Translations under genes and position numbers: made by a program
Shown here: one piece after another, positions 1 to 64,000 of the stretch
How positions within the stretch are numbered: position 1 is the first letter of the stretch
Layout: each line of letters starts with the position of its first letter
Notes under the pieces: model-generated
The model's database searches: none
What the model was told of the DNA's origin: nothing
The model's input: the letters and a program-made list of their open reading frames with translations, nothing else
Assembly (NCBI GenBank): GCA_009829735.1
Contig: CM020620.1
Span: 26,940,951-27,004,950 of the forward strand
Reading direction: 5' to 3'
Source: Pyropia yezoensis
Lineage: Eukaryota; Rhodophyta; Bangiophyceae; Bangiales; Bangiaceae
Length of the DNA stretch: 64,000 nt

Positions 1-246
1 ATACCACATTCACCACGGCACCGTCCGGCAATGTCATCTCGGCACCGAAATGACTGGCGAGCATGGTATCTCGAAAGACCAGCGCGATGGTGCGTTGGAG
101 GATCTCCGCCCGAGCCTCTGCAGCCTTTGACAAAGACATTGCCTCGTACCGCGACCGTACTTGGGGCATGTATGCCACGACGACCCATTCTGGTTTCTTG
201 GTCACGATGCTCATCACTCTCATACGCAGCGGATACGCAGACACAC
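1..246 (-). CDS. Plavaka-like transposase, internal exon (runs off left edge)
   Basis: On the minus strand a good acceptor (pyrimidine tract ending TTCTTGCAG, AG at plus 248-247) opens a frame that stays open to the window edge. The peptide begins VSAYPLRMRVMSIV and continues with WVVVAYMPQVRSRYEA and a block ending GAEMTLPDGAVVN. This matches the order of conserved blocks in Plavaka transposases (CACTA-like DDE enzymes): a Tyr-Pro-Leu strand, a hydrophobic GY/AY-x-P strand, an Arg-rich helix, then a G-x-M...DG turn. The phase (two bases completing a Gly codon) fits the donor of the exon at 435-672. The catalytic core would lie beyond the left edge. Family assignment is from remembered pattern, not a search. 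Confidence 0.6.
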
Positions 247-434
247 CTGCAAGAAATACAATGGGCCGACACAGCGATGGCCAAATCAACAGTTCGCACG
301 CTCAGTCAGTACAAGTTACGACGAGACGTATGGAGAAGCACAAGCTGTGCTGATGACAGCAAATGAGGTCATGATGCGGTCAGTAGTGACACGCAGTGTG
401 GCAGTACAAAATCAACCCGTGTGAGAAAACGTAC

Positions 435-672
435 CACCAGAAGAGGTTACAACCGTCCCATCTGAGTAAAGCGCCAGTGCAAGCATCTGTGCGCACAGCC
501 CAAACACGCGCTTGACGTCCGCCCGCTGAGCTCCGCAGGCATGGCCGTCAAAGAATTCACGCAGTACGTCTCCGTCTTGCATCACCGGGGAGGCTGGAAC
601 AATGTCTCCAGTGGCGACAGATGGCGTGCAATGCGCACATGCGGACGTGGGCGTCGTAGTCCCGGGATCGAC
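435..672 (-). CDS. Plavaka-like transposase, exon part downstream of E1 insertion
   Basis: This minus-strand frame continues in phase from the ORF at 11424-12435 once E1 and one copy of the target duplication are removed. The join reads SSQD then VDPGTTTPTSACAHC. The segment ends at a donor (TCTGGTG/GTACGT; intron plus 434-247, 188 bp) in phase 1, matching the acceptor at 246. It contains a Cys-x2-Cys pair (CAHC) and a helical stretch (AQMLALALYSDG). With the adjacent exon it forms the middle of a transposase-like protein. Confidence 0.55.
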
Positions 673-677
673 GTCTT
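673..677. repeat. Target-site duplication of E1, left copy (GTCTT)
   Basis: GTCTT directly precedes the LTR start TGTAGCA and is repeated exactly after the right LTR at 11419-11423. Five-bp duplications are typical of Ty3/gypsy integrases. Removing E1 plus one copy restores the interrupted minus-strand reading frame. Confidence 0.95.
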
Positions 678-1040
678 TGTAGCAATATGGTTGGCCGTAT
701 TGTGACCCTAATGTTAGGGGGGCTACTTCTAATCCTTGGCTTTCAATTTGAGAGTCCGTACTGGTCACGGTATCTACAAGTTACGTATGACCAGAGGGAT
801 TTGCATCTTGGGGTGGAGGGTAGTTAGTAGTGTCTCCGAGGGTTTATAACGAGGGGGCCGGCGGCGAATCCACCGCCGGCCAAGGCAGAACAACAAACCC
901 CTCCCATGTGGGCTCCCATCTTGGTCCCGTGGCTTGTGCTTCAAGGACAGCAGCCTTGGCCTCCCGGTGACGTTGGTGCCGATCCCCCTTGGTGAGTGTT
1001 CCCTGAGAGTGGACGTGCGACGGATTCCTATTGTGCTACA
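678..1040 (+). repeat. E1 5' LTR
   Basis: 363 bp, starts TGTAGCA and ends TGCTACA (perfect 7-bp terminal inverted repeat). Nearly identical to 11056-11418. The substitutions I can see cluster in the last 100 bp. Confidence 0.95.
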
Positions 1041-1041
1041 T

Positions 1042-1056
1042 TGGTGGAGCAGCAGG
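1042..1056 (+). promoter_or_regulatory. E1 primer-binding site
   Basis: TGGTGGAGCAGCAGG starts one base after the 5' LTR and begins TGG, the complement of a tRNA CCA end. The same 14-base core follows the 5' LTR of E2, so both families use the same primer. I did not identify the tRNA. The leader from 1057 to the gag ATG at 1266 shows nothing else. Confidence 0.8.
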
Positions 1057-1265
1057 GGACGGGTTTCCGTCACCCTTGTGGTGACGCCGTCTTCGGCACT
1101 GGCACACGGATAGGGATCCGGTCCTTTTCTTGTACTCGTGGTGTTGCGACCTGATCGATTGTGTTGAGTTTTTACCTTTGACTGTGATCTACTGTTACTC
1201 TCCCCAATCTACCCCCTCGCTCTCTTATTCGTGGTGATTGTTACGTCGGTTGACTGATTGTGACT

Positions 1266-3450
1266 ATGGCTACCCAAGAGACGAGGAACGTTCAAGATGA
1301 CGGATCGACGTCGACGCCGACCCCGGAGGTGACTACGGGAACCGGGATCGGGAACCCGATCGACAACATTGAGACGCCAATGCTTTCCGGTGCCGGATCG
1401 ACGTTTGGCACGGCTCGGACGGCAGGAGGCGGGGGTCCGCCTCAACTGTCATCGACCGACCTCACTCCGCCGCCTCCTTCACCAGGGGATTCCCTGATGG
1501 CATCATTGGCCCGCATCGAGGCCCGGTTTTCCGGGCTCGACGCCCGTCAAGATCGGACGGAAGACGCAATGGCAGTGTTGATGTCAACACGCCACACGAC
1601 GGGACCCCGACGTGTTCCTCCCACACCGGTACGGTCCGAACCGGCCGGACTACTTTTGGAGTCCACCAGGGTCAACCCCGGTGTTGCTACTCCTGGACAA
1701 CCCCCGGAAACAATGGGGTATGGATCCGACTCGTCGGCAGAGTTGGAACGGAGTCACACGGAGCGATACGCTCGGAGCACCCGAAGCGGACTCCGCGGAC
1801 ACGACCCGGCGGATACTTACGCCGGTGGAGAGTCGGTTATTGGGGGAGGGGGTACCCTCTCACAGTACCCCCACGACGAAGGAGGCCAGGCAACTCGGGC
1901 TCCCGAGGTGCCGACGCCTGAAGTACCATCTTCAGTGGTGGAAGCTATGACCGCGCAGGTAACTGCGAGCCTACTGAAGCGGATGGAGTCCGATGAGTTT
2001 TGCTCACCAACTGGCTAAGCGACTGGATACCCAGGACGCTGACACGGAGATCGTTAACGAGGTCTTCCGCTCGGTTCTTACTCCGGAACGTTATCGTTTG
2101 GAGGACCGATCTACCACCGTATCGGAATCGATGCGTAATACGTCGCACCGAGCGATTGGCTCTATGCAGACCCTTATGAAGGGAGTCCCTATGCTCGGGG
2201 GCCCCAACGGACGCCCGTTGGCAGTCATCGGCTTCTCGACCAGCTTCAAGGCAGCCGCGGACAAGGCGCTCGTCAACGAGGGGCTGGCCCTGGAGATCCT
2301 CCCTTTCTTTGTTGATGAACGGGTGCGAGGCATTCTTCGCCAGGCATCCCCGATGCCGGGAATGAGGGTCGCGGCCACCCCCATGGATTACCGTGCGATT
2401 CTCAAGGAGCTGCTGAGCAGTTACCTCAGTGAGGACAAGTGCGAGGACCACTACCGGGCCCTGCGCACTGCCACCGCCCAGAGCTGGGAGGATGAGGAGA
2501 TGTTTGGACGCCGGATCCAAGAGCTCGACTACGAGCTGGGGAAGCTCCTCGGTGAAGGGGAACTACGGGCCATCCTGTTCGCAGGAGTACCCAACTACGT
2601 GCGGATATCCGCACGGGGAGCCAATACGGCCCGGACGAACTCCAGTCGACTGATGCACATGTGCAAGTCCCTAGGGGACGCCTACCGGGTTCTACACCCG
2701 GAATGTGCCTTGGCCCCGAAGCCCAGGGGTGAGGGAGGCAAGCCCAGTCTTACCCCGGTACCGAGGCAAGAGAAGGTGGAACGTAAGGCCGCACCAGTAC
2801 TGGTGGCGACCGAACATACCCCTACGGGCGAGGATGAACCTCTAGTTGACCAACAGGGCCACCTGTTGCTACCGGCGACGCCGGTGATTGATGAGCACGG
2901 TACGGTAGCGTACATTGCTCCGGCGGGGACCCAGTTCCAGGTCAGCGAGGGCACGGGACGTCGCGTCCCGTACGTACGGACTACGGGGTACTCCCCGGTG
3001 ACGGGTAACCCTCACCAACCCTTGCCAACATGGGCGGTGCGCACGGAGGCACCCCCGCAGATTGTGGGCCGACCCAACCGGGTGGGGGAGTCCATGTTAC
3101 GGTTGACCCAAGGACCCAAGGCCTACCAGGGAGCAGGCACTCGGGCGCCTGAGGGAGGCAACCGCAGCTACGGGGCTACCCCGATGCGAACTCAAGGGGG
3201 GACCGGTACGTCCGGATGTATGCTTTGTGGGGATCCCCAACACTAGGTGTCTTCCTGCCCACTCATCTCGGAGGAGTCTCGGCGGGCAGCGGCGCAACGC
3301 AAGGCATCCACCGGGGGGTATCCCGCCAGAGCACCCGGACCCGCACCGGGTAGGCAGCCAGCTCCAGGTGGAGTACTGGCCGTCGAGGAGGCACCTCCTC
3401 AGCCGGAGGTCCCGGCGGACAGCACCCTACCAAGGGCGGGAAACGAGTAA
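1266..3450 (+). pseudogene. gag: E1 Gag, interrupted by a frameshift and a TAG codon
   Basis: Gag forms the retrotransposon capsid and nucleocapsid. The ATG at 1266 opens a Ser/Thr/Pro-rich N-terminal region that reads to a stop at 2018. Homologous coding continues in the +1 frame from about 1990 (a TTTT slip near LKRMESDE / FAHQLAKRLD). It includes a retrotransposon-gag helical block around FGRRIQELDYELGKLL and LFAGVPNYVR. The frame reaches half a zinc knuckle, CMLCGDPQH, then TAG at 3244-3246. The same frame resumes VSSC, supplying the last Cys of a C-x2-C-x4-H-x4-C knuckle, and runs to 3450. Either both breaks are mutations, or frameshifting and readthrough are used. E2 Gag has neither break, so decay is more likely. 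Confidence 0.75.
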
Positions 3451-3458
3451 GAGGAAGG

Positions 3459-6029
3459 ATGACCGGGGGGCGCTGGGGTAACCCAAGCAGGCCACCCCGG
3501 AGTACCGCGGGGAAAGCCCCACGGAGAGCGCGGTTGAGCCGACGCCGCATCAACCCCCGGGTACACCTTCCGGCCCCGACGATACGGCGTCAGGGGATTG
3601 ATGGCCAACCTCCAAGGTTGGGAGGAGAGGACGAGAAGCCTCGTCACATGGAACCTGACAAGGGCCCTGTTCAGGATGCCCGAGCTACACCGGATATCGG
3701 TGTAGGCCACGTACTGTTCACCTTGGAGAACTTCAAGGTATCAGCTACACTGGGGGTCGACCCCCAGTCGACACAATCGTACTACCCTGTACTGGATAAA
3801 GGGGCTGGACCCAACCTTATCCGGAAGGATACCCTTCCGGACAAGTGCCTTCCGCGAGTCAGAGTGACTCGGGGACCCACCATCAAGGACGCGAATGGTC
3901 GCCTTATTCGTACGACCGCAGCGATGTCGCTGCGGGTTACCATCGGGGAACTCACCACGGAAGTCGACTTCCTGGTGTGTGAGACCCTATCGGTGCCCTG
4001 CATACTGGGGTGCACCTTCATCAACGTTCACATTGATGCAATCCGGCCGGGCCGGAGGACCGTCGAGCTGCAAGAGGCCGACGGGACGAAGCGAGGACAT
4101 ACGGCTATCGTCAGGGACCTGACGCTACAAGGGAGCCACGTTAACGTGGCTGAGGTGTACGCAAGCGTCGAGCCGAAGACACTTCGGTTGGCCAAGCGAA
4201 CTCGCTTTGAGCCGTTGTCGGAGACAGTCCTCCCGGTTAACTGCGACCTCGCAGGCATCTGCAGAGTCCGGTCCAACCTGCGGACGTACAAGCGCCATGG
4301 GTTGACCATGGCCAACGGTCTCATAGACCTCCCAGCAGGAGGGTCGTCCCTCCTAGTGATGGCGAACTATCGCCGTAAGGCAGTCACCCTCCCGAAGGGA
4401 ACTATCCTCGGGATTGCCGAGCTCTACGAAGGAGATATCCTTACCCCTGACAAGGAAGGTCATGTGGAACCACTTGATGTGCTGGCGGCCGCCGAGACCA
4501 CCGAGCGACAGCAACCCGATGACGGGAAGCCTAGCCCATCGGCGGCTCCGGCGGACATGCCGCCAAAGGACCAAGAAGCCTTGAAGGCACTGGCCGAGGC
4601 TGGCCTCGACCACCTTCCCCCTTCGGTAGCCGAAGGGGTACGACGAATGCTAAGAAAGCATGACGTCATGTGGACAGGCGGGGCCTTGGGTACCATTGGG
4701 GCAACCCAACATCGTATTGACCTGGTACCAGGAGCACGCCCCGCCCGGTCACAACCGCACCGAGCGGGACCTATGCAACAAGAGATCGTTGATGGAGAAG
4801 TGAAGAGGATGAGCAAAGCTAAGGTGATCCGACCTTCGATGTCGGAGTGGGGTGCCCCAGTCGTCATCGTACCGAAGAAGGATCAAACCCCTCGGTTTTG
4901 CATCGATTATCGACGCCTCAACTTGGTTACCAAGAAGGACTCATACCCTTTACCAAGGATGGATGAATGCATCGACTCCCTGGGGGAAGCTACGGTGTTT
5001 ATCACCATCGACTGCAATGCCGGATTCTGGCAGATCCCGGTGGCGGACGAGGATATCCCCAAGACGGCATTCGTCTGTCACAGTGGAGTGTACGAGTTCC
5101 TAAGGATGCCCTTCGGATTGTCCAACGCCCCCGCTACATTCCAGCGGGCTATCGACATTATACTGTCGGGGGTGAAGTGGCGTAACTGCCTAGTGTACCT
5201 CGATGACGTCATCGTCTTCTCGCGTAACATGAATGACCATGTGCAACATGTTGACGAGGTACTCACCCTCTTGCGGAACGCCGGGGTAACCCTGCGTCTG
5301 AAGAAGTGCGCCTTCTTCCAACAGACGGTCGAGTATCTGGGCCACCAGATAACCCCTGGTAAACTAGGGGTACTCGAAGCCAATACCCGGGCACTCCGGG
5401 ATGCCCGGTTCCCTAACACCCAGACGCAGCTCAAGAGCTTCCTGGGAATGTGCAACGTATACCGACGGTTCGTCAAGGACTTCGCTCGGATAGCTAAACC
5501 GTTAACGGTTCTTACGAGTAGTACCCTGCCCAAGGTACTCCAACCCCCTTCGCCTAGCGAAGAGGAGGCACTCGAGTTGCTGAAGCGAGCCCTACTATCC
5601 CCACCCGTCCTTGCGTTACCGCACAGACGGGGTACCTTCGTCATCGATGTCGATGCATGCGATACACAAGTGGGATGCACCCTGTTACAGGGAGAGACGT
5701 TGATCGGTTCCGATAACGTTATCCCGGACCTACGTCCGGTAGGGTACTTCAGCCGGACACTCAACCCGGCTGAGCGTAACTATAGTGCCACCGAGCGTGA
5801 GTGCCTCGGAGTTATATGGGCAGTGCAACTGCTCCGTCCATACCTGGAGGGCTCCAGGTTCATCGTGAGGTCCGACCACGAGCCCCTACGATGGCTCCTC
5901 AACCTTCGTGACAAGGATTCCGATAGCCATGGGAGGCTAGCCCGACGGAGGCTGAAGATGGCCGAGCACGACTACCGTACCGTGTATAAGGCTGGGTCAA
6001 CCCACCATCTCGGAGACGCATTGTCTTGA
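3459..6029 (+). CDS. pol: E1 Pol part 1: protease, reverse transcriptase, RNase H
   Basis: 856 codons. The retropepsin region carries LDKGAGPNLI at about residues 112-121, where the active site should read D-T/S-G. The Thr/Ser to Lys change should inactivate it. Reverse transcriptase spans about residues 425-615 with FCIDYRRLN, TIDCNAGFWQIP, MPFGLSNAPATFQ and the catalytic YLDD at about 580-583. RNase H follows with the Asp-containing strand FVIDVDACD at about 730, RNYSATERECLGV and FIVRSDHEPLRW. The frame ends HHLGDALS then TGA. The next codon in the family is normally Arg (DALSR), so this looks like CGA to TGA. The same frame continues as integrase from 6030, so the native product was one polyprotein. 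Confidence 0.95.
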   Translation: MTGGRWGNPSRPPRSTAGKAPRRARLSRRRINPRVHLPAPTIRRQGIDGQPPRLGGEDEKPRHMEPDKGPVQDARATPDIGVGHVLFTLENFKVSATLGVDPQSTQSYYPVLDKGAGPNLIRKDTLPDKCLPRVRVTRGPTIKDANGRLIRTTAAMSLRVTIGELTTEVDFLVCETLSVPCILGCTFINVHIDAIRPGRRTVELQEADGTKRGHTAIVRDLTLQGSHVNVAEVYASVEPKTLRLAKRTRFEPLSETVLPVNCDLAGICRVRSNLRTYKRHGLTMANGLIDLPAGGSSLLVMANYRRKAVTLPKGTILGIAELYEGDILTPDKEGHVEPLDVLAAAETTERQQPDDGKPSPSAAPADMPPKDQEALKALAEAGLDHLPPSVAEGVRRMLRKHDVMWTGGALGTIGATQHRIDLVPGARPARSQPHRAGPMQQEIVDGEVKRMSKAKVIRPSMSEWGAPVVIVPKKDQTPRFCIDYRRLNLVTKKDSYPLPRMDECIDSLGEATVFITIDCNAGFWQIPVADEDIPKTAFVCHSGVYEFLRMPFGLSNAPATFQRAIDIILSGVKWRNCLVYLDDVIVFSRNMNDHVQHVDEVLTLLRNAGVTLRLKKCAFFQQTVEYLGHQITPGKLGVLEANTRALRDARFPNTQTQLKSFLGMCNVYRRFVKDFARIAKPLTVLTSSTLPKVLQPPSPSEEEALELLKRALLSPPVLALPHRRGTFVIDVDACDTQVGCTLLQGETLIGSDNVIPDLRPVGYFSRTLNPAERNYSATERECLGVIWAVQLLRPYLEGSRFIVRSDHEPLRWLLNLRDKDSDSHGRLARRRLKMAEHDYRTVYKAGSTHHLGDALS

Positions 6030-6059
6030 CTCGACACCCCGAGCGGGGATACCCGCCCG

Positions 6060-7625
6060 GTGGACGAGGACATCCCGGTGGTACCGGTCTGCATGGTGGG
6101 TAATGCTACCCAGGGTATGGTTGACCAAAGCATGGCACACCTTGCGTGCCCATTGACCCTCGCGGACTTCCGCGAGGCACAAGCCAATGACGACGACTGT
6201 AGACGTCATCGCGCTAACCTCCTGGCCGGCACGGCCGGCATCTTCGCCGAGAATGAAGACGGACTCATCTACCGGCGGGCACCCGCCGATGGACGACATC
6301 AAGTCGTGGTTCCCGTGTCCTTACGGCAAGCCGTCATGGAACGAGAACACGAGAACCCCACAGCCGGACACCCGGGGGGTTCACGTATGTTCGCAGCAAT
6401 GCGAAGGTTCTTCTACTGGCCAGCAATGGCCGTCGACGTGGTCGACCACGTAAGGGGATGCCACCCCTGTGCACGTAACCGCATGAGTCTACATAGGCAG
6501 GCGTCTGCCATGAAGCTCTTCCCACCCGATGGGCCCAACAAGCAAGTCGCTATCGACATACTCGGGCCACTTCCGGTAACGGAAGAAGGGAACAGGTACA
6601 TCCTGGTCATGTCTGACCGCTTCACTAAGCTGTCACGAGCGGCAGCTATCCCGAATGATACGGCATACACCATCATGAACGCAGTGGTTGACCACTGGAT
6701 CAGTGCTCACGAAGTAATGAAGCAACTCCTCTCCGATAACGGAGCAAACCTTACGTCAGCGTTCTGCACTAAGGTCCTGGGCATGTTCGGTATCGAACCC
6801 CGTCGGGCATCCGACTACCACTTGCAGTCCAACGGGCAGGTGGAGCGGTTCAACCGCACCATCGTCAAGATGCTACAGTGCTACGTGGCCGAGCACACGA
6901 ACCCTTGGGACAGGCTTCTGTCCGTACTCACCCTGGCATACAATGCCAGGCCACATCGGAGCACAAACATCGCCCCACTGGAGTGGGTCATGCCGCTTGG
7001 CGTCGGTAACCTGTCGCTGCCACCCGGCAGGTGCACTCGGTATGATACACCGAAGGGCCGACCGGCTGAACGCATCCACCTAGCTTGGTTGGCCAAGCTA
7101 TCGTGGATGATTCCTAAGCTCAAGGGTGCTCTTGACAGAACACAACTTCGATACAAGAAGAACTTCGACGCCCGACTACGGGTGCGCAACACAACCCTGA
7201 TGACAGGTGACTGGGTCTACATCAAACACCAGAAGTTCCGGGGGAACAAGCTCATGCAACCGGTCAAGGGACCGTACCAGATTCTCTACAGAGATGACCA
7301 CTCTGTTATCTTACACTCCGATACGGAGATCCAACGCATCAGTGTGATCGATGTGACACCTGCTCCGAAGCCGGAACAGCCTCAGCCGGTACCGGCTGGG
7401 TTGCTACATGAAGCTCTTACAACCCACCGGTCAGATGACCCGGTGGGACCGGATGGGATTCCATACCAAGTAGAGAGCGTGGTCGGACACACCGACCCGG
7501 ACCTACCAGGACCCTGGTACGTCAAGGTAATGTGGGTCGGATACGACTCCCCCACCTGGGAACAGGCGGCGAATATACCCCGCCAACTCCTCATGCCTTA
7601 CATGAGGCGACGACGCCTACTGTAA
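6060..7625 (+). CDS. pol: E1 Pol part 2: integrase with C-terminal chromodomain
   Basis: This is in frame with the preceding ORF but separated by the TGA at 6027. The integrase zinc-binding module is present (HENPTAGH about residues 97-104, CHPC about 134-137). The DDE core is complete: AIDILGP (Asp about 166), LLSDNGANLTS (Asp about 226) and GQVERFNRT (Glu about 262). After the GPY-like region (VKGPYQILYRDD) a chromodomain closes the protein at about 469-521: YQVESVVGH, WYVKVMWVGYDSPTWEQ and a final helix. Chromodomains in this position direct integration toward marked chromatin in known chromoviruses. Residues look functional, but the upstream stop would block normal expression. Confidence 0.93.
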   Translation: MDEDIPVVPVCMVGNATQGMVDQSMAHLACPLTLADFREAQANDDDCRRHRANLLAGTAGIFAENEDGLIYRRAPADGRHQVVVPVSLRQAVMEREHENPTAGHPGGSRMFAAMRRFFYWPAMAVDVVDHVRGCHPCARNRMSLHRQASAMKLFPPDGPNKQVAIDILGPLPVTEEGNRYILVMSDRFTKLSRAAAIPNDTAYTIMNAVVDHWISAHEVMKQLLSDNGANLTSAFCTKVLGMFGIEPRRASDYHLQSNGQVERFNRTIVKMLQCYVAEHTNPWDRLLSVLTLAYNARPHRSTNIAPLEWVMPLGVGNLSLPPGRCTRYDTPKGRPAERIHLAWLAKLSWMIPKLKGALDRTQLRYKKNFDARLRVRNTTLMTGDWVYIKHQKFRGNKLMQPVKGPYQILYRDDHSVILHSDTEIQRISVIDVTPAPKPEQPQPVPAGLLHEALTTHRSDDPVGPDGIPYQVESVVGHTDPDLPGPWYVKVMWVGYDSPTWEQAANIPRQLLMPYMRRRRLL

Positions 7626-8204
7626 CAACCCAACCGACACCGACTTCGGCTGTTGGGGGGGGAGGCTTATACCTACTAAGTAGGGTGTGACATGGTTACG
7701 GCAGACTTAGGTTTCTAAGTCAAATCAGACTTAGGTTTCTAAGTCGAACCAAGCTTAGGCAACTAAGTAGAGTCAAGCTTAGGTAACTAAGCAAAACCTG
7801 AACCTTAAGAAGTTAACTTAAAGGTAAAGGCTAACTCCGATAGTATCGAAGTAACTAGGGAGCCTACAAGGGAGGATGACCTCCACAAGCCAAGACACAA
7901 AGTGAGGGAGGATGACCTCCCCAAGCATGAACCAACCGGAAGAAGTTGGACGGGAGGCAAGGCACCACTGAGCCAGAAGGGGTACTCCCCAGGGCAGCAA
8001 ACAGAGGCAAGCAATGCCCCCAAAGGGGATGAGTTTATACTCACTACTACCCGGCTAACATAAGGGCCACCGGGTCCCTCTCCCGTACAAACAATAGCAC
8101 TCCTCAGTGGGTAGACCCACTGCCCGAGGGAGGCCACCCACGCGTAAGCGCGTATACCTCCGTGCTCCACCGGTCGGCAATCTCACGACGGTCAATCGCC
8201 CGAG
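7626..8204. other. E1 noncoding spacer between convergent pol and antisense ORF
   Basis: 579 bp without a convincing gene. It contains the hairpin series at 7704-7791, then unique sequence. Because pol ends on the left and the antisense ORF ends on the right, this spacer must hold transcript ends for both strands. Confidence 0.7.
7704..7791. repeat. Four tandem small palindromes (CTTAG-n4-CTAAG)
   Basis: GACTTAG-gttt-CTAAGTC occurs at 7704-7721 and 7728-7745. Shorter versions CTTAG-gcaa-CTAAG and CTTAG-gtaa-CTAAG occur at 7754-7767 and 7778-7791. Each can form a 5-7 bp hairpin with a 4-nt loop, on either strand, at about 25-bp spacing. Position between convergent ORFs suggests a bidirectional 3'-end or insulating element (inference). 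Confidence 0.75.
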
Positions 8205-10472
8205 TTACCTCGGTGCATAGCTGGACGAGGGTGCTCCGGCCAGCCTCCACGTCCTCCAGAGCTCTCCGGAGGCGGTCAAGCACGCTCCGAAGCAACGCGC
8301 TGACCCAACCAGCGCAGCACCTGGTGGGATATCCCCCCAGCTAACAGAGAGACCCTCCCGCATTGCGCGGGCAACAAGGGCGTCAACGCCCTCATACCAG
8401 AGACGGGGGCTCCCGTCTTGTATGACAGGGGCGGGAGGGGACACTGGCGCAGCCAGAGGAGCCAGAGGAGCCGACACGGCCACCACCGGAGACGGTGGCG
8501 CCTGATATGAGGCCCGGTAGGACCCCACCGAAGGGGCTCCACCGTAACCCCGGCGGGGCTCCGCCCGACGACGGGACACCTCACGCTCCCCACCCGCAGA
8601 GCCCCACTCTCGGGGACGACGGCCAACCGCCGCCGGTATCGGGTTACCGAACCACGGGGCAAGAACCTGAAGAGGGTCAAGGATAACCATGGGAATACCC
8701 AGGTCAGGAACGGCCTCGGTGGACGCCCACCCATGGCAACTAGGCTCACCCGGCTGAGTACGCCGGATACGCAACGAGTGACGAGGCAAGGGGGAAGCCC
8801 CAGCCTGCGGATCCCGGTACAGGGGAAGGGACAACACCCCGGCCCAGTTCACGGCATCGTGAACAGCCAGCAGGGCCTCGAACTCCCGGGCCAACCCGGT
8901 CTTGGCGGCTATCAGGTCCACGCCCAACTGCGCGATGTGCCGATGGACCCCCGTCGGAAGATGAAACAGGCGCCTCTGCCGGCGGACGGACAGCAAGAAG
9001 GAGGAAGCCTGCCCGAGGGTAACCTCAAGGGTAAAGGTACCCTGCAACGGGTGAACTAGCCGGGAGGCCAACACACTCCCAAAGTATCGGAGACAGGAGC
9101 CGGTGTCAAACCGGAAAGCCGGGGCGGGTTCCCACCCCTCCTGCCACAGAGGCGGGCGCACGGGAGTGTATACCGGCGCACGACCGTTGCCGGTTTGCAA
9201 CGCACACGTTATATCGGTGCGGAACGCATCCGCCATGACACCATGGTTACGTCGCCAGCTCGACGCCGACTTCAACCCCGCCATAGGCGGGTAGGGAGCC
9301 GTCAACGACAGATACGGGGATACCCCCGGGTAATAATCGAAGTCGGGATACCGACCGGTGTCGCCCACCGTCTCCCCAAACGCAACCGGCTCCGCCGCCG
9401 CCGCAATCCCCCGTGCACTAGCCGGGTAGACAACCTCCCGCGGCATCGCGGGAGCAATCAGGTCGCATACCCCGAAGGCGGGGTCGAGGTAGACCTCACC
9501 CCGTCCCACCCGGGTGCGCCAGAGCTGCGCATGCCGGTCGTCCGGCTGACTCAGGATCCAATGGTGTTCCACTCGCACCGCGTTCGGCTGGTTGACCAGC
9601 CGCACCAACTCCCGCTCCCAGCTCGGGTCCACCTTGACGCGCCGGGAGGACTCTCCACGGGGATGGGGCAGGTGGAAGTCCACCCGCATCCGCCCATCGG
9701 ACTCCATTGACTCTTGCACAGTCAGGCCGCGAACCCGAGCCACCAAGTCGGACATCGACATGGCGGGTTGACCCGCCGCCACGGCGACGCCGCCACCCAA
9801 CGGGGCAACCCGGGCAGGACCAGGAAGAATCGGGGGCGCCGGGGGAAGCCCCACCGGCAGATGGACCGGTGCCGGAGGTGCACGGGGCCGAGGAGGAAGA
9901 AGAAGGGCGGGCGCCCGCCCGGAGTAACAACCGGAGTCCACTGCCATCGGTGTAGACCCACCTTGACCACCAGACGCCCGCGGCACCGCGGGCAGAGCAA
10001 CGCCGCCACCCGAGCCCGACGGGGGCACCTCGGGGGCAGCAGGGGTAGACCCGTCACCCGCAGCCGCGGATGAACCACCCGGGCGGGCACCCGCGTTGTC
10101 TTGACCCGCCGTCCCGGTCGGGGTGCCACCATAACCGCCCGACACGCCGGCGACGCCGTCTTGAGGTTGAGCCGCGCTGGCACCGGCGACAGGAGCCATC
10201 CGGGCCGCCGGAGGAGTAGGGGTAGACGCAGCAGCTACCCGCGGTTGCCCGCCACCCGACGGAGCCGTCGTGCCGCTGCACACGGACGACAAACCGCCCG
10301 GAGCACCGTCCGGAGCCACGCGAACGGTCACCCGGTCGCCCTCGTCTTCGGACGAGCTCGCCAAGAAACACTCGGCGGCAGTGGCAGAGACGGGAACATC
10401 GTCCACCATCATCTCCTCCTCCTCCTCAAGCAGGAGGTCGTCCTCACTCCCGGGTACCTGGGGGTCCGACAT
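8205..10472 (-). CDS. E1 antisense third ORF, unknown protein (about 755 aa)
   Basis: A long ORF on the strand opposite gag-pol, inside E1 between the chromodomain and the 3' LTR. The frame is open from 10754, but I prefer the ATG at 10472. It opens MSDPQVPGSEDD with an acidic run, followed by a Gly/Ala/Pro/Ser-rich region to about residue 250. A more ordinary folded-looking region then includes MSDLVARVRGLTVQ, VRVEHHWILSQPDDR and LEVTLGQASSFLL...RRLFHLPTGV...GVDLIAA. This last block matches the antisense ORFs of E2 and E3 (E-x-T, A, L-x-x-V, RL, LP, then L-x-VD). No known domain recognised. A promoter in or near the 3' LTR would be needed. It could be an accessory or env-like protein, or an antisense regulator (inference). 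Confidence 0.7.
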   Translation of the reverse strand: MSDPQVPGSEDDLLLEEEEEMMVDDVPVSATAAECFLASSSEDEGDRVTVRVAPDGAPGGLSSVCSGTTAPSGGGQPRVAAASTPTPPAARMAPVAGASAAQPQDGVAGVSGGYGGTPTGTAGQDNAGARPGGSSAAAGDGSTPAAPEVPPSGSGGGVALPAVPRASGGQGGSTPMAVDSGCYSGRAPALLLPPRPRAPPAPVHLPVGLPPAPPILPGPARVAPLGGGVAVAAGQPAMSMSDLVARVRGLTVQESMESDGRMRVDFHLPHPRGESSRRVKVDPSWERELVRLVNQPNAVRVEHHWILSQPDDRHAQLWRTRVGRGEVYLDPAFGVCDLIAPAMPREVVYPASARGIAAAAEPVAFGETVGDTGRYPDFDYYPGVSPYLSLTAPYPPMAGLKSASSWRRNHGVMADAFRTDITCALQTGNGRAPVYTPVRPPLWQEGWEPAPAFRFDTGSCLRYFGSVLASRLVHPLQGTFTLEVTLGQASSFLLSVRRQRRLFHLPTGVHRHIAQLGVDLIAAKTGLAREFEALLAVHDAVNWAGVLSLPLYRDPQAGASPLPRHSLRIRRTQPGEPSCHGWASTEAVPDLGIPMVILDPLQVLAPWFGNPIPAAVGRRPREWGSAGGEREVSRRRAEPRRGYGGAPSVGSYRASYQAPPSPVVAVSAPLAPLAAPVSPPAPVIQDGSPRLWYEGVDALVARAMREGLSVSWGDIPPGAALVGSARCFGACLTASGELWRTWRLAGAPSSSYAPR

Positions 10473-11043
10473 AATGACCGGGGTAGCAGGGGCGCCCCGT
10501 GCAGAAAAGCCGAGGCCGGCTCGACCCAGTACAAGGAACGCTCGCGCGGAGGAGCCAGGGAAGCGCGGGCACCCGCGCTTATAACCACACAGTTCAGCAC
10601 GAGCGATACGGCAGCGCGGGACGACCCGCGCCAGCCGGGCTACGAGGGCGCTCCACCCAGGCACCTGGACCGGAGCCACGCCCCCTCCACACGGGGTAAC
10701 CAGAGGGGTCACCCCCAACCGCCCCAACGCAACGCGGGCAACCCCGCCACCCACTCAATCGTCTCACGAGAGGGGCTCCCCTACCACCAGACACCTGGTG
10801 GCGTATCCGCTTGCACACCCCTCGGAAAGGGGGGTCGTGAACAGAAACCCGCATCGGGAAATTAACGGTCTGGAAAACGGATCGTGTGTGTACCACACAA
10901 AGAAGGGCACCCCCCTCAGGCAACCTTGAATAGGGGTGTCTGTCGCGACAGGGCGCAAAGCCCCACCCGACTGGTAAACGGTCACGCGACCCACTTACAT
11001 TCGGTAACCCGAATGCAACTCGACCCGAGGACGGGCCGAATCT

Positions 11044-11053
11044 AAGGGGGGGA
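11044..11053 (+). promoter_or_regulatory. E1 polypurine tract
   Basis: AAGGGGGGGA lies two bases before the 3' LTR TGTAGCA and should prime plus-strand DNA synthesis. E2 has a comparable AGGGAGGGAGC tract at the same place. The stretch 10755-11043, upstream of the antisense ORF, shows no gene. Confidence 0.8.
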
Positions 11054-11055
11054 TA

Positions 11056-11418
11056 TGTAGCAATATGGTTGGCCGTATTGTGACCCTAATGTTAGGGGGG
11101 CTACTTCTAATCCTTGGCTTTCAATTTGAGAGTCCGTACTGGTCACGGTATCTACAAGTTACGTATGACCAGAGGGATTTGCATCTTGGGGTGGAGGGTA
11201 GTTAGTAGTGTCTCCGAGGGTTTATAACGAGGGGGCCGGCGGCGAATCCACCGCCGGCCAAGGCAGAACAACAAACCCCTCCCATGTGGGCTCCCATCTT
11301 GGTCCCGTGGCTTGTGCTCCAAGGACTGCAACCTTGGCCTCCCGGTGACGTTGGTGCCGATCCCCCTTGGTGAGTGTTCCCTGAAAGTGGACCTGCGACG
11401 GATTCCTATCGTGCTACA
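11056..11418 (+). repeat. E1 3' LTR
   Basis: 363 bp, TGTAGCA to TGCTACA, matching 678-1040 with about six substitutions. Followed by the second GTCTT. Confidence 0.95.
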
Positions 11419-11423
11419 GTCTT
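11419..11423. repeat. Target-site duplication of E1, right copy (GTCTT)
   Basis: Exact copy of 673-677 flanking the right LTR. Confidence 0.95.
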
Positions 11424-12435
11424 GCGAGCTTCTTCCGACTGCATCTGGTCCGTTCTGGGATCTGTCTTGACTGTAATGGACGCCCGCCGCACAAGCACAA
11501 TCCTCCGAGCCCCGCTCCCACCTGACGGTTGCGGCCGCCGTAAGACATTCTTGCACGACCTTCAGACCCTTGCGAAGGAGGATACGATGGGAGCCCACCT
11601 TCGTCGTCACGACGGCCTTCATCCACCCCAGCTTCCGCAGCACGCGCCTCTTCTCGTTCCGCACTGCGGTCTTGAGCGACGATGGCGTGGGGAACGCGAC
11701 CTTGAACGGCAATGTCGTTGAGCCAGTCGCCCGCTCCACCGACAAGTACATCTGATGAGCTGCGGCAATGCCCGTCTCAGACATGGTACAAGCGTTGGCA
11801 AACACGTCGCGCAGCGATGGGGTGACGAAAGCAAATGTGTCCGTCGGAGCGTTGTCCTCGTACGCAGCACGACAGCGCTCCTCATCACCAAACTCATCGA
11901 GGTAGTCCAACACCTTCGCGCAGAGCGTTTCACCGAGGTCCCCCTCACAGACGACGGGAGAGGCGTGATCCGCAAAAGCAGCACCGTGCAAATCATTAGC
12001 GGCACGCATCTCTGCTGATCTGACCACATCTGGATGTTCCCCGCTCACACAATCATCAGAGCTGTAGTCACTCGTCGCCGACGCGTCACTGTCGTATGCC
12101 GAGGAGCTTTCTCCTTGCGAGTCCCAGTCGTTCTCTCCCGCACCATCTCCACCGTCACCTCTCTCCTCAGCATCCCCGAAATCCTCCTCCTCTTCGGAAT
12201 CATCTCCTCCGCCCCCACCCACCAAATCATGATCGATATCCTCCTCCTCGACAGTCCCAACTCCACCACCGGCCACCCCATCATCCTCATCTGAGCTCCC
12301 CATGGCCGAGCTCCTCGCAGTCCCAGCTTCTGCAGCATCATCTGCAAGCCGGTGCCGCTTGCGCAGGTGACGGCCAAGGTGGCAGGGACTACGAAGACGA
12401 CCGTCATCACAACCGTCTACGGTACACCGCTTCAT
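11424..12435 (-). CDS. Plavaka-like transposase, N-terminal exon with C2H2 finger, cut by E1
   Basis: The ATG at 12435 opens a protein beginning MKRCTVDGCDDG, then CHLGRHLRKRHRL: a C2H2 zinc finger (C-x4-C...H-x4-H), as expected at the N terminus of Plavaka-type transposases. A long acidic, Ser/Gly/Asp/Glu-rich linker follows to about residue 140. An ordered region comes next, including LCAKVLDYLDEFGDEERCRAA... and AVRNEKRRVLRKLGWMKAVV. The frame runs into the LTR at SSQD. Left of E1 the frame resumes in phase at 672, so the transposon entered a previously continuous ORF. Any function is lost here unless E1 excises by unusual recombination. Confidence 0.65.
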
Positions 12436-13137
12436 ACCAGGAACGCGATCAGCCCCCCCCCCCCCCCGTCCCCCCCCTCCTCCCTCTGTGGCGTCGGGCT
12501 CACGCCAGGAAAGCGGGGAAGACGAGGATGCGTCGCGTCACACGCCTGGAATGCGGGAAAGACGAGGCTGCGTCGCCCATGGGGTAGAGATGCCGGTACG
12601 TGCGTCGCCCATGAGGCAGACGTGGAAAAGCCCAGGCGAAGTCACGCGCGTCGCCCGTCAGGCAGACGTGGATGAGCGCCGGCGAAGTCACCATCGCAAG
12701 GGACTCTCGGGATTGATAATGCGCGCCCCACCAACACCACCCACTCAGTACATATATTCGATTTCCAGCATACAGGGCTTAACAAATAAATGGATTCACT
12801 CGTCCACCTGCACTGCGGAACGCTTCAGTGCATTGGCAGTGCTCCAGAGTTTTAGGGCAAACGCGATCACCCAAATGTTCATGGGCTGTCTTGAAAACTA
12901 GCGTGTGTGCCATGCGATGGGGCTGTGGCGTGGACCACCGAGCATAAGCCACGAATCTGTGCGTGAAGGTGCGATTTAGAGATGTTTTACAGAAGTACGG
13001 CGTACAACTGTCCGAACGAAGTACAAAAATGCAATGTGGCATGATGACGGAATTTTGTAGTTGTGAAAATTGTCTCACAAGTTCATGTCTTAAACTACAG
13101 TACGGCTGGTGTCTGTTGGATAAGATATGAGGGAAGG

Positions 13138-13172
<35 letters not shown>

Positions 13173-13576
13173 GGAGGAGGGAGGAAGGCCGGGTTGGGTG
13201 GTGGAGTTCGCCACAAGGAGCAGGTGGGTGGGATGGATGTGGGGACGGTGAGCCCGGCCGGCGCAGGTCCCGGCTGTGGTGGCACGGCGGGGACGGTTGT
13301 GGCGGCGGCGGTCATCACGGCCAGCTTGGCATGCTTGCGCCCCGGCATCCACTGTTGCCTTGGTCGCCGTCAACAATTGGGCTCGTGTACGGTGCTTTCA
13401 ATTGGTGCTGGCGTCGCCAGATGCGGCCAAATGCAACCCCGTTCCGTGCAGTGCATATGCAGTGTGCATGCATTTTGAGGACCTGACTCTCCTACGACTG
13501 TGGGAGGCCCGCCGTCGCTGGCGGGCGGACCGCGCATCTCCCCTGGGCGGGCCGTCGGCGCAGCTCCCTAGGGCGT
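12436..13576. other. Intergenic spacer with homopolymers and short repeats
   Basis: No credible gene. It holds a C-rich tract near 12457-12480 and two diverged tandem copies of a roughly 47-bp unit at about 12601-12696 (each containing GCAGACGTGGA). A moderately AT-richer stretch follows at 12700-13135, then a 32-base G run at 13140-13171. Confidence 0.6.
13140..13171 (+). repeat. Poly-G run of 32 bases
   Basis: Uninterrupted G32, followed by GAGGAGGAGG. Such runs form G-quadruplexes and are error-prone in sequencing, so the length is uncertain. Confidence 0.85.
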
Positions 13577-15499
13577 GTGCTGATTTGCGGCTTGCCGTGG
13601 TGCACTGCCATGCACCGCGCGGTACTTCGTGCGTTCGGCCCTGCGTTTGCCGGCGACGCGCTGGGTGTCGCCAGCAGCGATCCAGCGGTGGGCACCGTGG
13701 GGGAGGAGGCTGCCGACTCGTCCTTGCGCGCGGCGACGGCGGGCGCGGGCGCGGGGGACGCGGAGGCGGGGGCTGCCGATCGGTCCGAGTGCGCGGCGGC
13801 GGGGGCGGGGAAGGCGGCGGCTAGCGGCGCGGCCGCATCGGCAGAGGCGGCGAAGGCTGCCGATCTGGCCGTGGGCGCGGGGGTGGTGGCGGCGGCGGCC
13901 GATCCGTCGGTGGGCGCGGGGGTGGCGGCGGCGTCGGCCGATCTGTCTGTGTGCGCGGGGGTGGTGGCGGCGGCCGATCCGTCAGTGGGTGCGGGGGTGG
14001 CGGCGGCGGCGGCCGATCCGTCGGTGGGCGCGGGGGTGGCGGCGGCGGCGGCCGATCCGTCGGTGGGCGCGGGGGTGGCGGCGGCGGCGGCCGATCCGTC
14101 GGTGGGCGCGGGGGTGGCGGCGGCGGTGACCGATCCGGCTGTTGACGCGGGGGTGGTGGTGGCGCCGGCTGGCCGCGCGGTGTTGGGCGCGGCGGTGGTG
14201 GAGGCGGGGGAGGCGGCGGCTGGTGGCGCGGCGCCGGCTGGCGCGGCGGGGGCTGCATCTGGCCCCCCGGCGGGGGACGCGGCTGGGGTTCCCTTAAGGA
14301 AGGAGGCGGCTGGCGACGCGGCGTCGGCTGCATCTGCCCGAGCGGCGGGGGAAGCGGCGGAGGACGCGGAGGGGGTGCCTGTGAGGGAGGAGGCTGCTGC
14401 TGCCGGCCCCCCTGCGGGGGACGCGGCTGGGGTGCCCGTGAGGGGGGAGGTGACTGGCGACGTGGCGTCGGCTGTGGCGGCGGGGGCGGCGCGCGACGTA
14501 CCGGTGGACGTGCTGGGGGACGCGGCTGGGGACGTGCTGAGGAACGCGGCGAGTGACGGGGCGGCGGACGGGGCGGGGGACGCGGCTGGCGCCAAGGCGT
14601 CTGACGGCACGGCGGCTGCATCTCGCTGTGGTGCGGCTGCATCTGGTGGCGCGGCGGCGGAAACTGGCCGCTTGGCGACGGCGATGGGCGACGTCCCGGC
14701 GCACGTGCTGGGGATCGCAGCGGGGGACGAGGCGGGCGAGGGTGCGGACGGCGACGTGGCGGCTCGGCCGGCGCTTCGGGTGGTTTCAACCACTCCCTGG
14801 CCCGGGGCGAGCGCGCAGACGCTGCCAGCCTCGTCGACCACTGCCGAGATGGCGGAGCAGGCCCGAGGGGCTGCCGCACCGAGCTCCGGTGGCCGAGCGG
14901 CGGTCAAGGCGGGGCGGGGGGGGGCCACGGCAGGGCGAAGGGCGGCCAAGGCAGGGCGGGGGGCGGCCAAGGCGGGGCGCGGCGCGACGGCGGCAGGGCG
15001 CGCGGCGGCAAACGCTGTAACAGGGGCCGCTGTGTCGGGGGAAGGGCGCGGCGCGTCCGCGGCAGGGCGGGCGGCGGCGAAAGCCGGAACGGAGGCCGCA
15101 GGGTCGGCCAAAGCCGGAACGGGGGCCGCTGTGTCGAAGGCAGGGCGCGGCGCGTCGACCACCAGGTCAAGGGGGGGGGGGACGGGGGCGCCGGCCCCCA
15201 CTGCATCTCCTCCTCGTCTGCGCCAGTCGACGCTCACGCAAGCGGGCGCGACCGACGCTCTCAAGAGGCTCTCTGCCGCGCGTGGCGGCGCGCGTGGCGC
15301 GGCTGCGGCCGCACGTGGTGGCGCGCGTGGCGCGGCCACGGCCACGCGTGGCGGCGAGCGTGGCGCGGCTGCGGCCGCACGTGGCGGCGCGCGTGGCGCG
15401 GCGGCGGCCGCGCGTGGCGGTGCGCGTGGCGGCGCGCGTGGCGCGGCCGCGGCCGCGCGTGGCGGCACGCGTGGCGCGGTCGCTCCCGCGGCGGAGAAG
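13577..15499 (+). CDS. Unknown Ala-rich protein, possible first exon
   Basis: A long frame of mostly Ala, Gly, Val and Asp. It includes about four copies of a 13-residue unit DPSVGAGVAAAAA (39-bp repeat, 13,960-14,140) and, near the end, about six copies of an 11-residue unit ARGGARGAAAA (33-bp repeat, 15,280-15,470). It ends at a good donor (GCGGAGAAG/GTAAGC) in phase 0, compatible with the exon at 16011. The unit lengths are multiples of three, which supports coding. The opposite strand is also open throughout, and the start codon is not determinable. No function is recognised. Confidence 0.35.
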
Positions 15500-16010
15500 G
15501 TAAGCTTGTGTGCAACTTTTTCTTCATCATGGCGCAGCGGTGCCCTTTGGCGTTCCTTGGCTTGGGTTGACGGTGTGCCTCTTTTTTGTGTCGTGGTCGG
15601 TGGCCGCTTCTAACTTCCGTGTCCCCCGTGTTGTTTGTGCCCCACGCTCGTCCTGGTCGGTCGCCGCGTCTATCTCCCGTGTCCCCCGAGTTGTTTGTGT
15701 GCCTCGCTCCAATGACTGTGCTGCACAGGCTGGAAAGAGACAGATCGGACGGCAAGCGCAGGCTAGCAAGGAGGCGTCCGGCAGTTGCTCGGTACATTTG
15801 CGCAACCAGCGTGGCTCCTTTTGGCAGCACCTTTGTGTCATCTGCATTGCATATGAGCATTTGTCCTCTGTGATGCCTCATGTGGTGTCAACTGGACCAC
15901 ATCTCCCTCACATTGAGGCCCCATCTGGATTACCGTATCGCTTCTCAAACGACGTGTGTCCCCGCCCCCCTTGCATTCACATGATACGTACGACGCAGTC
16001 ATCTGCAGAG

Positions 16011-17006
16011 GATCCTGCACCTGCACCGAAGCGTCCAAAGTACGCTCCACAAGGCAAGACGCGGCGGCGCTCGATGAGGTAGACATTGCTCCGGGAGCTG
16101 GCACCTCCCGGCGACAGCGACGAGGATGGCGGGAACGACTCGGACCTGTCCGCCGCGGCGGCCCTAGAAGAGCGGGACGCTGCGCGGGCGCGCTCCATGG
16201 AGGCCGCTGTGAAAGCCGCCGATGCCGCCAGGAAGGGAGTCCCGAGGGCGCCCGTTAGGCGGAAGGGGATGACCAAGGCTGCGCCCAAGGCTGCGCCGCC
16301 GCCTTCCACGAAGGGCAAAGGCAAGGGACCGGCTGCACCGAAGAAAGGCAAGGGACCGGCTCTTCTTGCCAGGAACGCGTCGCGGACGGGTAAGGGGAGC
16401 AAGCCGACGAGGGCCCCAGGTGAGTTGGCCGGGCCGGCCCTGACGCTCGCCGTCCGCCGGGAGGTGACCGCGCGCACCATCGCGCTCTTTAGCAATCCGC
16501 AGGACGCCGACGACGTCTTCTTGTGCAACGACGACGCGCGGGCCATGTACATTGCCAGCATCATGGCGGTGGCGCCGGCCAGCATGGAGCGGGCGGAAGA
16601 GTTGGCGCGTCAGGTGGCGGCGGTCAACGCGCGGCCGAAGAAGGAGGAGACCAGCAGCGCGACGCGCACGACGGACATTCTGGGGCAATGTGCCCCGGCG
16701 CGGTCCACGGCGTACCACAGCTTGTGCACTTGGGCGTGGTCGTCGTGGACTGCTATGGTGGAGTACGAGTCGACGGAGGTGGACTACAGGGGCAACGACG
16801 AGAGCAAGCGCACGGCAGCCATCGGGATGTGGTGGCTGAAGGGGAGGCGCTACCTCAACACCAAGAGCGGGCGCGCTGCGCTGTACAACTTGTGCGCCGC
16901 GTACATCAATCGGTACGGTATGGAAGACGCCGACACGGACCAGTACCACAAGGGGCGTCGGGTGCTCAGCCTGTTGCTCGCCGTCATTGCCCTGATCGTC
17001 GCGAAG
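16011..17006 (+). CDS. Unknown protein, central exon, with in-frame TAG
   Basis: After a plausible acceptor (CTGCAGAG/GATCC) the frame reads DPAPAPKRPKYAPQGKTRRRS, then meets TAG at 16080-16082. It continues in the same frame as LRELAPPGDSDEDGG. Downstream are basic KGKGKGP repeats and a more conserved-looking block (RTIALFSNPQDADDVFLCND, TAYHSLCTWAWSSW, GMWWLKGRRYL, HKGRRVLSLLLAVIALIVAK). It ends at GCGAAG/GTAAGG in phase 0. The TAG may be a mutation. Alternatively a 39-base GT-AG segment at 16079-16117 could be removed, restoring the frame. Family unknown. Confidence 0.5.
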
Positions 17007-17235
17007 GTAAGGACCGTGCCCCTATGTTGTGTGTGTGGGTGTGTGTGTGGATGTGTGTGTGTCGTGTGAACTTTGTCTCTGTCGTTGTATATCATGTCAT
17101 TCGGCACCATCTGGCGCCATGCGTCATTGGAGTGCATCTTACTCTGCATTGGGCTGCATCTGACCTGTCTTGGGCCCTCTGTTTTTCTTGGTGACTGCAT
17201 CTCTCTGGCATGTGGTGTGATTGTGACTGCTGCAG

Positions 17236-18293
17236 ATTCGGTCTCAGCTTCTCCTCGACGTCTACGGACTGTCGGCATTGAAGAAGATGATGGGAGGCCT
17301 GAACCCGTCGCACCGCGCGTACTTCTGTGAGGAGCTCACCGCGCTGCATGCCGCGGCTGGCAAGCCCGGCTGCCAGTGGGTCAAGCTGTTTGCCACCGAC
17401 GTGAAGGAACCCTTCTGCGCGGCGGTGAAGGACCCAGACCCTACGCTGGGCACCACCACGAAGGTGGACAAGATCGGGCGGGGCACGCTTTACCACGGGG
17501 TCCAGTCCTCCTTGCAAGCCATTCTGAACCTGCTGAACGACGACAGCGACTCGGAGGAGTCTGACTTGTCGTCCGACGATGACGTTGTCCACGTCGTCAT
17601 CCCGGTGACGGCGACAGCGCCGTCAGCTCGCGACGCGAAGCGCCGGGAGCGCCTCATGTCGGTGGCTCGGGTGGGGGGGGGGGGGCAGCGGAGATGCCGG
17701 CAGTCAAGGCCGAGGTCGTTGAACCCGGCGCTGCTCATGACTTCTCCTCGTGGAATTCGGTTTCTTCGGACGACTCCTACGAGCAGGAGTCGGACGACTC
17801 CAACGTGAGGTTTGACGAGGGGGCCATGGAGGACGCCGAGTTTCTGGACTCGGGGCTGAGGATGGAGGACCTGAAGGACCGCGACGCGTCGCACGACCAT
17901 TTTAAGTGTAGGTACACGAAGTTTGGTGGGTCTGATGGTGAGGAGGCAGCGGGTGGAGAGGACGGAGAAGCGGCGGCGGAGGACGAGGATGAGGAGGTGG
18001 CGGAGGACGAGGACGAGGAGGTGGCGGAGGAGGAGGAGGACGGGGCGGAGGATAAGGGGGAGGAGGAGGAGGAGGGGGAGGAGGAGGAGAAGGGGGATGG
18101 GGAGGGGGAGGAGGAGGAGGAGTCGGAGGAGGAGGAGGAGGAGGAGGAGGCGGAAGAGGAGGAGGGGGAGGGGGAGGAGGATGAGGAGGGGGAGGAGGAG
18201 GGGGAGGAGGAGGAGGGGGAGGAGGAGGCGGAGGAGGAGGAGGAGGAGGGCGAGGAGAAGGGCGAGGAGACGGAGGGTGACGGAGAGTCTTAA
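17236..18293 (+). CDS. Unknown protein, last exon with poly-Glu tail (frame slips in a G run)
   Basis: The acceptor GCTGCAG/ATTCGG joins in phase to the previous exon (IVAK + IRSQLLLDVYGLSALKKMM). The frame encodes a folded-looking segment (NPSHRAYFCEELTALHAAAG, TKVDKIGRGTLYHGVQSSLQ), then an acidic patch and RDAKRRERL. At the G run of about 10 bases (17,678-17,688) the coding signal moves to another frame: MPAVKAEVVEPG... SDDSYEQESDDSN... It ends in about 110 residues of nearly pure Glu/Asp/Gly and a TAA. A one-base homopolymer length error explains this best. The acidic tail suggests a nuclear or chromatin role (inference). Intron 17007-17235. Confidence 0.5.
17975..18290 (+). repeat. Long polypurine GAG/GGA tract
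   Basis: About 310 bases in which one strand is almost only G and A, encoding the poly-Glu tail. Such mirror-repeat purine tracts can adopt triplex structures. Confidence 0.85.
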
Positions 18294-19193
18294 ACGAGCG
18301 ACGCGGGCGAGAGCAGCAAGGGCACCACGTGACTCGCGTCGGTCTGTACTTGCTTCGTGCCCGCCCCTGGCTTGGTGAGATACCACCCATGTGTACGCAT
18401 GGCCTGCATTTGGTGTGCGAAGGACTGCATTAGACGTCGTTTGGATGCATGATGCGATCACAATGTGGTTGAGGAGAATCCAGTTTGTTGATCAATAGCG
18501 GTCGACGGTCGGTAGCGTGGTTGAGAGGCTGAGCTGGTGATGAAGGCGGGGGGGGGGGGGGGGGCGGGGGGGGGGGGGGCAAGCTCGATGGGGGAAGGGG
18601 GTGAAGTAGGGGTGTGGGGGGGGGGTACTGGCGGGTCCTGCCCCTGCATCCGCCGGATCCGCCGCCGCTGCTGCCCACGCCGGTTGCGGTTGCGGTCGTG
18701 GCGGCCTACCACGGCAGGGGGGGGGGGAGGCGCGACGTCCAGGCGGCGGTGTCGGAGGCGGCGTGGCGGAGGCGGTGGCGGCAGCCGGTTCGGCGGCGGC
18801 AGCGGCGGCGGCGGTATAGGGCGCAGTGGCGGCGGCTGTGGCGAGGGTGTTGGACGCAGTGGCCGTGGCGGCGGTGGCGACGGCAGCTGGGCTGCGGTGG
18901 CGACGGTTGCGGTGGTGGTCGGGGCGGCGCCGCTGCCCAGGTTGGTAAACGGCGCCCCCGTGTCGACGGCGGCACGGGGCACCACACTGGCCGGTGGGGG
19001 GGGGGGGGGGGGGGGGGGCGGGGAGGCGGTCGGGGCCGGGCGGCGGCGGCTTTTCCGGCTGGGCCACCTGCTTCGCCCCACGGCCCGCCCACGTCTGTCC
19101 CCCCACTGACGGCAGCGGCCCGCCCGGGGGGTGGGGCGCGGCGGCGGCCTGCCGCGGGGCGGGGGGGGCGGGCCGCGGCGGCCTTTCCGGCTG

Positions 19194-19337
19194 GCGCACC
19201 GACCGGCGAGAAAGGGAGCGGGGCGACGCGCTCGAGAGGCTGGGATGGCGGCAAGGTATGGCCGACGGCCGCCCCGCTGCCCACCACCATCGTTTGTGGT
19301 GGCGGTGCCACTAGCGGCGGCGGCGACGGCCGCGCTC
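19194..19337 (+). repeat. 144-bp direct repeat, copy 1
   Basis: Matches 19574-19717 at roughly 90 percent by eye (both contain ACCGACCGGCGAG, GCAAGGTATGGCCGACGGCC and CACTAGCGGCGGCGG). The offset is 380 bp. Confidence 0.85.
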
Positions 19338-19573
19338 TTGCCCTTCGCACCTCCCTTTGCTCTCCGCTCGCTTGTGCCCCGCCCCGCCCTCCTCTTTCTC
19401 CCCCACCTTCCCCCCCCCCCCCCCCCACCCCCCCCCTTTGCTCCCCCCCCCCCCCCCCCGCTCGCCAACCTTGCCGCAACTGCCGCTGGGGGGGGCAGGC
19501 CGACGACGCTGGTGTGAAGGCGCCCGCGGGGGGGGGGTGCGGCCAGAGGAGCACGGCGGGGCGCCGCGGTGGC

Positions 19574-19717
19574 GCGCACCGACCGGCGAGGATGGGAGCG
19601 GGGCGACGCGCTCGAGCAGCTGGGATGGCGGCAAGGTATGGCCGACGGCCGCCTTGCTGCCCACCGCCATCCTTTATGGTGGCGGTGCCACTAGCGGCGG
19701 CGGCGACGGCCGCGCTC
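19574..19717 (+). repeat. 144-bp direct repeat, copy 2
   Basis: Second copy of 19194-19337. Confidence 0.85.
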
Positions 19718-20099
19718 CGCCAACCGCCACCGCCGCATCCCCCCCCCCCCCCGCCCCCTCCACACCCTGGCGCCACCGCCGCCCCCCCCACCCCCCTGCC
19801 GCCTTCTCCACGCCCCGGCGACCGCGCCGGCGGCGGCGGAACTTGCGGCAACGGCGACGGCCGCTCTCCGCCAACCGCCACCGCCGCCTCCCCCCCGCCC
19901 CCCCCGCCCCCTCCAACCCCCGGCAGCCGCGCCGGCGGCGGAGCCGGTCCGTCACCCCCGCTGACGCGGTGGCGGCGGTGGCGGCGGTGGGGACGGAGGC
20001 GCGTGGCGGTGGCAGCACGCCATCGCTGCGCGCCGCACTGGCGGCAGCGGCGACGGCCGCGATCGGCGGGGGCGGCACTGGCGGCGGCGCTGGCATTGC

Positions 20100-20540
20100 C
20101 GGCGGCGGCGACGGCCGCGCCCGGCGGCGGCGGCACTGGATGCGGCGGTGGCATTGGCGGCAATCGCGACGGCCGCGCCCGGCGGCGGCGGCACTGGCGG
20201 CGGTGGCGACGGCCGCGCCCGGCGGCGGCGGCACTGGCGGTGGTGGCGACGGCCGCGCCCGGCGGCGGCGGCATTGGCGGCGGCGGCGACGGCCGGGCCC
20301 TGCGGCGGCGGCACTGGCGGCAGCGGCACTGGCGGCGGCGGCGGCGGCTCGGCTCCACCAAACGCGACCGCCGCCTTCCCCCCCCCCCCCGCCCCTCCCA
20401 CCCCCTGGCGGCCGCGCCGGCGGCGGCGACATTGGTGGCGGCGGCGACGGCCGCGCCCGGTGGAGGCGGCACTGGCGGCGGCGGCGATGGCCGCGTTCGG
20501 CGGCGGCGGCACTGGCGGCGGCCGCGACGGCCGCGTTCCG
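20100..20540 (+). repeat. 40-bp GC minisatellite
   Basis: Unit beginning GCGACGGCCGCGCCCGGCGG recurs at 20166, 20206, 20246 and 20286, with degenerate flanking copies. Period 40 is not a multiple of three, so it is unlikely to be coding. Confidence 0.85.
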
Positions 20541-21344
20541 CTAAACGCCACGCAAACGCGGCCGCGCTTCGCCAATTGCTATCTCCGCCCCCCCCCTACC
20601 CGCCCCCTCCACCCCTCGGGGGCCGCGCCGGCGCTGCGGAGCCGGTCCGTCACCCCAGCCGACGCGGTGGCGGCGGTTGCGGCGGCGGCGAGGGAGGCGC
20701 GTGGCGGTGACAGCCCGCCACCGCTGCGCGCAGCCGCCCCGCCGTCAGAGTCAGAGGGGGGGAGCGAGGCGGACGCGCGCGGCAGTGGTGACGATCCGCC
20801 GAGGGACACGGACACAGACGTCCGACGGCGGCGGCCATGGCGGTCATTGCCGCACGTACTGACACATCGTCTGCTCTCTTCTTTTTCTGTTCCATGTGTT
20901 TGTTTGTGATCGGTCGGCTGACGGTTTTCTGCGCACGCTCATCAAGAGACCCCTGTGAGGCTTGCGCATGCTTGGTCATTTAATGACGGGGGCGCAGCGC
21001 AGGTGGACCACGGCTGTCCTGGGCTGAGATGGCATCCAGATGAGCGATAAATGCGGTCTGATTTGAATTACCTTGGCCGATACGCGCCCGTCACTCGCCC
21101 CCGCCCGTCTCGCCCGGAGCCCCAGCACCGCGGGCCAGCAATGGCCACGGCAGTGTTACCCGACACGACAGTGACCCGTGTCTGAGACGCCGTGTCTGTC
21201 CGGCCGACACGGGCACAACACACAGCTGGCTAATGCTCGTTAGGCGTATGAGTGGCCCGCCTGGATGACGACTCTAGTCGATCTCCGTAACATTGACGCA
21301 AGCGACAACAAGTGGCGGTAAGTTCTTTCAAGTCAAGGTAACTG

Positions 21345-21913
21345 TGGTATAAAACTCGATCCTCTCCGACACGTGTCAATATCCCTCGGGGGAAAGGGAC
21401 AGGTAACACAGAAAGGGGAACTACGAGAATGGTATGCCTGTTGCCTCACGTGCCTGCTCGCAGAGCAAACAGATACGCACGGTAGTGCACACGGGGAAGA
21501 GGAAAGCAAACGCGCAGTTGTCTTTTTCGTGAGGGCGCGGGCCAAGGGCGCCTAGCTGTCCCTCTTAACGTGCATCTGGGGGAGCCTCGGCACGTTGGCC
21601 AGGTAGCCCCCCCATAACCCCGAGTGGCCCCGACCCGAGTCTAACCTCGTCAGGTCGGGGGCCACTATCACTACTAATTCTATTCCCACTCACTAATCTC
21701 ACACTCAAATTCTCTCAAATCAAGTCCCTCACAAGTATGCAAAAACCCATCAGAAATCCCTCTCTCACGTGTGGATAGCGTAGTCCACCGCATCCCAGTG
21801 CCGGGCACGGGCCACGGCCGCCAACCATCACCACACGGCGGGCGTGTTCTGGCACCTGGTGCCCTCTGGTTGTAGTCCCGGGTCAGCGCCAAGTCGGGGC
21901 CAGGGATGCTACA
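21345..21913 (-). repeat. E2 3' LTR
   Basis: 569 bp, matches 30424-30992. It lies next to the antisense ORF, which starts 185 bp away at 22098, so an antisense promoter inside this LTR is plausible. Confidence 0.93.
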
Positions 21914-21915
21914 TA

Positions 21916-21927
21916 GCTCCCTCCCTA
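21916..21927 (-). promoter_or_regulatory. E2 polypurine tract
   Basis: On the minus strand, AGGGAGGGAGC lies just upstream of the 3' LTR start TGTAGCA, as in E1. Confidence 0.7.
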
Positions 21928-22097
21928 GTCCGGCACGTCCTCGGGCCGAACCACGTGCCACCGTGCACAGCCTCGAGCACGTCCACACCGGTGCCGAGGT
22001 CGAGCGTCTTCACCCTGGTCACGATTACCTGCTCCGGTTCTCTGCCCCCCTTCTCTCCTTCACCTTGGCCCTCTCGTTCCCCCGGAGTCTGGACGTC

Positions 22098-24005
22098 ATG
22101 TCCAGTTCCGAGATCCAAGCTGGGCCCGTGGTTCCGGCGGCGAGTGTTGCGGAGGAGAACTCGGGTAGTCGCGCCCCTCTCCTGCCTCCGGTTCCTCGGG
22201 TGTCGATGTCGGCGCCGGTCGCCACGGCGGGGACGGATCGGGTTCCCCCGGCTTCTGTGATGCACCCGGTCGAGACCCCCCCGGTGGGTCTCCCGGAGAT
22301 GCTTCTTGGGCAGGACCCTCTGGCGGCCCGGCGCTACTCCACGGTGGTCGGCAACGCCGGCGCGGACCAGTGCCAGCAGGATTGCTTGGACCTCTGGCGC
22401 AAGGAACTCCAGCGCGGGGTCCTGACAGAGATGGATAAGGCTCGTCTTCACACGGCGGACCAGATGCGCCTGGCACAAGACCGCTCCCAGAGCTTCTCGA
22501 GTTCCTCCTGGGTTGCTCGTCTGGAGGATCTCCCCTTCGCGCTGGTGCTGGATCTGCCCTTGACCGAGCGTCGCGTGTCCGCGTCCGTTCTCCGGTGGCC
22601 GGAGGAGGAAGGGTACGTCCACCGGGCGCTCAAGGTCTGGGACGAGGCGCTCAAGGGGTCGGGGAGCCTGAACTGCGACCCCCGTCCGAGCATGGTCGCT
22701 CTGGAGCCGCCTTTCCTGACCCGGAAGTACTCCAAGTTGTCACCGGCACGGGAGCAAGGCGAGCGACGCGGCCGTCAGCGTGACTTCCTCGTGAGCTGCA
22801 ACCATCAGGAGTTCTGGAAGCTGGATAAGGCTAACCGGGCGGCGTACTACCCCAAGGTCATCCCGCAGCAGCAGGAAGTCGAGATCCCGGTCGGGTTTGC
22901 TCCTTCCAGCATCCCCTTCACCTGGTACCTCTTGGACGCCTTGACTCAGGCGTCGATCAAGGGCTTCTTCCACTCGATCCCGTACATGATGTACACGTCC
23001 GAGATGACAGTCTTGGCGGCCAACCACTGGCTTCACGAGGTCTTGGTGTCCAACCGGCTTTGGTTTCTCCCTGACCTCCTGATGGTCTGGATTGTCGACA
23101 AGTTGACCGTCGACTTCCTGTGCAGCCAGGACGAAGAGTACAAGGGGCTCTTCCAGGCGATGATTGACTTCCGGCGTCTGGTGCCGGTGCATGACCGGAA
23201 CTTCTTGAACGCGATTGCCGACCAGAACCGCCCGCGTCGGGATGGCTTCGGTTGGGCGCAGGTGGTCTACCAGTCTTCTCTGGCCAAGGTGCAGCTGGCG
23301 ACGCCGCTTCCGGCGTGGCCGCAGCTAGGTAGCTTTCCTGCCCCGGCCGCCCTTGATCTTCTGCCAGTTGGGCCGCCGGTGCAGGAGTCGGGATGGGCCG
23401 CGGCGGTCGGTCAGGCGTCTGCGGCGGCTCCGCTTCCTCCTGTTGCACCTGTCGCCCCGGTGGCCTCTCCTGAACCGTCGCCGGCGCGTTCACGCCCTGT
23501 TCCGGCTGTGCCGGTACTTCAAGCTCCTCCGGCACCGCGCCTGTCTGCGGCGAGTCTGGGTGTGACCGTGCGGTCGCCTACCACTCCAGCCGCTCCGCCT
23601 CGGACGCCTTCTTCCAACGCCGGCGGCGCTGTGCCTCCGCTGGAGTTGGGTACTCCGGTTTCGGGGGCCGTTGTGGACCGTCCGGTGGTGTCATCCTCGG
23701 GGCGGTTCGAGATTCCGGCGCCGACTCTCGGCCTTACCCGCTTCCGGGTGCCTGACTGGTACCTGAACCAAGGTGGCCCGACATGCGACCAGTACGACGT
23801 CGGTATGATTGAAGACCAGCTGGGTCGTCTTCCTGTGCAGGTTGAGGGCGTTGGGTCCTCCCTGGTGCTGGGTACTTACGCCAGCGTCTTGAACAACGTG
23901 GTTGACCGGGAGTTTGCTTGCGCAGACAGCGGCCAGATGTCGAACAGCCCGGTGGTTGGCGAACTTCTGGCGACCTTGACGCGGCATGGCTTGGCCCAGC
24001 AGTGA
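22098..24005 (+). CDS. E2 antisense third ORF, unknown protein (about 635 aa)
   Basis: This ORF lies opposite to gag-pol and convergent with pol, stopping 355 bp from the pol stop. I choose the ATG at 22098 (MSSSEIQAG); the frame is open upstream to 21906. It has a Pro/Ala/Ser-rich N terminus, then a well-ordered, Trp/Tyr/Leu-rich region: DCLDLWRKELQRGVLT, FALVLDLPLTERRVS, CNHQEFWKLDKANRAAYYPK, SEMTVLAANHWLHEVLVSN, RLWFLPDLLMVWIVDKLTV and FLNAIADQNRPRRDGFGW. A Pro-rich linker and a short C-terminal domain (FRVPDWYLNQGG...DQYDVGMIEDQLG) follow. The central block aligns with E3 and E1 antisense ORFs. Good codon quality and absence of stops argue for selection on the protein. Function unknown. 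Confidence 0.78.
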   Translation: MSSSEIQAGPVVPAASVAEENSGSRAPLLPPVPRVSMSAPVATAGTDRVPPASVMHPVETPPVGLPEMLLGQDPLAARRYSTVVGNAGADQCQQDCLDLWRKELQRGVLTEMDKARLHTADQMRLAQDRSQSFSSSSWVARLEDLPFALVLDLPLTERRVSASVLRWPEEEGYVHRALKVWDEALKGSGSLNCDPRPSMVALEPPFLTRKYSKLSPAREQGERRGRQRDFLVSCNHQEFWKLDKANRAAYYPKVIPQQQEVEIPVGFAPSSIPFTWYLLDALTQASIKGFFHSIPYMMYTSEMTVLAANHWLHEVLVSNRLWFLPDLLMVWIVDKLTVDFLCSQDEEYKGLFQAMIDFRRLVPVHDRNFLNAIADQNRPRRDGFGWAQVVYQSSLAKVQLATPLPAWPQLGSFPAPAALDLLPVGPPVQESGWAAAVGQASAAAPLPPVAPVAPVASPEPSPARSRPVPAVPVLQAPPAPRLSAASLGVTVRSPTTPAAPPRTPSSNAGGAVPPLELGTPVSGAVVDRPVVSSSGRFEIPAPTLGLTRFRVPDWYLNQGGPTCDQYDVGMIEDQLGRLPVQVEGVGSSLVLGTYASVLNNVVDREFACADSGQMSNSPVVGELLATLTRHGLAQQ

Positions 24006-24360
24006 TCAAAAACCTTCACTGGCATCCAGGGGCGCCGACGGGCATATCTGGATGAGCGGGAGCCCCCGGCAACTACCGGTACTACTCCGATGGCGTCATA
24101 CCGGGATGCACCGCGTCCACCGCACTACGTCATCCCGTCTTCCTCCGGTTCCCGTCGGGCCGCGGAGGCAGCGCTGGAGGACACTCCCGCGGCTCAGCGT
24201 CCGCGCCGGGAGTAGTAGTTGGAGGCAAGGAGGGTGAGGGTCTTGGGAGAAGCGAGGAGGGAAGAGGCGGAGAGAAGGGTTGCCCGAGCGGGTGCTTGTT
24301 TTCCTTGATTGTTCCATGCTTGTAATGCGTGTTCTCCTTGATATACCCGTTCCCTTCTTC
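24006..24360. other. E2 spacer between convergent antisense ORF and pol
   Basis: 355 bp without a gene. Both transcripts must end here. I found no hairpin series like that of E1. Confidence 0.6.
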
Positions 24361-27300
24361 TCAATCCTCTTGTTCCGCATCCGTTGCGTAAGAACTCGGC
24401 TCGTCCCGAGGGTCTTGGTTGGCCCCATCCTCTTGGTCCTCCTCCGAGTCCGACTCCAGAATCGTGCCGGCTCTGGCCACTGGAGTGCCCTCTATCCCGT
24501 TCCGTCGCGTGTAGGCACAGACATCCGCGATGGGTAGCCGGTTTGAGGGTTCCCAGGTATCATCTGCCGGGTTAAAACCGAACCAGCGTACTCGCAGGTA
24601 CAGGCGTCCGCCTCTCCAGGCATGGTCCACAAACTTGACGTAGACATATTCCCGACCTTCTTCTTGGGATAGCCAGGGTACTGCGGCCCGCTTGCGCCGG
24701 GTCAAGTCCCGTTGGCTTGGCGGTGGAGCTCGGGTGACATGGTCGCTGCTCACGCGGTACGGGGAGCCATCCACGTCTAGAAGAAAGGTCCAACCGTCCG
24801 TATTCAGGATCTCATAAGGTCCATCCGTCTTCGAGTCCAGCTTCCCCCGGGTCTTGCTATGGTTGTCCACAAAAACCCAGTCGCCACCACCCAGTTCCTT
24901 GTTCTTTTCCCGAACGCCCTTGTCATAGCCCCGCTTGTATCGCTCCTGGGTCTTCGAGATTGACTCCTTGACTCTTGGGAGCAGGAGCTTCAGTTGTTCC
25001 AGGAACTCATCCTTTGCCTTGGGACCTGACTTCAGTGCAGGCTGGAGACCATCTGGTATTCTTTCCAGGGAGAAGTTGGTCAGCCGCCTTGGGGTGACAA
25101 AGTCGAGTGGAGCGACTCCCGTTGTCCGGTGAACTCGGGAGTTGTAGGCTAGAGTGAGGACAGCCAGGAGCTCGTCCCAGTCTTGTTGGTGCTCCTCCAC
25201 GTAGTGCCGTAGCATGTCTACTAGGGTCCGGTTGAATCGTTCCACCTGGCCGTTCGTTTGAGGGTGGTACGTCGTAGTGTACAAGTTCTTGATGCCCATC
25301 AGGTCACAGACTCCTTGGAAGAACAGGGATGCAAACTTGGGACCGTTGTCGGTTAAGACGGAGTCTGGAGGGCCGTAGGCAGCTATCCAGTACTCGCAAA
25401 AGGCTGACGTGACATCCAGAGCCGTGATGGTCCTCAGCGGGATTGCTCGAGTGAACTTGGAGAGCCGGTCACAAATGATGAGCAGGTATACGTTGCCACT
25501 GGATGTTTCAGGTAGGGGCCCCTGGATGTCCATGCTTAAGCTTGCAAAGGGCTCCGCCGCAGGGAATAGGCGTAGCTTAGAAGTCTTCTTCCTCTGGGAC
25601 AACCGGTTCCTTGCACACGAAACACAAGCCTCCAGGTACTTATGGACGTCACTGGCCATGGTTTCCCAGTAATAGTGTCGTCTCATGGAAGCATACATCC
25701 GATTGATACCAGGATGTCCGGCCTGGGGAGACGAGTGCTCCAGGCGTAGGATGTCAGCTCGTAGGCCCCGGGGTACGTAGACTTGAGTGGCCCCATCGAA
25801 GGGTGACACCCGTACTAGGAGTCCGTCCGTAGACTCGGAGAAACGACTGTTCCGGTTCAGGTCCATTTGGTGGCGAAGCTCCAAGCATTGAGGATCCGTC
25901 AGTTGTGCCTCCAGCATCCGGTGAATGGTCACCGGTTGATGAGCTTCAGGTGTCTCATACAGGGGAGCGTGCCAGCCACGTCCGACATTCGGGAGGATGA
26001 AGCAAGGTATTTCCTCCGGGATAGGACCGGTATCGGCTGCAGGAGTCTCCAGCCGGGACATGGTGTCGGCGCAGTGGTGCTCCCTCCCTGCTCTGGTGCA
26101 CACCTTGTACTTGAACTCCGAAAGACGTAGGCGCCACCGGGCGACCCTTCTCTGACTGCTGTCCATACATAGCAGCCACCTTAGACTGGCGTGATCCGTC
26201 CGGATGAGGAACTCTTGTCCTTCAAGATATGGCCGTAACAGGAAGCAAGCCCAGACGACTGCCAAGCACTCGCGCTCCGTCGTGGAATAGTTCTTCTCGG
26301 CTAGAGTCAAGACGCGACTGTAGTAGCCTATCGGGAGAAAGTGCCCATCAGGTTGCTGCTGGAGTAGTGAGCACCCCACCTGGACGCCACAGGCATCCGT
26401 CTCCAGAACAAACTGGCCTTCCCGCTTGGGTAACGCCAGTACTGGAGTGGTGGTCAGGCGCTTCTTTAGCTCTTCGAAGGCCGCGGTCTGCTTCTCGTCG
26501 AACACCGGGAGTTGTGCGGGAAGCTTCTTGCTGGTCAGCTTGGTCAGTGGCCGGGCAATCAGAGCATAGTCCCGTACGAACCGGCGATAGACGTTGCACA
26601 TACCCAGGAAGCTCTTGAGTTCCGTCTGGGTTTTGGGTTGCCGTGCATGCCGGAGGGCCTTGATGTTCTTCTCATTGACTCGGAGCTCCCCCGGACTCAG
26701 CACATGCCCCAGATACTCCACCTCAGTTTCAAACAGGTGGCACTTCTCGGCCTTGAGGGTAACTCCAGCCTTGGACAGGAGGGCCAGGACCTCCCGAAGG
26801 TGCTCCAGGTGTTCCGCTGGGGTCTTGGAGAAAACGATAATGTCGTCCAGGTAGACCAAACATGTTCTCCACCTTAGCCCGGACAGGATGATGTCGATGG
26901 CTCTTTGGAAGGTCGCCGGAGCATTGGTGAGACCAAAAGGAAGACGCTTGCACCGGAATAGTCCCAGGTGGCACGTGAAGGTGGTCTTGTCCTTGTCCTC
27001 GTCAGCCAGAGGGATCTGCCAGTAACCGGCATTACAATCCAGCGTCGAGAAGAGGGTGGCATCACCAAGAAAGTCGAGGCAATCATCCATCCGGGGTATC
27101 GGGTATACGTCCTTGACTGTCATCTCGTTCAGGCGCCGGTAGTCAACGCAGAAACGGAAGTGACCGCCGGTTTTCGGGACGACTACCACCGGGAAAGCCC
27201 ACTCGCCATCAGACGGCTCGATAACATCCATCTTGAGCATCTTGTTAACCTGCTTCTCAATCTCATCCCGGCGATGAGGTCCGGCCCGATATGGTTGCAT

Positions 27301-28320
27301 GTGCACTGGCTTAGCTTCCGGCTTGAGTTGAATCCGGTGTAGAGTGGCGTCCATCTTGCCCAGCTCTCCCGACCACAGGTGCCGATATTCCTGGAGAAGA
27401 CTCTCCAGTGCCTCATTCAAGTCTGGAGGGACATTTTCTTGCTTGACGTTCGGCATCCCGGGTGGTGCTTGTTCGGGTTTCGGAGTAGCGCTGCCAGACT
27501 GCTCTTGTTTCGGAGGTACGTCTAAGGCCGTCAAGTTGGATGCCAGTTCTTGTAGCAGGTTCAGGAGGTCTTCCTTGCTCATAGCACGGGCGAATCCCCT
27601 GTAAGGCTCTGCTGTATCAACTCGGGTGCCCTTGGCGAGGGTTACTGGCTTCCGGCTCACGTTGACGATGAGCACCGGGAACGGGGTGTGCCTTTCTACC
27701 TTCTTGTGATGTCCGTGGGCCAAGTATAACCGGTGCTTCGCCAGAAATCCCTTACGTCCGTAGATCAGGCATTGACTTGCAATCCGGGTCGTTACTTGAA
27801 CCTTGGTCTCCGAGCGAGGAGGTAGGAGCACCGGTTTGAAGAGAGTCAAGGTGAAGGGTGGGATGCGTTCCCTCTTGCTCTTGGCTACACGAACCTTGGC
27901 GTCCAGATGCTCCAATACCGGTGACACAAACCCATGGTTGAACTGGACCTTCCCTTCTCCGGGTAGGATGCTCTTGACATGCTGCTTCTGGAAGTCCCAG
28001 CCTAGGATGAGGGGGACTGATAGGGTCTTGACTACTAGAAAGGGAAAAAGCATTGGTTCATTGTTGACATAGATGGCGACAGGAAGACGGCCAAGCGGTC
28101 GTAGGGTTTGACCCGAAGCGTCGACGATATGGGTCCGGGTAGGCGCTCTCCAGGCATGTCGACGCCAGCCCGGAGGTAACAGGTTCTCAGCGATGACGCT
28201 TGGTCCGGCTCCCGTGTCAACCACCGGCGTAACAGCTTGGGGGAGGCTATCCCCCACACGCATACGAGCATTAATCTTGAGGTTTTCTTTACGCAGGACG
28301 AGCAAAGTCCCCTTGAACAA
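24361..28320 (-). CDS. pol: E2 Pol: protease, reverse transcriptase, RNase H, integrase, chromodomain
   Basis: 1319 codons without interruption. Protease active site VVDTGAGPSVI at about residues 33-43. Reverse transcriptase has FCVDYRRLN about 390, TLDCNAGYWQIP about 426, LPFGLTNAPATFQ about 460 and catalytic YLDD about 490-493. RNase H has FVLETDACGVQVGC about 637, NYSTTERECLAVVW about 677 and RTDHASLRWLL about 707. Integrase has HSSPQAGH...CVSC zinc module about 861-902 and DDE residues in SMDIQGP (about 931), LTDNGPKF (about 991) and GQVERFNRT (about 1027). The chromodomain at about 1224-1275 includes YVYVKFVDH, YLRVRWFGF and DDTWEP. All key residues are present, so the enzyme is potentially active. 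The frame differs from gag, so frameshifting or separate initiation is required. Confidence 0.96.
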   Translation of the reverse strand: MFKGTLLVLRKENLKINARMRVGDSLPQAVTPVVDTGAGPSVIAENLLPPGWRRHAWRAPTRTHIVDASGQTLRPLGRLPVAIYVNNEPMLFPFLVVKTLSVPLILGWDFQKQHVKSILPGEGKVQFNHGFVSPVLEHLDAKVRVAKSKRERIPPFTLTLFKPVLLPPRSETKVQVTTRIASQCLIYGRKGFLAKHRLYLAHGHHKKVERHTPFPVLIVNVSRKPVTLAKGTRVDTAEPYRGFARAMSKEDLLNLLQELASNLTALDVPPKQEQSGSATPKPEQAPPGMPNVKQENVPPDLNEALESLLQEYRHLWSGELGKMDATLHRIQLKPEAKPVHMQPYRAGPHRRDEIEKQVNKMLKMDVIEPSDGEWAFPVVVVPKTGGHFRFCVDYRRLNEMTVKDVYPIPRMDDCLDFLGDATLFSTLDCNAGYWQIPLADEDKDKTTFTCHLGLFRCKRLPFGLTNAPATFQRAIDIILSGLRWRTCLVYLDDIIVFSKTPAEHLEHLREVLALLSKAGVTLKAEKCHLFETEVEYLGHVLSPGELRVNEKNIKALRHARQPKTQTELKSFLGMCNVYRRFVRDYALIARPLTKLTSKKLPAQLPVFDEKQTAAFEELKKRLTTTPVLALPKREGQFVLETDACGVQVGCSLLQQQPDGHFLPIGYYSRVLTLAEKNYSTTERECLAVVWACFLLRPYLEGQEFLIRTDHASLRWLLCMDSSQRRVARWRLRLSEFKYKVCTRAGREHHCADTMSRLETPAADTGPIPEEIPCFILPNVGRGWHAPLYETPEAHQPVTIHRMLEAQLTDPQCLELRHQMDLNRNSRFSESTDGLLVRVSPFDGATQVYVPRGLRADILRLEHSSPQAGHPGINRMYASMRRHYYWETMASDVHKYLEACVSCARNRLSQRKKTSKLRLFPAAEPFASLSMDIQGPLPETSSGNVYLLIICDRLSKFTRAIPLRTITALDVTSAFCEYWIAAYGPPDSVLTDNGPKFASLFFQGVCDLMGIKNLYTTTYHPQTNGQVERFNRTLVDMLRHYVEEHQQDWDELLAVLTLAYNSRVHRTTGVAPLDFVTPRRLTNFSLERIPDGLQPALKSGPKAKDEFLEQLKLLLPRVKESISKTQERYKRGYDKGVREKNKELGGGDWVFVDNHSKTRGKLDSKTDGPYEILNTDGWTFLLDVDGSPYRVSSDHVTRAPPPSQRDLTRRKRAAVPWLSQEEGREYVYVKFVDHAWRGGRLYLRVRWFGFNPADDTWEPSNRLPIADVCAYTRRNGIEGTPVARAGTILESDSEEDQEDGANQDPRDEPSSYATDAEQED

Positions 28321-28448
28321 ACAGGGTGTCCAGGCGGCTACCGGTTGAGCAGGTAACTGCCGTCCTTTCTCCCGGCAGGCAAGGGGAGAACAGGTAGAAG
28401 TACCCTGCCGTCGGAGATTCGAGAAGACACTTGGGGAGAGCGCCTGCC

Positions 28449-30209
28449 CTACTCGTTTCCCGGGTCCGAGGAGTCCTTAGAGGTTTCGGTCTCCAGGTCA
28501 AAGTCCGTAGGAGCTTCCCTTGCCAGAGCCTCCGAGATGCTCTGTAAGGTTGCCACTCGGATTGCGTGTACCTGTGCCTGGTCCATCTTGGAGGGTGCTC
28601 GCCGGTCAGCCCAGTTGACCGCCTTTGCAAACACCAGTCCTTGACGCTTGAGTTTCTCCTGGAGGTCTTTGGGAATGGTCGGGCACTGGTAGGACATGTG
28701 ATCCTCCTTCTGGCACAGCCAACAAGACCGGAACCGCTGGTTCTTGACTTGCTTGGGGGCGACCAGGGATGGTTGCTCCTTAGAAATGAAGCCGCCCCAC
28801 TTGTCCCCTGACCCCATGGGTGTGGCCTCGCCAACTGCGAGTACCGGTACAGGGCTATCACCTCCCTTATATTTGTCGGGTCCGGGACGAACTCGCGACA
28901 ACGACTTGGGAGTTGATACCATGGGAGCTTGGAGGGCCTTGGCTTGCCGGTACTTGCCCTGGGTGTAGGCCATCAACTGCTGGAAGGTATGTTCTTGATG
29001 TTCCTGGTTGTAGTTCTCCGCATCCACTTGAAAATATTCAGGAAGCCCTTCCGAGAAGATCATCTTGAGCCTGTCCTCAGGGTAAACGTTGCCACAAGCA
29101 TCGCTCATCTCCCGGACACGACGGGCGAACGCCTCTGGAGTCTCTCGTCTTTCCATGGTTGCCCGGTTCAGCCTGCCGACTGCTTTACGCAGAGAGTCCG
29201 CGTCAGCGTAGTTGGACAGGAGCCAGTTGACCGCCTCCGGATGACTCGCGACGGTACGTCCGACAATGTGTCCGGCAGAGTCTGGCAGAACCTGTGCAAA
29301 CCGCTGTTCCGCTTCTCCGGTCATGAAGTTAACCAGGAGGTAGAGAGCCTTGCCCTCGGACACATCGTTGTCATTGCATGCCTTGACAAACCGGCGCAGG
29401 AAGGCAAAGATAAGCGCCGGTCTCTTCCCGGAAAACTTAGGATGTCCCCCGAAGCTCGGCTGCATTCGCCGTTTCAGGGACGCCATCTTCTTGGCCATCT
29501 TCCGGGTGTAACCTTGGTCTTGGTTCTCCAGCCGGTAGTTACCCCAATACGTGACCTTGTTCAGGGTGGCATCTCCCACTTGGTGGGCAGGGAAGTCAAA
29601 CTCGACTAGCCTGCGCCGGGTGGGACCGGGAGATGCATCCCAATCATATCCCTCCTCAGAGCTGGAGGAACTGGTCTCGCTGGTGCTAGAGCGACGGCGA
29701 TGACGCCGACGCCTTCGGCTGCTCCGGTTACCGGTCTTGGGGCTCCCCGCCCCATAGGATGCAAGGGGAGGAAAAGCTTGGCCGGTACCAGGAGTCGAGG
29801 TCTCAGGGAGACCCGTAGAACCAGTCACAACGGTGCCTCTGGCATCGCTAGTGCCCACAGGAAGAGGTGTATACACCCAACTGCCATGTGTGGGTCCAGG
29901 AGTAAACACATCAGGGGCTATCCCTGGAGGATGAGGAGTAGAACCGACAGGAGGGAGACGTCTGCTCCGAGCGGACTCAAACGCCGTTGACCCCGGGGTG
30001 GCTCCCACAGGAGGAACAGCCGGAGGAACGGGAGCAGGTGGTGCTTGGCCGCCTGTGGACTCCAGTCCGCTACCGGATGTCACACCCAGGTCTGCTTCAC
30101 CCGTAGGGAGAACGCCGGGTTGGGCACCGTCCCCCGCGGTGACCAGGGATGCGTCAAGGGACGCGGGGTCTACCCCTTCGGGCACCGTCGTGCCAGGGAG
30201 GGTAGCCAT
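28449..30209 (-). CDS. gag: E2 Gag
   Basis: The preferred start is the ATG at 30209 (MATLPGTTV), though the frame extends upstream to 30332. About 586 residues. A Pro/Gly/Thr-rich N-terminal third is followed by a basic Ser-rich patch (NRSSRRRRRHRRRSS). The capsid-like helical block spans QPSFGGHPKFSGKRP through FMTGEAEQRFAQV, NWLLSNYAD, TPEAFARRVREM and IFSEGLPEYFQV, the usual retrotransposon-gag layout. Near the C terminus a complete zinc knuckle CWLCQKEDHMSYQC (C-x2-C-x4-H-x4-C) should bind the genomic RNA. No interruptions. Pol starts about 130 bp downstream in a different frame. Confidence 0.9.
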   Translation of the reverse strand: MATLPGTTVPEGVDPASLDASLVTAGDGAQPGVLPTGEADLGVTSGSGLESTGGQAPPAPVPPAVPPVGATPGSTAFESARSRRLPPVGSTPHPPGIAPDVFTPGPTHGSWVYTPLPVGTSDARGTVVTGSTGLPETSTPGTGQAFPPLASYGAGSPKTGNRSSRRRRRHRRRSSTSETSSSSSEEGYDWDASPGPTRRRLVEFDFPAHQVGDATLNKVTYWGNYRLENQDQGYTRKMAKKMASLKRRMQPSFGGHPKFSGKRPALIFAFLRRFVKACNDNDVSEGKALYLLVNFMTGEAEQRFAQVLPDSAGHIVGRTVASHPEAVNWLLSNYADADSLRKAVGRLNRATMERRETPEAFARRVREMSDACGNVYPEDRLKMIFSEGLPEYFQVDAENYNQEHQEHTFQQLMAYTQGKYRQAKALQAPMVSTPKSLSRVRPGPDKYKGGDSPVPVLAVGEATPMGSGDKWGGFISKEQPSLVAPKQVKNQRFRSCWLCQKEDHMSYQCPTIPKDLQEKLKRQGLVFAKAVNWADRRAPSKMDQAQVHAIRVATLQSISEALAREAPTDFDLETETSKDSSDPGNE

Positions 30210-30400
30210 GTTGGTCTCTTGACAGCCACAGTCCAGTTGCCTGCGTGTCCAAAGACCGCCAGACCACAAGAGAGGGGTTGGAGAGCCAGGAATGGGATTC
30301 CCGTGAACGGGTGCAAATAATTCCCAAACCACAGAAAAAGACAGAACAGGAACAACCCAACCGCTGCTCCCAAATGTCTCTTCTCAAACACTCCAATCAT

Positions 30401-30417
30401 CCTCTGCTGCTCCACCA
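30401..30417 (-). promoter_or_regulatory. E2 primer-binding site
   Basis: On the minus strand TGGTGGAGCAGCAGAGG lies six bases inside the 5' LTR. It shares 14 bases with the E1 site. Confidence 0.75.
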
Positions 30418-30423
30418 AATATA

Positions 30424-30992
30424 TGGTACAAAACTCGATCCTCTCAGACACGTGTCAATATCCCTCGGGGGAAAGGGACAGGTAACACAGAAAGGGGAAC
30501 TACGAGAATGGTATGCCTGTTGCCTCACGTGCCTGCTCGCAGAGCAAACAGATACGCTCGGTAGTGCACACGGGGAAGAGGAAAGCAAACGCGCAGTTGT
30601 CTTTTTCCTGAGGGCGCGGGCCAAGGGCGCCTCGCTGTCCCTCTTAACGTGCATCTGGGGGAGCCTCGGCACGTTGGCCAGGTAGCCCCCCCATAACCCC
30701 GAGTGGCCCCGACCCGAGTCTAACCTCGTCAGGTCGGGGGCCACTATCACTACTAATTCTATTCCCACTCACTAATCTCACACTCAAATTCTCTCAAATC
30801 AAGTCCCTCACAAGTATGCAAAAACCCATCAGAAATCCCTCTCTCACGTGTGGATAGCGTAGTCCACCGCATCCCAGTGCCGGGCACGGGCCACGGCCGC
30901 CAACCATCACCACACGGCGGGCGTGTTCTGGCACCTGGTGCCCTCTGGTTGTAGTCCCGGGTCGGCGCCAAGTCGGGGCCAGGGATGCTACA
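30424..30992 (-). repeat. E2 5' LTR
   Basis: 569 bp, near-identical to 21345-21913. It abuts a transposase exon at 30993 without a target duplication. Confidence 0.93.
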
Positions 30993-31349
30993 GTGAAGAT
31001 CATTCCGAGACTCATACTCTACGTGTCGGACCAGCCAGAAGAGCGGGACGTCTTGTGCCTCAAGCGTCACGGCAGCGCATACGACTACACGCCATGTATG
31101 GCACGCTCCACGTCGAGCGGGGTGCGCCCTTCCAGAAAGAATTCTCCAAAGAAGCGGAACGTGCTCAAGATTGTTAAGCTGCAGCTCAAGGGAGCGCTCA
31201 TGCGGGGAATAAGGGGCAATGGTGTCATTATCAATGCCATTGAGACCGCCAACAGCATCCACTGCGTTGTACCTGCACTGGCCGCCTGGGCTGGACTCGC
31301 CTCTGGTCCGCTGCTGCTGTACCAGATCTTCGGGTTTGACCGACTACAC
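30993..31349 (+). CDS. Plavaka-like transposase copy 2, exon (5' part lost at E2 LTR)
   Basis: Open from the LTR junction: VKIIPRLILYVSDQPEERDVLC then a Cys-x-x... region. This matches the P-x-x-Y-x-x-D-x-PE segment that in Plavaka transposases directly follows the DG block seen at 1-246, so the two partial copies are complementary parts of the same family. A basic stretch (RPSRKNSPKKRNVLKIVK) and a hydrophobic region precede FGFDRLH, then a donor CAC/GTACGT in phase 0. Intron 31350-31579. Confidence 0.65.
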
Positions 31350-31579
31350 GTACGTTCCATACTCCTGTGTTTCCTTGGTGATTGCCAGATGCTGCTTGCA
31401 TGACGTTGCCGTACATGTCATTGTCACGCATCTGTATTCTATCATCTCTACATTTCTCTCCTGCAAGAGGGCTGGTGGCACGTCACTCTTTCTCCGTAAC
31501 ACGTACTGACTCGCACAATCCTCTGCTTGCGTTCGTTTATGCTCTGTCCCCCACTTACTCCTTCCTTTGCCATTGGCAG

Positions 31580-31752
31580 GTCATGGACCTCGGCATCTGT
31601 AGAACGCTGACAACAGGTGTACATTCCTTTGCCCATGAGCTGGCCGGTTCGAAGAAGCTTTTGCACGGCACAGCGGGTGAGACTGTGCGTATCGCTAACA
31701 AGCGGTTCTTGTTCGCGAGTCGCACGCACCGTGTCCCATCCATCTTCCCGGG
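31580..31752 (+). CDS. Plavaka-like transposase copy 2, exon with LH..DLG motif
   Basis: The acceptor TTGGCAG/GTCATGG joins FGFDRLH to VMDLGICRTLTTGVHSFAH. D-x-LH-x-x-DLG is the conserved DDE-core segment of CACTA/Plavaka enzymes (D...LH...G). It ends IFPG at CCGGG/GTAAGA in phase 2. Intron 31753-31880. Confidence 0.65.
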
Positions 31753-31880
31753 GTAAGATTTGCTTGTCTTGAGAGCTTCATCCTTGTGACGCTGCTCCGT
31801 GAGATCTGATTGTATCTTGATGTTGCTACATTCCATTGGAGATGCATGCACTATATCTGACTGTTTTATTTGATCTCTAG

Positions 31881-31930
31881 TCACCGCCCTGGCTGGTTCT
31901 TGCACTTGATTCTCTACAAATGCACCTCAG
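31881..31930 (+). CDS. Plavaka-like transposase copy 2, short exon
   Basis: The acceptor GATCTCTAG/TCACC continues the frame as HRPGWFLHLILYKCTS and ends at CTCAG/GTACTT in phase 1. Small, but phase and splice signals agree on both sides. Confidence 0.45.
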
Positions 31931-32012
31931 GTACTTCATCAAGAGTGAAGAGAAACAGGCTACCTTGAAGGGCAAGAGCACCGTGAGGCGGTTCACTTCT
32001 TGCCTTTCGCAG

Positions 32013-33043
32013 CTGGGGGCTTGTTCGGCCGGTCTGGAGCAGGAGGGCAGCATCATCGTCTTCTGACGTGAATGCTCTGCGAGCTCGCCGCGATATTGAA
32101 GAGCGCCTTTGATGTGCGGCTGAAGACCTGGGCGGAAGCCAAGTCGGTATGTCGTCGTATGAGTCGTTGGATTGAGAACGACTACCAGCCCCTCTTTGGC
32201 CCCTCGCACACAACCAAGCTGCATCGCGCAGTGTCGCATCTACTGGACGAGTTCTTCCTTCGAGGCAACCTCCAAGACGGCAACACGGGCGTGAACGAGG
32301 CCCTGCACAAGTTTGTCACGCTGGCTTTTACACTCACGAACAAAAGCCGTGATAACGTGGCATTGCAGATGGTGCTCACGGAGCAGATCCAGAGCGTCGT
32401 ACGACTCTCACGACAGCGGCAGACATCAAAAGCGACTTCCAAGAAGGCGTCCAAGATGAGTCGTATGCGTGCCCGTGGGGCGCTCAGCTCCGTCTCCGAC
32501 TTCGCAGCTGCGTCTGGCTTGGTGACTTTGGACGAGGCCCTGCAGTGCGCTTCATCTGACTTCATCACGACGCAGTCCGGGACGTTGTTGCCAGACGCAG
32601 ATATCCGTCTGGCGCGCGGCGATCGCACCATGGTCTGGGCCACCCCGGACCTGAAGGGACGCCCTTGGTATGACTGGGTTCGCTACCGAGCAGAAGACGG
32701 GACAGTCGGAGTGGGGCAGGCACGCGCGATTATTGCGGCCCACAACGGCACCCTCAGTCGGACGGTCGTGGTGCACTGTGCTGAGACCGCAAGCTCCGTG
32801 CCTGAGTGTCCTTTCACGGCATACGGGTGCGAGAGGCTTCAGTGGTGCCACCTGTTTCGGGAGCGTAAGATACGCCCCACCCTTGCGGCCATTTCTTCGC
32901 ACAAGATCATTGACGTTCTCTGCGTGGAGCACGACTGGGAGGAGTGGGTGGATCGTGTTGGGGTGTGTCGCTTCCCAAAGAGCTTTGCTTCTGATGCATG
33001 TGACTGCGGCGACCACCGCTTCTTTACCAATAACTTTGTGTGA
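32013..33043 (+). CDS. Plavaka-like transposase copy 2, C-terminal exon
   Basis: A strong acceptor (CTTGCCTTTCGCAG) at 32012 is phase-compatible with the previous exon but meets TGA at 32069-32071. Unbroken coding runs from 32072 to the stop at 33043. Conserved features are KTWAEAKSVCRRM, HTTKLHRAVSHLLDEFF, NTGVNEALHKFVTLAFTLTN and VALQMVLTEQ, which match the KLH...H and NE..H...K...R..N blocks closing the Plavaka/CACTA core. The C-terminal domain carries a Trp/Cys/His-rich region (WYDWVRYRAEDG, CPFTAYGCERLQWCHLF, VEHDWEEWVDRVG). The true start of this exon, or whether TGA is a real nonsense mutation, is unresolved. The 5' part of the gene is missing. Confidence 0.65.
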
Positions 33044-33895
33044 GGCACGAGAGAGCCACGCGGCTGCATGATGGTGTGCACACAAGTATCTTGTTGCATC
33101 TGACTTATTGTGCTGCCATTGAATGACATGTCACGCATTGCAAGCCATTGAACGCCGTTTGACCGTCGGGACCGAGAGAGAAGAGAGGGAGAAAGGGGAG
33201 AAATAAGAGCGAGACAGGAGTGCGAGACACCACGTCCGCCTTGATTTTGACACTTCGTAGACAAAATCAGTACTATAATCATTGTCGTTGTTTTGACAAA
33301 CGTGGTCTGAGAGGCCTCTGGGGCCTGTCCCATGACACAGGCGCACAGGCCAAGTCATTTCGGGCTGTGCCTTGGCCGTGAGAGCACGCCGAACGAGAAT
33401 CGCCGTCGCTTCATGCGCTTCGTGAATGTTAGTGCAGGCATGTGGCTCTCTCTCGTTGCTCCCAGGCGCAGCACCTACCTAGTGCTCATGATAGAGCACA
33501 GAATCCAAGAAGCCATCTGCTATCAGCCCTTCACAGGCTTCAGTTTCTCTCTGTAGCCCCCCAGCACGGAGTCAATAAGCGTCCCTGTCGCTTCTTACCA
33601 GGCAAGGCAGGGCATATTTGGGCCACTGGGGGCACTGAGGTGGACTGAGGCCCCACCCTCACGCTTGAGATGAAGTTGAAATGCTGTCCTAACCAGATTA
33701 AGAACTACCCCACGAAGCATTGATACGGATGGCCGGATGGTCGCCCGCATTTGCCTTCGTTGACTGTCATTCTGGACTGCTTTAAGACAATCTCTGTGGC
33801 AAAGTCCTCAGGCTCCCAGACTTGAAACAGAACGGTCGCAGGCAACGACGCCTGAGCATGGAAAAGACATGTAGGGTCCAAAAGATGCAGCCGAG
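33044..33895. other. Spacer without recognised features
   Basis: About 850 bp, less GC-rich than its surroundings. Only short, unconvincing ORFs. It may include the 3' end and terminal part of the Plavaka-like element. Confidence 0.6.
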
Positions 33896-35752
33896 ATGCA
33901 GTTGGGTAAGTTTTCAACAATCCCTACAGCAGTCGTAATGGTGTGCTGGACGTGGAGATGTGACGAGTACAATCAGATGTCATTAAGATACAGGTGGGCG
34001 CGGCTGCCGACGCACATGATGTCCAGGGTCAAGACGACGGGGGTCGACACGAAGCCCATCCCGGAGGAAATCCCCTGTCTACTCACGTTGGCCAACTTTG
34101 CTCGTGGCTGGGTGGCCCCCGATCCTAAGACGAACAAGGGCTTCCCTCCCCTCACTGTGGAACGTCTGATTAGGGCCCAATCTACGGACGCACGCTGCGT
34201 CGAGATCCGGGCCGAGATGGACAACAATACCCACTCAAGGTTTGGGGAGAGTCCCGACGGCCTACTCGTGCGGCTGAGCCCCCTCGACAAGGCCGTCCAA
34301 GTGTATGTGCCCGACGGCCTCCGCCAAGAGGCCCTAACGTTGGAGCACAACCCGGCCCACGCTGGCCACCCGGGGGTAAATAAGATGTACACCTCCATGC
34401 GGCGGGCCTACTATTGGGAGTCTATAGTGGCCGATGTCTACAAGTTTGTGGCCAACTGCAACGCCTGTGCCAAGGGCAAGGTGAGGGGCCGAAGACGGAC
34501 CGCGCCCCTCCGCCTATTTCCTGCGTCTAAACCCTTCACGGACATATGCTTGGACTTGCTCGGCCCCTTCCCCGTGTCGCCCAGCGGTAATCGATTCCTG
34601 TTGGTCATCGTTGACCGCTTCTCGAAGCTGACTCGCGTGGTCCCAATCCCAAGGGAGGACGCGGAAACGGTGGCCTCGGCGTTTTGTGACATGTGGGTGG
34701 CCTCTTACGGCCCACCGGACACCCTCTTGACGAACAATGGGCCGCAGCTAACCTCCGCCTACTTCCGCGGGTTCTGTGGGATGCTGGGCATCCGCCACCT
34801 TACCTCGACGACCTACCATCCGCAGACGCAGGGCCAGGTGGAGCGCTACAACCGGACCATCGTGGTGCAGTTGAAGGCCTACGTATCGGAACATCAAGAG
34901 CCGTGGGACGACCTTGTCTCTGTTTTTTCGTTGGCGTACAACTCACGGCCGCAGCAGAGTACGTGGGTGGCCCCCCTTGAGTTTGTGGTACCAGAGCGGG
35001 TCCGCAACCTCTCCCTCGAGCGAATGCCGGCCACGCCCTACCCCAAGGAGGTACCCAAGACGGCTCGGGCGGCCCGCGAGTATCATCGGGCCCACCTACG
35101 TAATCTGGTCCATCGGGTACGCAAGGCTTTGGCGTCCGCCCAACGAAGGTTCAAGCGGGCCTACGACAAACGGGTCAGGCCGGTGAACAAGACCCTCCGG
35201 GTAGAGGATTGGGCCTACATTGACGCCAACGTCCAGAACCCCAAGAAGCTGGACGAGACAGTCCTGGGGCCCTACCAGATTGTGGGACGCGACGACCACA
35301 CCTTCACGGTCATGATGGATTGCCATCCGGAGCGGGTTAGTGGGGACAACGTGGCCCGCGCCCCTACTCCCTCGCACCAAGCAGACTCTTCGACCATCCT
35401 TCGTGGGCCGCAGGGCGTGGCGGTGCCGTGGGATCATCGGGAAACAGGCCACCAATTTACCTGGGAGCGCTTCGTGGACCACACGTATGACGTGGAGGGC
35501 AAGTTGTGGCTGCTTGTACGCTGGTGGGGCTACGCGGCCGAGGAGGGCACCTGGGAGCCGCACGACGGTCTGGACGAGCGCAAGGTGGCCGAGTACTGTC
35601 GCCGAGTGGGCGTCTCTGTGCCCCCCTCGCGGGCCGAGATTAGGGCGCTGTGGGGCCCCCTCCAAGACCTTTGTGACCCGGACGTGGAGCTGGAGGAGAG
35701 GCCCGTGGTGCATCACTACGGGGGCCTGGTGGAGGCGCTCACGCTGGACTAG
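33896..35752 (+). CDS. pol: E3: truncated Ty3/gypsy integrase with chromodomain, Asp to Asn in DDE
   Basis: From about residue 20 (RCDEYNQMSLRYRWARLP, MMSRVKTTG) it resembles the end of RNase H (DAMSR-like), but the reverse transcriptase is gone. Integrase follows: HNPAHAGH...CNAC zinc module about 151-192, first catalytic Asp in LDLLGP about 220, and GQVERYNRT (Glu) about 316. The second catalytic position reads LLTNNGPQLTS at about 280 (codon AAC at 34733), where DNG is expected, so the enzyme should be inactive. The chromodomain at about 520-575 includes FTWERFVDH, LWLLVRWWGY and GTWEP. It is closest in layout to E2. The ORF stop at 35752 is followed by a convergent antisense ORF, as in E1 and E2. 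Confidence 0.9.
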   Translation: MQLGKFSTIPTAVVMVCWTWRCDEYNQMSLRYRWARLPTHMMSRVKTTGVDTKPIPEEIPCLLTLANFARGWVAPDPKTNKGFPPLTVERLIRAQSTDARCVEIRAEMDNNTHSRFGESPDGLLVRLSPLDKAVQVYVPDGLRQEALTLEHNPAHAGHPGVNKMYTSMRRAYYWESIVADVYKFVANCNACAKGKVRGRRRTAPLRLFPASKPFTDICLDLLGPFPVSPSGNRFLLVIVDRFSKLTRVVPIPREDAETVASAFCDMWVASYGPPDTLLTNNGPQLTSAYFRGFCGMLGIRHLTSTTYHPQTQGQVERYNRTIVVQLKAYVSEHQEPWDDLVSVFSLAYNSRPQQSTWVAPLEFVVPERVRNLSLERMPATPYPKEVPKTARAAREYHRAHLRNLVHRVRKALASAQRRFKRAYDKRVRPVNKTLRVEDWAYIDANVQNPKKLDETVLGPYQIVGRDDHTFTVMMDCHPERVSGDNVARAPTPSHQADSSTILRGPQGVAVPWDHRETGHQFTWERFVDHTYDVEGKLWLLVRWWGYAAEEGTWEPHDGLDERKVAEYCRRVGVSVPPSRAEIRALWGPLQDLCDPDVELEERPVVHHYGGLVEALTLD

Positions 35753-36119
35753 GACCCTCGGTGGGCCTGATGTGCCTCCTCCCCTTTCGGCCTGGTCATC
35801 CTCTACCAAGTGAACATTGCGGCCCAACACGGTGGTCAGGGGTTCGATTCTACCCGGGCGACGGCCATTATCTAAGGGGGCATTGTCGGCGACCCGTGTC
35901 GAGCCGGGGAAAACCTATGTTCTGAAAACGGGAGTAGGCTACTTTCAACCACGTGGCCGCGGTCGCGACCATCCCCTTCGCGGATGGCGCTTCGAGCTAG
36001 GGTTCATCAAGCAGTGCAGAGGGGTCACCCCCCTTAATGGATAGGCGGCCACAACGGGATTATACTACAAATACGCAGACGGCCTACTCTACAATCTTCC
36101 CTCCTGCTACCCGACACCC
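35753..36119. other. E3 spacer between convergent ORFs
   Basis: 367 bp, almost the same length as the E2 spacer (355 bp). It contains a tRNA-3'-end-like sequence at 35841-35867 and a TGTCGG (35884) ... CCGACA (36116) pair preceded by CTAAGGGGG. None is resolved. Confidence 0.55.
35841..35867 (+). other. tRNA 3'-end-like sequence with CCA
   Basis: The stretch starts GGTTCGATTC (T-loop consensus) and ends GGCCA. I cannot fold a good T-stem or find the 5' half, so it is not a tRNA gene. Read on the minus strand it begins TGG and could be a primer-binding site. Confidence 0.3.
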
Positions 36120-37886
36120 CTACTGGTCACGCGGACGGCCGCTCCGATCCCATAGGCCCGCCTCCTCGTCACCCTCACGGCCACGTACCCGAGATGCAAA
36201 GTTCAGCTGCCGTCGGCCGTACTCCCGCTGGGCCGCCGTCTCCGCCAGTCCCATCTCCCGATGAATAGACTCCCGAATGGCAGGGAGGCCCACAAGGTCC
36301 AAAAACTGTTGCAGTTCGTGGATGGGCGGGCCCCCCTGACGAGAGGCCCACCTACCAGCCTCGACGCCCACATCGGCCAACACGTGAAACAGACCCGCAA
36401 TCAACGGACCCACACGGACGGAACCAGAGGAAGCCCCCGATGACCCAAGAAGTGGAGCCAAGCCCTGACTCACCTGCTCAGAGATCCGGCCATCAAGAGA
36501 CGACAGGACCTCATCCGGGACGTCGCGGTGGGCCATCAGGGACGCCATCAGCATACGTGGGGCCGACGAGGAGGGTACGACGGCCGGCGGCGGGAGAGTT
36601 GGAACGGCAGCAGCGGGATTAGCGGGCGGGTTGACCATCATCCCCTCCGCCTGGTCCCCCACCATCTCTCGGGCCTCCATCACGTCCCTACTGTACCGCA
36701 GCGGGAAGGGAGCTAAGTCCTCATCCACGTAGGCCGTCGCGGACTCCGCATCCTGCTCGATGCGAATGGAGACCCAAGAGCCCCGGTCCCGCCGATTCTT
36801 GTCCTCCAACTTAAGATGGTCCAAGAAGGCCGTTGTAGGTGGAAGGAGGTCAAGGAGAGCCAGCATGGCCCCCAACTCCGCTACGGCTACCATGTCGACA
36901 CCGCCGGGGTCCACACAAACCGTCTCAAGTCCCACGCGGAGGATCCACTGCCGGAGCGAACGAGAAAAGAGCCATAGTTAGCGGGCCTTGCGGTACTCAT
37001 TCACCAAGTAGGCCCCGGCAAGAACGGCCCACTCCGACCGGAAGACGTTCCACACCCAAGCGTTGTTGGCCAACAGGAGATCCTTGATGTAGGTCAACGA
37101 CGGGGGCATCTCCACCATAGCGCCATAAGGGACCTCAACCGCCGACCAACAAGGGCCTACTCGTGGGTAGTGGGCCGCCCGAATGGTGACGGAGCAAGAG
37201 GGGAACTCCGCCTTATGCCAACCCACGAAGAACCCGCTGCTCGTAGTGCGGTAGAACCGGTGGGCCGTCACGAGCTGATGCGGAGGTCGGAACCCGGGGC
37301 GGCCGATGAAGGGGGTGGCCATCACTACGTACTCGGCCAACGGGGAAGGGGGCATCTGGGCCATCACGACCGTCGCCAACATCGACCTGGCCGCCTTGGT
37401 GTAGCAAAGCTCCGCTTCATGACGGACCACCGTGATGGCCTCGCTGCGATCGTCGGCCCCCGGGACGTAGGCGTCCTTCATGGCCACCATCTGCTTGCGG
37501 AAAGAGTTCCCGCGACTGCCACCGTCAATGGCCAACATGGTACGGTGGGCCAACGTCGTGGTAGACCACCCGCGGCCGCGCTCCCGCTCCCACGCTTGGG
37601 CTCATCCCGACATGTCGTGCTCGTCGGCCGGTAGGGCACCCACCGCCGACTCGTACGGGACGGCCTCCTGCCCCTCCGCCGCCACCGGGCCCTCCATGCC
37701 GACGTCAAGGCCCACACCAAGAAGGTGGACGTTGTCGGCCAAGCACCCGACGAGGAGGTAGCCGACAACGTGGTGACAGGGGAACAGGGGCGCTGACGAG
37801 ATGGCCGACAAGGTGACAGGAGAGGTGAAGGGGGAGCTCCCCCCTGGAGGTGGTGGTTGGCCGACGACAAGGACCGGCAGACCCAC
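36120..37886 (-). pseudogene. E3 antisense third ORF, two in-frame stops
   Basis: One minus-strand frame is open from 37886 to 36120 apart from TGA (about 37,604) and TAA (about 36,976). The central segment (VFRSEWAVLAGAYLVNEYRKAR, stop, LWLFSRSLRQWILRVGLET) aligns with the E2 antisense protein (SEMTVLAANHWLHEV..RLWFLPDLLMVWIVDKLT), with the stop falling inside the conserved RLW motif. Further on, AMLALLDLLPP...KNRRDRGSW also parallels the E2 protein. The C-terminal part (PGLAPLLGSSG-like linker, FHVLADVGVEAGRW, REMGLAETAAQREYGRR) is helical in character. No known domain. Homology to E2 and the same position after pol show it belongs to E3. Confidence 0.65.
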
Positions 37887-39163
37887 ACTCCCCCACCGAT
37901 GGCCTTCTTATCCCTGGTACCTGGTCCCTCACGTTCGCCCCCTGTGGCCTTCGCTCCCCTCCGACACACTTAGTGTGGCCCTGGCGTACCCCTCCTACAC
38001 CCCCTGTCGCTAGCGGACGGCCCACCGACACGTCAGGGCCTCCGTCGTGTGGTCCTGAGACTACGTGGGCTGAGTGACACGCAACGTTCACGCCCGGTCC
38101 ACGTCATGGTTGGGCGTGAACGGCCACCCTCTCCTTACTGTCTCTCGAGGCCCTCGAACCTGACTTGTGTGTGCGGCCGGCGGGGACGCTCGGTCTTGGC
38201 GAAGGGGCCGTGTGGCGTTTGTGGCCCTCGTTCCTCCTCCGCAGACAGCGGAGTGCTGGCCTACGTTGGGGCGTCAGCGGATCCTTGGTCGGCCGTCACG
38301 GGACGGCGGGCGTTGCTGGCCGTTGGTTGTGGACCGACCGAGGGAGGCGGTTGTACCCCCCTGGACTTGGTGCCCGTGGATTTGACTGTTTTCTATGCAT
38401 TTGTCTCTTCTCGATTTTCCTTGCGTATTTTCGTGCTTTTCGCCCTTTTTCTCCCATTGGGTTTTTCGGGCGGATTGCATCTGTGTGTGGAGGGGTTTTC
38501 ACTTGCTTTTCTTTCGAGGGATTACTGTTGGCACGGGTGCCCCGGTGCGCTCCGGTGTAGGCCGGGTGCGTGCTGGCACTTGGCCCGCTGGGGAGGGCGC
38601 CTGGGAGGTCACCTGGGGAGCGCTTTGGAGGGTTCTTAGGGGCTTGGCCCGGGGTCCCGACGAGGTCCCTCTTGTAAAACAATGTTGCTTCGGGTTTCTC
38701 CTTCCCCTTGGGCAAAAGCCTTTTACCTTTACCTCGGATCTTGAGGTGGGCAAGCGCGCGTGGGGTTCCTTGGCCCGTTCCTTCTAGTGGTGACCCGTTG
38801 TCCCTGTGGGGTGGATTAGGTTCCCTGTGGGTACACGGTGGTCATAACGCTACACCGGACGCCAGCCGCACGGCGGCGTCGAAACGGCCAGCCGCGGTCG
38901 GCGTCGATACGAACCCCGTCCGTCCGCTGCTCGCGCAAACGCTCGCGTTCAAACGGGTGCAGCCGCTAGCGCAGCCCCCGTCGCCGGCCGGGCCGCCCAC
39001 GGGACTGTCCAGTTGGCAGTCTTGTCCCAGGAGAGGGGGAAAGTGAGCGAAACACATACTTAGATAGATCATTAAATATGGAGTGTGCCAACTACATGGA
39101 TACATAGCCATAAGATTTTTCCTGAGTGGCTCGTCATGTCAACAGTATGCAGGAAAATGTACC
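37887..39163. other. Region beyond E3 without recognised gene
   Basis: It should contain the E3 3' LTR, but no second copy is available to delimit it. An 11-bp perfect inverted repeat (CGTTCACGCCC at 38085, GGGCGTGAACG at 38112) is the only structure noted. Confidence 0.5.
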
Positions 39164-39318
39164 GGCGTCGGGAAGGCGTCGGGAAGGCGTCGGGAAGGCG
39201 TCGGGAAGGCGTCGGGAAGGCGTCGGGAAGGCGTCGGGAAGGCGTCGGGAAGGCGTCGGGCAGGCGTCGGGAAGGCGTCGGGAAGGCGTCGGGAAGGCGT
39301 CGGGAAGGCGTCGGGAAG
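39164..39318 (+). repeat. 11-bp minisatellite, about 14 copies
   Basis: Unit GGCGTCGGGAA repeated head to tail with one variant copy (GGGCA). All frames are open only because of the repeat. Confidence 0.95.
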
Positions 39319-41032
39319 TACCACAGCCGTGGCGTCAACCTTCTTCTTTTGCATTTCGCCCGCCTGCCCGCCCACCCGCCCGCCGGCCCACCCGTCCCGC
39401 CAGTCCGACGAGCGCATTCAACGTCCCCCCAGCCCCAGTGTCCATCCCCCCTCCCCCCTTCGTTGTCGTCGTCCCCTAAACTTTACGCCACACACACCCC
39501 CGGGATCCGCTAGCCGCCCCCTCAGCCATCCGCTCGCCCCCCCACCCCCCAATGTCATCGGCGTGCCGGCGCGCTCACAGCCCGCCCCTGCCGCCGCCGC
39601 CGTCGCCCTCGAGGCCGCTCATATTTTCAATCATCCGCAGCGACCGGAGCATCACCTCGGACGCTGCAATCTCCCGCTCCCGCCGCGACGCGCCAAGGCT
39701 CTTGGGCGCCCCGCCGCAGCCGCCGCCGCCGCCACCAGCGGCGGCAGCGCCCCAGCCCCAACCCGCACTGTCGCTGCACGCGTGCTCCCAGTTGCCCTCC
39801 CAGCTGCTGCCATCGTCCGAGCCACCATCGTCGTCCAGCAGCAGCGCCGACTCATCGACGCTACCCCCACAACCACCCACATCACCAGTGGTGTGGGTGG
39901 TGGTGGTGGTGGGGGTGGAAGGAGCTGGAATGCTCAGAAGACTCAGAGTATTCCCGCGGCTTCTCCCAAAATGCGTGAGACATGGTCATGCGGCTGCGGT
40001 ACATAAAAAACAACAACATCTAGATAGCCTGTGCTCGCCTTCTGAGTTGTGAAGAAAGTGACGTATGCCTAGAGTCGCGCTTCCACGAGCTTGTACAGGC
40101 GGCAACGTTGGCAACTCTTTGTAGCCATCACTGAACTGGCAGACCTGAGGTCACCTTCCCGACTCGGGACATGCCGGATGGGGCGTTGCGCTGGCCGAGA
40201 AGCCAGACGTCCTGCGGAGCTCAACGAGCTTAAGAACCACAGTGAAGTCGCATCGTAGCAGAGTAGGAGCATGAAGAGACACCGTCCAGTCTCAGTCCAA
40301 TTCGGGGTGGAGGTGGAATCACGGCGAGGTTGCGGCAGGTGCTCGCAGTGTTCGTCAGATGCGAGCTCGCAAGTGCCCCCAGCGGCGCTGGTCGGAGCGC
40401 GAGGCCCGCCACTGCAGGCGCGGTGGCGGCCCCCCGGCGACGGCCACGACAGGGATTACCGAGTGGGTGCTACCGCGCGCAGTACAGGCAGAGCCGCCAC
40501 CGGAACGGGGCCGCGATGAGGAGCCGCCCCAACCCGCAGCGCGGCGACAAGATCGCCAGCAGCCGCACCGAGGGAGGAGCGGGCGCCAGCTTCATCGACG
40601 GCGCGGACCGGCAAAGTGGCAGGCCGCGCGACGCCGTCAGCGACGAGAGGGTGCTGAGAAGCCGCCGCCGTCCACGCTGGCGCTGCCACCGCCACCGCCA
40701 ATGGCCAGCGGGCGGGGAGCACGGCGCGTTGGCCGCGCCCGCAGCGTCACGGCCGCCCGTCGCCAGGCAGACACCCTCACCCGCAGCACCGCTGCCACGT
40801 TGCGGCGTCGTGTGGCAGGTGCGCCACTTTAGTCCCGGCGGAACGGCAGCTGGGAAGGGGAGCGGGGTATGCCGGTGATGGCTCAGGGGGCGCGCCCCCC
40901 CGCCATGGTCGCGTCCATCCGTTCCACCACCGCTGGCGCGTCCATCATCTCCCCCCCCCCCCAAACCGCCCGGCGCGCCCACGCCGGGAGCCCGCCGCTC
41001 CCCCACCCGCTTCACCACCGGTAAGGCCGTCC
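39319..41032. other. Low-complexity spacer, nothing recognised
   Basis: Pro/Ser-coding and GC-rich stretches with several overlapping open frames but no domain, splice pattern or conserved motif. Confidence 0.55.
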
Positions 41033-41613
41033 CTAGCCACCCACCCTTCCCACCACCGCCGCGGCCAGACGCCGGCCCACCCCCCCCGGCCGTGGGTGGC
41101 GACCTGCGACGGCGGCCGCCGCGCGAAACGCCTTCTCCACCGCTGGCGCCACCGGGAGCCCCCCCCAAAATAGCACCTCCCGCGCCGGCGGGGGCAGGTC
41201 AAACGCCACTTCGGCCACCCGCGCTAGCGACGGCAGGTACGTGCCCAGGCTGTGCGCCACCACGCTCGCCGCGTCCCGATGGAAGAAGCGGGCCACTGCC
41301 GCGAGCGGCTCCACCCACAGGTTGCCGGTGCGGTCGAGGAGGACCAGCCGCCCGGCGCGGAGGTACCACGGCAAGGGGGGGGCGGTGCTGACCACATCGT
41401 TGGCTGCCACCACCCGCCAGTGGTGGGGGACAGCGCGGGTGAGCAGCCGAACGTACGCGGCATTGCCCACTTTGGGCGACCCATACGTCGTCGACACCAG
41501 CAACAGAGGGGGGCGGGAAAGGCGTATCCCGCCGTCCTCCCCGCAGCCACCATCACCACCACTGTCGCTGCCGCGACCGTCGACGACGTCGTCGACCGCG
41601 GCGAGGAGGCAGA
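41033..41613 (-). pseudogene. Class 3 lipase, C-terminal fragment
   Basis: The minus-strand frame from the junction at about 41,613 reads NLCLLAAVDDVVDG, a Gly/Asp-rich insert, then LLLVSTTYGSPKVGNAAY. This is the conserved T-x-G-x-P-x-VGN of fungal/plant class 3 lipases. VVAANDVVSTAPPLPWY with the probable catalytic Asp and AHSLGTYLPSL with a probable catalytic His follow. The N-terminal half with the nucleophile GxSxG is absent, and the break coincides with a gypsy integrase fragment on the other strand. The C terminus is Ala/Gly-rich and ends at 41033. A truncated host gene is the simplest reading. Missing upstream exons beyond the gypsy fragment were not found. Confidence 0.65.
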
Positions 41614-42417
41614 GATTTAGTGCGCCAGTTGCGTCACTATGTCCATGACCATGTAGTCACATGGGCTCGTTATGCGTCACTACTCGTGACAGCATATAAC
41701 TCCCAGGTACACAGTAGTACGGGAGAGGCACCGTTTGCTTTCGTTCGTCCCCGACGACCTCCGTCAATAGCTGTGGAACGCCTCACCCAGACCGAGGGTG
41801 AGACTTCGACTCAAACACCGAGTCAGGCGAAAGCCTCTCTACTCCAGAGACTGGAGGAGATGATACCCCTTGTCCGGGCTACCATGGAGAAGGCCCAGGC
41901 CCGTTACAAGAGGCACTTCGATGTCCGAGTCAGACATCGTCGCGATCCATTCCGAGTTGGAGAATGGGTTTATGTTAACTCCCATGACAATAAGGGAGGG
42001 AAATTGGTCTTCAAAACTCTGGGACCATATCCCATCCTGAAAACAAATGGACGCCGGTTAACAATCGAAAGTGATGATGGTATCCGGACGATAAATGGAT
42101 ATCACGCGACTGGCGCACCCGAACCCCCAGAGGGAGATCCTGCTAGGGAAAGGGCCTTGCAAGCATGGAAAGTCCCATCCTTGCCGACCTCTTCCAATAA
42201 ACCGTTGGAGGCGGTGTTCGACAAGTTTGTCGAGGCTCCTGAGGCCAGGTGCCTCAGGAGCCTGCAATCGACGATCAGCACCACATACTATCTCACATTA
42301 TCTCAGAAAACATGCCGGATCACAACGGATCACGTCCAGGAGGCCCTTTACAGCAACACGGACATGAAGAAGATCGAGCTTTTATGGGGAGCCTCTGCTG
42401 GGGAAAAAATGAGATGA
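41614..42417 (+). pseudogene. Ty3/gypsy integrase C-terminal fragment, different lineage
   Basis: It starts within the region just after the catalytic Glu (LVRQLRHYVHDHVVTWARY, LVTAYNSQVHSSTGEAPFAFV), continues through the helical linker (ARYKRHFDVRVRHR) and the GPY/F-like barrel (RVGEWVYVNSH, TLGPYPILKTNG). It ends with a tail that shows no chromodomain. It lacks everything upstream. The sequence is clearly AT-richer than E1-E3 and its surroundings, so it comes from another lineage. It abuts the lipase fragment. Confidence 0.85.
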
Positions 42418-43800
42418 GATGATTGGCACGCAAGACTGCTTCCAGTGCTTCTAGGCGAACCAAAGGTCCGCATTCTACTCCCAGTCCCAGTCCTAAAGTT
42501 TTTAGTCCCCAGGACAGAATTGGGGGATCACCAATAGCTCCCTTCCCCTCCTGCCAAGTCGACTTGCGTTTGAGCGCGTAGATTTCAGCTGTCGACCAGT
42601 CCCCCCGACAGTTTCGGGCGACTCCGTGCTCTCTTTTCGAAACGCCGTGAAAAGCTGGCCGGGATTTCGCCCTCGGGTTCCATCGATGCCGACGGCGGGG
42701 GCGCGAGACCCCACGCGAGTGGCCGGTAGCTGACGCTGCTGGGACTGGGCTGGGGACTTGCTCATCCACACGGTCAGTTTTAAGCTCATTTCTACACGGT
42801 CAGTTTTGAGCATATTTATACTGAATCATGACACGGTCACGATCAAAATGAGCCACACCGCGCTGGCGGCCGTGGCGCGACCCCGGGATCCCCCCGAAAG
42901 TTGCCACGTCACCGAAGAGCGCGACCCGACCACGCATGCCCGCGCGCCCTGCGGTCGACCCTCTTCAGCGCCAGCGTGACGCCGCGGTCAACGCGTGCGA
43001 ATTTCAGTGCTTGCGCCGCCCCGCGACACCAGTGCGCGGGGTCCTGACGGCGCATGTAGTATCCAGGATTCTCAAACACACTGCAAAATTTTGCAGTGGG
43101 TGGTCGCTGAGGAGCTCTGAGAGCGCGCCGTGCCCGTCGCCGCACCGCAGCCGCCGCTGGCCCCCCCCCGGCCAGCCCCCGGCCCCCACCGACGCCAGGT
43201 CCCACGTGTGCCGCGAGAGCTACTTCATTCTACTTACGATCCCATGCACTGCCGCATCCATTACCCCCCGTGCCCGGGAAGGGTGCCGGTGCCGCGCTCC
43301 CGCCACCACGCCGCCCCCCTCCCGCCACCGCGCCCACCCCCCCACCGACCGTCGCTGCGCCCCCCCCCCGCCACGATGCGCCCCCCGCCGGCGGCCGCGC
43401 CGCCCCCCCCCCCGGCGGCCGCGCCGCCCCCCCCCCCGGCGGCCGCGCCGCCCCCCCCCCGACCGCGCCGCCCGCCGCCGCCCGTGGCCGCGCCGCCCTC
43501 CCCGCCGCCGCCCTCCCCCCCGGTGCCGCACCATCCACCCCGCCGCATCCCCCCAACCCCGGCCGCGCCGCCCGCGACAACGAGCTGCCCTAGCCGCCCC
43601 AGCCCATGCCCCGGACCACGCCGGCGCCGGCTGCCACCGCCGCCGCCGGCGCCGCCGCCACCGCGCCGCCCCCGGAGCTACCGCCAGCCGGCTGCTGCCG
43701 CCGCGACCCCCCCCGCCGCCGCCACCGCCTGCCGCCGACGCTACCGGTTTCAGGGTGCCGCCCGCTGCCCGCCACGACCCCCCCCTCCCCTGTCGCGGCC
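42418..43800. other. Spacer, then GC low-complexity DNA
   Basis: Near 42,767-42,815 a direct repeat ACACGGTCAGTTTT occurs twice in AT-richer sequence. From about 43,130 the region becomes C/G-rich Pro/Ala-type low complexity (for example GGCGGCCGCGCC repeats at 43,390-43,460). No gene recognised. Confidence 0.55.
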
Positions 43801-45400
43801 GCCGTCCACCGGCGCCCGCCGCGGGCGGCCACTGCCGGCCGCCGTCCCCCCCCCGCCGCCGCCGCCGGCGGACGCTACAGCGGGCCGCCGGCCGCCGCCC
43901 ATGCCGGCTAGGTGCCGACCGCCATCCCCCCGCCGCCGCGGCCGCCGGCCGCCGCTACTGTGGCCGCCGGCCGCCGTCCTTGCCGGCTGGCCGCCGGCCG
44001 CCGTCCCCCCCCCGCCGCCGCCGCCGGCCGCCGCTCCTGCCGGCTGACTGGCGCTGCCGGCCATCACCCCCCCCACCCCGTCGCGGCGGCCGGCCACCGG
44101 CGCCCGCCGCGGGCGGCCGCTGCCGGCCACCGTCCCCCCCCCGCCACGGCCGCCGGCCGCCGCTCCTGCCGGCTGGCTGACGCTGCCGGCCACCACCCCC
44201 CTTCCCCCCGGTCGCGGCCGCCGGCCACCGGCGCCCGCCGCGGGCGGCCGCTGCCGGCCGCCGTCCCCCCCCCGCCGCGGCCGCCGGCCGCCGCCCCTGC
44301 GGGCTAGCTGGCGCTGCCGGCCGCCACCCCCCCTCCCTTCGATTGTGGCCGCCGGCCACCGGCGCCCGCCGCGGGCGGCCGCTGCCGGCCGCCGTCCCCC
44401 CCCCGCCGCGGCCGCCGGCTGCCGCCCCTGCCGGCTGGCTGACGCTGCCGGCCACCATCCCCCCCTCCCTTCGGTTGTGGCCGCCGGCCACCGGAGCCTG
44501 CCGCGGGCGGCCGCTGCCGGCCGCCGTCCCCCCCCCGCCGCGGCCGCCGGCTGCCGCCCCTACCGGCTGGCTGACGCTGCAGGCCACCACCCCCTTTCGC
44601 CCCGGTCGCGGCCGCTGGCCACCGGCGCCCACCGCGGGCGGCCGCTGCCGGCCGCCGTCCCCCCCCCGCCGGGGCCGCCGGCTGCCGCCCCTACCGGCTG
44701 GCTGACGCTGCCGGCCACCACCCCCCCTCGCCCCGGTCGCGGCCGCTGGCCACCGGCGCCCACCGCGGGCGGCCGCTGCCGGCCGCCGTCCCCCCCCCGC
44801 CGCGGCCGCCGGCCGTTGGCCACCGGCGCCCACCGCGGGCGGCCGCTGCCGGCCGCCATCCCCCCCCCGCCGCCGCCGCCGGCCGCCGCCCCTGCGGGCT
44901 GGCTGGCGCTGCCGGCCGCCACCCCCCCACCCTTCGGTTGTGGCCGCCGGCCACCAGCGCCCGCCGCGGGCGGCCGCTGCCGGCCGCCGTCCCCCCCCCG
45001 CCGCGGCCGCCGGCTGCCGCCCCTGCCGGCTGGCTGACGCTGCCGGCCACCATCCCCCCCTCCCTTCGGTTCTGGCCGCCGGCCACCGGCGCCCGCCGCG
45101 GGCGGCCGATGCCGGCCGCCGTCCCCCCCCCGCCGCGGCCGCCGGCTGCCGCCCCTGCCGGCTGGCTGACGCTGCCGGCCACCATCCCCTCCTCCCCCTG
45201 GTCGTGGCCGCCGGCCACCGGCGCCCGCCGCGGGCGGCCGCTGCCGGCCGCCGTCCCCCCCCCGCCGCGGCCGCCGGCCGCCGCCCCTGCGGGCTGGCTG
45301 GCGCTGCCGGTCACCACCCCCCCCCCCCCCGACGCGGCCGCCGGCCACCGGCCCTCACCGTGGGCGGCCGCTGTCGGCCGCGGTCTTCCCAGTTGCCGCG
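43800..45400 (+). repeat. 131-bp-period GC minisatellite array
   Basis: The block GCGGGCGGCCGCTGCCGG recurs at about 44109, 44241, 44371, 44502, 44633, 44764, 44831, 44966, 45097 and 45231. The period is about 131 bp with one shortened unit. Units also share GGCTGGCTGACGCTGCCGGCC. The period is not a multiple of three, so the long open frames are by-products. Confidence 0.9.
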
Positions 45401-45683
45401 GCGGCCGGCCACGACCGCCGCAGCCAGGTGCCATCATCGGCGTCGGCCGCCGACGCAGGCGCCGGCGAGCTCCTATTGTTTGCGTGACGGTGCCACCACT
45501 GCTGGTTGCATCCTTGATCATGGCACGTGCACACCTTCAACACAAGGGCTTACGCACTCTTATGCTCTCACGTGACGTTTCTGCTTTGTCTCGTGGTAGA
45601 CGTCACGCTTCATGTAGTTCACATAGCGTGCTCGGTTCCTCTACACCATGACCGTCTGGCCACAACCCAGAAAGCACTTGGCT

Positions 45684-47987
45684 TTAATCTGTCTCGCTCC
45701 CTCCCATGCTTGCACTACTATCCTCATCAATAGCCCCAGCACTGACCGCCTTATATCCACTACTGCCCCCCACAGGCGGATTGCTCTCCTCGACCTGCGC
45801 ACTGTCGTCACATGCCGCGGACTGCTCCGCTCCGCCGCCTGACCGACTTGCGTCACATTGGGGTGTTCCACTCGCCGAGCACGTGCACTCGGACCGCACG
45901 CAGGTGACCCCGCGCACGTTGTAGTAATACGAGTTGAGGCGCACCCCGTCATTCTCCGCCTTGGCCGTCTTGCCCGTCAGCTTGAAGGCCGCCGTCAAGT
46001 TCATCAGGGACAACTGCGCGATGCGGTGCGCCATAAACGACGCGGGGGACATGTAGGTCAGATGGCCCCTAAACTTCACCGACATCGAATGCTGCACCTC
46101 AGCGGCCTGCGTCGACACGCAGTTCGTGACCGCTAGTGCCTCGTCCGGGTTATACACGCACGAGCACGTGTGCCCCTTCGCGTGTGCCCGGTCTAGGCAG
46201 AATCGCACTCCGTGGTGCGAGAGGATCGATCTCACGCGCTGCATCCCGTTGCGGTCCATCTTGCAAGCAACGTCGTAGAACACCACTTTAGGCAGTGCGG
46301 GGAAGCGCTCCAAAATGAGGGACAGCGCGTCCGCTACGCTCTCTGCCTGGAACATCACCCGAAAGCCCAAGGTGATGACGTGCGGGCAAACGATGTTGAA
46401 CACTCCGGCCGTCAGCTGCGAGTGCTTCGGAAACGACTTGGCGCACCGATCCCCCGCGTCCTCCAGCGCCGCCTGGGACCCCTTCCGTGGTCCTCCCCGA
46501 CTAGCCTGCTGGCGTCTCCTGGCGTCCCGTGGCTTCGCCCGCGGCGTAAAGATGGCCGGCCGCACCCGCTTCAAGTACCCGAAGTACTCGAACGTCTTGT
46601 AGGGGGAAGTGAGGTCTTCGTCTTTGAACAGCGGGTGCCCGGCCGCAAACCGGTCATACTCCTCGGGCGTCGTCACGCCCAACCACCGCTTGCAAAACTC
46701 CAGCGTCTCCGTCTGGCCCGCGTCGGACGCCTTCTTGACGGCCAGCTGGAAGTCTCTGTCTACTGCCGCGTCAACATCGACGGCAAACAACAGCAGCGCT
46801 CCTACCGACTTGCGCAGAGCGGGCTCCTTGCCCATGAGCGGGCCAACGCGCGCGAAAAAGTTGGCCACGAAGCCAACGGCGTTCGAAGCGGTGGACAGCT
46901 GGCGCCATCGCCCGCCGTCCTCTTTCTGGAGCTCTTGGGCCAGCTCTCTCGGCGGACCGCGCGGCTGACCAGCGAACAGGTTCACAACAGGATCCCCCAG
47001 CAGCGCCAAGATGAACGGGCGGATCGCCGCCCACTCCGTACCTGCCGCGGCAAAAGCGTCAAAGCGGGGGTGGCAAGTGCCCACCCGCTCCTTCCACGGC
47101 ACAGACGAGGGTGCCACCGCTGGTGCATGGCCGAGCTGACCGACTGGCGGGTCCGCAACTCCGGGCACCGAGCCGCCTGTTTCAACAGGAGAGGCCGCAG
47201 CTCGACCTGCGACAGCTTGGACATTCCGTGGCGCATCGTCACCACTGCCAGTCGCTTGAGGCCGCACACCAACGAGGTCGTCCACCGACGTCCACTGAAA
47301 GAAGCTGAAGAAGAGGGTGGCGGCGTGGCGCTTCAACTGCCAGTTCTCAATAGTTGCCGCTCTCTGGGACCGCGGACGCACAGCCAACATCGACGCGCGC
47401 AGCTTACCGAGCGCTTCCGCGTCCGTCTTGTTTAAGGCGCTGCCCGTCTTGAAAACCTTGCGTACGGCCGTCCTTATACTTGGTTCTCGTATGATCGCAT
47501 AGTCGTCCACGTTCAGGTTCATACTTGGAAGGTGCAGGGCGGGACGGGAAACGCGGATGCCGTCCCGTAGCTGGAAGCCCAACGCCTGGCCGTCGATCAC
47601 GATGTAGTCAGGGTTGAGGCCGCACTTGGGGCACACAAACAGCTCAGGCGTAGGCTTCAAGAGAGATACAAAGCACCTGCCGAGCAGGACGATCAGCTGC
47701 CGCCGCAACCCATAGCTCGACCGCAATGAAGCCAGAAAACTGGTGGCCGCCGAGTAGGACGACCGAGAGTTGTACACAAATGACATGAGAGTGTCACAGA
47801 ACGACCTGGTAAACAGCAGCACGCGCCCCAAATCGTCCACCTTGCGAAGGGAGAACAAGCCGTCATCCCCACCGTCGTACTGCACGACATGCCGGTCTGG
47901 GCAGGTCCATTCTCCAATCGTCAGCTGCACAGGGCCAAGGCAGAACAAGCAGTTGCGCATCCGAGACAGCGCAATAAAAGGAGTCAC
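45684..47987 (-). CDS. KDZ-like transposase, exon 2 (catalytic part)
   Basis: About 767 residues read from the acceptor GACGTCAG/GTGACT. It starts with a cysteine cluster (NCLFCLGPVQ...WTCPDRHVVQYDG), then a second one (ELFVCPKCGLNPDYIVIDG). The F-x-CP-x-CG...P...I-x-DG form is typical of Kyakuja-Dileera-Zisupton (KDZ) transposases. Later comes the hallmark catalytic stretch: VVFYDVACKMDRNG, FCLDRAHAKGHTCSC, VYNPDEALAVTNCVSTQAAEVQH and FMAHRIAQLSLMNL. KDZ enzymes are DDE-type DNA transposases acting in the nucleus. The C terminus has another Cys-rich patch (CVRSECTCSASGTPQC) and an acidic tail. No stops interrupt it. Terminal inverted repeats were not found. Confidence 0.75.
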   Translation of the reverse strand: MTPFIALSRMRNCLFCLGPVQLTIGEWTCPDRHVVQYDGGDDGLFSLRKVDDLGRVLLFTRSFCDTLMSFVYNSRSSYSAATSFLASLRSSYGLRRQLIVLLGRCFVSLLKPTPELFVCPKCGLNPDYIVIDGQALGFQLRDGIRVSRPALHLPSMNLNVDDYAIIREPSIRTAVRKVFKTGSALNKTDAEALGKLRASMLAVRPRSQRAATIENWQLKRHAATLFFSFFQWTSVDDLVGVRPQATGSGDDAPRNVQAVAGRAAASPVETGGSVPGVADPPVGQLGHAPAVAPSSVPWKERVGTCHPRFDAFAAAGTEWAAIRPFILALLGDPVVNLFAGQPRGPPRELAQELQKEDGGRWRQLSTASNAVGFVANFFARVGPLMGKEPALRKSVGALLLFAVDVDAAVDRDFQLAVKKASDAGQTETLEFCKRWLGVTTPEEYDRFAAGHPLFKDEDLTSPYKTFEYFGYLKRVRPAIFTPRAKPRDARRRQQASRGGPRKGSQAALEDAGDRCAKSFPKHSQLTAGVFNIVCPHVITLGFRVMFQAESVADALSLILERFPALPKVVFYDVACKMDRNGMQRVRSILSHHGVRFCLDRAHAKGHTCSCVYNPDEALAVTNCVSTQAAEVQHSMSVKFRGHLTYMSPASFMAHRIAQLSLMNLTAAFKLTGKTAKAENDGVRLNSYYYNVRGVTCVRSECTCSASGTPQCDASRSGGGAEQSAACDDSAQVEESNPPVGGSSGYKAVSAGAIDEDSSASMGGSETD

Positions 47988-48079
47988 CTGACGTCAGTCC
48001 ATGAACAACCCACAAAGAGATCGCACTCAGCAGGAACACAAAACGCAAGATACACTCAGACAAAAAAAAAATGACATAC
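47988..48079 (-). other. Intron of the KDZ-like gene (92 bp)
   Basis: Donor TTGGAG/GTATGT at 48079, a T-rich stretch, and acceptor ending GTCAG at 47988. Phase 0 on both sides. Confidence 0.75.
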
Positions 48080-49498
48080 CTCCAATGGCGCCGCGCCGTT
48101 CCCGTCGGTGAAAAGCACTGCTGGGGCCTCAACCAAAGTTGCCCCGTCCGGCTGCAGCGCGCCACACTTGAAACATCTCCTCTCGCTGACGACGGCGGAA
48201 GGGCTGTAGGTCAAGCCGAGCTCCGCCATGCGCCCCACTAAGGTCGGCGGGTTGCCGGGCAGCTCCGCTTTGCCGTCTGGAGGGAGAGCTGCCGGAGAAA
48301 ATATTGCGGCGGCAGGGACAGCCATGGCCGCGCACTCCGCCGTTCGAGCCCACATCAGCCCTTGGCGATCCTCCTCGGCGCAGGCCACCAAGTTCCGCTT
48401 CTGTCGCTCCTTGGAGATGGTCACCAGCTCCTCTTCAATGACGCCTTCGTCGTCATCCTCCTCCCGCTCCACTCCCGTACCCTGCTCGTCGGACGAAATG
48501 TCCGAAGCATCGTCGAAGTCCCCACCTGCCGCAACAAGACGGTCAAGCTTCCGTACCAAAGCAGCGTGGTGGCAGCGACGCTGAGACGACCTGCACCCCA
48601 CCGCAATACACTTGATTAGGTGCCGCCGTGTAGCCACAACCGGGCTGTAGATTACACCGTCAAACGCGGCGGCCGATGCACCGCGAAAAGTCGAGACATC
48701 CACGGCGTACGGCTGCGTGTCAGCCGACACGCGCAGGAAGCGAGAGAGCTCAGCGTCGTGCTCGGCTAGATCCGCAACGGCAGTCTTAAACGCCTCCGCG
48801 TGCCAGCAAGTGCTGTCCTGTCCAGCCATGGAGAGCAGTGCCACATTCTCAGTGTGGCCCCAACAGGAGCAGAGGGTGGCGCCGTCCGTCGACAGCCACA
48901 GTGCGGCCAAATCTACCGCCTGTGGCCCGGTCACACAAAACAAAAAGCGCGAGGGGGACGAGGCGGCGCCGAAAACTTGAGCCATCATGCCGCTCTGCAC
49001 CGTGGCGCCTACCAGCGTCCGCATACCGAGAAGTCGCCTTAGTGCAGCCGATATCAGACTGGACAGGACGCGCTGCCGCTCGACGGTCGACTCGCCGCGA
49101 GGCCGCCCACCAGGCCGACGATGATGCCGAGGCGGTCGACGGCCAGTAGTCGGCTTGGTAGCGGGGGAGGTAGCACCCTCGGGTGCGTCCGAGTCGCTAC
49201 TGGCGCCGAGCGATGGGGGCGGATCATAGCCGAAGCCATCCTCATGGTCATCAGTGGACGAGTAGGAGGCCGGTTCAAGTTGGGTAGAGGGCGGGGAGGG
49301 GGGGGGCAGGCGAGAGCGGACGACAGGCTCCAAGGGAACAGTTCGAGCAGCGAGCGACCTCGCCGGCCGTGTCGTCGATGCAGCGAGGCGAAGCAGCCCC
49401 AGCGTGCCCAGCTGCGTCCGCCGGCATCGTAACGTTGAGTGGGCGTCATCACAGGCGTCGTCGTCCATGATGATGGGGCTAGTGGTAGGGTGTACCAT
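48080..49498 (-). CDS. KDZ-like transposase, exon 1 (cysteine-cluster region)
   Basis: The ATG at 49498 (MVHPTTSPIIM; an alternative is MDDDACDD at 49468). A Ser/Pro/Arg-rich N-terminal region is followed by a SWIM-like motif (LCSCWGHTENVALL...STCWHAEAF) and HLIKCIAVGCRSSQRRCHHAAL. These are the CxC-type zinc clusters that accompany KDZ transposases. An acidic segment (GVEREEDDDEGVIEEE) and RRCFKCGAL, half of another cluster completed across the intron, precede the donor. It is continuous with exon 2, giving a product of about 1,240 residues. It is probably the autonomous transposase of a DNA transposon. Confidence 0.7.
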
Positions 49499-49965
49499 CC
49501 ACGCCGACGGGCCCCCGTCGTAGCGTACACGACACGGACGAAGGCAGGGGACCCGAAGGGCAGGCCATGATCAACCGATGAATCCGTCGTACTTGGAAAG
49601 TAAATTCTGCGTGAACAAATGCATAGTGTAACCCCCCTGCGATCGTCCGACAGATGTCCTGAAATTTTCACATACCGAGGATCTGAATTGGATGCGCCAA
49701 TCACCGCCCGTGAAACACTCACAGTTGAGGCGGCTGCCCAGGCCACTTCGAGCGTTCTGCCCCCTTCGCTGTGCCGATGGGCACGAATGCCGGTCGGGCC
49801 GGCCAGACTGCGCACGACAATTACACTATTTCCCACACTCAGCCGGCGAGTTGTTCGGCAAACTGAGGGGCCTGCTTGCCCAGTTCCGCCCTCGCTGCCG
49901 TCTCGTTGCCCTTCCTTTCGCTGCCTTTCTTCCTGTCATCCCACCCGACTCCACCCCCCACCACG
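49499..49965. other. Intergenic region between divergent ORFs
   Basis: 467 bp between the KDZ-like gene start and a small plus-strand ORF. Likely promoter of the transposase. No motif recognised. Confidence 0.45.
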
Positions 49966-50301
49966 ATGGACCCCTCTGGCACTATGTGTGAGGCATGTGG
50001 AACCCGACATCCCCCCCACGCAAGCAAGCATTGGCCGCAGGCTGCGTCCGGTTCCACTTCCGGTTCCACCCCCCTCTCTCGCGCTCATCCTGAGAGCTCG
50101 ACAGACCGTGCTGGTTCGTCAGGCGCAGACGTGCCGACGGCCATGGTGGGTGACACGGCGCTGGTGCCCGGTTGCCAGGGCTCTCTTGGTGACTTGGAGA
50201 GGTATGACGTGCTCGTCTACGTCGTCATGGACTTTGGCCAGGCGTGTTCGACGGCGGATCTTGACCGCATCCCTAGGCGCTCCGGCCCGCCGCGCCGTTA
50301 A
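49966..50301 (+). CDS. Small hypothetical Cys/His-containing protein
   Basis: The ATG at 49966 gives 111 residues: MDPSGTMCEACGTRHPPHASKHW (C-x2-C...H...H, possibly zinc-binding), a Ser-rich middle, and DLERYDVLVYVVMDFGQACS near the end. It is divergent from the KDZ-like gene and could be its partner ORF or a first exon. Weak evidence. Confidence 0.3.
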   Translation: MDPSGTMCEACGTRHPPHASKHWPQAASGSTSGSTPLSRAHPESSTDRAGSSGADVPTAMVGDTALVPGCQGSLGDLERYDVLVYVVMDFGQACSTADLDRIPRRSGPPRR

Positions 50302-50329
50302 GACGGCGCCGTACTCCGGCGTGGCGGCC

Positions 50330-51600
50330 GCCCGAGGCCAGGCTGGCTGGCGCGGAGCGGCAGGGGCTGCAGCCGGTGGTGTAAAGTCGCCGTCGCAGCA
50401 TGCTGGTGCCGTGTGTGGGAGCGTCCGCCCCAGCATGCCTCTGTTGTGGGGGGGGGAAGCCGCAGCAGCAAGTTTGTGGTGCGCGTCGGGGCGGCGGCTG
50501 CGGCGCGGTGATATTTTGGTTGGAGGCGGCCGCAGCAGCAGGCTTTTGGCGTGCGTCGGGGCGGCGGCAGCGGTGTGGTGATGCTGTGGGTGGAAGCGGC
50601 CGCACAAGGAGGCTTGTGGTGTGTGTCAGGGCGGCGGCTGCGGGGTGGTGATGCTATGGGTGCGGGCGGCTGCCTCAGGGTGCTGGCTTGGTGGGTGGGG
50701 GCACCCGCCGCGGCGTGCTGCTGTAGTGCGTGGGGGCGGCCGTCCCAGCGTGCTGGTGACGACTGAGGGGACGGTCGTTCGAGCGTCCTGCTCCTGTCGG
50801 TGGCGGCGGTCGTCCACGTGTCTAGGAGTTGGCGACGGGGGCGGCCGCGCAAGTGTGCGGGTGCTGGCGGTGAGGGCGGCCGTGCCGGTGTTCTGGACCC
50901 CGTGGTGGAGGCGCCCACCCCAGCGTGCTCGTGTTGTGACCTGGGGCCGCCACCGCAGCGTGCTTGTGCCGTGGGTGGGGGCGGCCGCCCAAGCAAATGG
51001 GTGCTGGCGGTGGGGGCGGTCCGCAAAGCGTGCTGGTGCATTTGGTGCGGGCGGTCGTGCATGCGTTTTGGATCTGTACGTCTCGGTGGCCGCCCCAGCA
51101 CGCCGGTCTTGTGAGCTGGGGCGGCCACCTCAGCGTGCTGATGGTGTAGACGCGGATGGATGGCGCACCTCGTTAGTGCTGCCGGTGGGAGCGGCCGGCC
51201 CATCGTGCTGGTGCTGCTGATTGGGGCGGCCGACCATGCATACGGGTGCTGGTGGTGAGGGCCGCTGGTCAAGCGTGGGACGGCCATCGCTGCGTGTGGG
51301 AGCTGGGCGTGGGGGCATAAGCCCATGCGTACGGATGCTGGCGCCGGGGGCGGCCGCTTTAGAGTGCGGGTGCTGGGGGTGGGGGCTGTCTCCCGAGGGT
51401 CCGCTGCTTTTGACGTGCGTAGTGGCGGCCGGCCCAGCGTGGTTGTTCTGTGGGCGATGGCGGCCGCCCCGGCGTGCTGGTGTTTTGGAGTATACCGCAC
51501 TTTGCCGCGGCTGTGTGTCACGGCCGTTGCCACTCCCAGGCCGTGCTTGACCAGGCTGGCGCGGCGACGGTGTGGTTCCAATAGCGTGGCGTGAGGGATG
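50330..51600 (+). repeat. Degenerate G-rich minisatellite (roughly 48-bp unit)
   Basis: GTGCTGGTG...GGGGGCGGCCGC-type units recur across 1.2 kb with much divergence. The opposite strand is open for 511 codons encoding matching degenerate 15-17 residue repeats, which I take as a by-product. Confidence 0.6.
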
Positions 51601-53950
51601 ACGGGCGAAGAGGGCGGGGCGAGGCAATGAGGAGGTTGTGATGGCCAGTGGCGGGTACGCTTATGCGTCGCTGCCGTGGCCTCAGGTGCGCTTTTCAGCT
51701 CTGGGTTGTGGAAACCCTGTGAGGAGTGTTTCGGAGCGGGTGAGGAAGGTGGCGGGATCGGCTCGAAGCGGCACATTGGTGACAGCGCAGTTTTTTTGTT
51801 GTGTTGTACGGGAGCATCATCTGCAGCGTACAAATAGGGACGTACTGAGCCTTGGCCGCTCCCGGCTGGGACAAGCAGCTCTTAAGCGTGCGGGAAGAGT
51901 TGAGCGGCCGGTTGGGGCAAAAAGCTGCGCAGTCGCTCAGTTGTAGGCCTCGACATCGCCCTTCAAGACGCACGTGCGCATGGGCCGACAGGCTCAGCAC
52001 AGTGCGACTGATCCGGTGTAATCGGATTGCGGCACTCGCTGACACTGGTCGAATCACGGGATCAGGCACCTGCGCTTCTTGACATGTTTGTGTGCGCGCC
52101 TATAGCACTTTCCACTGGTTTTTTCAGAAAGAAACACAGCTGCGCGTGTTATGGGATGTGCTGCGTCCGTTTGGAACACCCACGGTTGTAGTCCGATCGA
52201 AGTGTTTGTTCCGACGTACCCCCCGCTCAGCTACCAGGGACTGGGGTGCAGGGCGGCTGTTTCGGTCAAAAACGGACCCAAACACCCCTCCGACAAAAGG
52301 CACCCTACTATACAAGTGAAGTGTCCTGAGCATGGTGGTGTGGTTCGTTTTGCGAGCAAAGACGTCCTTCATGTCTTTTCAGGCCAGCGTGTTTTCCGCA
52401 TCCTCGCACGTTTGGCAGCCGTGCTGGTCGCCAAGGCACACCGTACTTCCAGTTTTTTGCTCTGAAGAGCTGTCACCCGCGTAAAGCTTGGCGCCCCCCG
52501 AAGAAGGTGTGGAAAAAGAGTGACTTCAGAAGTAGCAGGGCGCTTCTTGCATATAGCGCTCGACAAAGATATTCCCATCGTGCGCACGACACCGGTGTTC
52601 ATGCTACGCGTCTAAAAAGCACATCGAACGAACGATAGGACCCCCCTCTGTGACACCATGCAGTGTTCTTCTCCCATTGGGCTTCTGTACCTGGCGCAGT
52701 GGGTAGTATGCGGCCAACCGAGGCCTCTCATTGCAGGGACACTATCTTGCTCCCGATAGTGGGAACGACACGGTCTTCTGCCAAACTGATCCAAAGGTCG
52801 CTGGGTTGCTGTAGCATCAGTCGTTTGGGCTGAAAGTGTCCCAATGGGGCGCCCAGAGGCCAGAGTGTGCAGCCGACATGCACAGAATGACAATATCGGT
52901 GCTCGAACTCGCCCAGAGCAGCGTAAGACGTCAAGAGCCAGACAGGAAGGGCGCTGATTCTCCCTCATTCGTGGGGTGGCAAAAAAAAGATGAGCGCCTA
53001 GCAGCAACTGGGTCATTCTGACGGCCGCGTGCTGGAATGAACGCATGTATGGGTGCGTGAGCATGCTCAGAGCCACGTCAGCCGTGCCCGGTGTTTGTGG
53101 TGGGTCTCTGGTGCTCCCAGATGGGTAAACGGGCATAATGAGTAGCAATGGGCTTCCGGAATGCCATAGTCTGCCGCCCGCTATTGACATCCGTTGGCGT
53201 CAGATGAGGCAGGACGGGGAGTGGGAAGAGGACGACGAGCATGGTCACCAGCCGCGGAATTCCGCACCGGTCGAAACAATTGTGTCAAAAACTGAAAAAC
53301 ATTCTCCTTCTATTTCGGGAGCAGTCTCGCGCGTCGATCGCCGGCCCTCCTGGCTGCACGTGAATATCGGCCCGCCACGTCGAGGGTATCATACGCGTTG
53401 CCGCCCTTTTTTTCCCGGCCATCTACCTGCACTCTGGGCGCCACTCCCCCGCCTTTCCCCCTCCCTATGGGCGCCGTCGCCCCCCCTCTGGGCGCCACTC
53501 TCCCGCCTTTCCCTCGACTATGCGCGCCACTTGCCAGTGTTACCCCCTACTCTGGCCACCACTTGCCCGCCTCCCCCCCCCCTTTGGGCGCCACTTGCCT
53601 GCCTTGCCCCCCACTCCGGGCGGCACTTCCACGTCTCACCTCCCTGTACCACCCCCCCGATCGACCGCGACGCAGCGGTTGCGGGGGTGGGACCGTACGC
53701 TCGGGCGCACTGTTTGCCGCTGACACGGCTGCGTGCCCCCTGGCCCCCTTCGAGCTTCTACCTCGGCTGCACCTCCGTGCGTGCTCGCGCCGGACCTGTC
53801 CCACCCGCGCTCCCCAGTGTGCCGCCGCTGTGCGGGGCGGGCCGCCCCCCGCCACATTGTCCCCGAGGTCTCTTTCCCTGGCGCTTCTCCCACCTCGCAC
53901 GCCTGCACCCCTCCGGCGTCCCCCTCGCTCTTCATACGCGTCTTGCTGGG
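51601..53950. other. Spacer without recognised gene
   Basis: Ordinary-composition DNA with short ORFs to about 53,100. Pro/Leu-rich low complexity with repeated GGGCGCCACT blocks follows from 53,430. The helicase frame is open here but looks noncoding. Confidence 0.5.
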
Positions 53951-53959
53951 GTTGCTGCT

Positions 53960-54205
53960 CGCCAGGCCGCTGCTGGCGCTGCCGGTCGCTGCTCTCGGTG
54001 GCTCCTCTGCCCTCCTGCTGCTCCCCACCCCCCGCCTGTGGCACAAGGCCGCTGCTGGCGCTGCCGGTCGCCGCTGTCGGCGGGACCTCTGCCCCCCTGT
54101 TGCACCCCCCCCGCCGCTTGGAGCACAAGGCCGCTGCTGGCGCTGCCGGTCGGCGCTCTCGGCGGCACCTCTGCCCGCCTTTTGTTCTCCCCCCCCCCCC
54201 CTGTA
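53960..54205 (+). repeat. 82-bp tandem repeat, three copies, upstream of helicase
   Basis: The block GGCCGCTGCTGGCGCTGCCG occurs at about 53965, 54047 and 54129. The period of 82 is not divisible by three, supporting a helicase start downstream. Confidence 0.8.
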
Positions 54206-54220
54206 ACTCCATGTTCAGCG

Positions 54221-56845
54221 ATGACGCTCCGGGTGCAAGCCGAGCGGCCTCGGGATCTCGTGGCGCACGAGATGCCGTTTGTGGCACTGCGCTCCGGCTC
54301 GGGGGGCGTGTTGGCCAGCGCTACCGACTCCGTCGACCTGGCGAGGTTAATGATCGCCTGGACCCAGCTGGACCGGGACGCTGGGCTGGTGTCTACGTTC
54401 CCGGCCAGCGGCGCGGCGTCATCCTGGTTACGCATGTCGCCGCCGCCGCTGCCGACATGGGCGGCTCGTACGTGCGTCGCGGCGGCTGAAGCGGACGTCG
54501 TCATCGTCAACGAAGTGGCAAGCTCCTCGCTGGTGTTTGCCCTCCTCCAGGAGGCCGGCGGTCAGTTGATGGCGGAGGCGAACTCGTCCCTCATCCCGCG
54601 GCTCGTCAACACGGTCAAGAATCTTAACGGGGAGGTCGCCGTGGTGCGTATGCTGTCCTCTGTGGACGAGGCTGAGCAGTGGTTGCTGTCGCCGCGCGTG
54701 CCCCAGTGGCTACTGGCGCCTGCCGCCGCGGCGTCGACGGCGTGTGCGTCCATGGACGAGGTGGAAATTGTAGCGGTAGAGACTGCCGGCGGCGTCATCG
54801 ACCTATGCGACGATGGCGGCGTCGAGGAGGATGCAGAGGAGGCGGCTCGAGCTGAGTTCCGGCGTGTAGCGCAGACGCTACCTCCCCCCCCGCCTCTCAA
54901 GCGCACCATCTTATCCCTGGCCAGCATCCGGGACTCTATGACCTTGCCGATCACGTTCCAGCGGAATCCCGCGACCGGGCGACTGGTGCGGACGGACCGG
55001 GAGGGCCCCTCTGCTGGCCGCGCGAGCCATTCGTCGGCAACGGGCGCATCGTTGCTCACCCCCGCCTCGCCTGCGCAGTCTCGTTCTTCCGTCGCTAGGG
55101 GGACGCAGCATATGTCCGGGCGTCGGACTCCGGCGCGGGGCCCTGTTCCTGGTTCGGGTCAAGCTCTGTCTGTCACGACGGGTGTCTCTCCTCTGCCCGG
55201 TTTGACGTCGAGTATGGCCGCAAGTGGGTCGCGACGGACCGCCACGAGACGGTGGGCAGCCCTGGGAGCCTGCCAAGAGATCGGCAGCAGCTCGCGGCTG
55301 CCCGCTGGTGGTGAGGTACTCTCGCCGCGACCGTCGCCACTGTCCCAGACGTGCACTCCTCCGCCGACGCGGGAGCCACCCTCCGACGGCCGCCCAACCA
55401 AGAAGCTGCGGCGAGCGGAGGCGTTGCCTTTTCATTTGGGGCGGCTGGCCAAGCGCATCTTGGGGCGGAAGAAGGGGCTTTTTGTGACTGGTGGCGGAGG
55501 GGTCGGCAAGACCCGTGTACTGCTCCAGTGCGCAGATGAGTACCGTGAAACTCACGGTGGCAGCCGCGCTGGGCTCCACGTCGTTGCCCCCACTGGCGTT
55601 GCGGCAGCTGCCGCCGGAGGCGTCACCATCCACTCGTACCTGCGGCTGGCGGCGGGGTGCTTTGACGAGTCTTTGTCTGAGGAGGACGACGCTGCGCGCC
55701 TGTTCAACTGCATGGACGGGATGACCAAGAGACGACTGGCGGACACCTCCCTCATATTGCTTGATGAGGTGTCGATGGTGCCTAGCCGGATGTTCACCAC
55801 GCTGGTGTACTCCATCGAGATGGCACATGCCAAAGTGCGCAGCGACCTGCCGTGGCGGATTGTGGCTTTTGGTGACTTTTTCCAGCTGCCCCCTGTGCGC
55901 GGGGATGAGGACTACTATGACAGCAGCGGCCAGTACGCTCTTAAGTCAGTCTACTGGAGGCGGCTCTTTCAGAACGAGCAGCTGGAGTTGCGCTACGTTT
56001 GGCGGCAAGAGGACAAGAAGCTGATTGAGATGCTCTCCCGCTTACGCGTCGGCGACCTCTCGAGCAACTTGGAAAACTTTCTCCAGTCGCGCTCAGCGGT
56101 GTACCAGGCACGAGTGGAGGCCGGCGTCGTGATGGACATGGAAGTGACTCGCATCTTCCCGCACCGCCATCGCGTGAGGGCGCACAACCTGGAGTGTTTG
56201 ACAACGATGGAGAAGCTCAATGGGTGTGCACGGGTGGTGTACATGGCTATTGACTACCCCATCGGCGTCAGCATGACGGAGCAGCAGGTCACTGCGCAGC
56301 TTGACGCGTCCGTGATGGCTCCCCAGAAGCTCGAGGTTTGCGTCGGCGCGCGTGTTGCGGCTTGTGCTACGATTGGCGACGGTCAGGTGGAGGTCCCCAA
56401 CGGGACCGTTGGCACGGTCATGGGCTACCAGAGCTCTACCCCGCGTGGCTTGGCGGACAGCGCTGCCCGGGTTCCAGTGGTCCGTTTTGACACGGTGCGG
56501 GGGCCGGTCGTCGTGCCCGTCAAGCGCGTTGACATGAAGCTGCAGTCAGTTTCTCGCGACGGAGCATATGCTAGCCGCTACCAGGTGCCGCTCGTGCTGG
56601 CGTGGGCGGTCACCGTTCATCGCTGCCAGGGGCTGTCTATGGACGCGGCTGTTCTTGACTTGGCGTCTTGCTTCTTGGACGGGATGGTGTACGTCGCCCT
56701 GTCGCGCGTAAGGTTTACGGAGGGCGTGCACATCCTGTCGCTCGCCCGCAGCAACGTGCGTGCCGACCGCCGCGTGGCGATGTTCTATGACAACCAGCGC
56801 GACGTTGAGGACGAGTTTGCTTCTTGTGTGGACACGATGCGCTGA
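54221..56845 (+). CDS. PIF1-family DNA helicase
   Basis: 874 residues from the ATG at 54221. The frame is open 361 codons further upstream but only through repeats. N-terminal about 400 residues: unfamiliar domain (DLVAHEMPFVALRSG, ADVVIVNEVASSSLVFALLQEAGG) and a Ser/Pro-rich linker. Helicase core: Walker A TGGGGVGKTR about residue 423, APTGVAA and HS-Y motifs, Walker B LILLDEVSMV about 512, GDFFQLPPVRG, WRRLFQNEQLELRYVWRQ, NGTVGTVMGYQ, and C-terminal AWAVTVHRCQGLSMDAAVLDL plus VYVALSRVRFTEGVHIL. These are the PIF1/RecD2 superfamily 1B motifs: 5'-3' unwinding of DNA, acting on G-quadruplexes and replication intermediates in known members. No Helitron Rep domain precedes it. It could be a host gene or transposon-carried. 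Confidence 0.93.
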   Translation: MTLRVQAERPRDLVAHEMPFVALRSGSGGVLASATDSVDLARLMIAWTQLDRDAGLVSTFPASGAASSWLRMSPPPLPTWAARTCVAAAEADVVIVNEVASSSLVFALLQEAGGQLMAEANSSLIPRLVNTVKNLNGEVAVVRMLSSVDEAEQWLLSPRVPQWLLAPAAAASTACASMDEVEIVAVETAGGVIDLCDDGGVEEDAEEAARAEFRRVAQTLPPPPPLKRTILSLASIRDSMTLPITFQRNPATGRLVRTDREGPSAGRASHSSATGASLLTPASPAQSRSSVARGTQHMSGRRTPARGPVPGSGQALSVTTGVSPLPGLTSSMAASGSRRTATRRWAALGACQEIGSSSRLPAGGEVLSPRPSPLSQTCTPPPTREPPSDGRPTKKLRRAEALPFHLGRLAKRILGRKKGLFVTGGGGVGKTRVLLQCADEYRETHGGSRAGLHVVAPTGVAAAAAGGVTIHSYLRLAAGCFDESLSEEDDAARLFNCMDGMTKRRLADTSLILLDEVSMVPSRMFTTLVYSIEMAHAKVRSDLPWRIVAFGDFFQLPPVRGDEDYYDSSGQYALKSVYWRRLFQNEQLELRYVWRQEDKKLIEMLSRLRVGDLSSNLENFLQSRSAVYQARVEAGVVMDMEVTRIFPHRHRVRAHNLECLTTMEKLNGCARVVYMAIDYPIGVSMTEQQVTAQLDASVMAPQKLEVCVGARVAACATIGDGQVEVPNGTVGTVMGYQSSTPRGLADSAARVPVVRFDTVRGPVVVPVKRVDMKLQSVSRDGAYASRYQVPLVLAWAVTVHRCQGLSMDAAVLDLASCFLDGMVYVALSRVRFTEGVHILSLARSNVRADRRVAMFYDNQRDVEDEFASCVDTMR

Positions 56846-57174
56846 TCGTGGGCTAGCATGTCTTGTCGGCGGTATTGCATGTTTATCGTCCTCGCTCCTC
56901 TGTGTCAGTCGATAGCTGAGCGCGTAAGATTTTCTTTTTTTGCACAAGCAGTGCGATTGATAATCCTCTGGGATGTTGCTCAGCAACTCTGTCGCTCTGT
57001 TTCTCATCGGCCAACTTTAGGAGAACGGCAACACCGTCTGCGCGTAACCCGGTTTCACAAGCACCGGTAGCGATGCCTCTAACGAGTGTGTCCTTCCCTT
57101 GTGAGCGCCGTCCAGTACGTTGATGGAGTACGAACAAATCTCATACATGCCAGGCTAGTGCGCGCAGAGTAGTC
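56846..57174. other. Spacer between convergent genes
   Basis: 329 bp between the helicase stop and the stop of the minus-strand gene. Nothing recognised. Confidence 0.5.
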
Positions 57175-60100
57175 TCAATGTGCCACCGCAGCCGGAGGGG
57201 GTATCTCCCCGTCCAGCCTGCCCGCCGCCTCCCCACGCAAGCCACCAACCCCGCGGCCAGCCACACCCCCGCTGCTATCAACCCTCTCAGGACGAGTCAA
57301 TTCGCCACCTCCTGTCGCGCCTGGTGCGCCCGCCGTGGTCCCGCTGGCACTCGTGCCCCCGCCGTTTGCCGCGCCCCCACCAGGAGCAGTGCGCGTCAAA
57401 GCACCCGCATCCCCACCACCAGGTGTGCCCCCAACACCCAGCGCGCCCGCGCTGCCACCTGAGACCCCACTGCCAGTCGCACCCGTACTCCCAGGCGTGC
57501 CCCCGCCCCCAGACGCCCGCCACGCGCCAGCCTCATCCTCACGTCGACCCTGGCGCGCACTTGCGCCAGCCTTCGACCTCTTGGCTGCTTGCGCACTTGG
57601 GCCGCCCGGAGAAGTGCGGCGCTTGCGACCGCCAGCAGGTGGGCGGGCGCCCGTCGTAGCAGCGCTCCCCACGTCACGCGCGATGGAGTTCTGCCTGCGG
57701 ACGGCGCGCCGCACAGCAAGCCGACTGGCTCGCTTGTCTGCCGCGGCGCGGATAGCGCGCATAATGTACGCCGCTTGCACAGAGACGTTGGCATTCTCCT
57801 GGATGCCGTCGCCGTCGCCACCAGCTCCGCTGCCGACGCCTGTGCCCGCACCGCCAGCGCTCGCCGCACCACCGCCTGCGCCCGCTTGGTTAGCTTGCTT
57901 GCTACCTCCACCATCGCCGAGGGAATGGTTAGGGGGTGTAGCGCCACTTGGAGGTCCCGCGCTGTTGACAACGCCAGCATCTTGCGGCGCCACCGCGCCG
58001 TCACCGGGCGCGCCATTTTCACGACCCTCGTTGTCATTGTTGGCAGGAGGCAAGGTGTCTGTCGCAGTCGCCGTCTCCGCGGCCGCCGTCGCAGGGCCTT
58101 CGCCGCCGCCGACATCCTGACGCCGGACGCTACCGGCAGTACCAACTTCGGGCTGAACGTCAAGCCCGGATAGCACGAGGGACGAGTGGCGGGCCGGACG
58201 AGCCTCAAAAGACGCCTCAAGCGTCTCCGCGATAATCCTCGGCATTTCCTCCACAACAGAGCAGAGCAGCAGGAGTACCGCAATGATGTCAGCAATACCC
58301 TTGTTCTTAAAGACTGTGATGGCGGTGATGACGACGACGTCGTCGACACTGCCCAGCTTCAGCCGCCGGGACGCCAGCGCCGGCACGTCAAAAGCCGGCT
58401 TGATGCCCGTCATTCGAACTCGGGGGCACCACAGCGAGCGGTTCTTCTCAACCGACAGGGTGCCCATGGGGCTCGCCATCGTGCCTGACGGTGCCGGCGC
58501 CTTCCCCGGTCTGGCGCTCCTCCACGTAGGTAGCGCAGTGCTCCGCAAGTACGCAACTAGATAGCCGAGCACGAGGGTTGACCGGCTCATACTCGCGCCC
58601 GGCGCTGAATCTGCGGGGGTGTCCTCCACCTCTCCAGCGTCCTTAGCGTTGCTGCTGTTGCTAGTGGCAGCTCCGTCGACAGCGTGGGGCGCGGAGGCCG
58701 CCGCCGCGTCTGCAGCGTCATCTTGCACCGCCGGGGCCGACGAGCCGGCGTTCTTGTCGGCGACACTGCCGCCGCCCCCAGGTGGCACGCCAACTGTACC
58801 GGCGTCCGTCACCACATCCAATGCGGTCGTCGCACCAGTTGCGGCATCGCCGCCGGCGCCGTCGCCGGTCCCGCCGGCTGCCTTGGCACGTGCCCGGCCA
58901 GGCGCCTGGGCAGATGGTCCACAAGCCGCCGCGCCGACGGCATCGCTCGCCACCTGCCCATCCGTTCCGACGACCGTCTCGCCGCCCCCCTCGCCCGCCG
59001 CCCCACCGGCCGCCGCGGCTGTCGCCGGACTGGCCACCGTGCCGACAGCACTTCCACCCGCCTTGCCGTCCGCCCCACCGTCCGACTCGCCACCCGCCCC
59101 GCCGCACGCATCGCCTCCCGACTGGCCGCCAGCTTCGCCGCCGGCATCGCTGCGCCCCCCGCCGCCGGCATCGCCGCCCGACAGGCCGACAGCCTCACCG
59201 CCCGCGTTGCCGCCCGACTGGCCGCCAGCCTCGCTGCCCGCGTTGCCGCCCGACTGGCCGCAAGCCTCGCCACCGGCGTTGCCGCCCGACAGACCGATAG
59301 CGTCGCCACCGGCGTTGCCGCCCGACTGGCCGCCAGCCTCGCCGCCGGCGTTGCCGCCCGACAGGCCGATAGCCTCGCCGCCGGCGTTGCCGCCCGACTG
59401 GCCGACAGACTCGCCGCCGGCGTTCGCCGAGCCGCGGACGTCCCCGCCTACATCGCCGCCAGCCGCGCCGCCCGCATCGCCACCCGCCGCGGAACTCGCA
59501 TGGCGGCCCGGTTGGCGGCCCGCGTGGCTTCCCGCCTCGCCTACCGCCTCGCCGCCCGACTCGCCACCCGAATCGCCGACTGCATCGCGGCCCGCCACAC
59601 CGGCCGTGCCATCGGCTGCGCCCTCGGTGTCAACGCCCGCCGCATCACCCGCCGCGCCGCCGGCCATCGTGTGACCCGCATCGCCGGCCGCACCGTCCCC
59701 CGCGCCGCTACCCGACGCGTTGACCCCCCGGACGGCAAGAGTGCCGGCCGCACCGCCGACTGGGTTGACGGCCACAACCTCTACATTGCCCCCGTCACCA
59801 GTGGCTAAGGCGGCCTCCCCCGCCAGTGTGGCCTCTGTGAGGCCAGCTCGAGCAATCAAAAAGGTCTGAAGAGCCGTGCAAGCGCGGAAGGCAATGACAC
59901 GGCACAGGGAAGCAGGATTGGGTGACGCGGCTACGGCGGCAATCACGGCCTTAGCAGAGGACAGCGCAGACGAGTTGGGAGTACAGATCGGGGGGCGCAC
60001 TGCAGAGAATGCAAAGCGAGCGCGCAAAGCAGGCAGCGTCATCAACTGCGATCCAGGGAGCCCCGCATCCCCAGGCGTCCGAGCGACATCAACTGTGTCA

Positions 60101-60492
60101 CCTTCCGGTTCGACAACGCCCTCCTGCAAGCGTCGCGAGCGGGCCATGATGCGGTCCCCCTCCCAACCAACCGCAGCAATAAGAGCGTCTGCCGCCTCTT
60201 TCCGCCACACGTACCGCAGCGCCGCATCAACCAGACGGGCAACGTTGGAGTCGTCGACGTCAAACAGCCCAACACGGTCATATACTGATATCCAGTGAAC
60301 GCTCGTCACAGGGCTGCCCCTCTTCGTGTTGGCACGGCTCAACGCCCCATGCACGCTCGCGTCTAGCGGCGTCAACACGCGTTGGAGGCGTTGAGCTGCC
60401 GCCAAGTAGTCGTTCAGGAAGGGGGCGATCTTCTCCCTCGTTCGCAAGTCCGTGATGGCCAGGCCCTTGAGCGCCTCCTCAAAGCGCTCCAT
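57175..60492 (-). CDS. Unknown large Ala/Gly-repeat nuclear-type protein
   Basis: 1105 residues. A strong acceptor (CTGTCCCTTCTCTTTAG) lies 39 bases upstream of the ATG at 60492, in phase, so an upstream exon may exist. The N-terminal about 230 residues look folded (MERFEEALKGLAITDLRTRE, VTSVHWISVYDRVGLFDVDD, RYVWRKEAADALIAAVGWEGD). Then 450 residues of Gly/Ala, including about nine 12-residue units SGGNAGGEAGGQ (36-bp repeat, 59,090-59,440). A second folded region follows (LVLGYLVAYLRSTALPTW, SLWCPRVRMTGIKPAFDVP, VVVITAITVFKNKGIADIIAVL). Near the C terminus a bipartite NLS-like GGRKRRTSPGG...AAKRSKAG precedes more Gly/Thr-rich sequence. Family unknown. It converges with the helicase gene. 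The layout of conserved ends around a repeat region recalls transposon-encoded accessory proteins (inference). Confidence 0.55.
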   Translation of the reverse strand: MERFEEALKGLAITDLRTREKIAPFLNDYLAAAQRLQRVLTPLDASVHGALSRANTKRGSPVTSVHWISVYDRVGLFDVDDSNVARLVDAALRYVWRKEAADALIAAVGWEGDRIMARSRRLQEGVVEPEGDTVDVARTPGDAGLPGSQLMTLPALRARFAFSAVRPPICTPNSSALSSAKAVIAAVAASPNPASLCRVIAFRACTALQTFLIARAGLTEATLAGEAALATGDGGNVEVVAVNPVGGAAGTLAVRGVNASGSGAGDGAAGDAGHTMAGGAAGDAAGVDTEGAADGTAGVAGRDAVGDSGGESGGEAVGEAGSHAGRQPGRHASSAAGGDAGGAAGGDVGGDVRGSANAGGESVGQSGGNAGGEAIGLSGGNAGGEAGGQSGGNAGGDAIGLSGGNAGGEACGQSGGNAGSEAGGQSGGNAGGEAVGLSGGDAGGGGRSDAGGEAGGQSGGDACGGAGGESDGGADGKAGGSAVGTVASPATAAAAGGAAGEGGGETVVGTDGQVASDAVGAAACGPSAQAPGRARAKAAGGTGDGAGGDAATGATTALDVVTDAGTVGVPPGGGGSVADKNAGSSAPAVQDDAADAAAASAPHAVDGAATSNSSNAKDAGEVEDTPADSAPGASMSRSTLVLGYLVAYLRSTALPTWRSARPGKAPAPSGTMASPMGTLSVEKNRSLWCPRVRMTGIKPAFDVPALASRRLKLGSVDDVVVITAITVFKNKGIADIIAVLLLLCSVVEEMPRIIAETLEASFEARPARHSSLVLSGLDVQPEVGTAGSVRRQDVGGGEGPATAAAETATATDTLPPANNDNEGRENGAPGDGAVAPQDAGVVNSAGPPSGATPPNHSLGDGGGSKQANQAGAGGGAASAGGAGTGVGSGAGGDGDGIQENANVSVQAAYIMRAIRAAADKRASRLAVRRAVRRQNSIARDVGSAATTGARPPAGGRKRRTSPGGPSAQAAKRSKAGASARQGRREDEAGAWRASGGGGTPGSTGATGSGVSGGSAGALGVGGTPGGGDAGALTRTAPGGGAANGGGTSASGTTAGAPGATGGGELTRPERVDSSGGVAGRGVGGLRGEAAGRLDGEIPPPAAVAH

Positions 60493-60839
60493 GACCGGAG
60501 ACAGCCCGAATCCACTCCGTCCGGAGAAACCCTAAAGAGAAGGGACAGGCGGTGGCAAAAGGTGGACAGGGGTGCCGGCCGTGCGGGCGGAAGGCGCGCG
60601 GCCACACCAGCCAGACGAAGGACCCTGCCCAGTGAAGCGGGGACCGGCCAGGGACTCCGGCACAGCGGAGGGGGAGCGGGTGGGAGGTGGCGGGTGGCGG
60701 CATCGGCTGCCCGGTAGCACCAAGTAGCTCGAGCGACCGGTCTCGGGCAAGGTGGCGGCCGTGGTCACCACCCGATCTAGGCTGCCGGACGACAGGGGGT
60801 GGGAGGGGGATGCCACCGACTGCGAGGGAAAGGGCGAGA

Positions 60840-61230
60840 GGGGATGAGAGGGGGGGGGCACCCGCCGTGCGGGAGAGCGCCACAGGGGTGGGCCGAGGGC
60901 TCGGCGGGCGAGGGAGGAGGTGAGGGCACCCGCTGTGCGGCGGAGGGCCACAGGGGTGGGCAGAGGGCGCGGTGGGCGACGGGTAAGGGAGGGGCGGGGC
61001 CCCCGCCGTGCGGGAGAGCGCCACAGGGGTGGGCCGCGGGCGCGGTGGACGAGGGAGGAGGTGAGGGCACCCGCTGTGCGGGGGAAGGCCACAGGGGTGG
61101 GCAGAGGGCGCTGTGGGCGAGGGGTAAGGGAGGGGTGGGGCCCCCGCCGTGCGGGAGAGCGCCACAGGGGTGGGCCGCGGGCGCGGTGGACGAGGGGGAA
61201 GGAAGGGGCACCCGCAGTGCGGGGTAGTGC
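60840..61230 (+). repeat. About 141-bp tandem repeat, 2.5 copies
   Basis: GTGCGGGAGAGCGCCACAGG recurs at 60866, 61008 and 61149, with a related half-unit (GCCACAGGGGTGGGCAGAGG) between. The rest of 60,532-61,580 shows no gene. Confidence 0.8.
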
Positions 61231-61587
61231 AAGTGGGTAGGCGAGGTTGGTGGGACAAGGCACCATCGCTGCGGCGGAGGTACATGTTGCGGACGCGAGG
61301 CGGCAAGACGTGGAGTCCGCCTAAGGGTGCGCTGGCCGAGGGCCGAGTCAAGCCCACGCTACCTGAAGGCGGGCAACTGGCTCTTGTGCATCCGCTGACC
61401 CGCCGTGTGGCTGCACAACCCTTCTGGTCATGCGCCGTGGTGGACGGTCGCGAGTAACTAGACCACACCCAATACCCAATTCCACCCCGATCCCCCCCCC
61501 CAATACCCTCAACCCCCCCTCCCACGTGGCGCGCACAGAGCGCGCGCCCCTCCCCCCCCCCCCCACGACCACCCACTGCGTTTCGTT

Positions 61588-61785
61588 TGCAGTGTGTTTG
61601 AGATTTGCAAATACTGCCTCAGTGTGTTTGAGATTTGCAAATACTGCCTCTGACGGCGCGGCTCCGCACGGCCGCGGACGGCGCGGCTCTGCACGGCCGC
61701 GGACGGCGCGGCTCTGCACGGCCGCGGACGGCGCGGCTCTGCACGGCCGCGGACGGCGCGGCTCTGCACGGCCGCGGACGGCGGT
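61588..61785 (+). repeat. 30-bp doublet followed by 25-bp minisatellite
   Basis: AGTGTGTTTGAGATTTGCAA... occurs twice in tandem (about 61,590-61,650). About five copies of a 25-bp unit GCACGGCCGCGGACGGCGCG... follow, just upstream of the NTPase gene. Confidence 0.85.
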
Positions 61786-61961
61786 GCGTTCGCTTCCGCC
61801 CCCGTACGGGGCCTGCACCGCCGCCACCATCGAGCGCGGCATTGTCGTCCGCCCCGGAGGCGGCACCGGCGACGTCTGCCCCGTGCAGCCCGCGCGCCCG
61901 CGCGCCCTGTGCACCGCCGCTGGCGGCAACGTCCGTGCACGGAGCTGGCGTGGACGAGCAC

Positions 61962-62010
61962 ATGGAAGCGGATAAGGGCCCAGTCGGAGGAGCGGCTGCT
62001 TCGGCTGCTG
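61962..62010 (+). CDS. CR-type P-loop NTPase gene, proposed first exon
   Basis: The ATG at 61962 gives MEADKGPVGGAAASAA and ends at GCTGCTG/GTATGT in phase 1. The acceptor at 62314 completes GAT (Asp) in phase. The frame is open further upstream through the 25-bp repeat, so the start is my choice. Intron 62011-62314. Confidence 0.45.
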
Positions 62011-62314
62011 GTATGTCCTTGAGGGTTGCTGCTTGTCGTTGGATGCATGCTCTTCTTTTGGTACTGTTCCTCCTTTGCTGTGGGAGGCGTTGAAGACGTC
62101 CTTGCAGCTGCCGAGCGAGTGTCGCCACCACACTGCGCGATTGTGTGGGTGCGGTGCCGCTTCTTCGCGCCTGGGCGTGCCTTCTCGCATGCAGTACTCT
62201 CGGACACGAACGCTGACTGTGGTCTCTGAGCTTGAGCCGCACCCGTAGTCGCTCCTTCGCCATGGTTTTGCTCGTATATGTATTCTTTTTTCTGCTTTGA
62301 CACACGCGCCTTAG

Positions 62315-62907
62315 ATGGCGGAGCTGGCTCAGCCCGCGGGGCCCATGACGATGTGTCATCTGGTGCAAAGCGCCCCCACATGCCGACGCCGATCGCAGCT
62401 GTTGAAGGTGGTGCACCGTCGTCGCCGCGAAAGAGGCGTGTCACGTCCACCCTCCCTGCGGCCGCATCATCGGGAGGGGGCGCTGCGGGGCCGGCGGCTG
62501 GGACGACCGCAGCGCAGCGGACAGTTGACTCCCATCCCGCTGAAGGGGGTCATCTTCCGTACACTGCTTCGGGCAGCAGTCGGCTGCGTGCGCTTCGTGA
62601 TCGTCGCAAAGAGCTTCGCAACACGCTGGCAGGGGCGGAGCGGGACATCACGAAGAAAGAGACTGTGAAAGAGACGCTGGCGGAGAAGCTGAAACGTCTG
62701 GATGAGCAGCTGGATCGGCCTGGCCTGCGCGCGGAGGACGAGCGTGATATTAAGGCCCAGCGGCGGATGCTTTATGGCGAGATCGACGTCGCCAACGCGG
62801 CTCTTGTTGGCCTATACGAAGACAAGCGACGCACCAAGGACGACGTTGCGGCGCTTGAGCAGGAGATTGCAGCCGAAGAGGCGACGCGGAGGAAGGCCGA
62901 CAACGAG
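62315..62907 (+). CDS. CR-type P-loop NTPase gene, coiled-coil exon
   Basis: The acceptor CGCCTTAG/ATGGCG. A Ser/Ala/Gly/Pro-rich segment with basic SPRKRRV is followed by about 120 residues of heptad-rich helix (LRALRDRRKELRNTLAGAER, ETVKETLAEKLKRLDEQLD, DDVAALEQEIAAEEATRRK). It ends AACGAG/GTACGT in phase 0. The coiled coil continues into the next exon. Intron 62908-63135. Confidence 0.65.
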
Positions 62908-63135
62908 GTACGTGTCTCTCGCCTACTGTTTTGTTGCTTTGCGTGGTCTACGACTCTGTTTGGCGGTGTTGTTCGTGTGTCTCGCTCTTGTCCCAGATGG
63001 GCGGCATGCTGCACAGCGTCCTCGATAGTTCATTCTGCAACTGTGTGACCATACGATCAGAACTGACGGCACGACTCTCAACTTCTGCGCCTTTGTCTTC
63101 CACGGTGTTCTGTTGATTGGTTTTTTGTCTTGTAG

Positions 63136-64000
63136 TTGTCAAGTGTTGTGCAGCGCTTAGAGACTGCCAGGCTCCCGGACGTGTCGGTCCAATATTCATC
63201 GCACCAGCTGAGCGACCGGCAGTTGGAGCTGCGTGGGAGTGGCGACATTGTCCCAGAGCTCCAAAGGTGCGCTCTCGAGAATCTGGCACCCGCCGCAGGA
63301 CGGCCCAAGATGCTCGTTGTCAGTGGCCCTGCTGGTTCGGGGAAGACACGGGCTGGGTTTGAAGCGCTGTGCCGGTCGTCTGGGCGTTCTGGGGACCTGC
63401 TGAGCAAGCTGGGGCAGTCGGCTGGCTGCGACGTGCTGACCATCCCCCTGTTCATCGACTTCAACAACGGCTTCAGCTACCTTGGTGGCGTGGATGGCGA
63501 CAACATGGACCAGAACCTTGGAGTTCGTCTGGCTGCCCGCGCTTTGCGCGTCTCTGCAGCCAGGGTGAAGAGGTACAACGGTAGGAGCTTGGACGGCTTG
63601 GAGACCGCCGAGGTGCTGACGGCGGTCGCCAAGGGCGCCCTCCGTCGAGCGTCTGAGACGGCCGCTTCCCCTCCTGCCGTGATCGTCCTTGCGCTGCATC
63701 TCGACGAGTACCAGATCTACATGCAGCGGCTGATAACGGAGAGGGGGTACTCTGAGGAGCGGGCGCTTTTTTGCTTCAAGGACATGCTAAGTGCCGCGAA
63801 CAACTGGGTGGGCTCGGCAAGTGTTGCTGTCGGTGCCGAGCTGGTCTTCTTCCCGGTTGTTACAGGAACGCCTGTGGCTGGTCTGAAGCTGTTGCTCACT
63901 GACAAGCTTTCTCAAGTCGCCGTCACCCCCGACCGCTTGCTATTGGTGGAGTCTGCGGAGCTGCTCGCTGACGTCCTCACTGCTCATCTGGAGCGGTCAC
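63136..64000 (+). CDS. P-loop NTPase of Crinkler/RHS type (runs off right edge)
   Basis: The acceptor TTGTCTTGTAG joins in phase 0 (ADNE + LSSVVQRLETARLPD). After SDRQLELRGSGDIVPELQ comes Walker A, VVSGPAGSGKTRAGFEAL. Then DVLTIPLFIDFNNGFSY, LGVRLAARALRVS, a Walker B-like strand IVLALHLDEYQIYMQ, and a sensor-type segment ELVFFPVVTGTPVAGLKLL. The order (GKTR-x-x-E, a Y/F-N strand, R-x-x-x-R, LH-x-DEYQ, GT) is that of the NTPase in Crinkler effectors and trypanosome RHS proteins, thought to descend from transposon proteins. The usual C-terminal nuclease would lie beyond the window. Assignment is by motif memory. Confidence 0.65.
   Translation, partial: MSSVVQRLETARLPDVSVQYSSHQLSDRQLELRGSGDIVPELQRCALENLAPAAGRPKMLVVSGPAGSGKTRAGFEALCRSSGRSGDLLSKLGQSAGCDVLTIPLFIDFNNGFSYLGGVDGDNMDQNLGVRLAARALRVSAARVKRYNGRSLDGLETAEVLTAVAKGALRRASETAASPPAVIVLALHLDEYQIYMQRLITERGYSEERALFCFKDMLSAANNWVGSASVAVGAELVFFPVVTGTPVAGLKLLLTDKLSQVAVTPDRLLLVESAELLADVLTAHLERS

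Follow-up and report, generated by a model that had tools for sequence, protein, structure and literature searches.

A conserved antisense third gene in chromodomain-bearing Ty3/gypsy elements of the red alga Pyropia yezoensis

Introduction

In the literature consulted, antisense accessory genes of LTR retrotransposons have been described from flowering-plant lineages and in one fungal case, and their function is left open. In Grande (gene23), RIRE2 and Retand, a conserved gene lies between pol and the 3' LTR, antisense to gag-pol, according to PMC7264820 and PMC11963269; the latter places Retand in a non-chromovirus plant lineage and reports TRP28 in 97% of Retand clusters. Boty of Botrytis/Sclerotinia carries the antisense gene brtn (Zhao 2011, as cited in PMC7264820 and PMC8365987). 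In retroviruses, HBZ of HTLV-1 is a nuclear antisense gene (PMC11963269), and the HTLV antisense promoter sits in the 3' LTR (PMC7264820).

The red-algal elements analysed here, which fall into five types, E1 to E5, resemble Grande, RIRE2 and Retand in being Ty3/gypsy elements with a conserved antisense gene between pol and the 3' LTR, and they resemble the chromoviruses Chlamyvir, Tcn1, CRM, Reina, Tekay and Galadriel in having an integrase that ends in a putative chromodomain. They differ from those chromoviruses in possessing the extra gene and in their weak Chromo scores (12.3–25.3 bits), and from Retand, with its TRP28 domain (PF04195), in host and in protein family, the red-algal antisense proteins showing no PF04195 match. 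Boty is similar as a non-plant element with an antisense gene, brtn being likened by description only. HTLV-1 HBZ, also compared by description, is likewise the antisense gene of a retroelement; the red-algal proteins have no bZIP by Pfam, and their candidate promoter is internal, whereas that of HTLV-1 is in the 3' LTR.

The initial annotation of this locus, made from the sequence alone, had pointed to antisense ORFs in Tat/Grande-type elements, in agreement with PMC7264820 and PMC11963269. Its statement that none is known in chromodomain elements holds insofar as the literature matches listed contain no counterexample; Boty, with its antisense brtn, would become one if it bore a chromodomain. 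The gene analysed here is reported nowhere among the matches listed, and is not described in the available portions of PMC11963269, PMC7264820, PMC12477816, PMC6317226, PMC8365987, PMC2774666 and PMC2864245. Since the antisense arrangement is known from plant and fungal elements, the novelty lies in the protein family, the red-algal host and the chromodomain-bearing carriers, all of which appear to be new.

Results

Layout of the three elements

The window, i.e., the whole 64,000-nucleotide stretch that was analysed, has a GC content of 56–79% (2-kb bins) and holds 114 ORFs of at least 150 aa. It contains three elements, E1, E2 and E3, with the following features apart from the antisense genes:

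678..1040, plus strand, E1 5' LTR (98.3% identity over 363 bp with 11056–11418)
1993..3246, plus strand, E1 gag-region ORF, between the 5' LTR and pol and preceded by an ORF at 1260–2018
3459..6029, plus strand, E1 pol, protease-RT-RNase H part (tblastn 32–53% against pol ORFs in most of loci L021–L040)
6060..7625, plus strand, E1 pol, integrase and chromodomain-like end (PF17921, 2.3e-17; PF00665, 8.2e-8; PF00385, 12.3 bits)
11056..11418, plus strand, E1 3' LTR, paired with 678–1040
21345..21913, minus strand, E2 3' LTR (98.9% identity over 569 bp with 30424–30992); E2 reads on the minus strand
24361..28320, minus strand, E2 pol, protease to chromodomain (RVT_1, 5.4e-36; RNase H; integrase; Chromo, 18.2 bits)
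28449..30332, minus strand, E2 gag-region ORF, identified by position and by tblastn matches of 27–36% in L023, L029, L030 and L039
30424..30992, minus strand, E2 5' LTR, paired with 21345–21913
33875..35749, plus strand, E3 integrase and chromodomain (PF17921, 1.2e-15; rve, 1.6e-12; Chromo, 25.3 bits; ORF 33896–35752)

E1 and E2 are identified as Ty3/gypsy elements by their LTR pairs and by the order RVT_1, RNase H, H2C2, rve in E2 pol. Neither gag-region ORF has a Pfam match; for that of E1, tblastn finds 26% identity in L023, at the spot matched by E2 gag as well. No LTR pair was found for E3, which beside its antisense gene has neither RT nor gag, only the integrase-chromodomain part of pol. 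The Chromo scores at the integrase C-terminus are 12.3 bits in E1, 18.2 in E2, 25.3 in E3, 19.2 in E4, 20.4 in E5 and 15.6 in L029; against the Pfam cut-off of 25.1 bits, E3 lies above by 0.2 and the others fall below, though correctly placed.

An antisense gene between pol and the 3' LTR

The initial annotation had seen in each of the three elements a long ORF opposite gag-pol, past the chromodomain and convergent with pol. The antisense frames are as follows:

8205..10472, minus strand, E1 antisense gene, 755 codons, ATG at 10472, stop codon 8205–8207, convergent with pol
8847..9350, minus strand, conserved core common to the E2–E5 types, E1 residues 375–542, containing the motif
22098..24005, plus strand, E2 antisense gene, likely start ATG 22098, frame open from 21906
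36981..37601, minus strand, E3 antisense gene, N-terminal part, 207 codons, ending at an in-frame stop
36123..36977, minus strand, E3 antisense gene, C-terminal part, 285 codons

For E1 and E2 the coordinates are borne out, and both show the aORF-3R geometry (an ORF between pol and the 3' LTR, opposite gag-pol). The E1 gene, whose frame stays open upstream to 10754, is separated by 579 nt from the pol stop, pol ending at 7625, and by 583 nt from the LTR; for E2 the distances are 355 nt and 184 nt. In E3 a convergent antisense protein is also present, but a single in-frame stop cuts the window copy and its pol is reduced to integrase and chromodomain. The shared motif reported for the three proteins (E-x-T/A-V-L, R-L-W/F, L-P, I-x-x-L-x-V-D/E) is there as quoted, with the E3 stop falling inside it, and it lies in the best-aligned part of the proteins. 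The core was defined by the hhalign block together with the alignment of E1, E2, E3-type and E4, E5 being added by BLASTP.

In E1 the N-terminus of the protein is of low complexity, G, A, P and S making up 58% of residues 1–230, whereas the core is ordinary (34% of residues 231–560). The C-terminal tail of the window E1 protein diverges from four other E1 copies past approximately residue 729, and P0001, a database relative of the E2 antisense protein, extends beyond the E2 stop.

The antisense gene is homologous across five types

Searching the 20 fetched loci L021–L040, which formed the whole tblastn database, with the E2 protein gave a match to the E3-type gene in 16 of them (24–28% identity, E 6e-6 to 2e-12) and none at 1e-5 in L028, L034, L037 and L040; the N-terminal piece of the window E3 protein matches E2 with 28.6% identity over 91 aa (E 8e-5, three subjects). 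Relatedness of all three proteins, as initially proposed from the motif, was upheld by profile-profile alignment. The E1-type profile (A3; three proteins of this genome and seven from databases) aligned colinearly with the E2/E3-type profile (A1) over 161–191 columns with a score of 63.4 (P 4.8e-7), whereas 40 column shuffles scored at most 21.6 and reversed profiles 23.7 and 25.7. As single proteins, E1 and E2 have no significant match (E 0.036). Against the E1 profile, E3 by itself scores 40.4 (P 6e-4), E2 by itself 34.8 (P 0.003) with a wrong alignment in low-complexity sequence, and pol and gag controls at most 25.6.

Two further types complete the set. The E4 antisense gene (L041:352-2346) is a 665 aa frame and the E5 gene (L037:1972-4107), found by profile, a 712 aa frame; together they score 55.8 against the E1 profile. 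In BLASTP comparisons within a set of ~30 proteins, E5 matches E4 (32%, 3e-40), the E3-type protein of L025 (9e-10), the E1-type P0005 (1e-8), window E1 (4e-5) and E2 (1e-4). The antisense gene is therefore homologous across the five types, at 16–32% identity between types, and judged by sequence comparison the link of E1 to E2 and E3 depends on pooling the profile or on E4 and E5 as a bridge.

Copies, relatives in another species and a lineage without the gene

The genome searched comprises 107,475,971 bases in 11 contigs, and an integrase search (PF17921) scored at least 150 places in it. Further copies of the antisense gene, a search for which the initial annotation had suggested, are numerous: at least 53 E1-type places were scored, the matched stretch being stop-free in 20 of the 53, window copy included, and holding at least one stop in the other 33; the E3 query gave at least 150 scored matches, which at their weak end extend to other types, e.g., E4. 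Both totals are lower bounds and do not represent shares of all element copies.

The convergent arrangement recurs. All eight E1-type loci have a convergent pol (L001 is the window copy, and L008 qualifies by 42 residues only). Twenty E3-type loci, L021–L040, were hand-picked by eye among the 150 scored places, and 14 of these have a convergent integrase-chromodomain match (L021, L022, L024–L026, L028, L029, L031, L032, L034–L036, L038 and L040; LTRs not mapped), with some frames broken. Pol is convergent but truncated in L023, and L037 has a convergent pol from another lineage, which is probably nested; L027, L030, L033 and L039 show no convergent integrase-chromodomain for the E3-type gene within the fetched stretch. 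The E4 (L041) and E5 (L033) antisense genes are convergent with integrase-chromodomain ORFs.

Protein searches with three alignment queries returned at least 4, 7 and 7 matches (~8,000 candidates scored for each, of 5.8 billion proteins). Relatives of the antisense protein exist in Pyropia vietnamensis: hypothetical proteins P0007–P0011 are 46–51% identical to E1, and P0016 is 33% identical to the E3-type query. No relatives turned up in two scans of viral contigs and one of prokaryote contigs.

The same genome also contains a canonical chromovirus lineage (SH3_Tf2-1, 53.6 bits; Chromo, 54 bits). In the two copies examined, L037 and L042, no antisense profile match is found in the ~860 bp that follow the pol stop, a distance set by the end of the sequence common to both. 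The absence of the gene from this lineage indicates that a long antisense frame is not general to elements of this GC-rich genome.

Purifying selection on the antisense frame

The antisense frame is under purifying selection in the E1, E2, E3 and E5 types, more loosely than pol. Comparison with the diverged L027 copy gave dN/dS values for the E1 core of 0.176, 0.142, 0.295 and 0.266, and for its flanks of 0.38–0.41 (N-terminus) and 0.35–0.54 (C-terminus); across E1 copy pairs overall the range is 0.25–0.46. For the L002–L027 pair, the core value of 0.142 contrasts with a mean of 0.855 and a minimum of 0.361 in 1000 random placements of the same base changes. The E2 gene gave 0.240 and 0.125 and the E5 gene 0.257 and 0.261; three of the four copies used as subjects contain a stop. 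Among 55 E3-type pairs, those between subfamilies have antisense dN/dS of 0.22–0.45 at dS of at least 0.87, approximately 3–5 times that of pol (0.06–0.12), although dS at this distance is near saturation, pol more so. Close E3-type pairs range from 0.19 to 0.71 for the antisense gene and from 0.12 to 0.65 for pol; four of the 55 pairs, all close, lie at 0.48–0.71, and a further antisense-only pair at 0.81 (dS 0.03). A ratio near 1, which would have spoken against a gene, is thus not the rule: the core of E1 lies at 0.14–0.30, and E2, E3 and E5 mostly at 0.13–0.45.

These data bear on the simplest alternative, that the ORF is a chance antisense frame of GC-rich DNA and not a gene, for which the base composition of the window (56–79% GC) and its 114 long ORFs could be cited. 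However, the ORF has no pol sequence facing it on the other strand. The five other frames of the E1 core contain 2–13 stops (two pairs run in all frames), and four of the five have dN/dS of at least 0.93, minus frame 1 being at 0.29–0.30. Homology at 16–32% across types, relatives in another species and the canonical chromovirus without such a frame point the same way. A spurious high-GC ORF is ruled out by the codon pattern and homology together with the control lineage, and we give the idea almost no credence.

A second alternative would place the function in the antisense RNA, through silencing of gag-pol or escape from silencing, with the protein as a by-product. Convergent transcription can indeed yield double-stranded RNA (PMC7264820), but selection falls on the encoded protein, and we consider an RNA role improbable.

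Co-divergence with pol

Core identities of the antisense protein and of the integrase-chromodomain region are closely correlated over 15 elements (Mantel r 0.967, p at most 1e-4; E5 left out). Between the deepest types, identities are 16–27% for the antisense protein and 32–48% for pol. Because close relatives dominate the identity matrix, joint inheritance is firmer within types than between the deepest types. Some homologs are annotated just as hypothetical proteins of P. vietnamensis, as might be expected of a host gene acquired separately by different elements; the co-divergence with pol and the location of the gene at the same place in all five types argue against such repeated capture, which we regard as rather improbable. 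A single ancient capture of a host gene is possible. With homology, codon-level selection, many copies and co-divergence with pol all in its support, the suggestion that this is a retained third gene is sustained: chromodomain Ty3/gypsy elements of red algae carry it as a resident.

Features of the encoded proteins

Neither Pfam nor PHROG nor the PDB yielded a supported relative of the antisense proteins. Sub-threshold matches are DUF3323 (0.052) in P0016 and, away from the core, DUF6214 (0.006–0.007) in three of ten E1-type members; the best PDB match has an E of 0.11. The Retand/TRP28 domain PF04195 gives no match at E of 1 or below in antisense protein sets of 2, 12, 10 and 5, and Pfam finds no nuclear-localisation or DNA-binding domain. 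Arginine-rich stretches occur C-terminal to the core in E1 (RRRAEPRRGYGG), in the E2 relative P0001 and in E5. Structure prediction gave poor models, with AlphaFold pLDDT of 29.4 for the E1 core and 41.8 for an E3-type protein; in the latter, only the motif-bearing region (approximately residues 197–290), modelled as helical, reaches block means up to 77, and a PDB fold search with this model gave nothing below E 3.

An env-like role had been among the initial suggestions, and the position after pol, as in retroviruses, would suit an envelope-like or other membrane protein. The orientation is antisense, however, and the proteins do not look membrane-bound: in all 11 antisense proteins examined (some of them truncated copies; E5 not included) the 19-residue hydropathy maximum is only 0.98–1.55, there is no clear signal-like start (highest 0.96, in E1) and glycosylation sequons number 0 or 1. 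We therefore discard an env-like protein, hydropathy and orientation both being against it, as a highly improbable reading.

A structural or packaging protein, i.e., a second particle component or chaperone in place of a regulator, deserves more attention. The protein is large, evolves fast relative to pol, accompanies pol in all five types and is without a known DNA-binding domain, all of which would fit. Against this, similarity to gag is absent by profile, scores of 14.4–25.6 being no better than those of reversed controls, so that a second gag in reverse is rejected, and antisense transcription would split the message of such a protein from the gag-pol RNA. We judge a structural role unlikely.

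A candidate antisense promoter

Two features upstream of the E1 antisense gene were considered:

10473..11055, minus strand, leader between the antisense ATG and the 3' LTR, 583 nt, predicted to hold the antisense promoter
10576..10583, minus strand, TATAAGCG, a candidate core-promoter box 111 nt ahead of the antisense ATG

Five of six E1-type starts have TATAAGCGCG at -111 and the sixth has CATAAGCGCG, the candidate box TATAAGCG being replaced there by CATAAGCG. At -177 to -246, three E3 subfamilies share ATAAG[AC]G, then a GC-rich block, then TCCCT. In total, the box is present at 12 of 18 antisense starts and was not found upstream of E2, E4, E5, L027/L036 and L010 (6 of 18 starts). Counting both strands, the 64-kb window holds 13 occurrences of the 7-mer WTAAGMG. 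ATAAG is in neither the E1 nor the E2 LTR; TATAA is found on both strands of the E1 LTR and is absent from the E2 LTR. Mean identity of the E1 leader among eight copies is 96–97%, equal to that of neighbouring parts, so no special constraint on the leader is apparent. The ATAAG[AC]G box is accordingly no more than a candidate, since a third of the starts do not have it, conservation of the leader is unremarkable and the motif was picked after inspection of the sequences.

Discussion

On balance we favour the view that 8205–10472 is a selected, homologous, protein-coding third gene whose product would be a nuclear accessory protein regulating its own element, expressed from a predicted antisense promoter. 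Antisense transcription would start at an internal promoter between the ATG and the 3' LTR, as the ATAAG[AC]G box suggests. The protein would then enter the nucleus, to judge from the arginine-rich stretches C-terminal to the core and the soluble composition, and would control transcription, RNA export or integration of its own element. Such a self-encoded regulator would parallel the role proposed for the antisense proteins of plant Grande/Retand and the one described for HBZ of HTLV; from sequence, a regulatory or accessory role of the predicted protein is likely.

More tentatively, and with slightly less than even confidence, we propose that these are ambisense elements with an undescribed family of regulators under its own internal promoter, which would have been inherited with pol since before the split of the five lineages and be independent of the Tat/Grande and retroviral antisense genes.

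If a deeply conserved family without known relative is confirmed, ambisense coding either arose repeatedly or is far older than thought. The five types, in at least two host species, form a comparative set for conserved residues and for the candidate promoter, and the canonical chromovirus in the same genome provides a natural comparison without the antisense gene.

Divergence of the E1-type antisense gene

When copies of E1, a Ty3/gypsy element with an antisense gene convergent to integrase-chromodomain, were compared with the diverged E1-type copy at locus L027 of the same genome (7481-9901), synonymous divergence was 0.62 in the N-terminal region of the antisense gene but 0.12-0.16 in the core. 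This contrast may reflect recombination between element variants.

Further features of the window

41617-42231, + strand, E4-type integrase-chromodomain ORF fragment (93% identity to L041 over 205 aa)
43612-45410, tandem array with units of ~131 bp
45684-47987, - strand, KDZ (Kyakuja-Dileera-Zisupton) transposase (PF18758, 30.9 bits, above cut-off)
53138-56845, + strand, 1235-codon ORF with a PIF1-like helicase domain (domain match 53 bits)

Because of its 93% match to L041, the E4 locus, the first of these represents the remains of a fourth antisense-bearing type inside the window. GC content is 79% in the 44001-46000 bin. The 1235-codon ORF, which has a long N-terminal part ahead of the helicase domain, possibly encodes a mobile-element helicase.

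Candidate promoter boxes in the LTRs

Boxes similar to the antisense leader box, the candidate core promoter upstream of the antisense ATG, are found in the sense LTRs of E1 (678-1040; TTTATAACGAGGGG) and E2 (30424-30992; GTTAAGAGGG). Perhaps sense LTRs and the antisense leader have in common a core promoter type of this alga.
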